Source: a virus. From it: a DNA stretch of 46,877 nt. Below, in pieces: positions 1 to 46,877 of the stretch. The notes beneath the pieces are model-generated. The model was given only the letters and a program-made list of their open reading frames with translations, was not told the DNA's origin and ran no database searches. How positions within the stretch are numbered: the stretch's first letter is position 1; each line of letters starts with the position of its first letter. The stretch lies in the IMG/VR virus record IMGVR_UViG_3300008050_000078, positions 1-46,877 of that record; one strand, written 5' to 3'. The position numbers and the translations under genes were made by a program.

Positions 1-18
1 ATTACATTCCCATTCATA

Positions 19-384
19 TCATGTCGCATTGGATTCTCCTAGTCTGTTGATCCAGTATTTCTTTTCGTCAGCATGTGTCCATATGTGTCCAGCAACTCGT
101 ATTTCCCAGTACTCGTCATCTTCAGGCGGTACCCAGTAGTTAGGTGTGCCATAAGCATTACCCCAAGGGTCATCAGGTGGATCGACTTCATCAAGTGTAG
201 TCTCATTCTCACAATCATTACACCAGTCATAGGAATTACCTGCTTCAACTGCTTCAATAAATCTGAAGTCATCATTAGGATCAAACCATGCATCATCCAT
301 AGTTTGTACATCACTGCTACCACACTCACTACATATCCACTGTGGTTTATAGTTACTGTAAGGGTTCATTGGATTCTGGTTCAT
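19..384 (-). CDS. Small zinc-ribbon-like early protein (121 aa)
   Basis: I do not recognise a named family. The protein has two CxxC pairs (CSEC near residues 18-21 and CNDC near 55-58), the layout of a small zinc ribbon, which is an inference from the cysteine spacing. It is acidic and rich in Trp and Tyr. I chose the ATG at 384 because a GGAGG sits six bases upstream; two upstream in-frame starts lack good spacing. It overlaps the end of the preceding gene by 32 bases and is the last complete gene of the small-gene operon in the window. The preceding gene has the same CxxC...CxxC plan (CAYC, CHDC, both pairs followed by acidic residues), so the two may be diverged paralogues. Early-gene position suggests a host-interaction role, but nothing in the sequence proves one. 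Confidence 0.7.
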   Translation of the reverse strand: MNQNPMNPYSNYKPQWICSECGSSDVQTMDDAWFDPNDDFRFIEAVEAGNSYDWCNDCENETTLDEVDPPDDPWGNAYGTPNYWVPPEDDEYWEIRVAGHIWTHADEKKYWINRLGESNAT

Positions 385-613
385 CTTCATCCTCCTCCTC
401 AGCTGTCCTCTCACACCAGTTCTCGTGCGGTTCTACAAAAGTTTCTCGATCACAATCATGACACCAGTAGTATTCTATAGGATAGTCCACTCCTCCATAT
501 TCTGGTAGGTTACTGTAGTCATCTCTGTTTATGTCGTATCCTGCCAAGTGGTATTCGTAGACACCTTCAGTAGCACCACAATAGGCACAGCATTGTTCAT
601 CTCTAGTCATCAT
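353..613 (-). CDS. Small zinc-ribbon-like acidic protein (86 aa)
   Basis: Unknown function. Two CxxC pairs, CAYC near residues 9-12 and CHDC near 50-53, suggest one bound zinc. The C-terminus is a run of Glu and Asp, so the protein is strongly acidic. The ATG at 613 has GGAG seven bases upstream; a second ATG follows immediately and a GTG lies one codon upstream. The 5' end overlaps the previous gene by 11 bases and the 3' end overlaps the next by 32 bases, consistent with translational coupling. The shared cysteine plan with the following gene points to a duplicated pair. Confidence 0.7.
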   Translation of the reverse strand: MMTRDEQCCAYCGATEGVYEYHLAGYDINRDDYSNLPEYGGVDYPIEYYWCHDCDRETFVEPHENWCERTAEEEDEDEPESNEPLQ

Positions 614-809
614 CACAGCTCTCCAGTTTTGCTACGAGTTCACAGTATCTGTCACTGTCTAAGCCTACGCATTGTTGTTCCTCGTTATCAGGGTCATACA
701 TCTCGTCATCTCTATAGATTTCACAGTCTTTACAACCAACGACATCAGCCCATTCTTGAAGGGCATCGAGTAGGTTTTCACACTCATCTTTATTTAATTG
801 TATCATCAT
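603..809 (-). CDS. Very acidic cysteine-rich small protein (68 aa)
   Basis: No family recognised. Of 68 residues, 22 are Asp or Glu and only 5 are Lys or Arg, giving a net charge near -17, and there are six cysteines including CKDC at 26-29. It ends in three Asp residues. The start ATG at 809 follows GGAG with a five-base spacer, and a second ATG follows at once. It overlaps the upstream stop as ATGA. Strongly acidic small early phage proteins include DNA mimics such as T7 Ocr; that comparison rests on charge alone, and the cysteine content fits a metal-binding protein equally well. Confidence 0.7.
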   Translation of the reverse strand: MMIQLNKDECENLLDALQEWADVVGCKDCEIYRDDEMYDPDNEEQQCVGLDSDRYCELVAKLESCDDD

Positions 810-1003
810 AATAGCTCCGTTTTCTCAAACATCATTGAGTCTCTAGGGTAATCATCTCTTGTATCTGCATAGACTTCCACCTCTATAGAGTTAGCGTTGT
901 TAAGTATTACCACAGAGAATGAATCTTTAACACTAACAACACAGCACCCACCATGTGAATCTACTGTAAAGTTAGGGTCGTCTAGGCTACCACCAGCTGT
1001 CAT
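806..1003 (-). CDS. Hypothetical small protein (65 aa)
   Basis: Unknown. The middle is a run of beta-prone residues (near 20-50) with two adjacent cysteines at about 20-21; no membrane segment or catalytic motif is visible. The ATG at 1003 follows AAGGA with an eight-base spacer. It starts inside the end of the upstream gene (17-base overlap) and ends in an ATGA overlap with the next, so it belongs to the same coupled operon. Confidence 0.65.
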   Translation of the reverse strand: MTAGGSLDDPNFTVDSHGGCCVVSVKDSFSVVILNNANSIEVEVYADTRDDYPRDSMMFEKTELL

Positions 1004-1328
1004 AGATCACGTCCTTACCCTCGTTCAGTGCTTCTAGTGCCCACTGACAAAACTCTAGGTCTTGTTCCTTATAGTATTCATCAGAGTTACTACCAAAGAA
1101 GAATCCTTCAGTGTCATCCTCTCCACCATTGAGGGTACCATTCTTAACATCTTCCCGAAGTTGTTTAATGTCCTCTTCATCTAACCGTAGTTCAACACAA
1201 TTAAATGTATCTGTTCCACCCCTTTGTTCATACAGTCGTTCCATCCAACCCTGTAGGTTAGGGTGTTTACGCCATGAACAAATGGTTTTACCTTGTTCTC
1301 TACTAAATGCTAGTTGATCTAATCCCAT
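987..1328 (-). CDS. Conserved phage protein of the MGLDQ type (113 aa)
   Basis: The N-terminus (MGLDQLAF, then a WRKHPNLQGWM block near residues 19-29) and the C-terminal half (GFFFGSNSDEYY, then WALEALNEG and a terminal DSWW) match, from memory, a small uncharacterised protein common in marine myo- and podoviruses. Some annotations call it phosphoglycerate kinase, but I see no kinase motif and regard that label as wrong. It is soluble and acidic in its middle. The ATG at 1328 has AGGA seven bases upstream. It overlaps both neighbours. Function is unknown. Confidence 0.75.
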   Translation of the reverse strand: MGLDQLAFSREQGKTICSWRKHPNLQGWMERLYEQRGGTDTFNCVELRLDEEDIKQLREDVKNGTLNGGEDDTEGFFFGSNSDEYYKEQDLEFCQWALEALNEGKDVIYDSWW

Positions 1329-1509
1329 TGTTCCGTCCTTCTTGTTGTGCTGTGTATACTTCTTGCTTTTGCTTGAGTATATTAGCTTGTTTAATAAGAA
1401 AATTTATGTCCATCACCTTAAGGAAGGGCTCAGAGTCTATCTCTAATTCCTTACAGGTATCAATAATATAATCTACATATGCATATAGATTACTTCTGTC
1501 TTGAGCCAT
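1303..1509 (-). CDS. Hypothetical small protein (68 aa)
   Basis: Unknown, mainly helical, no clear motif. Longer in-frame starts exist (1527, 1560, 1581), but the ATG at 1509 has AGGAG with a five-base spacer and is the convincing start. It overlaps the upstream gene by 20 bases and the downstream gene by 26 bases, typical of this operon. Confidence 0.65.
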   Translation of the reverse strand: MAQDRSNLYAYVDYIIDTCKELEIDSEPFLKVMDINFLIKQANILKQKQEVYTAQQEGRNNGIRSTSI

Positions 1510-1750
1510 GCTGTCTCCTGAATGCATCTTTCCACTGAATATATAAGGGAGGTAGGTCATTCCTCTTACGAGTACCCTCAATAGGATAGAAGGTGTCTCC
1601 CTTATGGAACCACCGTTCTTCGTAAGCTTCTACGTTACTGTAGAGATTGATCTCCCCCCTGATATGAGCCTTTTGTAACTCATTCAGGAGAGGATCAGTC
1701 CTATAATCATAACGTTTACCGTTAGGTTTTACGTCGTTATAATTAGGCAT
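1490..1750 (-). CDS. Hypothetical small basic protein (86 aa)
   Basis: Unknown. Unlike its acidic neighbours it is rich in Arg, Lys and Tyr, and ends in a basic stretch (FRRQHGSRQK), which could suit nucleic-acid binding, though this is inference only. The ATG at 1750 lies in the last codons of the upstream gene (8-base overlap) with AAGGG eight bases before it. Confidence 0.65.
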   Translation of the reverse strand: MPNYNDVKPNGKRYDYRTDPLLNELQKAHIRGEINLYSNVEAYEERWFHKGDTFYPIEGTRKRNDLPPLYIQWKDAFRRQHGSRQK

Positions 1751-2120
1751 CAGTCATACCCTTCCCCACCATTGAAAACGATATGACCTTATCCCTCATG
1801 CTTGCTTGATACGTACGTCTGTTAAGGAACGGGTCTCTAACCTCAGCCTTATAGAAAGCACGGTTCTTTAACTCATCCTCAACGTTACGTACCTTGTATA
1901 CGTAGCCGTTCATTGGACACGGGTCTTGTGCATCCCAATCCACAGGGTATACAGCGTAGCTAGGGTAATGCTTCAGTGCTAAGTTCAAGAACTGACTTGC
2001 ATTATTGATACATGAGCCGTTGTAATAGGTTTCCCAATTACCTTCGTCATCATGACGTACCTCTATACTGAAGTCATTGCCTAAGCGAGGGACTATAGCA
2101 ATGTATGGTTGTTTGTTCAT
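1743..2120 (-). CDS. Hypothetical protein (125 aa)
   Basis: Unknown soluble protein with no visible zinc site, signal peptide or membrane helix. The N-terminal third looks like beta strands (IAIVP, FSIEV) and the C-terminal half is basic. The ATG at 2120 has a strong AGGAG with a seven-base spacer. It is the first gene of the tightly overlapping block 2120-19; a 152-base gap precedes it. Confidence 0.7.
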   Translation of the reverse strand: MNKQPYIAIVPRLGNDFSIEVRHDDEGNWETYYNGSCINNASQFLNLALKHYPSYAVYPVDWDAQDPCPMNGYVYKVRNVEDELKNRAFYKAEVRDPFLNRRTYQASMRDKVISFSMVGKGMTDA

Positions 2121-2272
2121 AGATATCTCCTAAATATATAGAACACCACCTGTCGCAACAGCAACACGCTGTCACTCTGTTTATTATTATACCGCTCCTA
2201 CTAGTCCATCTCTGTGGCCGTCTCGTGGGTCGTTTCCATCCCTTTCACCATGTAGGTCACGGTACAGTTATT
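2121..2272 (-). promoter_or_regulatory. Intergenic gap with a -10-like TATAAT
   Basis: This 152-base gap separates the zinc-finger gene from the block starting at 2120. On the minus strand a perfect TATAAT (positions 2191-2186) preceded by GG lies about 65 bases upstream of the 2120 start. I find no convincing TTGACA at the right distance, so a host sigma70 promoter is possible but weak. A 16-codon frame in the gap has no ribosome site and is not called. Confidence 0.3.
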
Positions 2273-2461
2273 TTAATTGTCTGGGTATGACATCTTATGT
2301 CCACAGTCCTTGCACTGATAGCATTGATGCTTACCTTGTTTGTCTGTTCTTTGGTGTGTGTCTGTGCAGTTCGTACCACTACAGTTATCACAAGTATAAC
2401 CCGTGACAAACTGTAGTACAATTTTGTTTCCCTCTTTGGGGAAATCTGTAACATGTATCAT
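2273..2461 (-). CDS. Small multi-cysteine zinc-finger protein (62 aa)
   Basis: The protein has six cysteines, as CDNC and a further Cys near residues 23-31 and CYQCKDC near 46-52, followed by GHK, an arrangement typical of a zinc ribbon. Such proteins usually bind nucleic acid or a polymerase, so a transcription-related role is plausible but inferred. The ATG at 2461 follows AGGAGG at ideal spacing; the longer frame to 2533 has no ribosome site. The ribosome site itself is complementary to an upstream segment (see 2467-2511), so translation may be regulated. It is preceded by the structured segment 2534-2815. Confidence 0.75.
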   Translation of the reverse strand: MIHVTDFPKEGNKIVLQFVTGYTCDNCSGTNCTDTHQRTDKQGKHQCYQCKDCGHKMSYPDN

Positions 2462-2466
2462 AAGAT

Positions 2467-2511
2467 ACCTCCTGTTTATTGTAAGCCTGTATCGTAGGCT
2501 AGACGGGAGGT
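2467..2511 (-). promoter_or_regulatory. Hairpin that could hide a ribosome site
   Basis: In the mRNA, ACCTCC (2511-2506) can pair with GGAGGT (2472-2467), which is the ribosome site of the gene starting at 2461. Between them AGCCT (2500-2496) pairs with AGGCT (2488-2484), bringing the outer arms together. This would mask the ribosome site. No other gene here has such an anti-Shine-Dalgarno segment in its leader. Confidence 0.45.
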
Positions 2512-2533
2512 TATTACTGCAATGTGAGGGCAT

Positions 2534-2815
2534 CTAGTTTAGGCAGCCTAGGACTGCTCGCCTCCGTGCATGTCTCACAAGGTTGTCGTCACGAACACCC
2601 GCTGTGTCATTACATTAGTAAAGCGGGGTTACACAGGGATGTGCGTGACGACAACCCCTCGCTATGAGGTGACATACCCGACCTCAGTCTCTGGGTCTCA
2701 GCATGTCAATGCCGTGTGTCAATCTTCGGGTTGTTCCTGAGCACCATGACACCGTGTCTCAGGCAAGGTCACATTTGTATGTAGGCTGTGACATAACCTG
2801 AGAAAAAAGCAAGGG
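2534..2815 (-). ncRNA. Structured non-coding segment, possible phage RNA
   Basis: These 280 bases hold no credible gene but many inverted repeats. The largest is a perfect 13-bp stem, 2581-2593 with 2644-2656. Inside it CCCGCT (2598-2603) pairs with AGCGGG (2622-2627) and CTGTGT (2602-2607) with ACACAG (2631-2636), in an order that implies a pseudoknot or two alternative folds. Further stems: CCTC/GAGG 2657-2669, GACAT/ATGTC 2671-2707, CCTGAGCAC with GTGTCTCAGG 2736-2763 (one bulged base), and GTCACA/TGTGAC 2768-2792. ATTGACA occurs twice 13 bases apart on the minus strand. It follows a terminator-like hairpin. It could be a stable RNA, a leader, or an origin or packaging element; the sequence does not decide which. 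Confidence 0.4.
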
Positions 2816-2846
2816 TTACGCTGACGTAGCCTTCTTCTTTCCCTTG
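2803..2846 (-). terminator. Likely intrinsic terminator after the 71-aa gene
   Basis: On the minus strand CAAGGG (2846-2841) pairs with CCCTTG (2815-2810), with an inner GCT/AGC helix (2830-2820), followed by C and six T residues (2808-2803). The stem lies across the stop codon at 2816. The long loop makes it weaker than the terminators at 3323 and 6818. Confidence 0.5.
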
Positions 2847-3031
2847 TTTGCTTCAGCTTTACGACGATCGAGCTCGTCTAAGGCTTCATTCCGTACCGCA
2901 TCCCCATTCTTGGGGTTGTTTGCGATGGATTCAACGAGATGTTGAGCCCGTTCACACCATGGCTTAGCCACTTTCTTTGTAGTCTGTGTCAATCCATGTT
3001 GTTCGCAACGTTGTTGTGTAGTTAGTGCCAT
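2816..3031 (-). CDS. Small basic helical protein (71 aa)
   Basis: Unknown. It is almost wholly helical by composition, with a Lys-rich C-terminus (KGKKK near residues 63-67) and two cysteines. I chose the ATG at 3031 because GGAGG lies seven to eight bases upstream; a longer frame to 3088 begins with TTG and runs through the promoter-like sequence. It stands alone, with a sigma70-like promoter in front and a terminator-like hairpin at its end, so it may be a separately controlled early gene, possibly DNA-binding. Confidence 0.65.
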   Translation of the reverse strand: MALTTQQRCEQHGLTQTTKKVAKPWCERAQHLVESIANNPKNGDAVRNEALDELDRRKAEANKGKKKATSA

Positions 3032-3060
3032 TGGACACCTCCATTGTACCGAAGAGGTTG

Positions 3061-3088
3061 TACATACGAGAGACATCGGTACTGTCAA
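3061..3088 (-). promoter_or_regulatory. Sigma70-like promoter
   Basis: On the minus strand a perfect TTGACA (3088-3083) is followed after 16 bases by TATGTA (3066-3061), four of six matches to TATAAT. It lies about 30 bases upstream of the start at 3031, suitable for early transcription by the host polymerase. Confidence 0.45.
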
Positions 3089-3322
3089 ACGTACGTGATA
3101 ACTAAAACAGCTATCAATTATGCCCGACCGAAGGTCGTGCCGTAGACATATGTAGTATACATAGGTATAACCTAGGTCTATCCTTAGGTATATATATCAA
3201 CCTGCTATCATTAACCCCAACTATAGATCCATCATACATTCATACGGTAGACCTCCGTATATCTGGGTAGGGGTATCACTCTTCAGAGGATTTTCGAATG
3301 ACCTATACTACCCCGATACATT
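3089..3322. other. Non-coding regulatory gap
   Basis: About 230 bases without a credible gene between the terminator of the 164-aa gene and the 71-aa gene. It holds three AGGTMTA repeats (3163-3192) beside an AT-rich run (TATATATAT at 3189-3197), the motif CTAAGGATAGACC on the minus strand (3187-3175), and a short hairpin CGACC/GGTCG near 3125-3137. The layout suits a promoter or replication control region, which is inference. Confidence 0.4.
3163..3192 (+). repeat. Three AGGTMTA repeats one helical turn apart
   Basis: AGGTATA (3163-3169), AGGTCTA (3174-3180) and AGGTATA (3186-3192) are direct repeats starting 11 and 12 bases apart, so they would lie on one face of the helix. They run into TATATATAT. 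Such phasing is typical of operators or replication iterons. Confidence 0.5.
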
Positions 3323-3355
3323 AAAAGGACTGACCCCCGCTAAGAGGTCAGCCCC
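3323..3355 (-). terminator. Intrinsic terminator after the 164-aa gene
   Basis: On the minus strand a nine-pair stem (GGGCTGACC with GGTCAGTCC, one G-T pair) is followed by four T residues (3326-3323). It begins three bases after the stop codon at 3359, so it should end the transcript from the RNA polymerase gene. Confidence 0.7.
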
Positions 3356-3358
3356 GTG

Positions 3359-3853
3359 TTACTCAGCTGTCTTCTTTATAGAGCAGCCGGGATAGAACTC
3401 ATTGAACTTGTGATAGAACCGAGCATCAGCAATAGCCGATGTAGCTCCAGCACCTCCATCGAAATCTATCCTCTTGTCCAAGCCTGGTATCCATAGCTTT
3501 GCAGCTACATGTACAAGGTTAGCTTCGTCATCATGGACTAAGTCCATTGACTCCACTAGGAACGTGGTGAACATCTTGATGATTGTAACACAATCAACCT
3601 TATGAAACACCTGAGGATCTAATCCGTGAGTATCCATGAACCCATTGAGAGTTACCTCTGCGTTGGGTCTCGCAGGCTGATACTTCCAAGGTCCCGTGCC
3701 ATCCTTATGGATGAGACGGTACGAGGTCGTATCATCTGGCGTCTTCATGGCTGCGATGATCAGTGTGTTAGCACCATCATCCCAGTACTCGCGGGTATAG
3801 TTCCGACGAGTGAGCTCGCCACCTAAAGTGTGTGGTTTCTTACGTAAAGCCAT
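3359..3853 (-). CDS. Hypothetical protein downstream of RNA polymerase (164 aa)
   Basis: No family recognised. It is a soluble mixed alpha/beta protein with no visible catalytic signature, signal peptide or membrane helix. The N-terminus is basic and the C-terminal third has a GGAGAT stretch near residues 137-142. The ATG at 3853 follows AGGAGG with a ten-base spacer. It shares a transcript with the RNA polymerase gene, from which it is separated by 65 bases containing a large hairpin, and it ends at a terminator. It could modulate the polymerase or be another early host-interaction protein; neither is shown by the sequence. Confidence 0.7.
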   Translation of the reverse strand: MALRKKPHTLGGELTRRNYTREYWDDGANTLIIAAMKTPDDTTSYRLIHKDGTGPWKYQPARPNAEVTLNGFMDTHGLDPQVFHKVDCVTIIKMFTTFLVESMDLVHDDEANLVHVAAKLWIPGLDKRIDFDGGAGATSAIADARFYHKFNEFYPGCSIKKTAE

Positions 3854-3875
3854 CGCAAGTTACCTCCTTGGTTAC

Positions 3876-3910
3876 GGAGAGGGAGGGACACGCTGCCCCT
3901 CCCATTCTCC
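3876..3910 (-). other. Hairpin between RNA polymerase and next gene
   Basis: GGAGA-GGGAGGG (3876-3887) pairs with CCCTCCC-TCTCC read on the other strand (3897-3910) with a two-base bulge. No T run follows, so it is more like an RNA processing or stability hairpin than a terminator. T7 transcripts are cut by RNase III at comparable intergenic hairpins. Confidence 0.45.
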
Positions 3911-3918
3911 TGGTTACA

Positions 3919-5631
3919 TTAAAATCCGAGCATCCATTCATTCTCAGGAATGATTACTTGATCTCGGTCAGTCTTCATTAAATCTAACCGATGGGCTTTG
4001 TTAACACCAAAGGTATATGACCTCTGTACGTTATGTACATCAGCTAGGAAGAAAAGAGTCGCATCATGGATGGCAGCTTTTATCCCGCCTCTTGCTTTAA
4101 CAATAGCAGTAGCCATTGAGAAAGAGTCACGGTTATGGATAACAAACGCCGCCGCGCTTGTACCCTTGTCGTCCATATGCGGTGAGAATAGATTAGCTGT
4201 CTCGGTACTAGGACGTACCTGTCCAGCTTCAAATATCTCATGATGATACGAAGTTCTGGAGAACTTGTTCCTCTTAAGTCGAGGACATAGCACCTGTGTG
4301 CCATCGCATCGTTCAATCCAAAGGCCTTCAGGAGAGGAGTGCTCCTTCCAGTGATCACGCCAGTACTCGACGAACACAGGAACCTTTGGGACTTTACTTC
4401 TGAAAACTGAGGCGAACTTCACACAATATGCCCAGTACATATCTGCACGAACATAATTCCAGTCGACATCTTCATCGATGTCTTCTGGTGTGGGTTCACC
4501 AAACATCTCGCTGAGGATTGGATGCAACTCTATTGGCTTGTACTTGCCGTCCTTCAGTAGGTCTTCTACTGCTTGGGCTTTAGCACAGTTGCTGAATAGT
4601 CCTTTGACTCCAGCACCATAAAGGCTAGGGGTGACTCCACCCTTAGCTAATGCAACTAGATCCTCTGTCGAGTAGACCTTAAGAGCTGGTATGTCCCTAC
4701 GTAACCCCTCTGCTACAGTGAGGTGTAGGTGTTTGAAGCTCTTACGAAACGGTAACCCTCTCATTAATGCTTCAGTATCACGCATCATCAACAGTTGATG
4801 AACATAACCTGAACTCTTCGCATCACCCTCTACTAGAATGTTAGTCTTACCAGTAGTAGCAATACGATGCCAGCTTACACACTGGGCATACAAGAGGGGA
4901 TTCCCGCCATTAAGAATATACTTAGTAGGATCAGCAAGTATCTCAGCCGTAAGGCTTTGATTCAAACCGAGACCTTCCATGTATTTCTCTTGGCGTGTGA
5001 GACTTGTCTTGCGAGAGTAAGGCATCACGTTACGAGCACGTGAATCCTTTTCCCACATCGAAGCGACAACGCCCTTAGTATCCGCATAGATACGGTCAGC
5101 CTTGTCAAAGGTAGAGAACCTCACTCTAAAGGTGCTGTCACCAATAGCATTTAGTTCTTCTACAGTTCTCACTGGGTACCGCTTATCCCGTGCTTCGATG
5201 TTCGTCTTACCTATCTCATCATATACAGCATTAAGTGTCTCGTTGATTTCAGGATCAACTATCCACTCAACTTGTTCTAATGAGTGCGCTGCTTCTTCAG
5301 CTACCTCAGACGTACTGTGATTACCCCATCGTGAAACACGACGAGGTGTCATAGCAATCAATTCAGCTTCGTTCTCTGGGCTAATAGTCAGTCGTGTCCT
5401 TTCTTTCACGACGTCATCACCTACTAGCGTGTCATCCAGAGCGATGGCCTGCTTGATAACAGCAACAACCTGATCATGTATACTAGACGTAATGCCTAGT
5501 TCCAGGCAGGTTTGCCACACGGGTCCACGAAGTTGGTCACAAATATCAGACAGGTCATATCCGTGGTATAGATACTGTCTGAGTTGAGTCATTTGAAGGT
5601 ATGACTCTACAACCTCTTTAATGGTTTTCAT
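3919..5631 (-). CDS. Single-subunit DNA-dependent RNA polymerase, shortened (570 aa)
   Basis: This is a T7-family RNA polymerase, which would transcribe the later phage genes from its own promoters. Motif A is GDAKSSGYVHQ with the metal-binding Asp at 270. Motif B is K330 to Y338-G339, with the same eight-residue K-to-Y spacing as T7 K631 to Y639. Motif C is IHDATLFF with Asp 523. A DRIYAD block near residues 179-184 resembles the T7 WRGRVYA region. T7 polymerase has 883 residues with 536 before motif A; here only 269 precede it, so most of the N-terminal promoter-binding and lysozyme-contact domain is missing or very reduced. The position of the essential T7 Arg 627 is Val 326. The ATG at 5631 has AGGAG at good spacing; an upstream in-frame GTG at 5760 has no clear ribosome site. 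Confidence 0.88.
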   Translation of the reverse strand: MKTIKEVVESYLQMTQLRQYLYHGYDLSDICDQLRGPVWQTCLELGITSSIHDQVVAVIKQAIALDDTLVGDDVVKERTRLTISPENEAELIAMTPRRVSRWGNHSTSEVAEEAAHSLEQVEWIVDPEINETLNAVYDEIGKTNIEARDKRYPVRTVEELNAIGDSTFRVRFSTFDKADRIYADTKGVVASMWEKDSRARNVMPYSRKTSLTRQEKYMEGLGLNQSLTAEILADPTKYILNGGNPLLYAQCVSWHRIATTGKTNILVEGDAKSSGYVHQLLMMRDTEALMRGLPFRKSFKHLHLTVAEGLRRDIPALKVYSTEDLVALAKGGVTPSLYGAGVKGLFSNCAKAQAVEDLLKDGKYKPIELHPILSEMFGEPTPEDIDEDVDWNYVRADMYWAYCVKFASVFRSKVPKVPVFVEYWRDHWKEHSSPEGLWIERCDGTQVLCPRLKRNKFSRTSYHHEIFEAGQVRPSTETANLFSPHMDDKGTSAAAFVIHNRDSFSMATAIVKARGGIKAAIHDATLFFLADVHNVQRSYTFGVNKAHRLDLMKTDRDQVIIPENEWMLGF

Positions 5632-5853
5632 TATTTTACTCCTAATGATAAACCAAGGACCAGAGAACCGTGGTCCCAACGGGAGAGCCCGTCGGCTCTT
5701 AATAACACAATGCCGTCGCATACCCCCGAGAGAACATAAGCTCACCGAACCTATGTCCACTCTTCGCTTACTCTTCCTTGAGTTAAGGTGAAGTGCACAC
5801 TAAGGGTCTCCCCTTAGTGTGCTAATACGTTTAACCTCGTCAGGTTGTCAGGG
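5632..5853 (-). promoter_or_regulatory. Structured leader upstream of RNA polymerase gene
   Basis: This 222-base gap holds three hairpins ahead of the polymerase ribosome site: GCACACTAAGGG/CCCTTAGTGTGC (5795-5822), AGAGCC/GGCTCT (5684-5699) and GGACCA/TGGTCC (5657-5676). None has a T run. The first contains CTAAGGGGAGACC on the minus strand (5817-5805), which resembles the core of the T7 promoter (CTATAGGGAGACC) and recurs with two changes at 3187-3175. It may be an autoregulatory promoter or an RNA processing leader. Confidence 0.5.
5795..5822. repeat. Perfect 12-bp palindrome with 4-base loop
   Basis: GCACACTAAGGG (5795-5806) is exactly complementary to CCCTTAGTGTGC (5811-5822) around TCTC. 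It is the longest perfect short-loop hairpin I found in this half of the window. With no T run on either side it is not a standard terminator. It may bind a dimeric regulator, be cut by RNase III, or contain a phage promoter. Confidence 0.6.
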
Positions 5854-6057
5854 TTACTGACGTGAGAAGAATTCGAGGCCATCTCTAAGTGTCGTTTCAA
5901 ACACTTCACTCTTAACCTCGTTAGGCATATCAGATGCATCGAGTGCTCTAAACAGCTCGAGCAATTGAGTATGCGCGTCTTCTCTCTTATCGAACACGGT
6001 AGTAAAGCGTCTTACTTCACCGCTGTGACTATGGACTTCCACTGTTGTTTCTAACAT
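5854..6057 (-). CDS. Small hypothetical protein (67 aa)
   Basis: Unknown soluble protein. It begins with a beta-prone segment (TTVEVHSHSG, residues 4-13) and continues as acidic helices. The ATG at 6057 follows GGAG with a short spacer; the frame extends to a GTG at 6081 without a better ribosome site. It is the last of four small genes ahead of the RNA polymerase gene and is followed by the polymerase leader. A host-directed early function is likely from position only. Confidence 0.65.
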   Translation of the reverse strand: MLETTVEVHSHSGEVRRFTTVFDKREDAHTQLLELFRALDASDMPNEVKSEVFETTLRDGLEFFSRQ

Positions 6058-6124
6058 GGTAGTCTCCACAAGAGAGAGCACAATCCTTAACCTCAGTGCT
6101 CAGTGAGGTTGATGGATGATACCA

Positions 6125-6262
6125 TCATGTAACAGTAACGAGTAGCCATACAGCAACACTCATTGCTATAAACAGGCAGATCGTGGCGGGCACTACAAAG
6201 AATACAGCAAAGCAAATGCTCTTCCAATCCCAGTGCTCGTCGTAAGATTCATACCACTTCAT
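6125..6262 (-). CDS. 45-aa single-span membrane protein
   Basis: A very small gene with a good ribosome site: AAGGAGG lies seven to eight bases before the ATG at 6262, and the ATG overlaps the upstream stop as ATGA. The N-terminal 17 residues are polar and Trp/Asp/Glu-rich; residues 18-43 form one long hydrophobic span (IC-FAVFFVVPATI near the start). This fits a one-span inner-membrane peptide with the N-terminus probably in the cytoplasm. The family is unknown. Position among early genes suggests superinfection exclusion or host-membrane modulation; a lysis role is also possible. Confidence 0.65.
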   Translation of the reverse strand: MKWYESYDEHWDWKSICFAVFFVVPATICLFIAMSVAVWLLVTVT

Positions 6263-6396
6263 TCAGTATCCTCCTTATCTTGGGGTTTCGATTTAGTATC
6301 TTTAAGCCACTCACCCCGAAGTATGTTGCCCTCTATCCACATCATCACAGCGATGACAGGCAGGGCTATCAGTCCTAACCATAGTAGTTCAATCAT
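6259..6396 (-). CDS. 45-aa single-span membrane protein
   Basis: Another very small gene, starting ATG at 6396 with AAAGGAA upstream at workable spacing, coupled to the next by ATGA. Residues 2-20 are one hydrophobic helix (starts IELLWLGLIALPV), followed by a charged, Lys/Asp/Glu-rich tail of about 25 residues. The order helix then polar tail is the reverse of the next gene, so the two could insert with opposite orientation and pair. No known family recognised. It lies 13 bases after a two-span membrane gene. Confidence 0.65.
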   Translation of the reverse strand: MIELLWLGLIALPVIAVMMWIEGNILRGEWLKDTKSKPQDKEDTE

Positions 6397-6409
6397 AAGA
6401 TTCCTTTCT

Positions 6410-6643
6410 TTAGATTCTATCTCTATACAAGATACCTGAAACTTCTTGGTAAAATGTTATGCACAAACCCACCATTAACAGTGGGCATAATACAAATAAT
6501 GTCCATACTAACACTTCCCCAAACCAACTCTCGTTGTAGCTTGGGTTGCCATACAATGCCATGATGAGTCCACCTATTGGAAGACAGAGCATGATAGCGA
6601 AGATACCTATTGTTTGTAGGATTTCTTTCTTTAATGTAGTCAT
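6410..6643 (-). CDS. Small two-span membrane protein (77 aa)
   Basis: Two hydrophobic segments are clear: residues about 12-30 and about 44-64, joined by a short polar loop with Asn, Ser, Trp and Glu. The N-terminus is Lys-containing and the C-terminus ends in a charged YRDRI. Size and topology would suit a class II holin, but its place as first gene after the main terminator, ahead of the RNA polymerase, argues for an early function such as superinfection exclusion. AAGGA lies upstream of the ATG at 6643. Three consecutive genes here encode small membrane proteins. Confidence 0.65.
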   Translation of the reverse strand: MTTLKKEILQTIGIFAIMLCLPIGGLIMALYGNPSYNESWFGEVLVWTLFVLCPLLMVGLCITFYQEVSGILYRDRI

Positions 6644-6670
6644 AATAATATTCCTTATGTTGTTAAAATC

Positions 6671-6707
6671 CTAGATCTGACCCAAGAGCTACACAGCTCT
6701 CATCTAG
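6671..6707 (-). promoter_or_regulatory. Two-part hairpin in early leader
   Basis: An outer CTAGAT/ATCTAG pair (6671-6676 with 6702-6707) encloses an inner AGAGCT/AGCTCT hairpin (6685-6690 with 6695-6700, loop ACAC). It sits in the untranslated leader of the 77-aa membrane-protein gene. No T run follows. It could stabilise or regulate the early transcript. Confidence 0.45.
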
Positions 6708-6730
6708 GGGTACGGGGGGAACTTTGACTT

Positions 6731-6798
6731 CCCTATGCACTATAACCCCTCAGAAAGATTCGTGACCCCTAAGTCGATTTCCCTTAGGAGCCCCTAGG
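6731..6798 (-). promoter_or_regulatory. Array of CTNAGGG motifs, probable early control region
   Basis: On the minus strand the motif recurs as CCTAGGGG (6798-6791), CCTAAGGG (6788-6781), CTTAGGGG (6773-6766), CTGAGGGG (6753-6746) and a variant GCATAGGG (6738-6731). Starts are 10, 15, 20 and 15 bases apart. The array lies between the terminator of the giant gene and the first early gene. I see no good sigma70 -35/-10 pair. The sites may be promoters for the phage polymerase or binding sites for a regulator. Confidence 0.45.
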
Positions 6799-6817
6799 AT
6801 CCCTTGTACGGGCATCT

Positions 6818-6847
6818 AGAAAAAAACAAGGGAATACTCCCTTGTTT
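6818..6847 (-). terminator. Strong terminator after the giant gene
   Basis: A 10-bp perfect stem (AAACAAGGGA 6824-6833 with TCCCTTGTTT 6838-6847) with a four-base loop is followed on the minus strand by a run of T residues. It begins about 25 bases after the stop of the giant gene and separates the structural unit from the early genes. Confidence 0.85.
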
Positions 6848-6871
6848 CTTTCTTCGTTCTCCTGCGCTAAT

Positions 6872-9800
6872 CTACCCCAGTAAATCCGCAAGTCCTGCAC
6901 TTGTGTTCGATGGTCCCTTGGAACTGGCTACCATTTTATCTATAGGTGTTGTTACGCCTTGGACGCCTCCTTGGATATCAACAGGTGCAGGCTCCTGTGT
7001 CGCCTCAGCGGCTTCCTCAGGAGCTTGGGCTATTTGTGACCCCCAAGGTCTCTGGTTAGCTGCGGGTCCCTCAGGGAAAGTCTGAGCTATCATACCTTCG
7101 ACATCTACACCCAGGTCGTTAAGTATGTGACGTAGGTAGACATAATCTTCTATCTCGTCCTTAGGTTCAAAGGTTTCGGCGTCAAAGATAAGCTCAAGGC
7201 ATCTCTTTCTAACCTCTTCGCTGTCACCTGCAACTGAACTCATCATTGCCTCTAGATTTTCTAAGGGTATGTTTGCCCAATCAACAGACTCAAAATCAAA
7301 GTCCTCAGGCATAGTCTTACCATACGGATTTGTAGTTGCTGGATTCATCAAGTCAAAGTGCTGAGGAGGGGTTGTATTGTGTGGGTCTACTGTAGAATCA
7401 GGGGTTTTCTCTTTTGTTTGCCACTCCCACCTGAGGTAGTTATACCACAACAGACGTATGGATATATCTCCTAAAACAGGACTGAACTTTAGAAGGTGCT
7501 CCATAGCTTCTTGCCACTGCCCAGCGGCTGCATACATAATACCCTCGTTGGCTCCATCAATGAAGTTCAGTGCAGCACCCACGCCAACAGAAGTCATCGC
7601 TCTTTCAACCATACGACCATCTGCATCAAGCGACGCCAAGCCCAATCCTGCTACCATAGAAGCATATCTACCTAGTACAGGAAGACGTGCTCCGTATTCA
7701 GCTACAGTCCATCCACGCTGAGAAGCTAATTTATCTTGTAGTCTATCATAACCCGTGGCTGAAGCAGCAGTAGTCAGAGTAAGCATATATAACATATCTA
7801 AAGCAGATGCTAATGCTATGGTCTGTAGATACTTACCAGGCGAAACACGTCCCGAACGTCTGATTAAAAAGTTACTAGCAAACACGGTAGGGTATCTCAT
7901 GTACACTTCCCAAGCTTTGCCTAATACACTGTTCTTTGTATACATATCAAAAGCATTAGGCACCAAGATTATATCTTCAATATAAAGACGTTCAAGGTGT
8001 CGTAAGCCTTGTAGCAATTCCATTTGTTCTCTAAAGCCTTCTTGCTGAGCAGGTACTTTACTCTCTACGTCAGAACCCGGTTCACGGCTCAGCTTTATCT
8101 CTAATTCTTTTCTCATTTGATTGATATTATAATAAGGCTCTCCTTTATCTTTAATCAAGGATGAGTAAGCTGTTCCTTTTTCTGGGGCATGAACAGTACC
8201 TCCTAGCATAGCTCTTAACATCAGGAATCTGTTTTTCTTTAATAAGCCTGATCGCATAAGGTAAATAGGTATCTCCATATTTCCCCCCGCTCCCAAAGTA
8301 GCTACATTAGCTACAGTACTATCTCCTAATATCCCCCTACCGTATCCAGCCTTTCGGGCTATATCCTTAAACATTCTGGAATCTTCAGCAGGTAAACGAC
8401 CATTCTCATCCTTGGCTGCATCTAACATATTAACAAAGTTTTCCATATTGTTGGTGTGTATTTCTCTACCTACCCACCTACGCATCTCTCCAGCTCTCTG
8501 GTAAGTGATGCCCTTCAGTGCTACATGGGCTCCTAGGACAGTCAGGTTTCCATATGCCCGTAAACCTTTCTTAGTGCCCTCCCATAGAGATGAGTTAGTT
8601 GATAACATATCTGACAGGTGCTCAAAGTCAGGAGCATAGGACTGTGTTAATGCTTCCGTAACATGTTTTAGATCTATGCCCATCTGTCTTCGGGCTGTAG
8701 GATTCGCCGCATACAGAGGAGCCACTGCCGCTCTTAGAGCAGAAGCAGGATTAGCAGGTCTCAAGACTTGGTCAGCAAAGTTTAAACCACCTTCCACAAT
8801 AATTGTAGCAGCTGTCAGGTTTGTTCCATATGCTATCTTGGCGATGTCAGGAAATACCTTAACAACTTCATCTACATATGGGTGGATACCACTGTCCTGT
8901 CTATGGATGCCTTTAGTGAATTCATATTTCTCCCTGAGGATTCTTAGGCTCTTCTTAAACTGTGCTCCCTTTCCTGTAGTAAGGTTTATCTCAGTTCCAT
9001 CGAGATTGGCAAAAGGTTTTTCGGATTGAGCAACTCTCTCAGCAAGAGTTAGGATTTGGTCAAAGGTTCCTTTGGTATTAAACAAGCGAGATAACAAAGC
9101 TCTTTCAGAAATATCTGAACCCAGTCCTTTTTGTAACTCCTTCATAATTGCAGTCGGGTCTGTAATGAAATGTTCATCCAAACCTTTATCAGCCAAACGT
9201 TGAAGGGATGGCTCTACCCAAGAATCTTTTTTCATAGATACCCCTTGTTCAGCTAAGTGCATAAATGTTGCTGCATGTAGTTGAGAAACAGATGTAAATT
9301 TTAGTTCTCCCGATCTCATACCGGAAGGGAGTAATTGATTGGCAAGACCCCAAGCCTTTAATCTAGAGGCTGATTCATTACTAGGTTCGGCCTTAGCTGC
9401 TTCCAAGTAATCGCGTTTCATTTGAGCTGATTCTAACCCCATATGATTCCTTATATCTCCCCACTTAATCTTCCGAACTAACATGCCTTTCATTAAACCT
9501 AATTGGGCACTTTGTATAATAGCTAAGAGATTTTCCTTAACTTCAGTAGCTGCAGTAGGATCACCTAACGTTTTTATCATGTCGTCTAGATCTTTTTTTG
9601 TACGTCCCTCTATCTGATCCTTAAAGAACTTTCTAAACCCCGGCTTCATGTCACCCATGTCTAACACGAATTCTGTACTGTCGGTTATCCTTGGTAAATA
9701 TCCACGAGCTACTGATAGGGTTGCTGGATCTATATAACCATTCTCTTGTCCTAACTGATGCTCTATTTCTTCTACTACAGTTTCACGTATCTTAGGAATA

Positions 9801-12800
9801 AACGACTCATTAAGATCTCCTGCTATCATAGGCTTAAGTTTAACAGGGGACTTGTTTTCAAAACCCATAGGACTAACGAATCCAGACTCTTGAGCCTGTG
9901 ATTCCATCCATTCTACATACCGTCGTACTGTGAGTGCTGCATTATCTACCGTATCCTGAGCAGTTCTTATATCTTCTGGTTTTACTATTGATCTGCTTAG
10001 GGCTGTTTTCCCACCAAAGCCAAGCCTGTTCTCCTTATAGCTGTCAGGTATTTGGATTTCATAATCTGGATCATCGACCTTTTTCCATATCTCCATTGCC
10101 AGTTGTTTTTTTACTTCCGTACGTTTCTTCTTTCTCATCATAGTAGCTGGGGGTAGCATAGTATCTAGATACTCCATATCTACCATGACTTCGCTCTCAA
10201 ATTCCTTAGTACGTTCGACAGCATCACGTATACCCAATGCTCCGTTGAGGTTAGTGTAGTGCCCTAAGGTTGTTATAACTTGCTCATCTAGTAGAGATGA
10301 TAACAAGTTAGCTATAATTAAGGGGCTGCCATAAGTAAAGCTTGCTCCTGTATTTCCTACAACGAAAGTAAGTAAGAAAGACCGCATCCATCCCGGACCA
10401 TCATTACCACCTCGCTGCCATTTTTTACTAAGTCCTAGCATGAGTCCTCCCAAGCCTTCTGACATAGGAGAACCATGTTCGCTGTGTATTTGATCTAGTA
10501 TAAAATGGAAACCCGCTCTAACATCTTCGGGGGTTAAACTGCTTTTCTTTCCCAACACGGGCGGCTCTAGCACCTTATCTAATAAAAGAACTTGTCGGGT
10601 TATAGTCTCCCCTGTGGCAGGGTTCTCCCATGACTCCTCGTCGAAAGCTCCTGCTTCTCTCAGGTGAATCTCTCCTGTAACCTGTTCAAATCTATTAAGA
10701 CCTGCCATATTTAGTTTATTGCCGAAGTCTCCTCCGTCAATGACATCTGAGTTTGTTGACGTAAACCAAGATTCTAGTTCTTGGAACGTACCATAATCCG
10801 GATGGTGTCCTACATTAATAGTATCATCGCCCGTTTCCTTACGTTTTTCCTTCGCCCATTCCTTCATGTCTTTATCCATTTCATGATACTGTTCTACCTT
10901 AGCTCTGTAGTCAACATCATTCATAGGACCAGTTGTACCATCCTCCATAACACTGCTGGGATGTTTAGGGGTTTCATTATGAGGGAATACAGCCTTATCA
11001 TATTCTGCGTCAGGATTACCCACCTCGTTTATCATCATTGCATTACTCTCTGGATCTCTCCCCAGAGTACGCATCACTAAATCATCTAAGGTTTGTGATA
11101 GTTCTGGGTGGTCAGATTCAAAGTTAGTGAAAACGCTTCTTACATCCCATAGTATATTCCTAACCCAGTTAATAATCTTATCCACTATAGGAAGAGTAGA
11201 TGATATTATTTTGTAATCCTTTGCATTAAGCCCTTCTATATAAGGAAGCTGGTCTGCCATTAAATAGTAAGATACCATACCAGCTATAAATTCCTCATCA
11301 CTGTTTATGTAAGAGAGTATTTCAGCTTCTGCTTGTGGATTCATTTCTCCACCATGGAAAGCAAGAACTAATTTCTTAATTAAAGCTTCTCCATCTGGAG
11401 TATTCTTTAACTGTTGCCAATCAGCCCAGTCGCCACGATTGTTCTCAATAAACTTATGTCGAGCTATGTGAGCCATCTCATGTGTAACTACTTCCATCAG
11501 GCTTACCTTATCCTTAAACTGAAGACCCTCGCCTTCACCCTTAAGGGCTTTACCCAGACGCACTACATACTTGCCACCAATAGCCGATGCCTTACCTAAA
11601 GTAACCGACGCACTTAAATTTAATCTTACACCCTTTAATAACATAGGGTTTATAGTATACAAACGAAGAAACATAGCCCTTAGCATCTGTGCTTCAGACT
11701 CGTTAAGGAGACCTACTGTTGTTTCATTACCATTAGCATCCACCTCAGTCATCTCAGTTATTCGACTTATATCACTATTGATGTTTATCAAGTCGTCCTT
11801 TATTATACCATGGACTCCCGGCGTATCAATAAAGTCCCTGAATTTCCCCTCATTCTTAGAACTTCTAAAGAGACCGTGGCCAGCTAATTCTTTTACGTCT
11901 GGTACATCTAATAGGTTCGTGGTTAACTCACTTGAATCGTACATCCTATCTACCTCTGTTCCAATGGCGGCATTAAACTGCCGTTGAGACGACAGCTTAT
12001 CTGCATCGGACATAGCAGCATACCGCTCGGTAACGTTTGCCCATTTCAAGAACTCTGCAAAGCTAGGAGCGTGTTCCTGCCCTGAGTGTGCTGCGTATTC
12101 TCTAGCTTTCCAAAACGTACCGCTTCGTACCATATTAGTAGTACCGAAGTCAGTGATGGATATTTTCTCATCGCTATTTCTACTAAACACATTAAGTATA
12201 TCATTAGTATATACCAAGGCATTAGTAAGCACGGTCTCAAACTCCGCATCAGTCAGGTCTTTGAGACCCTTATCTGTCCTGTTGATATAAGTTTTTAATT
12301 CCGCAGCAGTAAGAGTCTTGGTGTAAGTGGTAGTCGATCCGCTAATATCTTGTCTTTTAGAATTCCGTAACTCTAAAGTCATAGCAAGAGCTACTGTTTT
12401 AACATGGGCTTGTCCCATATGTTCTCTAGCATATTGCATATCATTACGTATCTCAGATATCATCACTCTAGATGTACCATCTACAAGTCCTTTACTTTCT
12501 ATAAGGTTCAGGTGTTTGTTTAGAGATCTATAATGCATTTCGTTAAAGGTAGATCCGAAAGGTAGAGTACTATGAGGGGGATTCGATTGATATCCCCAAA
12601 GATCTATTACCCTAGTTACAGCTCCCTCCTGAGTACGACTCCTGTCATTAAGCTTTCTAGCATCGCCTACTCTTCCTTCAGATAATAAATCTAAAGCTTC
12701 TGAATCTACGATAGCTTCCCTATGAGCCTTACGTTGTTCGAAGCCTGTTACATTATCTATTATTTGAGTCATAGGGTTATCAGCTTCATAGTCTCCAGTA

Positions 12801-15800
12801 TCCTCGTTCTTCCGCCCACCCATTGGCTTACCTGTTATATTCGTCCAGTCTACTGCTTCTACAAATCTTTGATTAGAGTTGAGAGCAAACATCTTAAGTG
12901 CAGACTCTTGACTAATAGCTAACGTAATATTAGCACCGTGTCTCTTAGTGGGAGCACCTACCAAGGTAGTAGCAAAAGACTTAACAGCTGATCGTAGAAC
13001 AAATCTATGCGACTTTCCTTCGTAGTCATAAGATACCTGTATGTCCATCATCCCGTTATCTAATGCTTCTACCGTCTTGCCGGGCGATTCGTGTGTAGCC
13101 TCTACCAAAGTAAGATCAAAGATCAAGTCATCCCCTTGCGCTTCGTGTTGAAGCTCCATGGTTTTGTTATACAGATCTAGCTTTTCTTGTGGGTTAAGTA
13201 TAAAATGCATAGAGTTAGGTTCTTTTATTAACCTAGCGAGCCTGCCGTCTCCCTTAAACAACTCCATCACAGCCTTTGTTCTGTATCGAGCAAGATGCGA
13301 GTCTAGAAGAAGCTTAGGGAAATCAGCACTCTGTGCAATTTTGGATGTAATCGTTAGTTGCAGATCCTTAATATCCCCAAGCCCTTCGCCGGGATTGAGC
13401 ATGCTATTGCCCTTTGAATCTTTCCAGTCCCACATAAAGCCCTCTGCAGGGAACGATCCCGCCTTTATGGCGTCTTGGTTAAGAAGGTTCCTGTCAAACA
13501 GTCCTTTGAGGATTATAGTACGCCATTCGTCTAGACCGATGTTGGGATCTAATACCATAGCTGGCATTTCCTTATCTTCAAAATGAGTGGTGGGCCCCTT
13601 CTTTTCTCGTATATCTCTACTGAGCCACCCTACTCTATCAAGTTCAAAGCGTAAAGTATTCTGTTCTTCGTCCCAATTAACATCTTCCCCATTTTTTATC
13701 TTGTTGTTTACTCTTCTCAGATGCTTATCTCTTACCTTCTCTTGATTCATCATCACATAGAAATAAGGATATAGTTCAGGATTATTATCCAATTCTAAAC
13801 TATAACCCGCCTCTGCTGCATATATTCGGATCTCGTTATAAAGCTGTCCAGCTCTTATAGCTGCCTTTGGATTAGCTAACTCCAGCCCGCCGAGGTCTTC
13901 CTTAAGCATAGGCATAGGTCTAGGTAAACTTGAGTTGTTCCAAGGACCCACTCCTCCAAACTTAGTAGGATCTTGTGGCGGAACATGCTCGTCGAATCCC
14001 GCAGCCTTATGTATATCCGATTGCTGGCTTTGTTGTTGGCGTCTCATGTGTGCCAGTTGTATCACAGAGATACCCCTAGAGTGATATGGTGTTAAGAATG
14101 ATTTAGGTTTAGGAGAGAACTGTTGTTTTGTTTCTAATATAACCCTGCCACTCTTTTCATGGAATTTAGGTTTACCCTCTATTGGGTTTATCTTAATAAT
14201 TGCCTTACCTAATAACTCTCCTGCTTGCTCAGAATAAAGCTTGCCTCCTTTAGCACGTTCTACAAGTACCCTTCTTGCCCACGATCCACCTTCCTGCCCA
14301 GCTGTCTTAACTAGCCGCCTTTCCAAAGCCAGCTCTTCCTTTAGTTTAGGATGACGTGATTCGTCATTCTTTGCCCATCTCCTCAGCTGATCTGCATAGT
14401 GCACTACTCTATCTACGCCCTCTGTTTGACCTGGAATAGGAGGTGCTTCTTGGTTTGCTAATACAATTAATGCTTGTTTTAATATTAGGTTATCGATATG
14501 TTGTTCGAAGTCTAAAGGAACTTCTTTCAGTCCCTCCTTCTTCGCCTTAGCAACAGCCGCTTCACGATTGCGTGGCATGTCAAAGTATGGCGTATTTTCA
14601 AGAGTGAATACTCCTGTAGCTTCATGTGCATCCTTGAACTTCATTAGCCACTCTCCGTGTATCTCTACTTTATTCCACGCTGTTAAAGAACCTGTCTCTC
14701 TTAAGACTTCTTCTCTTCTTCCTTGAATAAATGCCTTATATTCTGGAGTACCGACACCCACCCTTCCCTTCTTAGCACCCGTAGTAGTTCCCAAGTGTGT
14801 ATTATATTGTACATACCCTCGATCAGATTCTTCTGAAAGACGTGTAGACATGAACTGTAAAACACCCTCTGCCTCTAAACCACCTAGATCAGCGGGGTCG
14901 TGATCTGCAACCCCTTCACCTTCATCTACCATTTTCCAATGGTCCATGTCAAAACCATGTGCTGAAGCTCCTAGCGTGTTCAGTGCAGAGAATACAGGTA
15001 CAGCGTCCCAAGACATCTTACCTCCGTGTAATATTTCTTGTAGTTCTTTCCAAAGATCTGTCCCAGGACTAAAGTCTCCATTAGGCTCTCCGTCTATTAG
15101 CGCCCTAGCCTTGTCCATACGGGGTCTAAAGAGTCTGACTTCTTCTGCCAGATTTTCAGTAGTAAGAACGCCATGCTTTTGTACTGCCTTTTTCTCTATA
15201 ATAGCATCGAGTATGTTTAGTAAAGTTTTCCCTTGACTGAGTTTACCTCTAATTGAAGCGTTAACTTCGGCTTCAGTCATGCCCTGCCTTGCAGCACGGG
15301 TACCGATGATGTCTTTCCATACCGCTAATGTAGATTCTTTAGAGCTAGGTATACTCAAGTAACTAAGAACCTTCTGTTTCTTTTTGTTATCCAGCTTAGC
15401 TGCTGCAGATATTATCCTGCCAGTTATAATCTCGTCGTTATTCATTAAGAAACCCCTAAGGACTTCCATGTGTTTCTTGTAATCGGGACCCCTAACTTCT
15501 ATAACAGAGTCCACACCATGTAATGCGGAGTACGCCACATTAGCTGCTTCAATCGCTTCAAAGCCTTCTCCCTCGTTTATAAACTCTTGGTTAAAGGAAT
15601 TTTTACCTGCAGTATAATGCTCATTACGCAGAAGTGTTTTCATGATATTTCTAGCTGAGTCAAACAGAGCCATCTTATCGGGACCCCAATTTTTAGTTAT
15701 AGCATCTGCTTCATATAGATCGGTTATCTCATCAAAGATAGAAAGAATCTTCTCTATAGGCTCTAGAGCTTCTCGCATCCCTTTATCCCTGGTATTCTTA

Positions 15801-18800
15801 ATTACGTCCCTGATATGTTTCACCGTGAACTGACCGCCACCTACGTAGTAAGCCTCCGGATTCTTCTTAAAGAGTTTATCCTTAACACCGGGAACCCACT
15901 CACCATCCTCTCCTTCGTGCCCGTGAACTATCTCTCCGATTATCTTCTTAGCTTCTGGGTCGAAAAGTTTGCTTAGGTTATCGAACTCATTCATGATACT
16001 AACAGAGTTATCTGCTTCGTTTCTTGTACTGAATAGTTCTCTGCCTGCTACTTCTTCAGTCCAACTACCCTTACCGTGCTCCTTCTCGTATTCAATCTTT
16101 TGACGCATGTCTTCATCTACAGACCTAAGTATTGCTTTCTCTCCCAGACCTTTCCATAGAGGCGAAGATAATTCAAGAGCCATGGTCTGCAGCACGGCTG
16201 GATAAGGAACCATAATAGCTGTTCCTGTAGTAAGATAATCAAAGTGATCATCAATCATTTTACGGTATCTTAAGTGTGAACCATCTGCCACAATCTTTTG
16301 GTCCATGATTAGGGAGGTGGCGTGGTTGGGTGTGTCATACAAGAAGTCTGTAAGGAAGTCCTTTAAGTCCTGCTTCGTCAAGGGCTTCTCGTGCATGGAA
16401 CCATGTACAGGCATAGGTATTAACTGAGGTCTTCGATGTACGCCTAAGTTAATGCCTATATCTCCAGGACTCCATCCCTCGAAAGCGAATGCTTCTAGTT
16501 TTGCTCTTTCCTTAGCAGTTAATTTAGAGAGGTCTAATCGTACAATTTGCTCGACACGGGCTTCGCTAGTCCCCTCTAGTATAACTTTAGTAGCGTGTTT
16601 AGGTCCCTCAGGAGAAGCTCCGTGTGTGGTAGCTCTTCCGGGTCTAGATATACCTAAAGAGGGACCGCCCTTAACTTGTCCCATCTCTCCGATAGAACCA
16701 CTATTCTTTGTTGTGGCATGTCGAGCATCAGTACTTCTTAAATCCTTAAAGAGAACGAGGTCTACCATACCCTCAGCAGCTCTCTCAGGACTGTGCCATC
16801 CTTGCTTGCCATTGCCTAAGCTTTCTATAGTAACGCCCCTTATCAGACGATGGGGATTTAGTACTAAGTTTGTTAGAAATTCTATCTCGTAGGTTAAGAA
16901 GTCAGCATCCGTCCACGGGGCATCCGTAGTTCCTCCATAGTTTGGATCGAAGTTAGAGTGCATTTCAAAATCAAGTTGTCTCAATATAGCACTTCTGGTA
17001 ACTGGGTGCATACCCTTATATACTTCCGCGAGACGTTCGGTCGCGTGGCTTCGATATACCCCTCTGAATACAGCTGCGCTTTCTGGAGTATCCTTTAGGA
17101 ACTTTATAGGATGTCCTGTTTCAACATCATATTCTGCTATGTATCCGTGTTTACCAAACAGCTCAGCGCCTACTATCTTATCTGCGGCATCTATTTCTTC
17201 TAAGTGAGCTATAGTCTGGGCTAACTCTAGTGAATGATCTTCATGCTCCGCCATCTTTGTAAGATGTTCTACTAAACTTAGCTTCTGTTCTTTTACCTGA
17301 GTTAATCTACTCTGGGCTGCAGCAATCTCCTCATCTACTATACGTAAAACATCTTCTACCCTATACGTTAGGTAATGTCCCTTAGCCTCTAGTACCGCTT
17401 CTGACATATGTCCTTTGTGATTAGCAATAGCGTTGGCGAATACAACGTGCATTTTTAAACCTCTGCCGTGAGGTGTATCGTGTTTAAACCTATCAGGCAG
17501 AGCGGAGTACATTCGCATAGCTTCTATTGTTGTGTGTGATCCGGGACCGTCGGTCTGTACTTGAGTTGATCCTGCTATGACTTGTAAGTTGACTCCAAAT
17601 TCTACCCATGCCCTAGCTTCTAGTATGTCAGCCTGCTCTTGGGTAACCCCAGGAGCTTCCGAGGTTACGTATTTTTCTGTTGCTATTTCATCAGGAGAAT
17701 TATCCACCCTTATCACAGTCCCTACTGGAACATTGTGTAGGAAAGTTTCATTAGTATAAACAGCCCTCTCCCCATCTACCAGAAGCTGACCATCTATAGT
17801 TAAGTCACCTATCTCCTCAGTTCTCTGGGCATAAGCATTAGAATACATGGTCTCAGCTTCTTCTAAAGTATATGTCTTTCTATCAGCTGGCTTAAACATT
17901 TCTTCTTTTACCTGAGCTAGTATAACATCCTTTGATAATTTAGGATTATCCTTTTGTATTTCCCTAACTCTTTCTAATATCTTTTTCTTTGTATCAGCAT
18001 CAGAGTCTCTTACGAAACGTTCCCTGGACGTCGCTTCAAGAGCGTTATCAAGATCTTGTTGAATACTAACTACATTCTGATCCTTTGTTCCTGCGGGTAA
18101 CATGTATTCCAACTCTTTCTGTGTAAATACAATTCCGTTGAAAGCTCCCGTATAGTTGTTTAAGAACTGTGGATCTGCGATAGCTGTTTCAGCTTCCGCC
18201 CTAGTCATCCCCTCAGCCATCAAGGTCTGTACCCCCTGTTCCTTTCGCCTAGATACCTGCCCCTCCCAAGAAGTCTTGTTAGCGGTTAATTTAGCCGTAC
18301 GTCCCTTTTGAAACTCCATAACTGTTTGCCATGTCTTGGCTGTAAGGAACATGTATTCCCCACGTTTTCTTTTCGCCCTATTGATATTCATTATCTGGCT
18401 CAAACGCTCGGTCTTAAAAGCCCCCTCTGATTCATAAGCCTTATCCAGTGCTTCTTTAAGAGCCTTGTTTTCTGGGGAGTTGTCCAACTTAGTTTCCAGT
18501 TTTTCAGCGGCTCTATTAAGTTCGTGGATTAACTTCTCACCCTTAGCTCTACTAATACCGAGCACACCTTCTTTTTTATTTATAAGCTTGTCTAATAGTT
18601 TTAAATTACGTTTGCCTTTGATTAAACCCGAGTCTTTAAGCTTTTTAAGAAACTTAATATCTTCTGGGGATAGCCTAGAAAAATCTAATGAAGCATAAGT
18701 TCCGTCTGTTTTGATTGGAAAGAGGGAACCCACCAATGAGGTGAGTACCATTCTTATACTATCCTCGTTCTCAAGAGAGAAATTCTTATTATGAGCAGCC

Positions 18801-21511
18801 ATGTCTTCCTTATGTGCCGCCTCCTTTGCCTTCTGAAGTTCAATGACCCTATATATATCCTCTAAGGATGCATCCTTTAGATCCAAAGCCTTCCCATCTA
18901 AACCAGAAAGTTCTTCCATAGCTACTAATGTTTTTTTAAGCGCCGCAATCTCCATGTCGATTTTAGTGATAGTAGCTTCAGCTTTCGCCTTTTCCTCTGG
19001 GGTCATATCACCCTTGGCTATTTCATCTAGCTTCTCGTTTTTCATTTCTGTGGAGTCTACTATAACTTCTAGTATTGGGCGACTGGCGCCCTTAGTAGTG
19101 GTACCAAACAAAGCATCACTACCTTCTTTTGGTTCTGCATCTACCTCAGCAGGTTCTGCATCTACCTCAGCAGGTTTTGTATCTGGTTCCTCAAATTCCC
19201 TTAAACCCCTATCGTCTGTCTCAATGGGTTTTCCTTCTGCTTCAGCTGCTTTTTGTTCTAGCTCAAGTTTTTGGTTAAGCTCGCCATGCAGAATCTCAAG
19301 CCTAGCCATTATATCCATCTGCTCACCCATTGTCTTTTGCCCGAACTTGTGCCTATTCACATCTTGTTCGTTCTGTATTTGTACAGCTGTCTCTAATCGT
19401 TGTTGGGGAGTAGCCGAGTCGAATGATTCCCCCATACGATCTTTAGTAAGGGCTTTTGTAGGGTCGTCTAGCAAATCAAAGTAATTATTATCTGAGACCA
19501 CTGCATCTATATATTCGTTGTAAGTCATGTCCTTAACTGGTTTGTCCTTATAAGACTCACCACTCTTCTGTGCATTCTTATACTTATAGTAAAGCTGCTG
19601 CCGCATTTCTATTGTCTTACGTATACGGTTACCGATGATCTCGCCTTTTCTTCCGGCAAACATTTCACTGCTTTCTAAATCACTTAAGATTCTATCAGCC
19701 ACAAGTTGGGTTAGTTCATCAGTAGGCATGTTGTCAAGGCTTCCCTCACCATCCTTAGCCATTTGCTCTTCAACATCAGATACAATAGAATCTATATAGT
19801 CTACATGTTCGCTTGAAGACATACCTGATTCTTGGTAAATAGTTTCCATCATGACTACTAAGTCTGGGGTTGTTTCCCAGTTGATTTTATTTGGGTCGCC
19901 CATTCCTGTTACTCTGCCAGTTCTTTCTTCTAGACGTAATAACCCTTGTTGTAACAAAATGAAATCTCGTCCAGCATCAGGATTAAAGAAGCCAGCCGCT
20001 TTCTTAAAACCTTCGCCAAACTCTTTTGCTAACTGTTCGTTACCGCTTTTCGTAAAGCCCCAGTTCACTACAGCGGTGGGTGTATAAACAACCATCTTCA
20101 TAGCTCCGCCAATAATAGGATTAAGAACCCAGGATATCGCGCCTTCTACAAGAGCTTCTGTTCGTATGGCATGCCAATTAATCTCATCCTGAAGACCATA
20201 CCCTACCTTCCTGTTCTGGTTAAACCACTCAGCAATTCCTCCGGACACAGTACCTTCTACTACGTCAGAGGCTCGTCCTATTAGGAACCTATTCAGCCCG
20301 GTGGTCTTCCGCATCCAACCACCTATTCTGCCCGCTGAGAGTATACTTGAAGGAATATTCTCTGGTATAGCCCAGCGCCCTCCTCCTCTTACAAAGCGGC
20401 TTGCCTTATTTAAACCTCTGGCAGTTTTAAACGTACCGTATTTAACCCATCTAGACTTCTTCATGACCTTTCTAACCCAGTTAATCTTAGTTGTCATAGC
20501 CACCAAACCACCAGCACCAGCAAGACCTGCGGAGCCTACAGCCAGTACACCTGAGAATATTAACTCTGCTATCAGATCGGGATCATTTATTAAACCATTA
20601 TAAACAAAGTTTTTCGTATAGTGCCAGAACTTTCGCGTCGCCGGTGCATTCTTTTCAAAATGCTCAAGAGACCTCCCTATAGAAGTTAGTTGTATAACAG
20701 TGTTGATTTTCTGCATTACCTCGAGACCGTTCCTAGCACCCTCTGCTATTTGAGCCAGTAGCTCAACAGTAGGTACATGTGCCACAGTTCCGTCAGGTAG
20801 GGGTACCGCCTCTAAACTATTGGTAGCGGTCGCCATTATTTTAAAGAGCTCGGGATTAACCTCCGAGAGTTCTTGTAAAGCCGCCTCCACAGTAAACCCT
20901 TCAGGAGCTTCCGTGCCCAATAAGTCTGCAGGGTTCGAGTAGAAGAAGTTAGTAAACGGATTACTATATCCGCTACCACTGCCCAACTTTGTTATATTGT
21001 TTCCTCTAAATGTAGCAAAGTGTTCCAACATCTTTCTATTTTCATCACTGAGGCTAAAGAATTTCGTGTTCTTTCGCCACCCCTGTCTACTAGTACCTAA
21101 TATAGTATGCGCTATAAATTTATCAAACTCAATGTTTTCACCAAACGTCCCTCTTGAAAAATCCTGTGACATTACTTCGTAAGCAGCTACTTCAGGATCC
21201 ATCCAACCTATGCCATACTCTCGAGTAGCGGAATCAAAGAATACAGTATCTTCCCCTACCTTAGCTATTTCTTCTTGGGACATATTCGGCATGCCTTGGA
21301 TATAAGTTAATGTATCTAGACCATGTCTTGGTAATCCTAAGTCTAATACACCTTGTTGGCGTCTCTGCTGTATCTGTGCTATGTTTCCTATGCTTCTCGA
21401 TGCATCCCCGCCCTCGTCAATTAACCTTTCAAAGGTATCCTTACTCTGTTCTATAGCTTCGTCCCTAGCTTCCGGACGATTTGCTTCTCTTAAAAACGTA
21501 TCCTTTGGCAT
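6872..21511 (-). CDS. Giant internal/ejected virion protein with zincin motif (4879 aa)
   Basis: One unbroken 14.6-kb frame. It sits last in the internal-protein block, the place of T7 gp16 (about 1318 aa), so it is probably packed in the head and injected with the DNA; this is inferred from position. Visible features: hydrophobic segments near residues 311-345 and 452-483; a Pro/Ala/Glu linker with repeated PAEVDAE near 777-795; a Lys/Glu-rich helical region to about 1100; a zinc metallopeptidase signature HEMAH at 3344-3348, with a downstream Glu-rich helix (EEFIAG) that could give the third ligand; hydrophobic helices near 4543-4665; and an Ala/Pro-rich tail. HExxH domains inside very long phage proteins are known from the polyvalent proteins. 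I see no lytic transglycosylase motif. The ATG follows GGGAGG and overlaps the upstream stop as TAATG. Confidence 0.85.
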   Translation of the reverse strand: MPKDTFLREANRPEARDEAIEQSKDTFERLIDEGGDASRSIGNIAQIQQRRQQGVLDLGLPRHGLDTLTYIQGMPNMSQEEIAKVGEDTVFFDSATREYGIGWMDPEVAAYEVMSQDFSRGTFGENIEFDKFIAHTILGTSRQGWRKNTKFFSLSDENRKMLEHFATFRGNNITKLGSGSGYSNPFTNFFYSNPADLLGTEAPEGFTVEAALQELSEVNPELFKIMATATNSLEAVPLPDGTVAHVPTVELLAQIAEGARNGLEVMQKINTVIQLTSIGRSLEHFEKNAPATRKFWHYTKNFVYNGLINDPDLIAELIFSGVLAVGSAGLAGAGGLVAMTTKINWVRKVMKKSRWVKYGTFKTARGLNKASRFVRGGGRWAIPENIPSSILSAGRIGGWMRKTTGLNRFLIGRASDVVEGTVSGGIAEWFNQNRKVGYGLQDEINWHAIRTEALVEGAISWVLNPIIGGAMKMVVYTPTAVVNWGFTKSGNEQLAKEFGEGFKKAAGFFNPDAGRDFILLQQGLLRLEERTGRVTGMGDPNKINWETTPDLVVMMETIYQESGMSSSEHVDYIDSIVSDVEEQMAKDGEGSLDNMPTDELTQLVADRILSDLESSEMFAGRKGEIIGNRIRKTIEMRQQLYYKYKNAQKSGESYKDKPVKDMTYNEYIDAVVSDNNYFDLLDDPTKALTKDRMGESFDSATPQQRLETAVQIQNEQDVNRHKFGQKTMGEQMDIMARLEILHGELNQKLELEQKAAEAEGKPIETDDRGLREFEEPDTKPAEVDAEPAEVDAEPKEGSDALFGTTTKGASRPILEVIVDSTEMKNEKLDEIAKGDMTPEEKAKAEATITKIDMEIAALKKTLVAMEELSGLDGKALDLKDASLEDIYRVIELQKAKEAAHKEDMAAHNKNFSLENEDSIRMVLTSLVGSLFPIKTDGTYASLDFSRLSPEDIKFLKKLKDSGLIKGKRNLKLLDKLINKKEGVLGISRAKGEKLIHELNRAAEKLETKLDNSPENKALKEALDKAYESEGAFKTERLSQIMNINRAKRKRGEYMFLTAKTWQTVMEFQKGRTAKLTANKTSWEGQVSRRKEQGVQTLMAEGMTRAEAETAIADPQFLNNYTGAFNGIVFTQKELEYMLPAGTKDQNVVSIQQDLDNALEATSRERFVRDSDADTKKKILERVREIQKDNPKLSKDVILAQVKEEMFKPADRKTYTLEEAETMYSNAYAQRTEEIGDLTIDGQLLVDGERAVYTNETFLHNVPVGTVIRVDNSPDEIATEKYVTSEAPGVTQEQADILEARAWVEFGVNLQVIAGSTQVQTDGPGSHTTIEAMRMYSALPDRFKHDTPHGRGLKMHVVFANAIANHKGHMSEAVLEAKGHYLTYRVEDVLRIVDEEIAAAQSRLTQVKEQKLSLVEHLTKMAEHEDHSLELAQTIAHLEEIDAADKIVGAELFGKHGYIAEYDVETGHPIKFLKDTPESAAVFRGVYRSHATERLAEVYKGMHPVTRSAILRQLDFEMHSNFDPNYGGTTDAPWTDADFLTYEIEFLTNLVLNPHRLIRGVTIESLGNGKQGWHSPERAAEGMVDLVLFKDLRSTDARHATTKNSGSIGEMGQVKGGPSLGISRPGRATTHGASPEGPKHATKVILEGTSEARVEQIVRLDLSKLTAKERAKLEAFAFEGWSPGDIGINLGVHRRPQLIPMPVHGSMHEKPLTKQDLKDFLTDFLYDTPNHATSLIMDQKIVADGSHLRYRKMIDDHFDYLTTGTAIMVPYPAVLQTMALELSSPLWKGLGEKAILRSVDEDMRQKIEYEKEHGKGSWTEEVAGRELFSTRNEADNSVSIMNEFDNLSKLFDPEAKKIIGEIVHGHEGEDGEWVPGVKDKLFKKNPEAYYVGGGQFTVKHIRDVIKNTRDKGMREALEPIEKILSIFDEITDLYEADAITKNWGPDKMALFDSARNIMKTLLRNEHYTAGKNSFNQEFINEGEGFEAIEAANVAYSALHGVDSVIEVRGPDYKKHMEVLRGFLMNNDEIITGRIISAAAKLDNKKKQKVLSYLSIPSSKESTLAVWKDIIGTRAARQGMTEAEVNASIRGKLSQGKTLLNILDAIIEKKAVQKHGVLTTENLAEEVRLFRPRMDKARALIDGEPNGDFSPGTDLWKELQEILHGGKMSWDAVPVFSALNTLGASAHGFDMDHWKMVDEGEGVADHDPADLGGLEAEGVLQFMSTRLSEESDRGYVQYNTHLGTTTGAKKGRVGVGTPEYKAFIQGRREEVLRETGSLTAWNKVEIHGEWLMKFKDAHEATGVFTLENTPYFDMPRNREAAVAKAKKEGLKEVPLDFEQHIDNLILKQALIVLANQEAPPIPGQTEGVDRVVHYADQLRRWAKNDESRHPKLKEELALERRLVKTAGQEGGSWARRVLVERAKGGKLYSEQAGELLGKAIIKINPIEGKPKFHEKSGRVILETKQQFSPKPKSFLTPYHSRGISVIQLAHMRRQQQSQQSDIHKAAGFDEHVPPQDPTKFGGVGPWNNSSLPRPMPMLKEDLGGLELANPKAAIRAGQLYNEIRIYAAEAGYSLELDNNPELYPYFYVMMNQEKVRDKHLRRVNNKIKNGEDVNWDEEQNTLRFELDRVGWLSRDIREKKGPTTHFEDKEMPAMVLDPNIGLDEWRTIILKGLFDRNLLNQDAIKAGSFPAEGFMWDWKDSKGNSMLNPGEGLGDIKDLQLTITSKIAQSADFPKLLLDSHLARYRTKAVMELFKGDGRLARLIKEPNSMHFILNPQEKLDLYNKTMELQHEAQGDDLIFDLTLVEATHESPGKTVEALDNGMMDIQVSYDYEGKSHRFVLRSAVKSFATTLVGAPTKRHGANITLAISQESALKMFALNSNQRFVEAVDWTNITGKPMGGRKNEDTGDYEADNPMTQIIDNVTGFEQRKAHREAIVDSEALDLLSEGRVGDARKLNDRSRTQEGAVTRVIDLWGYQSNPPHSTLPFGSTFNEMHYRSLNKHLNLIESKGLVDGTSRVMISEIRNDMQYAREHMGQAHVKTVALAMTLELRNSKRQDISGSTTTYTKTLTAAELKTYINRTDKGLKDLTDAEFETVLTNALVYTNDILNVFSRNSDEKISITDFGTTNMVRSGTFWKAREYAAHSGQEHAPSFAEFLKWANVTERYAAMSDADKLSSQRQFNAAIGTEVDRMYDSSELTTNLLDVPDVKELAGHGLFRSSKNEGKFRDFIDTPGVHGIIKDDLININSDISRITEMTEVDANGNETTVGLLNESEAQMLRAMFLRLYTINPMLLKGVRLNLSASVTLGKASAIGGKYVVRLGKALKGEGEGLQFKDKVSLMEVVTHEMAHIARHKFIENNRGDWADWQQLKNTPDGEALIKKLVLAFHGGEMNPQAEAEILSYINSDEEFIAGMVSYYLMADQLPYIEGLNAKDYKIISSTLPIVDKIINWVRNILWDVRSVFTNFESDHPELSQTLDDLVMRTLGRDPESNAMMINEVGNPDAEYDKAVFPHNETPKHPSSVMEDGTTGPMNDVDYRAKVEQYHEMDKDMKEWAKEKRKETGDDTINVGHHPDYGTFQELESWFTSTNSDVIDGGDFGNKLNMAGLNRFEQVTGEIHLREAGAFDEESWENPATGETITRQVLLLDKVLEPPVLGKKSSLTPEDVRAGFHFILDQIHSEHGSPMSEGLGGLMLGLSKKWQRGGNDGPGWMRSFLLTFVVGNTGASFTYGSPLIIANLLSSLLDEQVITTLGHYTNLNGALGIRDAVERTKEFESEVMVDMEYLDTMLPPATMMRKKKRTEVKKQLAMEIWKKVDDPDYEIQIPDSYKENRLGFGGKTALSRSIVKPEDIRTAQDTVDNAALTVRRYVEWMESQAQESGFVSPMGFENKSPVKLKPMIAGDLNESFIPKIRETVVEEIEHQLGQENGYIDPATLSVARGYLPRITDSTEFVLDMGDMKPGFRKFFKDQIEGRTKKDLDDMIKTLGDPTAATEVKENLLAIIQSAQLGLMKGMLVRKIKWGDIRNHMGLESAQMKRDYLEAAKAEPSNESASRLKAWGLANQLLPSGMRSGELKFTSVSQLHAATFMHLAEQGVSMKKDSWVEPSLQRLADKGLDEHFITDPTAIMKELQKGLGSDISERALLSRLFNTKGTFDQILTLAERVAQSEKPFANLDGTEINLTTGKGAQFKKSLRILREKYEFTKGIHRQDSGIHPYVDEVVKVFPDIAKIAYGTNLTAATIIVEGGLNFADQVLRPANPASALRAAVAPLYAANPTARRQMGIDLKHVTEALTQSYAPDFEHLSDMLSTNSSLWEGTKKGLRAYGNLTVLGAHVALKGITYQRAGEMRRWVGREIHTNNMENFVNMLDAAKDENGRLPAEDSRMFKDIARKAGYGRGILGDSTVANVATLGAGGNMEIPIYLMRSGLLKKNRFLMLRAMLGGTVHAPEKGTAYSSLIKDKGEPYYNINQMRKELEIKLSREPGSDVESKVPAQQEGFREQMELLQGLRHLERLYIEDIILVPNAFDMYTKNSVLGKAWEVYMRYPTVFASNFLIRRSGRVSPGKYLQTIALASALDMLYMLTLTTAASATGYDRLQDKLASQRGWTVAEYGARLPVLGRYASMVAGLGLASLDADGRMVERAMTSVGVGAALNFIDGANEGIMYAAAGQWQEAMEHLLKFSPVLGDISIRLLWYNYLRWEWQTKEKTPDSTVDPHNTTPPQHFDLMNPATTNPYGKTMPEDFDFESVDWANIPLENLEAMMSSVAGDSEEVRKRCLELIFDAETFEPKDEIEDYVYLRHILNDLGVDVEGMIAQTFPEGPAANQRPWGSQIAQAPEEAAEATQEPAPVDIQGGVQGVTTPIDKMVASSKGPSNTSAGLADLLG

Positions 21512-22890
21512 TAATGTCCTCCCATCATAAGACCAGTACTCCAGTATTTAACTTTGCGAGCCTCTTCCTCTAGCTTCTTATAGTGCTTCCATTCAGTGTC
21601 TAAATTTTCAGGCGCCAGCGAGCCATCTTGAGTCCAGGGAAAGGATATAAGTGTCCAATCAGTTCCGCTTATCCACTCTTCATTAGGTTTAGTATTCATA
21701 TTAAAAGTAAAATAACCCTGTCCCATAAGAGGACCGCCCTTGTTATGTATTCTATTGTGTTTTCTATCAAAAGTCATGCCTGTTACCTCGAACATATCTG
21801 GATGAAATCTAGTAAAGCCGTTGCTCTCATACGAGTTATGACTTAGCTGTGCCCACAGACCTGATGTCGTATATCCTAATGAGGTAGCTCTAGGTGTTAT
21901 TATATTCCCTATTAAGGGGTGTCGTTCTGGAGATATAGCAGCACTCATCAGTTCCCTTAGAATATAGAAACGCTGCTCTTGCCATGTAGGTAAGTAAGTA
22001 TACTCTGTTTCTAAATTGTGTATGTTACCTTGAGCATAATACTCATTTACTGTATACCCTGCTCCAACGTTCTTAGTTACTTCATCTCTGTCGTGGTTTG
22101 TATTGATTGAGACAGACTCAGATAACCTTCTTCCTAGATCCTCTGTTAAAAGGGTTACAGCCTGATTCCATTGTTCCGGCGTAATGTGTAAATTGAGCTG
22201 CATCGTTGTATATATATCTTGATACTGTTTGTTATTGCTATTGTAAACCGATCCGTTATAAAGGAAGTCATTCAGCAGACCTGCTCTGTTTAAGTGAGGG
22301 TTCTCCTTGTAATAGAAATAAGCCTGCGATGCCCCCTCTCTGGCTATTCGTTCTCTCTTCTCTTTAGACCTTGCGGCTTCTTCGCTGCTAGTAAGAGCAT
22401 CATCGGTGGTGTTTTTAAAGTTCGTCCCATTGGCTATGTTGGTTATATAAGTTAAAACTGATGGAGTCCAATTCAGTTGGTAATGGGCGGTGTTCATCAA
22501 AGGATCCCCTGGAGTATATTTACCCCTTATCGCGCCTGACTCTAGGGCATCTGCGTTGTGGGCATATATTGCCGAGTACCTATCACTCCTACCGGGACCT
22601 ACCTTAAAATTATTGTTATAGTCTACCTCTTTAGGAGGATACTGCTTACCATTACGAATACGCTGCAGCTCTTCTCTATGTTTCTTTAGAGACCCGCCAC
22701 CCCCATCGAAGATGTTGTTCCAAACATCCCCCAAGAAATCAACGCCAGCTTCAGCCATCATTCCAGCTGCCCCAAAAGGTGTTGACCTCCGATGACGCTC
22801 AGCGCCCACCAATAAATTACCTGCGTATTGTAGCGGTTCCTTTACTATAGTAGGGATATTATCTTCCGTATTCTCTGTTGGGTTATTCAT
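21511..22890 (-). CDS. Probable internal/structural virion protein (459 aa)
   Basis: No named family recognised. It is Asn/Tyr-rich and soluble, with no membrane helix, coiled coil or catalytic motif that I can identify. It lies between the 1068-aa and 4879-aa internal proteins and is coupled to both (8-base overlap upstream, TAATG downstream), so it is very probably made with them and may share their assembly. The ATG at 22890 has AAGGA upstream; a TTG one codon earlier is an alternative start. It could be an internal core component or a tail-associated protein. Confidence 0.7.
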   Translation of the reverse strand: MNNPTENTEDNIPTIVKEPLQYAGNLLVGAERHRRSTPFGAAGMMAEAGVDFLGDVWNNIFDGGGGSLKKHREELQRIRNGKQYPPKEVDYNNNFKVGPGRSDRYSAIYAHNADALESGAIRGKYTPGDPLMNTAHYQLNWTPSVLTYITNIANGTNFKNTTDDALTSSEEAARSKEKRERIAREGASQAYFYYKENPHLNRAGLLNDFLYNGSVYNSNNKQYQDIYTTMQLNLHITPEQWNQAVTLLTEDLGRRLSESVSINTNHDRDEVTKNVGAGYTVNEYYAQGNIHNLETEYTYLPTWQEQRFYILRELMSAAISPERHPLIGNIITPRATSLGYTTSGLWAQLSHNSYESNGFTRFHPDMFEVTGMTFDRKHNRIHNKGGPLMGQGYFTFNMNTKPNEEWISGTDWTLISFPWTQDGSLAPENLDTEWKHYKKLEEEARKVKYWSTGLMMGGH

Positions 22891-25800
22891 CAAGTGATTG
22901 TCCTTTCGGCGTATCGTCTTCTGTTTGTTGTTGTTCTAATAGTCCCATCCCCTTCATACCAGTATTCATCCATATAAGTAACTGATGCGGAGGGATCTTC
23001 ACGGATTGAGAGGCTGGGTGAACCCTTCCGGTGGTCTTATCAGTATACTTCTGACCCCTCATTATATAAGCGTTGTTATATAAGGAATTATAAGCGGCTG
23101 AAACGAATCTACTAGTGTCGGCAGATCCGCACATGTTAGACGTGATTATTGTAATAGCTAATTCGGCGCGTGTCATAATGCCTTTGTGTCTGTCATGATC
23201 AGCTCCTGATAAATTCTGAAACAAGGTAAGATGGTCGTAGGACCCCATTCCTACAGCAATATCAGGCAGTACCATCTCGCCCTTAGCATTCTTCACCTTC
23301 GCATTCCAATCAATTTTTTTACCATCGGCTGCTAAATAATTTAAGTGATGCTCATTAATAAACCTAGCTCCGCCATTTCGCACCAATCTCGTTAACTCTT
23401 TCTTTTGCTCTGCTTGGCTATATCCTGTATAATCTATCCCCAGATTTTCTAAGTTACCTCTAGCCTTCATTAGATCCAGCCCTCTTTCCGTTACCGCCAA
23501 GATACCCGGATCTCTTATTCCGGGATACATGTCTTTGCCAGCCCAGTGTGCCAAGGCCGATTTTGAAAGATTCGCCCTAGTAAAAGCGGGTGTTTGTATA
23601 GATTCCTCTAGCGTAGCAGTGCTTCGCCAAACTCCGCCCTCGTCCCTAAGATGAGCCGCTCCGGGAACTAAACTGGTTTGCTTTTGATTAAATACCTCTT
23701 CTTGTATTGGTTGGTTGGGTAGAGTAGCTGCCCCGGAACCAGATAGTGAATTCATAAGAAGATTTAATACCTCTCCTGTCTGCTCTTCCAGCCCTTTCAA
23801 CTTCCCCCAAGCATGATTAGCGTCAATCTTTCCCTTCTTCAGTGCATCCATCCACGAGACGGGTGTTCTATAATGCTGAGCCCCCTCTACACTATAAGCC
23901 CTGCTTAAGTAAGTCATTGAGAATGTTTCAAGAAGCTCATATTGAAAATCATCCAAACCTAACTGTGCTTGGAATATGTTTTTCTTTCCTGTGTGCGTCT
24001 CGCCTCTTAGACTAATAACTAAAGAAGACACAACAGCTATATTAGACAGTGCGTGTAACTTAAATTCCTCTAGACTCTGACCGGATCCTCTAGCTAACTC
24101 CTGTAATTCTGCGTCTGATGCCCTGTATAGCTTAAAGGAATCCTTAACCATCATCGCAGCAGACTGAGACATTGTAGAAGGCTCCTTCCCCGGAGTGCCT
24201 TCTTCTAATTCTAGTATAGTCATGAACGCATTATAAGTTGATAGCGGGTTATGGAATATAGCCACCTCTACCTCTTCGCCACTAGCTAATGTTAAAGGAG
24301 TTCTTTCAAAGTATTTAGCGTGTCCCATTGGTATAGGAGTCATGTTGCCATTTGCATCTGGTACCAGCTCTACACCTGAGAACATTGCCCAAGACAGAGG
24401 GGGTTCTTGACCGCTTCGTGCCCACCAACCCTCCCATACTCGCTGCGATTCTTCTAGCGCCAAGGCTATACGTTTCTGAGCGTGGGGATTTCCTTCCATC
24501 GCCTTTGCATTAAGACTTGATTGCCCAAACATTATTCCGTTAGTAGTAAACTCCGGTGCCTGTGGGAGGTTTGGGTTCTCCCCACTATGCACTGCATCGA
24601 CAAGTTTCTCGTATCGCCGGACATCATGCCTTTCCATCGCTGATCCAGCTGCATTAGCTGCTTGCCATTCTGAAAGACCTGAGAAGATTGTCTGAATTAC
24701 CCTTAGTTGAATTGTTTGTTGTGCGTATGGTACATCGCTGTCTATAGACGTAAGTTCTTTCACATAGTTAACCAAGTCTTGGGGTGTGTAAATACCTAGA
24801 TCCTCTTTCTCCTCCCTGTTAGCTAAAAGTTCTTGAGTAGCATAACGTACCCACTTGTTCCTTTGTACGGTAAGATCTGTAAAACCAGACCGTTGTTTAT
24901 ACAAGGAAGGTAGTACCTTGTGAGTAATCCTGTTATATTCATTAACAACATCTAACCATGTTTCATCCCCATGCTTTGTATTTATTACATTGTTAGCAAT
25001 CTGTTGTGTCTTTTCGATAAACAAAGGGTGTTCCATTACCCTATCGATCAGGGTCTCCATTCCCTCAGCAAGAGCCTCTGGAGGAATTCCATCAGGATAA
25101 AGGGTTGTTAGTTCCTCTATTAATTCCTTTTCAGCTTCCTCAACTATATCCATTCCGAATGAGGTTTTAGTTTTATCATCCTTCCAAGCAAAGCCCATCT
25201 CCGCTGCATGCTCCTTTTCGGCAGGAGTCAACTGATCAAAAGGTATGCCAAACTGTTTCTCTATTCCTGCATAATCTATATCCGAAAACCAAGGAGTACT
25301 ACCTTCTTCCTTGAATAATTCTTCCATTACATTCCAAACTACTTCCCTTACAGAATCCACATGGTCCTCATATGCTTCAGTCATTTCAATAACAATATCT
25401 TCGTTTAATCCGCCATCTTCTACAAGCCCGTCCCACTCTCTTTCAAGATCACCATGCATTAATCTTTCTATATTATTTAAATGAACTTCGCCACCCGCCA
25501 GATGAACTTGTCGTTGCGCTTCCTTGATCCTTTTCTCTTCTGAGATAGCCTTAGCAATATTAAGTTCTTCCATGTCACTAGGAGCAGCCTTAGATATTTC
25601 AGGAACCATTATGGCTACATCTAAAGCCGATTGTCTAATCGCCTCGGGAAGGTGGTCAGCTAGTATTGTTAATATCTCATCGTCTGTCAGATCTATTGGA
25701 CCACGTTGTTTTAAATTATTTAAACCTTGTAGCAACTGCCACGCTGCCACTTGGGCACTAACTTCTTTCAATTCCTTTTCGGGCTTGTCTAAATCTACAA

Positions 25801-26089
25801 CTAGAGGTTCAGCTGGTATCTGGTCTGCCGCCTCACCAACTGTAACACCTACTACTGGGGGCATTTGTACCGTATTGCTCGGGGTTGCGACAGCAGGATT
25901 AGCTGGTTTAGTTGCTAAATTAACTATGCTGGTGTTCAGTCCCGCCCCTACTGTTGCGACAGCAGCTTTCTCTGCTAAGATCTCGAGCTCCCTGAGTCTA
26001 TTCGGATCTTCTTCTATAGGGGGTCCTCCCGTAGTTCCTGGCTGTCCTGCATACGGGCTAGTTCCGGGATAAGTATTTTGATCTGGCAT
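22883..26089 (-). CDS. Large internal virion protein, gp15-like position (1068 aa)
   Basis: Position in the internal-protein block and size suggest the counterpart of T7 gp15 (747 aa), part of the ejected core that spans the periplasm; sequence similarity is not obvious to me. The first 100 residues are Pro/Gly/Thr/Ala-rich and probably disordered; residues about 115-400 are mainly acidic helices; the rest is mixed, with a Gln/Asp/Glu-rich C-terminus. No transglycosylase or protease motif was found. It starts at an ATG overlapping the upstream stop by one base (TAATG) and overlaps the next gene. Confidence 0.7.
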   Translation of the reverse strand: MPDQNTYPGTSPYAGQPGTTGGPPIEEDPNRLRELEILAEKAAVATVGAGLNTSIVNLATKPANPAVATPSNTVQMPPVVGVTVGEAADQIPAEPLVVDLDKPEKELKEVSAQVAAWQLLQGLNNLKQRGPIDLTDDEILTILADHLPEAIRQSALDVAIMVPEISKAAPSDMEELNIAKAISEEKRIKEAQRQVHLAGGEVHLNNIERLMHGDLEREWDGLVEDGGLNEDIVIEMTEAYEDHVDSVREVVWNVMEELFKEEGSTPWFSDIDYAGIEKQFGIPFDQLTPAEKEHAAEMGFAWKDDKTKTSFGMDIVEEAEKELIEELTTLYPDGIPPEALAEGMETLIDRVMEHPLFIEKTQQIANNVINTKHGDETWLDVVNEYNRITHKVLPSLYKQRSGFTDLTVQRNKWVRYATQELLANREEKEDLGIYTPQDLVNYVKELTSIDSDVPYAQQTIQLRVIQTIFSGLSEWQAANAAGSAMERHDVRRYEKLVDAVHSGENPNLPQAPEFTTNGIMFGQSSLNAKAMEGNPHAQKRIALALEESQRVWEGWWARSGQEPPLSWAMFSGVELVPDANGNMTPIPMGHAKYFERTPLTLASGEEVEVAIFHNPLSTYNAFMTILELEEGTPGKEPSTMSQSAAMMVKDSFKLYRASDAELQELARGSGQSLEEFKLHALSNIAVVSSLVISLRGETHTGKKNIFQAQLGLDDFQYELLETFSMTYLSRAYSVEGAQHYRTPVSWMDALKKGKIDANHAWGKLKGLEEQTGEVLNLLMNSLSGSGAATLPNQPIQEEVFNQKQTSLVPGAAHLRDEGGVWRSTATLEESIQTPAFTRANLSKSALAHWAGKDMYPGIRDPGILAVTERGLDLMKARGNLENLGIDYTGYSQAEQKKELTRLVRNGGARFINEHHLNYLAADGKKIDWNAKVKNAKGEMVLPDIAVGMGSYDHLTLFQNLSGADHDRHKGIMTRAELAITIITSNMCGSADTSRFVSAAYNSLYNNAYIMRGQKYTDKTTGRVHPASQSVKIPPHQLLIWMNTGMKGMGLLEQQQTEDDTPKGQSLDE

Positions 26090-26439
26090 TACCTTGTTCT
26101 CCCGCTTCTTGGCAAGACGATATCATTAATATCGACCCCCGCATCAATAGCAGCTCGTAGGGTAGATGCAGCTGCGTATAACTGCTCTGTCTTATCAGCA
26201 GTAACATCTTCTAAACGCTTTATCCTAACTTTTTGTAGATTATCAAACATACTTTTAAATCCTTCCGCAGCACTTGATATACCTGCGGTAATATATTCAA
26301 ACATAGAAGGCTCCTTGTAATCCCAATGAACCTGTCCTTGTTGTATCACACCTTCTGTAAATACAAAGCCTCTCTTTGGAGTATAAGCTGGTTGTTGTGG
26401 GGCTACTATTCCTCCCTGTTGGGTATTATCCGCTGCCAT
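26089..26439 (-). CDS. Small internal-block protein (116 aa)
   Basis: Unknown. The first 20 residues are Gln/Pro-rich, followed by a segment with aromatic residues and then two helices (about 45-75 and 78-105) of alternating charge that could form a coiled coil. It overlaps the upstream gene by 14 bases and the downstream gene by one, so it is co-produced with the internal proteins. It may be a structural cofactor or chaperone of the ejected core; this is inference. Confidence 0.65.
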   Translation of the reverse strand: MAADNTQQGGIVAPQQPAYTPKRGFVFTEGVIQQGQVHWDYKEPSMFEYITAGISSAAEGFKSMFDNLQKVRIKRLEDVTADKTEQLYAAASTLRAAIDAGVDINDIVLPRSGRTR

Positions 26440-27427
26440 ATGAGTTAATCCTCTCTATAAGTATTCTTTCTATATTAGTTTGTTCTGCCATGTAGGCATC
26501 TACGATATCCCTAAAGGTTGTAATAGATCCTTCTTTAATTTTAGACTCTACAATCTTCCGCATTCCTTGTTGTAACGCCCCTCCTGGATTTTCTTGATTG
26601 ATAGCATAATCTATTAAGACACCGCTCTTAACATCCTCTGGTAAGGAAAGGACGTTTGCATATAACTCTTCAGCTACTTCTATTTCCTTAACCTTAGCCT
26701 CTTCTCTACTCTTATCTAAATGAGGCTTAAGTTTTTTCCTGGCGTAAGGAGCTATGTCGTTCCAGAGGACGAAGTTATCTAAGACATTATCGGTATCGGG
26801 AAGGACATATCCTGGAGAGGATCCTTCTGGTGAGGCGAAGCTTATGTCTCCATTGGTTATATATATCTTCTCAGTAAGACCATGTCCATATAGTTTCAAG
26901 AAGCTTCTCGTATGAGCTTCTAGAGACTTGTCTGGATCTAAGCCCTTCCATGTATTTTGATCAAGAATGTTTTTCGCTTCTAACACCTGCCCTACTCTAG
27001 CTTTCTCAAAATCCTTGTTTATAACCTTACGTTCCAAGGACAAGAATAATTTCTGAACTTCTTCTAGCACTTCAGGAGGGAAGGAATTAAAATTATCTCT
27101 AATGTAATCCTTCTTATCTCTGTCCGTCTCCCTACTATTTATAGTATCTATCACATTAAAGGCTTGCGTTTCCTTACTCCTCTTGGGTGATTCAGGATGT
27201 AGCTGATGTAACGTATCATAAATAATATCTCTATTATCTGAATTAACATCTAATGTTTTAATGAACTCCTCGTATCTTACGTATCTTTGGTAAGGTTCTA
27301 TCTTATCTGAATTAACTAAAAACTTATCTATAGAATCTACAGTCTTGTTAGAAACCATTTGTTCATGATTTATCCCCTCTTGCTGGGTACTTCCCTTGAC
27401 AATGCTTCTTAGTTTATCTATACTCAT
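26426..27427 (-). CDS. Internal-block protein of unknown function (333 aa)
   Basis: A soluble, mostly helical, charged protein (many Lys, Asp, Glu, Ile), with no motif I can name. The ATG at 27427 forms ATGA with the stop of the gp14-like gene; upstream in-frame codons to 27448 lie within that gene and lack a ribosome site. The ribosome site for 27427 is weak (GGGGGA), so translation probably depends on coupling. Placement between gp14-like and gp15-position genes suggests a virion core or morphogenesis protein. Confidence 0.65.
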   Translation of the reverse strand: MSIDKLRSIVKGSTQQEGINHEQMVSNKTVDSIDKFLVNSDKIEPYQRYVRYEEFIKTLDVNSDNRDIIYDTLHQLHPESPKRSKETQAFNVIDTINSRETDRDKKDYIRDNFNSFPPEVLEEVQKLFLSLERKVINKDFEKARVGQVLEAKNILDQNTWKGLDPDKSLEAHTRSFLKLYGHGLTEKIYITNGDISFASPEGSSPGYVLPDTDNVLDNFVLWNDIAPYARKKLKPHLDKSREEAKVKEIEVAEELYANVLSLPEDVKSGVLIDYAINQENPGGALQQGMRKIVESKIKEGSITTFRDIVDAYMAEQTNIERILIERINSYGSG

Positions 27428-28194
27428 GAGAATAAATCCCCCAACCAATCAAATGTTGCAGCTGATTTAAAGTCTTGTCCCATCCAACCAAAGAATCCCG
27501 TGCCTGCAGCTTGGGGATTATTCTTTCTCCAATCAGGAGCTATAGCATCCAGCCGCTTTTCAGCATACATTTCCGTTTTAGCCTGTCCAAACTCTTGAGC
27601 CATCTGCCCCCCCGTAGCCATAGCAGCTTGCATAAGTCCGCCCATCAATGCATTCTTACCCGCTCTTTCTGGATCTATATGTGACGAGTCTGTTGATGTA
27701 TACTTAACATAATCATTGTATCCAAAGTTTCTCTGAGCTAACATGGCATCCGTTGCACGGCTGATATCCCTTGATGCGTTACCGTAGGATACTGACTTGT
27801 CTTCCAGTAATCTATCTTGATTTGCTTGTTTAGCTCGGAAGATAGCCCTAGCTGATCCACCTTGGATGTTCCTGCCCTCTAAAGCAGATGTTATCTGAGC
27901 GTTTTGCATGGTGCTTCCTCTAGAGAAAGCCCCTAGTTCGTTTTCCATACGGTGCCGTAAATATACTTTAGACTCCGCCTCTTGTTCATAGGAAGCCTTA
28001 GTAATCTCTTGGTTTAGCATCCATTGCTCTGCGTTTTTTCTATGTATACTTCTATTCTGTGCTGCTGCTTGCAATGCTTGCTGATGATTTCCCCACTCGA
28101 TCTGCATTCTTTGTTTGTCGGCGTCACGTACTGCTTGATCCCTCTGTTGAAATGCCTGCATTACGCCTATACCAGCTGTTGCTAACCACCACAT
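27424..28194 (-). CDS. Internal virion protein, T7 gp14-like (256 aa)
   Basis: The plan is that of gp14-type internal proteins of T7-like phages: a short hydrophobic N-terminus (WWLATAGIGVMQAF), a long Gln/Ala/Arg-rich helical body (residues 15-150) and an Ala/Gly/Met-rich segment near 190-215 that could insert in a membrane. In T7, gp14 leaves the head first and forms an outer-membrane pore for DNA passage. It starts at an ATG three bases after the terminase gene with a strong GGAGG. Assignment rests on composition, size and order rather than on invariant residues. Confidence 0.75.
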   Translation of the reverse strand: MWWLATAGIGVMQAFQQRDQAVRDADKQRMQIEWGNHQQALQAAAQNRSIHRKNAEQWMLNQEITKASYEQEAESKVYLRHRMENELGAFSRGSTMQNAQITSALEGRNIQGGSARAIFRAKQANQDRLLEDKSVSYGNASRDISRATDAMLAQRNFGYNDYVKYTSTDSSHIDPERAGKNALMGGLMQAAMATGGQMAQEFGQAKTEMYAEKRLDAIAPDWRKNNPQAAGTGFFGWMGQDFKSAATFDWLGDLFS

Positions 28195-28197
28195 AAA

Positions 28198-29877
28198 CTA
28201 ACCTCCGTTTTTCCAATACCTATTTTGCGTCCACTTACTCACAGGTCGCTTAGGTTTGTTACCTATTAAAATATTTCCCAGGCGTTCGCTAAATAAACCC
28301 ATACGCCTGTCGTCATTGAGCCATTGCTTCATGACTTCATCCTTTTCCTTTAACTGTCTCTTTTGTATTATCTGTTCAACGTCTAGAGATAGAGATGATT
28401 CCCAAAACCCGACAGCCGAGCTCAAACAATCTACCCTATCATCATGACGCAGAGCACCCCTCTTGTCAAAGAGTCTTGTTATTTGTTTCTGAGTCTCCTC
28501 TTGACATATAGCTTTCCTGTTGAACACAAGCCTGTGCTGTGCCATAACGGGCTCTAACGTAGATAACATTCTAGTTTCCTTTTGACCTGACACACGGAAA
28601 TCCACGACTCCTATACTATTGCTCATGCTTTTGACAACTGGTATCAGAAGCTGACAATACATTGCATCGCCAAAGTTAGACTCTACACGTATTTGTTTTA
28701 CCCCATACTCTATAGCAAGCTTGGTTATCTTGTTTAGTATAGACTTCTCATACCCGCCGGGATATCCTATGAGCTCGTGTATATAAATATAGCCGTTGCA
28801 TAGACTTGCTACGCATACCGCTGTCTCATCATCGCCCCGACCCGATGGGTCTACTGTCATTACAGTTTGTGTGTAAGGCACGAAGTTATCCGATGTCCAC
28901 ATTGGCTCATATATTAAATCACCACTTAAACCAAAACTAGGCACACTTTTCATAGGTACTGAGTTAGCCCATACTATTTTCTCTGGACACATCTCAGGAT
29001 GTACGTCAATGACTAATAGATCTGACAGACGTAAAGGAAACTTCTCAAAGTCCGCCAAAGTGGTATCTAGTTTATAATGTAAGGCAAAGAGTTTTGGTCC
29101 AATCTTCGCCATTCTCTCTAATAACACATCAATAGGGAACCTTTCGGGTTGAGTGGGCTCTCCTTCTTCTAGTCCTGATTGTAATACCCACTCGTTGACG
29201 TTCTCTATTTCAGAAAGATTATTCCTATCTGGCATCACAGCAGGGAATTTTGTTACAGTATATCCATTAGCTAGCTGGTTATAGATACTATCCTTTATCT
29301 GAGGTGTACCTAGGAAGATAACTCTTCCTCCTACATTACGTATCTGCTCAAACTCAGCTACCTTATTCATCAGCTTCTCCCGTGCGTTGGCAGTCTCACA
29401 GTTGCCCTCTATCTCTATGTCATCCCCTATAACGTAATCAGCATGGCTGCCTGTTATCTGGGAACTAATGCCTCTAGCATAACACGACTTATCCTGACCT
29501 ATCTTTGTCCTACATTCTACATCAAAAGCAAAGGCGTTATCTGTAGTATGGTCACCGGGCTTTAGGAATTGGCAGTATGGGACAAGGTCTAATATCTTTC
29601 TAGTCATTGATATAAATTCTGTCGCCTTATTACCTGTAGCTGAAACTACCATTATTGTACAGTTGGGTTCCCTGAGTAAGAACCAACTTGCTAGGCATGC
29701 CGTGATAACAGATTTACCAAACCCGCGCCCTGCTTGTAATTGCATATCCACCGGCCCATCCTGAAGAGCATCCGCCATAGCGTACTGAGCTCCTGTAGGT
29801 TCTCCTAGCCCTAAATATTTGAAGCAAGCCCACATATGATTCCTGAAATCATCTAACATTTCCTTTGGTATATTCAC
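28198..29877 (-). CDS. terL: Terminase large subunit (559 aa)
   Basis: The DNA-packaging motor and nuclease, closely resembling T7 gp19. The Walker A variant is AGRGFGKS at residues 49-56 and Walker B is DYVIGDDIE near 147-155. The C-terminal nuclease has VDPSGRGDDET (Asp 343), a VESNFGD block (Glu 399, Asp 404) and HDDRVD near 478-483, the expected acidic cluster. The motif order and the LEPVMAQHRLV block match the T7 enzyme well. The frame opens with GTG at 29877, two bases after the small terminase stop, with no clear ribosome site; an ATG six codons later is an alternative. It is placed before the internal-protein genes, unlike T7, where it is near the right genome end. Confidence 0.95.
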   Translation of the reverse strand: MNIPKEMLDDFRNHMWACFKYLGLGEPTGAQYAMADALQDGPVDMQLQAGRGFGKSVITACLASWFLLREPNCTIMVVSATGNKATEFISMTRKILDLVPYCQFLKPGDHTTDNAFAFDVECRTKIGQDKSCYARGISSQITGSHADYVIGDDIEIEGNCETANAREKLMNKVAEFEQIRNVGGRVIFLGTPQIKDSIYNQLANGYTVTKFPAVMPDRNNLSEIENVNEWVLQSGLEEGEPTQPERFPIDVLLERMAKIGPKLFALHYKLDTTLADFEKFPLRLSDLLVIDVHPEMCPEKIVWANSVPMKSVPSFGLSGDLIYEPMWTSDNFVPYTQTVMTVDPSGRGDDETAVCVASLCNGYIYIHELIGYPGGYEKSILNKITKLAIEYGVKQIRVESNFGDAMYCQLLIPVVKSMSNSIGVVDFRVSGQKETRMLSTLEPVMAQHRLVFNRKAICQEETQKQITRLFDKRGALRHDDRVDCLSSAVGFWESSLSLDVEQIIQKRQLKEKDEVMKQWLNDDRRMGLFSERLGNILIGNKPKRPVSKWTQNRYWKNGG

Positions 29878-29879
29878 GG

Positions 29880-30098
29880 TTATGCTGTATCCTTCTTAAA
29901 GGGAATTGCATTATTGAGACGGTTCTCTAAGAACTCCATAGTTTCCTTTGGTATCTCATCATCTCCGCTCTTATTATCATTAAGCACTCCGCGAACTACT
30001 TGATATAGTCCCGGTGTGCATTTATCTGGGTCTCTTAGATCCATTAGCATACACTCAACTAAGAGTTCCTGTAATAAATCTTGTTTTTCTGTATTCAT
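29880..30098 (-). CDS. terS: Terminase small subunit (72 aa)
   Basis: It lies directly ahead of the large subunit. A DLRDPDKCTPGLYQVVRGVL block (residues 20-39) parallels the DLSDDERRSPQLYNAIAKLL segment of T7 gp18, which recognises DNA for packaging. It is a little shorter than T7 gp18 (89 aa). The ATG overlaps the upstream stop as ATGA. Confidence comes from position plus this short match. Confidence 0.8.
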   Translation of the reverse strand: MNTEKQDLLQELLVECMLMDLRDPDKCTPGLYQVVRGVLNDNKSGDDEIPKETMEFLENRLNNAIPFKKDTA

Positions 30099-33000
30099 AA
30101 TACTCCTTGTAATTGATTTATGTCTTCTAGTTTTATATGAAAACTAGTTTTTGCAAATGTCTGAGTAGCCAAAGTAGTGACATCCCACAAATGCTGGGGC
30201 ATTTGCCACCCAATATTTCCGTGTTCGTAAGCTAGTCCTGCTGGATGTGACATGATAACTGCCTCCCGACCAACCAGATACTCATTATAGTATTCACCGT
30301 CTCCGGTTGAAGGATCTTCTTGGTAGGAGGTGTCTAACTCTATTCTTATTGAGTCACCCTTTTTTAAAGACCGCGATGTGCTTATCCACTCTTGCCCAGG
30401 ATTATCATCATATGCTACACCCTCAGCAATAGTTGTTATAGTAGCTGAGTTAGAAGATTCCCCGTATGTGTCACTATCTGGATTTGTATCCATATCTTCC
30501 CAGTTAGGTCTAACGCGATATATATTCAATTTCATACTATAAAGAAGCTGAGTATGGACCCTCTCAAACGCATCATAGTCGTGTGGCCTGCAATAAAAAT
30601 GTCCGCCATCTCCATCACCCATCCATTCCGCAAAGTACATCTTGTACCATTGAGGATAAACTGTTGGATTACCACAAGCATTACTCTCAACGCCTATAGG
30701 AGGTAAGCCCGAGCAAGGCATATGTGCAAAGCTATCGTGATCAGAATGAGGTTCACTGTGACCTGCAGTATTATATTTGGGTTCTAGATAAGTATTCTGT
30801 GACTGTCTGTTATATATCGCAGCAGAGAAGTCAAATATTTTGTAACCTGCCAACGTACAGTCATTAGGAATATATATCTCTCTTACCATATCATCACCTA
30901 GGTTAAAAGTACCGTCAGGTTCAACGTTATCTTGGAAGTTCCTTCTATATAATTTATTATAAGACATGTCTACAGAATAAGTATCTCTTGCCCACACTTG
31001 TTCGCCAGTGTTGTATCTATTAGGAACCCAAGCACCTTCATCTTCGTTGGGATCCCACACACTATTTGGTTCAAATCTTAGAACCGTTCCTGCCCTGGGT
31101 TTACCTTCAAATTTAGTCACCCCTATAGATTCAAGAGGAGGTGAAAGAAGTCTCCATCCTAGTGTCCCGTCAGCCTTTTCTCCCCACCCCAATACAGGCA
31201 TGATATACCTACCATGTGTTGGTGAATAATACATAGGATCATGTTCATCCTCCTCTGGATCTTTAGTCAGTTCTGCCTTATCTGCATTTAAGTCTACTTC
31301 TCTATTAAGAGGAGGCTCTAGTACAAAAGCACCCTCAGGATCTTCTTCATCCGGATTCTGTCTTTTACCATAAAGCGTCTCATCCCATGTCATAACAAGC
31401 CCGCTTCTATTTTTATAATCGCACCAATAATCTTGTACCCAGTGATTGACTTGCCCGTCAGAAAAACCAGGATCGTTCGGATCAGTAATCTCTTCAGAAC
31501 CTCTCCAAAAATGACTGAAGTGCCAAGAATAATATTGTGCTCCCCTCCAGCCATCTTCTGTCCACATAAACTTATGTTTACCAAAGGAAGGTATATGTCC
31601 GCCATCAACTAAATCTTCTTTACCGAGCCAATCACCAGCATTATTATGTGTGTCCCAATGCTTCGGTCTTGTTTTCCATGTAGTACCTTCAGGCCATCCT
31701 ACTTTCCATAAATAAGAAACATCTTTCATGTCTCCCATAAAAAATTTTGGATAAGGACCACCGGCGTCGTCAGTTCCGGACCAATATTCCCACTCAAAAA
31801 CAGGGACCTCGTCTATCATATCAGAAATTGTATGGAATATTCCTTCATCACGCCACTGCAAGTGAAAACCCTCATAGTCGGGTTTAATAGGTACAGGATG
31901 CCATGCATGAGCGGCATCAGGATGAGGCTCATCATCATAATTTGTTGTCATATCCAGCCCGCTAATACCCCACCTTGCGTCAGGAAGAGGCAACCATTGT
32001 AATATTTCCCCCTGAAACGGGGAGATAGATCCCCCTCCTCCATACGAAATAGGTGTTTCATCTGTAAACTGCGGTATAGCATATAACTGATCCTTAGTTA
32101 TACGTCTGGATCGATACGTGAACCACTCGAGAATCGAAATATTGTACCCCAATTCAATCATGTCATCATGGTACTCCCATATCTTCTCGTCCCACATGGG
32201 TAAATAATATGAAGACATATATCCGCAATTTCCCCCGATCTCACCATACTCACCGACTCCGCCAATAAGTCCTACTAATATAGGAGAAGTTCCAGTAATT
32301 TCAGGAATATGCGTAAACACAGGGCTGCCCGAATCACCGTCAGCTGGCTCCATCGCGTTAATATAATCTTCTAAAATACCTAACTGCTTCGTCGAATCGG
32401 TACCTATAAGTTTTTCTGTAGAGCACCACTGGCTGAAATACTTCTGTTTGTGGAAAACATTTGTATTTCTAAGGTAAGGTGTAGTTCCCATTTTGATCGT
32501 TTTCGCAGATCCATCACTACTTGCTGCACGTCCCATCAGCTTGCAACCGGATATTCCCATGCAACTATCTTGTTGCATTGTATACAAGATACAATTATTT
32601 CTAACCCAGTCATAGTATGTAGGATCACTTGGCGGTATCCATGTTTCAAGGAGGTCCGGGAGATCTGGTTCAGCTTCTGCACGTGTAGTCCAGTCTAAAT
32701 ACTCATCATCCTCAACTTCAGGCATAAACCAAGGAAACTTTATATCCATATCAGGCGCAAGAATAGTATCATTTAAGACGGCGGGATAGAATTCAGCTAT
32801 ATGTTCTTCACACTCTATTATCCACGCATCAATATCTATTTCCCACTGTTCCATAGCCTCATAGTAATCATCCCATTCTGCAGGACACTGCGCCGGTGTA
32901 CAATCTGGTTCATCTGGTTCATCTGGTTTTATAGGATAGATCGGAGGTGGGGATGCATTCTGCGGAGTAGCTGCTATTTTTAGAATCGTAGTATCATCGT

Positions 33001-33550
33001 TTCCGCCTTCATGAAGCCTCTTCTTTCCTATTACGCAAGCATACTGCCAATTATTACCTGAGAAGAACTGCTCTCGGTTACCTATGTATGCTCCGAAGTG
33101 CCCCACACAACAAGCGGTTACTTCAGTTATCGCGGTTATTCTGCTGCCGTTTGCAATTCCTGAATATATATATTGAGGGCTGTAACCTGGTGGTTCCATA
33201 CCCACAAAACCATTAGGTACCCACGATGTCTTCCTTACCGGAGCAGCGGCACAGTTAAAATAAACCTCTGGATATATAAAACCGTAGTTAGGATTGTTTT
33301 CTGATTCAGGAAAATAAGCTGCGGGTTTTGTAAAGAATTCTGGGTTTTCTCCAATTGGCTTTTGTCTATAATAGCCTATACCTTCATGCTCAAATACAAC
33401 ATCGCCATAGTTTTCATAGAGAAAATAGTCATGTCTACGTTTAAAATACCAATTATCCCACACAGGTACTATCTCCTGAGCGAATGGCCCGCCGACACCG
33501 TTCCCCCCAAGTTCGTTAGGATAATAGTTCGTATGATAATCGTACCACAT
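30095..33550 (-). CDS. Tail fibre/spike-like protein with trypsin-like protease domain (1151 aa)
   Basis: A large virion-type protein in the fibre block. Residues about 100-430 carry a probable chymotrypsin-fold serine protease: His 151 in a VTACCVGHF segment, Asp 186 in NDDTTILKI, and the nucleophile Ser 407 in GDSGSPVF, followed by ILVGLIGG. A Pro-rich linker (PDEPDEPD) and an acidic Trp-rich insert lie between Asp and Ser. The rest is Trp/Tyr/Asp-rich, as in receptor-binding fibres, with a GEILQW...RWG repeat near 495. There is no T7 anchor of its own. The ATG at 33550 (AGGAGG upstream) overlaps the previous stop as TAATG. An 8-base direct repeat at the junction suggests that this was once the distal part of the preceding fibre gene. 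It may cut a surface receptor or layer. Confidence 0.75.
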   Translation of the reverse strand: MWYDYHTNYYPNELGGNGVGGPFAQEIVPVWDNWYFKRRHDYFLYENYGDVVFEHEGIGYYRQKPIGENPEFFTKPAAYFPESENNPNYGFIYPEVYFNCAAAPVRKTSWVPNGFVGMEPPGYSPQYIYSGIANGSRITAITEVTACCVGHFGAYIGNREQFFSGNNWQYACVIGKKRLHEGGNDDTTILKIAATPQNASPPPIYPIKPDEPDEPDCTPAQCPAEWDDYYEAMEQWEIDIDAWIIECEEHIAEFYPAVLNDTILAPDMDIKFPWFMPEVEDDEYLDWTTRAEAEPDLPDLLETWIPPSDPTYYDWVRNNCILYTMQQDSCMGISGCKLMGRAASSDGSAKTIKMGTTPYLRNTNVFHKQKYFSQWCSTEKLIGTDSTKQLGILEDYINAMEPADGDSGSPVFTHIPEITGTSPILVGLIGGVGEYGEIGGNCGYMSSYYLPMWDEKIWEYHDDMIELGYNISILEWFTYRSRRITKDQLYAIPQFTDETPISYGGGGSISPFQGEILQWLPLPDARWGISGLDMTTNYDDEPHPDAAHAWHPVPIKPDYEGFHLQWRDEGIFHTISDMIDEVPVFEWEYWSGTDDAGGPYPKFFMGDMKDVSYLWKVGWPEGTTWKTRPKHWDTHNNAGDWLGKEDLVDGGHIPSFGKHKFMWTEDGWRGAQYYSWHFSHFWRGSEEITDPNDPGFSDGQVNHWVQDYWCDYKNRSGLVMTWDETLYGKRQNPDEEDPEGAFVLEPPLNREVDLNADKAELTKDPEEDEHDPMYYSPTHGRYIMPVLGWGEKADGTLGWRLLSPPLESIGVTKFEGKPRAGTVLRFEPNSVWDPNEDEGAWVPNRYNTGEQVWARDTYSVDMSYNKLYRRNFQDNVEPDGTFNLGDDMVREIYIPNDCTLAGYKIFDFSAAIYNRQSQNTYLEPKYNTAGHSEPHSDHDSFAHMPCSGLPPIGVESNACGNPTVYPQWYKMYFAEWMGDGDGGHFYCRPHDYDAFERVHTQLLYSMKLNIYRVRPNWEDMDTNPDSDTYGESSNSATITTIAEGVAYDDNPGQEWISTSRSLKKGDSIRIELDTSYQEDPSTGDGEYYNEYLVGREAVIMSHPAGLAYEHGNIGWQMPQHLWDVTTLATQTFAKTSFHIKLEDINQLQGVL

Positions 33551-35430
33551 TAGTACCACACCCTCCTTTTAGCAAAAACATTTTCCAAGTGATTTAATTT
33601 CATTCCCACGGTTTCCCAATGTGCTGGTGTGCCCATACCATCGTCTTGCCTCCACTTTACTAGTTCGCCTGCTTCTCTATCGGCAGCAGAATATCCAAAC
33701 GGCATGCTTGGTATCCACTTGTCAATAAACTTTCCTACATTATTACGGTACTCGAATTGATACGTAGGAATTCTTGGAATGATATCTATAATACCACCAA
33801 ATTCCTCGAGTCTTTCGCCTGTAATTTGTCCCATCCATGTAACGGGCAGAGACACGTCAACGCCAGTGCTACATATGATTTCAGCCTCTATTACAGTACC
33901 CTTAACCCACTCCGCATCGACCGGGTTTTTAATCTCTAGCCATAGAGGACCAGGCAACAACTTATCCTCAGGATGCGAAGGGGAGTTACTAAGGTCGGTA
34001 AACCAAGTATTACTAAGTTCATAGGTAGCTTCTAAGTTAACAAAACCCCCATCCTCATTTAGTTCTCCAAAGTTCCTTAGCACCTCATAATCATAGTCAT
34101 AGTTGCCAAATACTGTTAACTGTATATCCCTTACATCAGGATGCTCAATTATTACCCTTAATTCTAATTTTTGCCCGGCTTCTTCGATAGCACCCGCCGT
34201 GATGTTAAAGCGCCTTCTTGCGATATCCAGATAATGCCACTCGCCGCCCACTTTGAATCGTCCATTAGTACTACACGGCATATGACAGCAGTCGACGTGG
34301 TAATGCATATCCCATTCTGCCGGGACGTCGTACATATCACATACCTGAGTATCGGTATGTAATTGCGCGTTTCCTGGGATACCAGAAGCAGGAAAAAAGT
34401 GTACAGTTTGTTCTATTCCTATAGAATCGCTAAAGAATTTTCTAGGAACCGTAGTATCACCATCTAGAGGAGCATAGCCGTTTCTGCTTCCTGTAATAAA
34501 AGGGTTTAAAGAACTATGCTGAACTCTTTCCAGATATTCTTGATTTAAAAATAAAATCTGAGAGATGCTTGGATTCATTAAGCTAGATCTAAGAGCCTCA
34601 TCCTTTTCCCATATTTGTATCCTATTCATTGCAGGAGTTTTTCTTACTAAAACCAAATCATCATCGCTACTTATAATAGGTAATTGTATATCATACCCAC
34701 GAGAATGATGTATACCATCTTGCCATATATAATCACCAGCATTATCTGAGAAGTGTATTTTTTTGTTAGCAGGGTCGATTGTATACATTGAACTTCCAGA
34801 AGAATCTGCATTAGGTAGGGTGTATATAGTTCTTGCTTCTTCTGTGGTAAGTCCTAATACCTTAGATTCTATAACAAAACTGGCTGTAGATATATGAACA
34901 TTATCAAAGAAATCCCCCATACCTAAATCACTTGGATCGAATGGCAATTCATTTTCTATAATAATTGTCCACTCTCCCGCCCAGTCTTCTTCGTAGGGGA
35001 AAGTGGCATTAACAGAATAAGAGTTATTTACCCTGAATCCTTCCCAATCTACTATATCGCCTCCACCCGGGTGTACCTCAACAACAGTTCCGGAAGGTGA
35101 TTCTATTGACCATTTAAGGGCGTTGGTCCAAAACCCATACTGTAAGTCTAAATTTATAAACATATCAGTTGCATGTGTAGGTATATCTACAATGGTTTTT
35201 GAAAGGGCTAAAGGAGTTGAAAGAGGAAGAGGAGTCCATACGTCATGATCAATAAAGCTAAGATCAACAAGATCAATTGTCTCAAAGTCTTCAGAAGGCA
35301 GATCGAATGTTCGTATTAATTCTATCTGATCTTGGTCTGTGTAGATGTCTAATAGACCCAACGACTGATAAGAAGCAGAGGTATCTCCTGAATCTATTTC
35401 TATATAATGTTTATTAATAGGAGACGTCAT
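33550..35430 (-). CDS. Tail fibre protein, second paralogue (626 aa)
   Basis: Residues about 245-300 carry the T7-type fibre anchor pattern (a run of beta strands, then LMNPSISQILFLNQEYLERVQ), preceded by a segment with SGSSMYTI...FSDNAGDYIWQDGIHHSRGYDIQLP that closely parallels the upstream fibre gene. The protein stops at ...LNHLENVFAKRRVWY, exactly where the first fibre continues past LNHLGDVYARKYDF, so it appears cut short. Residues 50-200 are beta-rich and unlike the first fibre. It overlaps the previous gene as ATGA and the next as TAATG. Role: attachment to the tail and binding of the host surface, probably with the downstream protease protein. Confidence 0.8.
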   Translation of the reverse strand: MTSPINKHYIEIDSGDTSASYQSLGLLDIYTDQDQIELIRTFDLPSEDFETIDLVDLSFIDHDVWTPLPLSTPLALSKTIVDIPTHATDMFINLDLQYGFWTNALKWSIESPSGTVVEVHPGGGDIVDWEGFRVNNSYSVNATFPYEEDWAGEWTIIIENELPFDPSDLGMGDFFDNVHISTASFVIESKVLGLTTEEARTIYTLPNADSSGSSMYTIDPANKKIHFSDNAGDYIWQDGIHHSRGYDIQLPIISSDDDLVLVRKTPAMNRIQIWEKDEALRSSLMNPSISQILFLNQEYLERVQHSSLNPFITGSRNGYAPLDGDTTVPRKFFSDSIGIEQTVHFFPASGIPGNAQLHTDTQVCDMYDVPAEWDMHYHVDCCHMPCSTNGRFKVGGEWHYLDIARRRFNITAGAIEEAGQKLELRVIIEHPDVRDIQLTVFGNYDYDYEVLRNFGELNEDGGFVNLEATYELSNTWFTDLSNSPSHPEDKLLPGPLWLEIKNPVDAEWVKGTVIEAEIICSTGVDVSLPVTWMGQITGERLEEFGGIIDIIPRIPTYQFEYRNNVGKFIDKWIPSMPFGYSAADREAGELVKWRQDDGMGTPAHWETVGMKLNHLENVFAKRRVWY

Positions 35431-38306
35431 ACTGCTAGTATATTCCAGTCTAAGATCAAAGTCAATAGATTGGTATTATGATCGTTAGTTGCATTAAAGT
35501 TTTCTAGCTCGCACACTAATATATCATCTTTCCTAAAAATAGGACTTTCATCGGATCCCATAAGAACATCTCCACTTAAATAAAAATTAGACGAAGAACT
35601 ATCTCTGACCTTTCTTTGGAAACCCTGACCACTGTATTGGCCTCCGCCTATTATTCTAGTGGAACTGTTTTGAGAGGAGGAAGTATTATCTGTGATGTCA
35701 TTAAGAATTCCGTCACGCCAATCGTCATAATCTGTTTTAAATAAACGAACCCTAGATGTTGCCTTTCCGTTGTGAAGTAAAGTCCACGCCATTAAACGCG
35801 ACTTTGCATAAGAAAATCTATACATATCCATCCAGATTCCAGCAAAGGAATCGCCAGGTCCATAGCCTATATGAGCATCCTTTATTTTCATATCAAAAGT
35901 ATGAGTAGTACTATAGCTGTCATAATCTCCTGCATAGGTTTCTCCTAAGTCTACTCCTTCTCTGACTATCCACGCATCTATAGGCGGTCCTGTGTTCGGG
36001 TCGTTTTCATCATAAGCATCACTATCCCAAAAAACAAGAATTGCGTTCGCTTCCGGTTTATATGATGTGCCTCCCCCATGGGGATGAGTCATGAAGTCAT
36101 ACTTTCTGGCATATACATCTCCCAAGTGGTTTAGATTAAGTCTACCCATTTCCCAATGGGAGGTATCATCATCCATGTTCCATCCAGGAAAAGTGTTATC
36201 ATTAGTAAGATCCTTTATTGACTCCACTTTCCACTTCAAAACCTGATTTGCAAGTGCATCTTCAAAAATTATATGAGCTTCTTCTGTAACAGGATTTCTT
36301 CCTCCTGCCATAGGAGGCCCTACGTGAAACGCTCCTCTAAATTGCTCTGGTAAATCCGGATCTCCGTAGCCACCTAGTGCGGGATCATAGTCGTCTTGTT
36401 GAGGAAGGGCTTTATCCCAATAAGGCACCCATCCAGTAGAGTAGTAATGCCACAGCGTAGCATGTTTTCGTCCGCCAGAATACATTGCATCGCCCGGTTG
36501 AACGCTATCACTATTAGTTCCAGCCCACCAATTATTTATATCCCACGTATCTAGGCTTTGATCTCTCCACCTACCCTGTTGAGCATCATTAGTAAACCAA
36601 GCAAGAACATCTCCAGGTACTCTAGCTGCATTGCCGTCGCCGCCTACCAAATAGTGGACATCTGCTAATGAATCTAAATTATTCTCCTCGAGGTCAAAGA
36701 CCTCATACGTTATATCAGGTCTTAAAGAAGCCTTCCATCGACTGTTCTCCATATCCCATACTAATATATGCTCGGGTGTAAGCGAGTTATCATAGTAATT
36801 CCCATCTTCTCCTCCCGTGAAAGAATCTGAGATGGTTAAGGACTCTGGTGAACTGACACTCGAAGTAATAGGAGTATTTCCGTCCTCACCCGTAGTTTTT
36901 TGTGTTAGAATTACAGGATAATTTCCCCATTCATCTTTGGGAGGACACCCTGTTTTAGGTTTTATATCTAAAGTTTCGTGATGTACGTGTATACTATCAA
37001 CTATACGTTGTGAGACATCTTCTATACTTAAGTTCTGTAAACCAATTGTAGCGCCCCAACTTGTAGAGGCAGTATCGAAAGTGTAACGTTGGCTTACTCC
37101 CAAAGAGTCCGTGATCTCAAACCAATCCCCATGAAAATCCTCTATATCAGCATCACCCTGTACTGTTATTAGTGCTGTTGCGAAAATATCTAATAAAATA
37201 CCTGTATATAACTCATTCACTGAAGGTACCCATGTGTCTGTAGCTTCATTATAAAACAAAATATTACCCAGTTCTAAATCAGGGCTTGGTGCAGACACGT
37301 TACTCAGGTCATTCATACCTATACGTCTTAAAGTCCACTCCATTCTCCCTACAGCATAAGGACTATCTTCCCATATTAAAGTGCCCAGGTGAGGAGCCTC
37401 GGATAAATCTATTACACCTCCTAAAGGTATACGAGGTATCCATTGGTTATATATTTCTTCACCATCCCAATCCTCGTGCCAAGAAGCAACATTAGTAAAT
37501 GTTAATACTTCGCCTTCCCTTGGCGCATCAAGATCTAATGAAACCTCTTCACCAGAGAGGTTAAAATTTATTATGCTTCCATCTGCCGAGACATTACCTA
37601 GATCGCTTATGGTATATGTACTTAAATCTACATAGAGAAAACCCTGGCCTCCTATTTCGATAGGAATATTCTTAAGAGGTATAACACCGTTCCCATCCAA
37701 CTTACACACACCATTTACAACTCCAAGAGAATTGTTAAAAAATGAAGGATTTAATTCTATAGTTCTTAGTTCTTGTGCTAACTTAAGAACCTGTTCTGTT
37801 TGTATATTCAAAGAACGGGCTGTAACCTTAGTTCCTACAGTCCATATCATCTTAGCTTTACTAGCATCACTTACTCTTGATATAACTGTAGTGTCTAATT
37901 CAGAATTCCATACGTTTAATTGAATATCTCCGCCACGATTATGATGAATACCTTGTTTCCATATATAGTCAGCAGGATCATCGCTAAATTCTATTTTATT
38001 ATCATCCTCTTTAACAGTATACATAGGACTTCCTGACATAGTAGGATCCCGTAATGTCAATAGTGTCCTAACTTCGTCTGGTGTAGGAGGATCAGACCTA
38101 AGCTCGTCTACCTCATCATAATCAAACATTCTACGGACTTCTATTTGTTCACTTACTGGGTACAGGGGACTGAGGTGTAAATCAATAATAGGATTATTCT
38201 CGTGATCTTCTAAATAATAAAATAATTCGCCAGCGTCAGTACCAGCATTATGTACATGGAATGTAACAGCTTCATCAAAATTATTTATAGGATCATAATC
38301 ATACAT
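35427..38306 (-). CDS. Tail fibre protein with T7-type anchor (959 aa)
   Basis: Residues about 125-180 (strands, then VTARSLNIQTEQVLKLAQELR) match the pattern of the T7 gp17 N-terminal anchor (ILRAYDLNVAQIQTMHVAEEARD) that attaches the fibre to the tail. Downstream are several repeats of the form L.DV......G..L.W......W (near residues 240, 332, 545, 725), typical of phage fibre shafts. The C-terminal part is Asp/Ser/Tyr-rich and probably binds the receptor. The ATG at 38306 is one base after the nozzle-protein stop with AGGAG upstream. The next gene is a paralogue of the N-terminal part. Confidence 0.82.
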   Translation of the reverse strand: MYDYDPINNFDEAVTFHVHNAGTDAGELFYYLEDHENNPIIDLHLSPLYPVSEQIEVRRMFDYDEVDELRSDPPTPDEVRTLLTLRDPTMSGSPMYTVKEDDNKIEFSDDPADYIWKQGIHHNRGGDIQLNVWNSELDTTVISRVSDASKAKMIWTVGTKVTARSLNIQTEQVLKLAQELRTIELNPSFFNNSLGVVNGVCKLDGNGVIPLKNIPIEIGGQGFLYVDLSTYTISDLGNVSADGSIINFNLSGEEVSLDLDAPREGEVLTFTNVASWHEDWDGEEIYNQWIPRIPLGGVIDLSEAPHLGTLIWEDSPYAVGRMEWTLRRIGMNDLSNVSAPSPDLELGNILFYNEATDTWVPSVNELYTGILLDIFATALITVQGDADIEDFHGDWFEITDSLGVSQRYTFDTASTSWGATIGLQNLSIEDVSQRIVDSIHVHHETLDIKPKTGCPPKDEWGNYPVILTQKTTGEDGNTPITSSVSSPESLTISDSFTGGEDGNYYDNSLTPEHILVWDMENSRWKASLRPDITYEVFDLEENNLDSLADVHYLVGGDGNAARVPGDVLAWFTNDAQQGRWRDQSLDTWDINNWWAGTNSDSVQPGDAMYSGGRKHATLWHYYSTGWVPYWDKALPQQDDYDPALGGYGDPDLPEQFRGAFHVGPPMAGGRNPVTEEAHIIFEDALANQVLKWKVESIKDLTNDNTFPGWNMDDDTSHWEMGRLNLNHLGDVYARKYDFMTHPHGGGTSYKPEANAILVFWDSDAYDENDPNTGPPIDAWIVREGVDLGETYAGDYDSYSTTHTFDMKIKDAHIGYGPGDSFAGIWMDMYRFSYAKSRLMAWTLLHNGKATSRVRLFKTDYDDWRDGILNDITDNTSSSQNSSTRIIGGGQYSGQGFQRKVRDSSSSNFYLSGDVLMGSDESPIFRKDDILVCELENFNATNDHNTNLLTLILDWNILAV

Positions 38307-38307
38307 T

Positions 38308-41300
38308 CTATTGAGCTCCTAACGAATTAAGTTTATATTTAAATTTTCCTGTAAACTCCACATCAGATAATGTAATAGGGTGTACAGACGTCGATGTTAT
38401 ATTCATTTTAAGATCATGTGAAAAACCTAATACAGGTACTTTGAATATACCATAGTCAGTAAAGGGTTTGTAGTCTAGAAGATTTCCTGAATCGTCTACG
38501 GTATCAATAGTATAAGGTAAGGTAACAGCATCTCTAGATTTTCTTTGGATGCTTACTGAAAAGTCTCCAGAATTTCTATACCTAAACATACCCAATCTTA
38601 AGTTAAGAGCTCCGTTTTGAGCATCGAGGTTCTCGTCCCTAAGAAATACAGGAGATAGTTCTATATTAGCTGTATATGATTTACCCATATAAAAACCGCC
38701 CGACGCTGACAAGTTACTTCTATGATCAGAGCCTACTGTTACTATGACACCTCCTGGGTAATCGTCTGGATCTGCTGGTACACAAGTTTTAATATCAAGT
38801 TTTATACCTCTAACGTTAGGGTCTTCATCGTTCCATAATATAATTGTATCTAAATCAGTAGTAGGACTTTGAATAGTAAAATATGTTTCCATATCATCAC
38901 CGGAACCTTGTGTTTGGGGTGCTACATCCATATCACTTAAGTCCCTGTGCATAAGAGAATCCAGCCTTGGTAAATATAGATCTTGATTTCTTAAGTATAT
39001 TCTTCCTGCGTTAATACTAGTCCATGTGTCATCCTCATTATCTGAGTTAACTATTTCCTCTTCCCAAACAAGATAAAGATATTCTTCAACGCCAACTATA
39101 GATCTTATTGTCCATCCCTCGGGGAATATGAACCTAAAGAAAGAGTTTTGTGCTATTTGATCTCCGCTAATTCTATTAGTATAACAATAGACATGATTCT
39201 TAGTATCTTTGTCAACCAGGAAAATGCTGTTTGTAGCTGCTGATGTAGTAATATCCTCAAAAGACTCTGGTAAATATCCTTGAGCATTGATAGAAATATC
39301 TATTGCATTTTGGGCTGCTTCTGTCTGTTCTCCAAAATAAATATATAACCGTCTAGCATCAAGAAAGAACAAACTGTTGTTCAAAAGAACAGGATTAACA
39401 TCTAAAGTCATATTATAAAAAGAAGTGGGTGCTATCTCGGCTGTTAATGGAGAGATTTGGTTCTCAGAACCTAGTAATTCGTATTGTATACCGCCATCCG
39501 TAGCCAAGAATAGGAAGTTTCGGTAAGGCTGGAGATAAGTAATAGGTGTATAGGCGTTAGATGACACCCTTAAGTCAATAGGATCAGCTACACTGAGGGT
39601 ATCTGGATCGTTTATCCAAAAATTATCAAAGTCATTGATTCTAGAGGAGACCAAGATATCTTCTGAGGCTAAGAATAGTCTGCCTCTGTAATAGGACATA
39701 GCTGATAAAGATCTTTGTATTGCCTTACCGTCCCCATCATGAAATATACTGGGTCCAGGGTTTGAAATGACGCCACCAGAATCTCTTGGATCCCAGTCAA
39801 CCTGTTTGAATCGCCATGTAGGGTCATCACCATCTCTTAATAAAGATGTTTCCTCAAATCGTTTTCCTATCTCAGAAGAAATAAGGTTGGCGGCACTAAC
39901 ATCTTTTGTTTTAGCTAAGTCTAACACTGATTTCCAAGACGCATAATCCATAGTGGCATTATTTCTAAATGAATTAGTATTTTTTTGAAAGACAAATGCA
40001 GCGCCACAGCGGTCACAACTGTCGCCGTCTAGATGATTGTTCCATTCCGACCCTGCAGCAAACCGATTACCACTCAGAGATATATGGTAGCCGAAGAGGT
40101 CATTCGGTTGAGGCTCGAAGTGAGAAGGTACCGTATAATGCGTTGACACAAAGCGATAACCGTCTGGTTCATCCGTGTCAACCAATCTCTGAATTATATG
40201 CGCCCGTCCGCGTAAACCATGATACGCTGAACCACTAACTGCCACTTCACCTTTATGCCATTCTGCGTCTTGCTGTTGCACAGAAATGGAAGTTCCAAAC
40301 GCATTCCCATCCTCGTCCGTGGTTTCTATCACACCACCAGCTGTCCATAGTTTGGTTGCAGAATCATAATCATAAAAAGTAACCGTAGCGCCGTTTGGCA
40401 AGTCATGGCCCCCTTTTCCTGAAATAACCGCAATGTCGCCGTCGATGTCAATAGCCTTCCCGAAGTTATCACCCTCTAAGCCAGTCCCTCCAGTAATCTT
40501 CTGGTTCTCTTCTCTACATATATCGCAGACATCACTAGCTACACCCCAAGATTGGTCTATATGGTCATAAACAAATGAGAATGCAGCACCGATTTCATCG
40601 TTAGGAATATCCTGCCCGTACAGATCGAATCCCCTTGCTCCAACAAGAATCTTGTCACCATCTATTTTAACCACATTTCCGAAGCCATCCCATGGTACTT
40701 CTACACTAGCTTTAAGCTCAGCTTCTAGAGTCCATTCACTCTCAGAATAACGATAGACATAAGCTCTTCCAACTCTAAGGTCATCACCGTTTATTCTGTG
40801 ACTTGCCCCAATGACTGCTACATCTCCATCAATAGCAATAGAGCACCCAAAGAGATCTCCAGAATCATACGGTGCCGGGCTTATGAATGTGTGTCCTTGT
40901 TCCCAAGGCTTTGCTCCCGGTGACGCTGCGTCGTAATGGAAGCAAGTTACTTCACCTGTACCTGTATTCGTTATATTAAACTGATTTGATCCCAAGAATT
41001 TGTCTCCAGATAAAGCTACACCTGTTCCAAACTGTATAAGGGTTTCTGGCCATTCGTGTGTTATTTCTTGTAGTTCAACCCACTCAACACCATCAAATTC
41101 ATAGTAATATATTGCACCTTCCCATGGATGAGAGCCACTATCAGGAACATGATCATGGTTATGTCTACTTGCGCCGATCAGTAACCGATCTCCATCTAGT
41201 ACTAGATTCGTACCGAAATCTTCAGGATTAACACCAAACCCACCAATATCCGCAGCCTTAAGCTTGTAAGGAAAATGAGCTGCTGGGCAGGGTCCCAGAC

Positions 41301-43572
41301 TTTGGATAACTTTAAGTAAATCTTGCAAATTAACAACGCCGTCATTGTTAATATCTGCTGGTATATTTTCCCCTCGTTCACCCCAATGAACAATAACTTC
41401 TATGATATCAAGAACATCAACATTCCCGTCGCCGTTCACGTCTGCGTCACAGGTCCCATATCTTGGTGTATTCAGGTCACTTTCTCTGTACTCCCGAAAA
41501 GTATAGTTTTCATCTAAGACCAACTGCATAGGCATTCGTCGCTTGTCTATGATAGACATCGCTTCGGGAGTACGTATCTTATGTAAGTAGGGTTGCTCGT
41601 CTACATCCTTAACTCTGAAGTGTCCTTCCGATAGCCCTGAATAATTCTGGCTAAGGTAGTACAGTTTTCCTGCGCCAGCACTATCACCTTCGTCGGGATA
41701 TAGATCAACTAGCATGTCTGTGACATCGCTGGACCCATTAAATGCCGTTAAGTCCGAGAAGTGAGGAGGGAACTTTAAGTCCGACAGTGCTGATACAGCC
41801 TGTCCGAGATACTTGTGTTCTGGGTTAGGGTAGTAATAGTCAGATGCCTTCATAAAGTCTGTGTATTCTGCCCAGCCCTCTCCTGTATCAGCATCTTCTC
41901 CGCCTTCATAGGCAGCATCTATTTCGTCTAGAATATCTAGGTCTTCAAAGGCGGGTGGTAACGGATCCTTTGGTACTCTCTCCCACTGTTGGGTATGATA
42001 AACACATTCCCATTCCCAACCATTAAGACCAGCGTTAGGTGTTGTTGTTACACTTATAAGTCCCTGGTCTCGATACCAATTTAAAGCTGACGATACGTGT
42101 TCCACTAAATCTTGAACACTATCAAGCCGTTCTGTATAAATTCTGCAATATATAGCACCCTGATTAGCCGCCCCAACTTGTAAAGGGTCGGGTTGATAAG
42201 TGCTTGTGTTAGAAGGGTCTGGATCCCATAGTACTGTAGACATATCTCCGCCATCATACTTGTATCCTTTTTGATCCCACCCTGTGCCATATTGATTTCC
42301 AAAGGAACTCGAGTCTAGCCAGAACCTAATTTTCTCATAAGAGTCAGAGTCAGAGGGAGAGGGATCATAGTCCCCTTGATGGTTATCGTCGTATCTCCTG
42401 TTGGGTACCCAATACGGTAAAGCAAAATGATTGCCATATCCTGTAGTCCCGCTACCGTCAAGATGTACTAACCACTCAATTTCAGAAAGAATGTCTGCCT
42501 TACTAAGAGGCTCTCCTACCTTAGTGCCTGAAGGATATTTCATTAGAGCAGGACACACAGCCTTGCTGGTGGGTGATCCTCCTGAAAATGATCCTATATA
42601 TATATAAGGCTTTGCAATGTTTCCTTGCAGGCTCCCGTAGTTCATGTGTCCTTTATCTATACCTGCAAAAGGTTCCCTTGGTGGTAAGCCAGAATCGTCT
42701 GGTCCCACGATATCTGCAGCCTTATCACTAACTTGCCATAGTCCACTCCTAAGATGATCGTAAGATGTCATCCACTCTGCAGGATCGGTCGCATTGTAAT
42801 TGACCATATTCACATCAGTATTCATGAAGTCGTCAGTACAGTAGACCTGATCTCCTGCTATATAGTGTGAGAACTTATTCCATATCTCTGCATTAGTTTT
42901 TACATCTACAGTAGATGAGGTAAGGTACTCTAGTATTTTTCCTTGTTTGTCGTCATCACCAGCACTTGCACTTTCTCCGTCCATACCCCTCAATAAACCT
43001 TCGTCGATGCTACCTTTTTCAGAACTAGTATACCCTGCTTTGACTTGGGTATTAAGTATTAGTAGAGACGAGCCCACAGCTACAGCTCTAAGCGTATCCT
43101 TAGCAGTATTTGTTTCATGTCCGTATGTTATATATTCTCTTGTTGCCTCTGATACAGGTTCCCTTATTTCTTCTGAAAGTTCTCCGCTTTCATTAACCTT
43201 GTACACCCATAGTAGTTGTCGGTCGAGATCAGTAGCGTCTGCCTTATAATCTATGACGATAAGATACTTTGTAGTGGAAGATACAAGGAACCAGTGGTAC
43301 CAAAAATCCTTGGCAATGTGAACTGTAGTATCAGGAAGTTCTGAAATACCAGCTAGTCTGCCTATTAAAGCAGCGTCTACCTGCTTAAGAAGTTCTACCC
43401 CTCTACGTTTTTCTGCTGAATGTTCTAGAGATACGATAAAATTATCTACGTTTTCTGATTCCATAGGAATTCTTTTCGTAGGAGAAGATCTTCCTACTCC
43501 TCCTGAAAAAGAAGGTATATCTATCTTTACAGGAAAGTATGATCTAGACGAAGGTAATCTTTTCTTAGCCAT
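38308..43572 (-). CDS. Tail tubular protein B (nozzle) with dockerin and FG-GAP propeller insert (1754 aa)
   Basis: The counterpart of T7 gp12, the tail nozzle, but more than twice its 794 residues. The N-terminus (FSGGVGRSSPTKRIP, then NVDNFIVSLEHSAEKRRGVE) and a block near residue 1290 (YYRGRLFLAS...SSRINDFDNFW) are typical of the family. Residues about 704-763 form a dockerin-like pair of calcium loops (DVNGDGNVDVLDI and DINNDGVVNLQDL, bracketed by Cys). Residues about 784-1198 hold seven FG-GAP motifs, including FGTNLVLDGDRLLIGA and FGCSIAIDGDVAVIGA, the hallmark of a seven-bladed integrin-type propeller. The start at 43572 overlaps the previous gene by 8 bases and has GGAG about 11 bases upstream; an earlier ATG at 43611 has no ribosome site. 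Confidence 0.88.
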   Translation of the reverse strand: MAKKRLPSSRSYFPVKIDIPSFSGGVGRSSPTKRIPMESENVDNFIVSLEHSAEKRRGVELLKQVDAALIGRLAGISELPDTTVHIAKDFWYHWFLVSSTTKYLIVIDYKADATDLDRQLLWVYKVNESGELSEEIREPVSEATREYITYGHETNTAKDTLRAVAVGSSLLILNTQVKAGYTSSEKGSIDEGLLRGMDGESASAGDDDKQGKILEYLTSSTVDVKTNAEIWNKFSHYIAGDQVYCTDDFMNTDVNMVNYNATDPAEWMTSYDHLRSGLWQVSDKAADIVGPDDSGLPPREPFAGIDKGHMNYGSLQGNIAKPYIYIGSFSGGSPTSKAVCPALMKYPSGTKVGEPLSKADILSEIEWLVHLDGSGTTGYGNHFALPYWVPNRRYDDNHQGDYDPSPSDSDSYEKIRFWLDSSSFGNQYGTGWDQKGYKYDGGDMSTVLWDPDPSNTSTYQPDPLQVGAANQGAIYCRIYTERLDSVQDLVEHVSSALNWYRDQGLISVTTTPNAGLNGWEWECVYHTQQWERVPKDPLPPAFEDLDILDEIDAAYEGGEDADTGEGWAEYTDFMKASDYYYPNPEHKYLGQAVSALSDLKFPPHFSDLTAFNGSSDVTDMLVDLYPDEGDSAGAGKLYYLSQNYSGLSEGHFRVKDVDEQPYLHKIRTPEAMSIIDKRRMPMQLVLDENYTFREYRESDLNTPRYGTCDADVNGDGNVDVLDIIEVIVHWGERGENIPADINNDGVVNLQDLLKVIQSLGPCPAAHFPYKLKAADIGGFGVNPEDFGTNLVLDGDRLLIGASRHNHDHVPDSGSHPWEGAIYYYEFDGVEWVELQEITHEWPETLIQFGTGVALSGDKFLGSNQFNITNTGTGEVTCFHYDAASPGAKPWEQGHTFISPAPYDSGDLFGCSIAIDGDVAVIGASHRINGDDLRVGRAYVYRYSESEWTLEAELKASVEVPWDGFGNVVKIDGDKILVGARGFDLYGQDIPNDEIGAAFSFVYDHIDQSWGVASDVCDICREENQKITGGTGLEGDNFGKAIDIDGDIAVISGKGGHDLPNGATVTFYDYDSATKLWTAGGVIETTDEDGNAFGTSISVQQQDAEWHKGEVAVSGSAYHGLRGRAHIIQRLVDTDEPDGYRFVSTHYTVPSHFEPQPNDLFGYHISLSGNRFAAGSEWNNHLDGDSCDRCGAAFVFQKNTNSFRNNATMDYASWKSVLDLAKTKDVSAANLISSEIGKRFEETSLLRDGDDPTWRFKQVDWDPRDSGGVISNPGPSIFHDGDGKAIQRSLSAMSYYRGRLFLASEDILVSSRINDFDNFWINDPDTLSVADPIDLRVSSNAYTPITYLQPYRNFLFLATDGGIQYELLGSENQISPLTAEIAPTSFYNMTLDVNPVLLNNSLFFLDARRLYIYFGEQTEAAQNAIDISINAQGYLPESFEDITTSAATNSIFLVDKDTKNHVYCYTNRISGDQIAQNSFFRFIFPEGWTIRSIVGVEEYLYLVWEEEIVNSDNEDDTWTSINAGRIYLRNQDLYLPRLDSLMHRDLSDMDVAPQTQGSGDDMETYFTIQSPTTDLDTIILWNDEDPNVRGIKLDIKTCVPADPDDYPGGVIVTVGSDHRSNLSASGGFYMGKSYTANIELSPVFLRDENLDAQNGALNLRLGMFRYRNSGDFSVSIQRKSRDAVTLPYTIDTVDDSGNLLDYKPFTDYGIFKVPVLGFSHDLKMNITSTSVHPITLSDVEFTGKFKYKLNSLGAQ

Positions 43573-44230
43573 TATTATTAGTTCTCCAAAATCTGAATCT
43601 ATTTGGGTCATTAGATATAGAATAGCGGTCTACATTTTTTCTAGCCTTGCGAGAAACTTGTGAAAAGACGTGTCTCCGTCTGTCATCTGTATTTGCTCCC
43701 TTTGCTTGGGCCTTATAGTACGCCTCCACTTGTCCTAAGTATGCGTCAGCATCTGCATCGCCTTGCATTACTAGTTGATATTGCCGTGCCGCCGCTGCCA
43801 TTACAGCTCTTTGATACGTCGTATCTAAATCTAGCCAATCCAAATCAGTAATTGTTTCTATAAGATATTCCTTATTAGCCTCCCAAATATCTGTACTGTC
43901 TGTTATGTTATATAGATAAGGGCTCTCTGCATCATCATACCCCCTGATATTAGCTTGAATCATATACCCGTCTGAGTTAGTGTGGTATGATACTAATTCT
44001 GCGGCTAATACATTGGTTGTTAAATTAAGTCTGCCATCTTCATCTAAGGTAGTCTTTGTAAGAGTTCTGTTTCCCACCGTACCTCTCATTAAACAATCAG
44101 TACGAAACTGGTGTAGAAGAAGTAAAGCTACTTCGGTATCTATATCACTTTCCACTAAAGTGGAAACTGTAGATTCTCCCGCCATCAACAGTATATGATT
44201 AACTGCCTTTAGTTCTGTAATATATCCCAT
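43565..44230 (-). CDS. Tail tubular protein A (221 aa)
   Basis: The counterpart of T7 gp11 (196 aa), the ring that joins portal and nozzle. It has the usual plan: an N-terminal helix beginning ELKAVNHILLMAGE, the ALLLLHQFRTDCLMRG helix near 35-50, and a C-terminal helical part with QRAVMAAAARQYQLVMQGD near 140-158. It follows the capsid gene and terminator and precedes the nozzle gene, the same order as T7. AAGGAG lies upstream of the ATG, close to the terminator hairpin. Confidence 0.9.
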   Translation of the reverse strand: MGYITELKAVNHILLMAGESTVSTLVESDIDTEVALLLLHQFRTDCLMRGTVGNRTLTKTTLDEDGRLNLTTNVLAAELVSYHTNSDGYMIQANIRGYDDAESPYLYNITDSTDIWEANKEYLIETITDLDWLDLDTTYQRAVMAAAARQYQLVMQGDADADAYLGQVEAYYKAQAKGANTDDRRRHVFSQVSRKARKNVDRYSISNDPNRFRFWRTNNNG

Positions 44231-44245
44231 GTTTTCTCCTTCTTA

Positions 44246-44280
44246 GAAAAACTCAGACCCCCCGTAAGGAGGGCCTGAGC
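44246..44280 (-). terminator. Terminator between capsid and tail genes
   Basis: On the minus strand CTCAG...CTGAG (44279-44275 with 44256-44252), with further C/G pairing inside, is followed by five T residues (44251-44247). T7 has its main late terminator at the same place after the capsid gene, where partial read-through keeps capsid expression high over tail genes. Confidence 0.8.
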
Positions 44281-44301
44281 GAAATCTAAAGTAAACTTAG
44301 C

Positions 44302-45525
44302 TTACGAAGCTACGTATTCACCACTCATACCCCAAGCTGTTTTAAGCTCGGCTCGTGTTGACGACGTAGAGTTATCGCCTGAAGTAGCTGTTGTGTTAGT
44401 CGTGTCAATCACGGACACAGCCAACTCAGGACGAAGTACACCAGTACCGCTCATTACGGACGCTACTGTAAATACTGTGTTCCGACGGATGTCATCAACA
44501 GTATCTACTTTAAGACCTTGTAGTTTCAAGGAAGCAATACAGCCTCGTTGCCACATAAGAGCCTTGCAGTGTCTCGCAGTAGCTGCTGCTGCTGGAGTAC
44601 CTATGAAGTTTAGGTTGTACCTATCTTCACCAATATCTGCATCGGTTGCAGAATAATCTACATTAGGCAAGTGGTTACTCTTACAGATGGTACAGCCCAT
44701 GTACATTAGAGTTTCCTCTAGTTGTGGGCGCCCAGCTAAAGAGCTGCCTAAGCCACCTTGCTCAGCAATACCAGCAAACATCTGTGCTGATGCACCAGTA
44801 GCTGAACCGTAACCAAGATCTAAGTTATCACGAGCTACGCCGAGGGCGCGGATACTAGCGAAAGCCTTAGGATCTACAGCACAGAATACACCTTCAGTGG
44901 TGATGTCTGTTTCTTGTAGATAAACCATCCAGTCCTCAATGTTCTTGAGAAGAAGTAATGCTGCATCAGTTTCAGCAGTACTTCCAGTACCATCTCCTAG
45001 CGCTGCATAGTCTTCAGACGCAAAAGGCGCATGGAAAGAAAGACTACGAGGATCACCCGCAATTGGTTCTTCAGCAGAAGCACGAGCAATGTAAGCAGCG
45101 ATCTGCTTATCCCGTGCATTAGCCAAAGTCAATCCTGCTTGACGTGCCAACTCTGAACGATACTCCCATTGAGTAATCATCAAGTCGATGTTATCCAATT
45201 CAAAGTGAGAGGCCATTGGACGCTTGTCCAAGTTAACAGTAAAGGTTTTAGCCAAACTGTCATCCCCGCCTACTAGTTCAACGCCTGCACCCCATGCGGG
45301 TTGTAAGCTTACAGTACCGGTGATGGGAAATTCCATCGTAGTACCGCTTGCGATTGTTCGAGAGTCTACCATACCCTCAAATTTATTATATTGATCGTAC
45401 GCATGAATAACTTCGCCCGACCAAATAGGTAGCCAAAGCTTACCCGCATCAGAGTTAGACCCTGAGGTCATTTCTGTTGCTGTTAAGCCATTACGATAAG
45501 AAAGATTTGTTATATTATCTGGCAT
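44302..45525 (-). CDS. Major capsid protein, T7 gp10-like (407 aa)
   Basis: Forms the head shell. The size (T7 gp10A has 345 aa), its position between scaffold and tail genes, and the pattern of strands plus a long alpha helix (WEYRSELARQAGLTLANARDKQIAAYIARA, about residues 118-148) fit the HK97-fold capsid proteins of T7-like phages. A FPITGTVS block near 66-73 and a LDKRPMASHFELDNIDLM segment near 97-114 are typical of this group. The ATG at 45525 has AGGAG about nine bases upstream. A terminator follows directly. Confidence 0.92.
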   Translation of the reverse strand: MPDNITNLSYRNGLTATEMTSGSNSDAGKLWLPIWSGEVIHAYDQYNKFEGMVDSRTIASGTTMEFPITGTVSLQPAWGAGVELVGGDDSLAKTFTVNLDKRPMASHFELDNIDLMITQWEYRSELARQAGLTLANARDKQIAAYIARASAEEPIAGDPRSLSFHAPFASEDYAALGDGTGSTAETDAALLLLKNIEDWMVYLQETDITTEGVFCAVDPKAFASIRALGVARDNLDLGYGSATGASAQMFAGIAEQGGLGSSLAGRPQLEETLMYMGCTICKSNHLPNVDYSATDADIGEDRYNLNFIGTPAAAATARHCKALMWQRGCIASLKLQGLKVDTVDDIRRNTVFTVASVMSGTGVLRPELAVSVIDTTNTTATSGDNSTSSTRAELKTAWGMSGEYVAS

Positions 45526-45699
45526 ATCATAAGTCTCCTATATTAAAGAAAATAATTAAACGGAAATCGTTAACATTATTGTCGGATTATTCTATCGAGT
45601 CCTTCTATTATGCTGCTCTAGTAACTCACTAGTATCCATTGTCTTTTTACAGAGGGATTCCTAGTACTTAACCTTTGCTAAGTTGTAAGGTCCGTCACC
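45526..45699 (-). promoter_or_regulatory. Gap between scaffold and capsid genes
   Basis: 174 bases with no credible gene. A 7-bp hairpin GTAAGGT/ACCTTAC (45685-45703) spans the scaffold stop. T7 places a strong phage promoter here; I do not see a confident promoter sequence, though ACTAGGAATCCC on the minus strand is a loose relative of the CTAAGG motifs elsewhere. A 16-codon frame (45639-45592) has no ribosome site. Confidence 0.35.
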
Positions 45700-46674
45700 T
45701 TACGCTGGTAATGTATTAAAATCAGTACGCATCATACGCTGCTCCACAGCCTGTCGGAACTGGGGTTCCAGTCCAAACCTAGGGTTATTGCGGTCTGCAG
45801 TGAATTCACGCTTCGTCTTATATCCTACGAAACCAGTATCTGTCGCAGCTACCTGCTGTAGGTCGGGAGTCATTGTAGGCTCTCGTCCCTTTTCAGCTGT
45901 AGCTGCACGTTCATTATATAAACTGGCTAGTCCCCGAAGAGTTACTTCGTATGAAGGGCTTGCCAATCCTTGATTAATTTGTGCTTGTTCTTCCGAGCTA
46001 AGATTAGACTCAGCCCATTCAAATATTTGTTTTAAGTTTTCCTTACCACCTACTACAGTAGCGGCTTCAGTAAACGACTCTCGCATACGTGCCTTAGATG
46101 CAATTAAATAGTCATCTATTACAGCTCTAGGTAGTTGTGTGGTTGTTACAATAGTATTCATCGTTTCCTCAGACATAACTCCTGTCTCGAGAAATTCTGC
46201 AGACCATCCATCCCACATTTCCTTGGTGACTGTACTCGGCAGCTGTTGTTTAATGTCCTCTTCTTCAGGTTCAGGGGTCTTTTGTATCCGAAGTTCTTCT
46301 TCCCCTGTGATAACTGTTTCGCTTACTTCCTCGACAGGAGCTGCTTCAGTAGCTGGTTCTGTTGGCGGCACGTAATCAGGATTCATTACCCCGCCATCAG
46401 AGTACTGATCCTTAAGAGCGGCAATCTCTTGCTGTCCTTGTGTATAATTTCGTTGAGCTTCCTTAAGAGAATCGAACCAGTCTCCTGCTGATTTAAAGTT
46501 AGCAGGTATTTGTTCACCGTTTTCTTGGACATGTCGTTCGAACATGACACGCTCTCTCTGAGCCGCCATATCCGCATCAGTAGTTGTTATATTATTCTCT
46601 TCCATCTGATCTAGTCTCTCCTGAGACTGAGTAGCTCCTGGCTGCTCTTGGTAACTCATATCTTGTTCTGTCAT
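45700..46674 (-). CDS. Scaffolding protein, T7 gp9-like (324 aa)
   Basis: Directs assembly of the empty head and then leaves it. Size (T7 gp9 about 307 aa), position directly ahead of the capsid gene, and composition fit: Gln/Glu-rich N-terminus, a Glu/Pro/Thr/Val-rich disordered middle (near 95-150), a helical part and a C-terminal segment with basic and aromatic residues (NNPRFGLEPQFRQ near 296-308) that would bind the capsid protein. AAGGAG lies before the ATG at 46674. Confidence 0.88.
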   Translation of the reverse strand: MTEQDMSYQEQPGATQSQERLDQMEENNITTTDADMAAQRERVMFERHVQENGEQIPANFKSAGDWFDSLKEAQRNYTQGQQEIAALKDQYSDGGVMNPDYVPPTEPATEAAPVEEVSETVITGEEELRIQKTPEPEEEDIKQQLPSTVTKEMWDGWSAEFLETGVMSEETMNTIVTTTQLPRAVIDDYLIASKARMRESFTEAATVVGGKENLKQIFEWAESNLSSEEQAQINQGLASPSYEVTLRGLASLYNERAATAEKGREPTMTPDLQQVAATDTGFVGYKTKREFTADRNNPRFGLEPQFRQAVEQRMMRTDFNTLPA

Positions 46675-46711
46675 GTGTTTATCTCCTTACGATAATTCGG
46701 TTTCCCCCGAG

Positions 46712-46877
46712 TCAAAGGTTTTTAATCAAGAGACTTACGCCCCCTGATATAACTATAGCAATACCTGCAGCCCACGTAGCTGCCTTAGTTTGAAGTATCA
46801 CTATATTCTTTTCTATTTTTGATAGTCTTTTATCAACCATATCCAATCTGTGATTTGTTCTTTCTAGCTCGTTAATA
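46712..46877 (-). CDS. Partial small membrane protein, possible holin (54 residues seen)
   Basis: The frame enters from beyond the window end, so its start is unseen. The visible part is a charged helix (a pattern of Arg, Asp, Lys and Glu, coiled-coil-like) followed by one C-terminal hydrophobic helix (WAAGIAIVISGGVSLLI) and a short basic end. This plan is like XhlA/holin-accessory proteins of phages. It ends 37 bases before the scaffold gene. In T7 the portal gene would be next upstream, outside the window. Confidence 0.55.
   Translation of the reverse strand, partial: INELERTNHRLDMVDKRLSKIEKNIVILQTKAATWAAGIAIVISGGVSLLIKNL

What the first reader, a model, noticed from the sequence alone, without database searches (positions are those of the whole stretch)
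2534..2815. Strongly folded non-coding segment with a 13-bp closing stem and a possible pseudoknot
In a genome with overlapping genes, about 280 bases are left non-coding and filled with inverted repeats. Inside a perfect 13-bp stem, two 6-base helices are interleaved (CCCGCT with AGCGGG, CTGTGT with ACACAG), implying a pseudoknot or a switch, because the arms share two bases. Four more hairpins follow towards 2792. It precedes a gene whose ribosome site also looks masked. A phage regulatory RNA, riboswitch-like leader, or replication/packaging element are all open.
Basis: partly seen in the sequence, partly recalled or inferred. Interest (0 to 1): 0.76.

Follow-up and report, generated by a model that had tools for sequence, protein, structure and literature searches.

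The report
Structured RNA in marine phage island
A marine T7-like virus carries a strongly folded, conserved non-coding RNA (on the strand its genes use) in a spot where related viruses carry other structured RNAs, including known phage RNAs and tRNA-like ones, so this looks like a reserved RNA-carrying slot in the genome.

Summary
The 13-bp perfect stem (2581-2593/2644-2656) is the longest such stem in the window, and none of 100 shuffled genomes has one. The gap folds better than all 200 of its shuffles, more strongly on the minus strand, the coding strand. The non-coding stretch is 2815 to 2462 (354 nt), because the next gene starts at ATG 2461. One relative (G003, IMG/VR 3300025133_000094) has the hairpin (84%) and the 3' segment (89%), both better conserved than flanking genes (64-72%). 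In the hairpin, 4 pairs changed on both sides and one became G-U; this is unlikely by chance and fits minus-strand RNA. The proposed pseudoknot is not supported: its helix is 13.6 kcal/mol worse than the nested fold and mismatched in G003. In about a dozen relatives the same slot (polymerase gene, small gene, then 350-1290 non-coding nt) holds other structured RNAs: manA, ORF-less tmRNA-like domains, YrlA-like RNA. Best reading: a two-part RNA in an early-operon transcript, a hairpin module with a near-invariant loop and a 3' leader domain covering the next gene's ribosome site. Function is inferred; only two homologues exist. No Rfam family matches.

The parts
2462..2815 (-). non-coding island: 354 nt between the stop codon of the 71-aa gene and the ATG of the Zn-ribbon-like gene
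   Evidence: ORF maps; in-frame N-terminal extension from 2533 is frame-shifted between window and G003 while nucleotides stay about 89% identical; fold z -5.9 over 376 nt
2581..2656 (-). hairpin module: P1 13 bp (2656-2644/2593-2581), P1b 6 bp (2642-2637/2600-2595), P2 6 bp (2636-2631/2607-2602), apical loop 2630-2608 with P3 (2621-2618/2613-2610)
   Evidence: fold -41.6 kcal/mol; homologue in G003 84% identical with 4 compensated pairs and 1 G-U; model R1 105.6 bits on minus strand vs 39.4 on plus
2608..2630 (-). apical loop sequence AACCCCGCUUUACUAAUGUAAUG, one difference in G003; most likely recognition element
   Evidence: alignment A7
2462..2580 (-). 3' leader domain: UGUGAG/CUCACA (2579-2574/2528-2523), GCAG/CUGC (2557-2554/2546-2543), GCCU/AGGC (2499-2496/2488-2485)
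   Evidence: 89% identical to G003, 3 pairs changed on both sides and kept; model R2 finds only window and G003 with significance
2467..2473 (-). Shine-Dalgarno AGGAGGU of the downstream gene, pairs with ACCUCC 2511-2506
   Evidence: pairing probability about 0.98 in window; in G003 the site is mostly covered too but mainly by other bases
2657..2815 (-). 5' part of island: multi-hairpin domain, U6 run 2808-2803; not shared with G003 beyond chance level
   Evidence: fold -60.8 kcal/mol; 65.8% aligned identity against a shuffled level of 53-68%
2273..2461 (-). downstream gene, 62 aa, four-Cys Zn-ribbon-like, true start ATG 2461
   Evidence: SD AGGAGGT 2473-2467; 47% identical to G003 gene in the same place
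2816..3031 (-). upstream 71-aa gene; the relatives examined carry a small gene of similar size here
   Evidence: RBS GGAGGTGTCCA-ATG; weak Pfam Unstab_antitox 3.4e-4, below cut-off; small ORFs in the same position in relatives

Best explanation
The segment is a real structured RNA made from the minus strand as part of the transcript that runs from the polymerase-like gene region into the small-gene (early-like) operon. It has two conserved modules. The first is a long hairpin (P1-P1b-P2) whose stem covaries and whose 23-nt loop is almost invariant. It most likely works as a recognition element (protein or RNA binding to the loop), and its roughly 25 bp of near-continuous duplex would also make it a natural RNase III cutting site, separating the non-coding part from the mRNA. 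The second is a 3' leader domain that folds next to, and in the window over, the ribosome site of the Zn-ribbon-like gene and probably sets its translation (cis-regulation, as proposed for manA RNAs). The site is one occupant of a conserved slot in this virus group that accepts different structured RNAs. Shown here: structure beyond chance, strand, conservation above that of the genes, compensatory change, conserved slot with known RNAs in relatives. Inferred: transcription, RNase III cutting, loop recognition, translational control.
For: Fold better than all shuffles, stronger on minus strand. Unique 13-bp stem. Homologue in G003 with 4 compensated pairs plus a C-G to U-G change, P about 5e-5, and 3 more doubly changed pairs in the 3' domain. 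Hairpin 84% and 3' domain 89% identical against 64-72% for flanking genes. Minus-strand model score 105.6 vs 39.4 bits on plus. Same gene order around a non-coding island in relatives, with sense folding mean z -2.3 against -0.4 for this whole window. Rfam families manA (three relatives), tmRNA-like (one above cut-off, two below) and YrlA-like (below cut-off) inside those islands. SD covered in window at about 0.98.
Against: Only two sequences carry these modules, so covariation is counted on one pair of genomes. No transcript data. SD masking ranks about fourth of 20 starts in this window, and in G003 the anti-SD partner mostly differs. The 5' part of the island is not conserved. In G003 about 320 nt, including a manA RNA, lie between hairpin and 3' domain, so the two modules need not act together.
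Confidence: 0.55

Rival explanations
1. The hairpin is only an RNase III processing signal (and the other hairpins are processing or terminator stems), as between early genes of T7; the loop has no function of its own.
For: Two helical turns of near-perfect duplex in an early-like operon of a T7-like phage; stem covaries while length is kept.
Against: A processing stem does not explain the nearly invariant 23-nt loop or the 89% conserved 3' domain. RNase III sites in T7 early RNA are recalled from general knowledge, not tested.
Confidence: 0.2
2. The island is a store of trans-acting small RNAs (such as decoys for host translation or defence factors); the window's modules are one or two such RNAs and do not regulate the neighbouring gene.
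For: Relatives carry tRNA-mimic RNAs in the island: tmRNA-like tRNA domains without ORF and YrlA-like RNA. Island content differs even between near-identical strains (L204 vs G027: 99.7% over 612 nt, then different content). Modules are shared in mosaic fashion.
Against: The window itself has no tRNA-like domain or Rfam match. The 3' domain sits against the start codon in both genomes and stays linked to the same gene.
Confidence: 0.25
3. DNA-level element (cruciform, protein-binding palindrome, replication or packaging site) rather than RNA.
For: Perfect inverted repeat; non-coding; compensated changes would also keep a palindrome.
Against: The C-G to U-G change and the shared U-G pair are pairs only in minus-strand RNA; the plus-strand model score is far lower; loop and non-palindromic 3' domain are conserved as well.
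Confidence: 0.07
4. Chance or base-composition artefact, or unrecognised coding sequence.
For: Several coding tiles in the window fold with similar z.
Against: 0 of 100 shuffled genomes have such a stem; conservation exceeds that of genes; the reading frame shifts between homologues.
Confidence: 0.03

Closest known systems
manA RNA (Rfam RF01745; Weinberg et al. 2010, PMC2864571)
   Same: Structured RNA of marine phages, proposed riboswitch-like 5' leader; occupies the same island in three relatives, in G003 directly between the window's two modules.
   Different: The window has no manA match; hairpin and 3' domain have other sequence and structure.
RNase III processing stems of T7 early mRNA
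   Same: Long imperfect hairpins between small genes in a T7-like phage (general knowledge).
   Different: Here the apical loop is nearly invariant and a conserved leader follows; cutting untested.
tmRNA tRNA-like domain / YrlA RNA (RF00023, RF02553)
   Same: Found in the same slot of relatives.
   Different: No tRNA-like fold in the window island.

Membership tests
manA RNA (RF01745) | covariance-model score at or above 55.2 bits | tested here: not met
   no match in window at gathering score nor at E up to 10 in 2000-3400; met in G003, G010 and G009
any Rfam 15 family | match at or above gathering score | tested here: not met
   best sub-threshold hit mir-233, 28.5 against 67 bits, a hairpin chance match
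tRNA or tmRNA | ARAGORN or Rfam recognition | tested here: not met
structured RNA (general) | compensatory base changes in predicted stems | tested here: met
   4 double, 1 single compatible, P about 5e-5, but from one pair of sequences
riboswitch-type leader | located in 5' UTR with expression platform | tested here: inconclusive
   3' domain abuts start codon, SD covered, but masking is not unusual in this window
riboswitch-type leader | ligand binding changes expression | not testable with these tools
   needs experiment
RNase III processing site | cut by RNase III | not testable with these tools
   needs experiment
H-type pseudoknot | both helices form together and are conserved | tested here: not met
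   helices share bases; second helix mismatched in G003; nested fold 13.6 kcal/mol better

The most novel reading that the evidence does not exclude
A whole group of marine T7-like viruses keeps a hypervariable RNA-cargo island at the start of its early-like region, into which structured RNAs of unrelated classes (the window's new hairpin and leader, manA, ORF-less tmRNA-like domains with an alanine-type G3-U70 acceptor, YrlA-like permuted-tRNA-like RNA) are swapped, probably to interfere with host translation or defence: an RNA counterpart of phage anti-defence gene islands.
Probability: 0.3. Interest if true: 0.85.

Novelty: new member of a known kind. Interest (0 to 1): 0.6.

Why it matters
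The segment adds two candidate structured RNA families from an uncultivated marine T7-like virus. More broadly, it reveals a conserved genomic slot in which such viruses carry interchangeable structured RNAs. That gives a defined place to look for phage RNAs acting on the host, and a setting in which the unexplained marine phage RNA manA could be studied.

Tried and rejected
Plus-strand reading: rejected (gene direction, G-U pairs, scores). Pseudoknot: rejected; an attempt to force the alternative helix by constraint did not take, so its energy was evaluated directly. Known RNA family: none. tRNA or tmRNA in the window: none. Homologues in annotated phages and plasmids: none. Loop and 3' motif patterns in 2.9 million viral contigs: only G003 is a true hit. 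Bacterial genomes: no match to either motif, so no host RNA that it copies was found. Relatives by the polymerase-like protein or the 71-aa protein alone: none; the terminase opened the group. SD masking as main evidence: set aside after the control. A 200-nt tile scan timed out.

Full report
WHAT IS THERE. The window is a virus record. Its terminase, major head, scaffold and tail proteins belong to T7-like podovirus families, and the genes around the finding lie on the minus strand. The 13-bp stem is the only one of its length in the window; 0 of 100 shuffled genomes and 0 of 5,000 shuffles of the region reproduce one. Both strands fold better than every shuffle, the minus strand more so (z -6.6 against -4.2). 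A tile scan shows that strong folding is not unique to this place, so folding alone would not be proof.

STRAND AND LIMITS. On the minus strand the segment lies between the stop of a 71-aa gene (2816) and the next gene. The ORF caller starts that gene at 2533, but a clear Shine-Dalgarno (AGGAGGT 2473-2467) stands before ATG 2461. In the relative G003 the in-frame extension above this ATG has the same length but is frame-shifted in the middle by a pair of indels, while its nucleotides stay about 89% identical. The constraint is on the RNA (or DNA), not on a peptide. The non-coding island is therefore 2815 to 2462.

HOMOLOGUE AND COVARIATION. Searching with the terminase gave 80 relatives. Of the 47 of their records searched, only G003 (IMGVR_UViG_3300025133_000094) matches the island: the hairpin at 83% and the last 130 nt at 85% by BLAST. 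These two pieces are better conserved (84% and 89%) than any gene or gap around them (64-72%; shuffled level 53-68%). In the hairpin four pairs changed on both sides and still pair (G-C to C-G, U-A to A-U, C-G to U-A, G-C to A-U) and one became U-G. The outermost pair is lost, and one P2 pair faces a gap, rebuilt by shifting one base. Random placement of the same number of changes gives as many compensated pairs in 5 of 100,000 trials. The structure was taken from the window alone, so the test on G003 is not circular; the alignment was made by hand. The 3' domain has three more doubly changed pairs, but there the structure came from both sequences. The loop AACCCCGCUUUACU(A/U)AUGUAAUG is otherwise invariant. 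G-U pairs exist only in the minus-strand RNA, and the covariance model scores 105.6 bits there against 39.4 on the plus strand.

PSEUDOKNOT. The interleaved helices share bases. The nested fold is at -41.6 kcal/mol and the alternative at -28.0. In G003 the 3' strand of the second helix has changed to a mismatch while its loop strand is unchanged. A switch cannot be excluded, but nothing supports it.

THE SLOT. In relatives the order is the same: a divergent single-subunit RNA polymerase gene, a 165-215 aa gene, a gap, a small gene of about 70-110 aa, a non-coding island of roughly 350-1290 nt, then small genes shared by the group. Some islands are cut by contig ends. The islands fold better than average on the sense strand (mean z -2.3 against -0.4 for this whole window). 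Pieces are shared in mosaic fashion at 70-95% identity, while the polymerase-like proteins are only 17-26% identical to the window's. Rfam names some pieces: manA in G003, G010 and G009; a tmRNA-family tRNA-like domain without mRNA part in G009 (above cut-off), L204 and L219 (below cut-off but E below 1e-11); a YrlA-like RNA in L204 and G027 (below cut-off); and a Pistol ribozyme just upstream of the island in G003. In G003 a manA RNA lies between the window's two modules. Two near-identical strains (L204 and G027) differ in island content. The window's modules match none of these families.

RIBOSOME SITE. In the window the SD is about 98% paired with ACCUCC 2511-2506; in G003 it is mostly covered too, but chiefly by other bases. 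A control over 20 starts in this window places it about fourth, so masking is common here.

MECHANISM. Most likely the RNA is part of the operon transcript. The hairpin with its near-invariant loop is a recognition and probably processing element. The 3' domain is a cis-acting leader of the Zn-ribbon gene. Shown: structure, strand, conservation, covariation in one pair of genomes, conserved slot. Inferred: transcription, processing, binding, control. Main rivals are a bare RNase III site and a trans-acting RNA; the tRNA-like RNAs in the same slot of relatives make the latter serious.

COMPARISON WITH WHAT IS KNOWN. manA RNAs were described as riboswitch candidates of marine metagenomes and T4-like cyanophages, often in 5' UTRs (PMC2864571). 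The window's RNA shares setting and, by inference, role with them but is not a member. Marine phages with structured RNAs early in the genome have been reported before, such as a two-piece tmRNA with a glutamine riboswitch behind an early promoter in the methylophage Melnitz (PMC9004378). The tmRNA-like hits here differ in lacking the mRNA-like part.

LIMITS. Two homologues only; no expression data; metagenome collections could not be scanned; some islands are cut by contig ends; fold z-scores outside rest on 12 shuffles.

Noticed in passing
window 3919-5631 (-): Divergent single-subunit RNA polymerase-like protein (about 570 aa; profile matches mitochondrial RNA polymerases, E 2e-5; likely start 5631). 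Several relatives carry it plus a second, about 820-aa polymerase match some 8-12 kb downstream, so the group seems to have two.
   Followed up: partly
L188:3444-3525 (-), L204:984-1065, L219:4065-4149: 82-85 nt RNAs matching the tmRNA tRNA-like domain with no mRNA-like part (51.0, 41.1, 39.1 bits; cut-off 47); acceptor GGGGGUG/C(A/G)CCUCC-A keeps the alanine-type G3-U70 pair by reading of the sequence.
   Followed up: partly
L204:607-715, L186:4440-4501: YrlA-like RNA (40.3 bits, cut-off 69) that reads like a circularly permuted tRNA: T arm, acceptor, then D arm.
   Followed up: partly
L099:3168-3362, L168:5815-6009, L188:3832-3637 (-): manA RNA (RF01745) in the same island of three T7-like relatives; the 2010 description names T4-like cyanophages and marine metagenomes (PMC2864571).
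   Followed up: yes
L099:2127-2193 (+): Pistol ribozyme (66.1 bits) directly after the 201-aa gene, upstream of the small gene and island, in G003.
   Followed up: no
window 3032-3358 (-): AT-rich gap after a strong terminator (3355-3326) with CCTAAG/CCTAGG/CCTAT repeats (3188, 3176, 3165); relatives have similar motifs. Possible promoter or operator region.
   Followed up: no
window 6872-21511 (-): One ORF of 4,879 aa just upstream of the polymerase-like gene region, presumably a giant virion protein.
   Followed up: no
L204:1-1401 vs L186:3483-4778: Near-identical strains (99.7% over 612 nt) abruptly differ in island content, then share modules again at 95-98%: recent gain or loss of RNA modules, or a chimeric contig end.
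   Followed up: partly
window 6818-6847 (-): Terminator hairpin AAACAAGGGAGTATTCCCTTGTTT with T tract after the giant gene; the U6 run at 2808-2803 shares its CTTG(C/T)TTTTTTCT end.
   Followed up: no

Follow-up and report, generated by a model that had tools for sequence, protein, structure and literature searches.

A dockerin and FG-GAP propeller module inserted in the T7 gp12-type tail nozzle protein of a metagenomic virus

The window, a stretch of 46,877 nucleotides, is a metagenomic virus record that harbored a T7 gp12-type nozzle gene together with a gp11-type adaptor gene and a major capsid gene (Table 1). These three genes were adjacent and on one strand in the order capsid-adaptor-nozzle. 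The nozzle protein matched Pfam Phage_nozzle (aa 1257-1760, E 5e-53) and PHROG 457 (E 1e-68), and homology and gene order both place it among the gp12-type nozzles. The nozzle reading frame was open upstream to 43611 (38308-43611, minus strand), giving 1767 aa when counted from the first ATG; M14 of this frame corresponded to the MAK start of the relatives, which gives 1754 aa. The numbering of the nozzle protein throughout refers to the 1767-aa version. Elsewhere in the window, a 626-aa tail-region protein (33550-35430, minus strand) showed a weak match to the proprotein-convertase P-domain (aa 105-163, E 0.008) that was below the cut-off. An ORF of 4879 aa (6872-21511, minus strand), which occupied nearly one third of the window, matched no PHROG and, above cut-off, no Pfam family, and its product is possibly a giant internal virion protein.

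Table 1. Coordinates of the nozzle gene, its insert and the neighboring genes in the window.
Feature	Position	Strand	Residues (aa)	Basis and remarks
Nozzle gene, T7 gp12-type	38308..43572	minus	1754 aa from M14	Pfam Phage_nozzle, PHROG 457; start as in relatives
Downstream nozzle flank, second strand of the receiving hairpin	39787..39825	minus	1263-1275	Aligned to L006 PSWDLRQVDWDPR
Whole insert, ~559 aa	39826..41502	minus	704-1262	Alignment to L006 nozzle; profile alignment of 52 site-spanning nozzles
Helical linker back to nozzle	39826..39966	minus	1216-1262	Model helices 534-547 and 549-567, moderate confidence
Seven-bladed FG-GAP propeller	39952..41244	minus	790-1220	Pfam FG-GAP_2, AlphaFold, Foldseek
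Dockerin, with C721 and C775	41284..41451	minus	721-776	Pfam PF00404, PDB 2y3n, NCBIfam GC-type
Calcium loop 2, DINNDGVVNLQD	41320..41355	minus	753-764	Canonical ligands at 1, 3, 5, 12; kept in L067
Calcium loop 1, DVNGDGNVDVLD	41407..41442	minus	724-735	Canonical ligands at 1, 3, 5, 9, 12; kept in L067
Upstream nozzle flank, first strand of the receiving hairpin	41503..41535	minus	693-703	MPMQLVLDENY, aligned to L006 MPRQLVFDDSY
Adaptor gene (gp11-type), neighbor	43565..44230	minus		Pfam Tube E 1.9e-7, PHROG 446
Major capsid gene, neighbor	44302..45525	minus		PHROG 267 E 1.3e-27; probe for relatives

The nozzle of a relative, L006 (1157 aa), contained no insert and aligned cleanly with the window nozzle on either side of the insert (MPRQLVFDDSYSTPSWDLRQVDWDPRDSG), with 61% identity downstream, and ordinary nozzles without the module were also found in the alignment of 52 nozzles. 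A preliminary description of this DNA had placed the module inside the nozzle gene at 39970-41470, with the nozzle sequence resuming after it. Both the arrangement and the coordinates proved essentially right, the insert running from about 39826 to 41502 when compared with empty-site relatives. Its alternative, that this region is a normal nozzle domain in all gp12 relatives, was not borne out, as relatives are empty at this hairpin turn. In the L006 model, the receiving hairpin consisted of strands E638-643 and E650-655, and the insertion fell in their turn, at about residue 315 of gp12 by aligned positions. The module occupies the turn of a single beta-hairpin and so leaves the nozzle fold intact. 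The whole L006 model matched T7 gp12 (Foldseek E 5.5e-45), and this empty-site relative therefore has the gp12 fold. A seven-bladed propeller is present in T7 gp12 itself, and its loops close the DNA channel (PMC6702177). That the insert is simply this ordinary gp12 propeller was considered and ruled out, because the empty L006 nozzle folds like gp12 and the flanks align on both sides. Because T7 gp12 has a seven-bladed propeller of its own, the FG-GAP propeller is a second, extra propeller in the nozzle. The reading frame was open across both insert junctions, and the GC content of the insert was 0.44 vs. 0.43 for the whole nozzle gene. The linker YTFREYRESDLNTPRYG that precedes the dockerin (aa 703-720, 41452-41505) resembles the nozzle strand that follows, PTWRFKQVDWDPRDSGG, and may be what is left of a duplicated hairpin strand at the receiving site.

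The two dockerin-type calcium loops with flanking cysteines, the exactly seven FG-GAP motifs and the closed integrin-like propeller of the preliminary description were all recovered. Dockerin_1 (PF00404) matched aa 724-772 above the Pfam cut-off (E 2.2e-7), and the dockerin of PDB 2y3n also matched (E 8e-5). The module contained two 12-residue calcium loops with a helix after each, as in type I dockerins; position 9 of loop 2 read N/D in the window/L067 comparison. A conserved strand, FPYKL (aa 780-784), precedes the propeller, which matched Pfam FG-GAP_2 above cut-off (E 3.6e-26), in four stretches. Seven FG motifs of the FG-GAP type were located at aa 799, 861, 921, 977, 1050, 1105, and 1173, and an extra FG at aa 792, just ahead of blade 1, is not a repeat motif. 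All seven were in blade register with 31 planctomycete FG-GAP proteins, and the Gly was common to 27-31 of the 31 rows. A single-blade HMM built here detected six of the seven blades, blade 6 being divergent. Within the window, FG-GAP matches were confined to the nozzle gene.

The whole window protein was too long to fold, and AlphaFold was run on aa 690-1290 with 34 sequences (pTM 0.75). The propeller was modeled with confidence (10-residue blocks mostly at pLDDT 70-96), and the dockerin, at pLDDT ~75-88 over most of its length, formed two loop-helix units with helices at model residues 44-52 and 73-81; the nozzle flanks of the insert had low pLDDT. The strand list of the model fitted seven four-strand blades, with a further strand immediately ahead of blade 1 (YKL, aa 782-784), which, as read from this list and not from coordinates, may close the propeller ring. 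Integrin alpha headpieces ranked first for the insert model among solved structures (Foldseek PDB, E 8.6e-16). Viral matches in Foldseek BFVD included FG-GAP proteins, among them giant-virus proteins and a virion protein of cyanophage S-TIM5. Pfam matches, motifs, alignment, AlphaFold, and Foldseek thus all identify seven FG-GAP repeats in a closed integrin-like propeller.

Relatives of the window virus were identified by a capsid-alignment scan, from which 80 viral contigs were kept. When the full nozzle, the nozzle C-terminus, or the insert was used as a single viral-scan query, at most one relative was retrieved by each; the 3' end of the insert, used in another scan, detected no additional insert. 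Among 52 site-spanning relatives (46 distinct), a long insert at this site was found in the window only. L067, an incomplete contig from a different sample with 67% capsid identity, contained a dockerin and the start of blade 1 at the same place, and ended inside blade 1. Another incomplete contig, L142, harbored an FG-GAP propeller at the site and no dockerin, which suggests that the dockerin is an optional part. The site was empty in L148, from a 65-kb relative. The window, L067, L142, and the empty relatives therefore define a cassette site with three states, namely empty, propeller-only, and dockerin plus propeller. The L067 nozzle gene itself was interrupted ahead of the insert by a frameshift, either genuine or a sequencing error (L067:10838-11902 and L067:11829-13244). 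Other large size differences among the nozzles of relatives were located elsewhere, in the tip region; the nozzles of L123, L118, L115, L133, L087, L101, and L114 reached 1400-1750 aa through large near-tip insertions. Among those checked, the nozzles with such large insertions matched only the nozzle model in Pfam, and the tip of the nozzle seems to be a place where domains are commonly added. One relative's nozzle, in an alignment of relatives, matched the carbohydrate-binding module CBM_5_12 (E 8e-4).

Comparison of the window with L067 revealed a sharp change at the upstream edge of the insert. Identical codons at identical residues numbered 72 of 133 before aa 690 vs. 75 of 93 from aa 690 on (Fisher 3.7e-5), and the best single break in codon identity, at aa 684-686, was reached by none of 2000 permutations. 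Upstream dS was 2.5, near saturation, vs. 0.33 in the insert, whereas dN was 0.20 upstream vs. 0.26 in the insert. The dN/dS ratio of the insert was ~0.8, and the part shared with L067 was 62% identical at the amino-acid level. Over the dockerin, 66% of residues were identical and 8 of 8 core calcium ligands were kept (chance 0.027). Loop positions 10/11, which carry partner specificity in type I dockerin loops, differed between the two dockerins. Since synonymous divergence drops sharply at the upstream edge, which is the only edge of the exchange visible here, the simplest reading of these sequences is that recombination at the conserved upstream flank moved the cassette between phages and that its protein sequence then changed quickly; the dN/dS of ~0.8 could alternatively reflect relaxed constraint. 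Taken together, the three site states and the synonymous break at the upstream edge point to related phages exchanging this part as a module. Receptor-binding parts typically show such exchange, with rapid change of the protein after it.

The domains of the insert resemble those of planctomycete surface proteins. One genome-wide scan with few patterns, which was not a census, gave a single confirmed match, in a planctomycete MAG. The in-depth search covered planctomycete genomes only, which limits any claim of phylum specificity, and 48 of 294 of these genomes contained a match at E 1e-10 or better. Nearly all well-resolved planctomycete FG-GAP proteins had seven blades. Compact dockerin-rich genomes, which are inferred to be Phycisphaerae-like from this architecture, encoded proteins of ~470-560 aa in which seven FG-GAP blades were combined with a two-loop dockerin at the C-terminus; most of these proteins ended in Gly-Cys. 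Among the secreted proteins of dockerin-rich planctomycetes, a propeller with a C-terminal GC-type dockerin is an established combination. The best planctomycete dockerin match was 49-50% identical to the phage dockerin over 55 residues, including GENIPADIN vs. GANIPADLN. NCBIfam calls the planctomycete dockerins GC-type, and the same model (NF041540) was the best NCBIfam match of the phage dockerin (E 6e-4), although the scores of the window (20.2 bits) and L067 (21.2 bits) did not reach its cut-off of 29 bits. GC-type dockerins serve as surface anchors at the C-terminus, whereas the dockerin is internal in the phage protein, and the domain order is reversed, the dockerin being first in the phage and last in the planctomycete proteins seen. 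The planctomycete loci had a GC content of 0.58-0.73, unlike the 0.44 of the insert. Because the GC content of the insert is that of the phage gene and not that of the planctomycete loci, its capture was old or indirect, or it came from elsewhere.

The host of the virus is putatively a planctomycete. The only link is a T7-like phage contig of 9.5 kb (G354:C116, L152), placed in the bin of one planctomycete MAG, which encoded a portal, scaffold, capsid, adaptor, and nozzle; its capsid was 57% identical to that of the window, and its nozzle lacked the insert. This contig is binned and not integrated, and as binning can err, it is only weakly supportive of a planctomycete host. Spacer-like DNA matches in 392 planctomycete genomes were limited to the binned phage contig and weak matches of 30-43 bases, two of which fell over the dockerin-coding stretch. 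The nearest sequenced isolates showed only ~28% capsid identity.

The insert is probably an exchangeable host-adhesion module, built of planctomycete-type surface domains and putatively displayed from the tail nozzle. The module would emerge from the hairpin turn and leave the channel-forming fold intact, and by analogy with the hexamer symmetry of the T7 nozzle, six copies would stand around the tail. Binding to a ligand at the surface would take place during ejection or ahead of it; the likely partner is a glycan or a surface protein of a planctomycete host, and the binding face is most likely the propeller. The dockerin, held folded by calcium, may bind the component that keeps such dockerins at the host surface, or may act as a calcium-stiffened spacer. 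A propeller is reportedly part of the host-recognition device of phage phi11, although the phi11 receptor-binding protein is said to be a separate baseplate protein with another type of propeller, and not a nozzle insert. A further, tentative possibility is that the phage mimics the surface-retention signal of its host, so that six copies of dockerin and propeller around the nozzle would engage the receptor by which dozens of secreted proteins of the host are retained on its cell surface. The preliminary description had proposed a docking device on the tail tip that holds the host surface or mimics a host secreted complex. A surface-binding role is a reasonable hypothesis, whereas the cellulosome-style docking to cohesins that it had implied was not supported, given the GC-type resemblance and the lack of a cohesin above cut-off in the six dockerin-rich planctomycete genomes examined.

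Classical cohesin docking, in which the dockerin would bind a host cohesin on a cellulosome- or "planctosome"-like complex as the main attachment, appears unlikely. Cohesin/dockerin and P-domain proteins have been proposed to form a surface complex in freshwater planctomycetes (PMC6461901), the neighboring tail protein has its weak, sub-threshold P-domain match, and the retention of the core calcium ligands between the window and L067 also fits such docking. On the other hand, the phage dockerin is nearer to the GC-type family than to cellulosomal dockerins, loop positions 10/11 differ between the window and L067, and L142 carries the propeller without a dockerin. Cohesins had also been suggested as something to look for in host candidates. 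In six dockerin-rich planctomycete genomes with 20-66 dockerin matches each, none had PF00963 over the cut-off; five had no match and the sixth had a single one below it, whereas cohesins were present in other planctomycetes in the same search. No cohesin was detected by Pfam in the phage proteins tested either, and a cellulosomal partner was found neither there nor, above cut-off, in these six candidate host-type genomes. Adhesion to particles or matrix, with the module binding polysaccharide or particles such as marine snow or algal mucus and concentrating the phage near hosts, is similarly improbable. Proteins of aquatic viruses widely contain FG-GAP propellers, as do the giant-virus and cyanophage virion proteins in BFVD, and close relatives dispense with the module, as this explanation would allow; a location on the nozzle and not the capsid, in six copies only, favors a role at cell contact, and the apparent exchange between phages and the fast change are a better fit to host recognition.

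A purely structural accessory is also unlikely, with the insert stabilizing the nozzle or holding tail fibers without ligand binding, or being merely tolerated as a weakly constrained decoration. Such a role could account for the dN/dS of ~0.8, for the lack of a known ligand, and for relatives without the module, but the seven intact blades and the kept calcium ligands argue against decay, and gain and loss at a fixed site with an apparent recombination edge are unexpected for a structural part. An assembly artefact or chimera that joined a bacterial gene to a phage gene is a concern for a record of metagenomic origin. It is nevertheless very unlikely, since the site is found in its different states in the window, L067, L142, and the empty relatives; L067, which comes independently from a different sample, shares the junction and the dockerin, with 62% of amino acids identical in the shared insert part, the frame is open through both junctions, and the GC content of the insert is like that of the phage gene.

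The host-adhesion reading can be compared with several known systems. T7 gp12 (6r21, 9jyz) and other podovirus nozzles share the core of the window nozzle, as the Phage_nozzle match indicates, but neither a dockerin nor an FG-GAP insert is present in T7 gp12 (794 aa), whereas the window nozzle has both, in the hairpin. A precedent for domains inserted in a nozzle propeller is the crassvirus muzzle gp44, where blade 3, and the stretch between blades 2 and 3, accommodate Ig-like domains (PMC10172136); its inserts are, however, Ig-like and "crass" domains, and not an FG-GAP propeller or dockerin (PMC10172136). The secreted FG-GAP proteins of planctomycetes (L030, L038, L040-L045) have, like the insert, seven blades and a two-loop, Cys-flanked dockerin, but they are free-standing and secreted, their dockerin is C-terminal, and their propellers are ~20-29% identical to that of the phage. 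The integrin alpha headpiece has the closed seven-bladed FG-GAP fold in common with the insert at ~13% identity, and the insert lacks an integrin partner subunit; this is a resemblance of fold only. The cellulosomal type I dockerin (2y3n) contains two calcium loop-helix repeats as in the phage dockerin, which differs in having no cellulosome context, a weak GC-type match, and no cohesin partner found. A literature search for a dockerin with FG-GAP in phages found nothing, and where dockerin-like phage genes had been mentioned earlier, in two instances, the proteins were unrelated ones. Nozzles that carry an inserted domain are already known, and an insert of the dockerin/FG-GAP type was not found described in the literature searched.

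Host recognition in T7-like phages is normally assigned to the fibers. The locus described here would place a swappable adhesion cassette on the nozzle itself, with three states at one site. To our knowledge, no phage receptor has been characterized in planctomycetes, and if the tentative mimicry is true, the module would be an attachment device for such a phylum. The insert also provides a handle on dockerin function in bacteria that have dozens of dockerins and few or no recognizable cohesins. Furthermore, it connects an unisolated virus group with planctomycete-type surface proteins in a way that can be tested, and is a possible clue to the bacteria that the virus infects.
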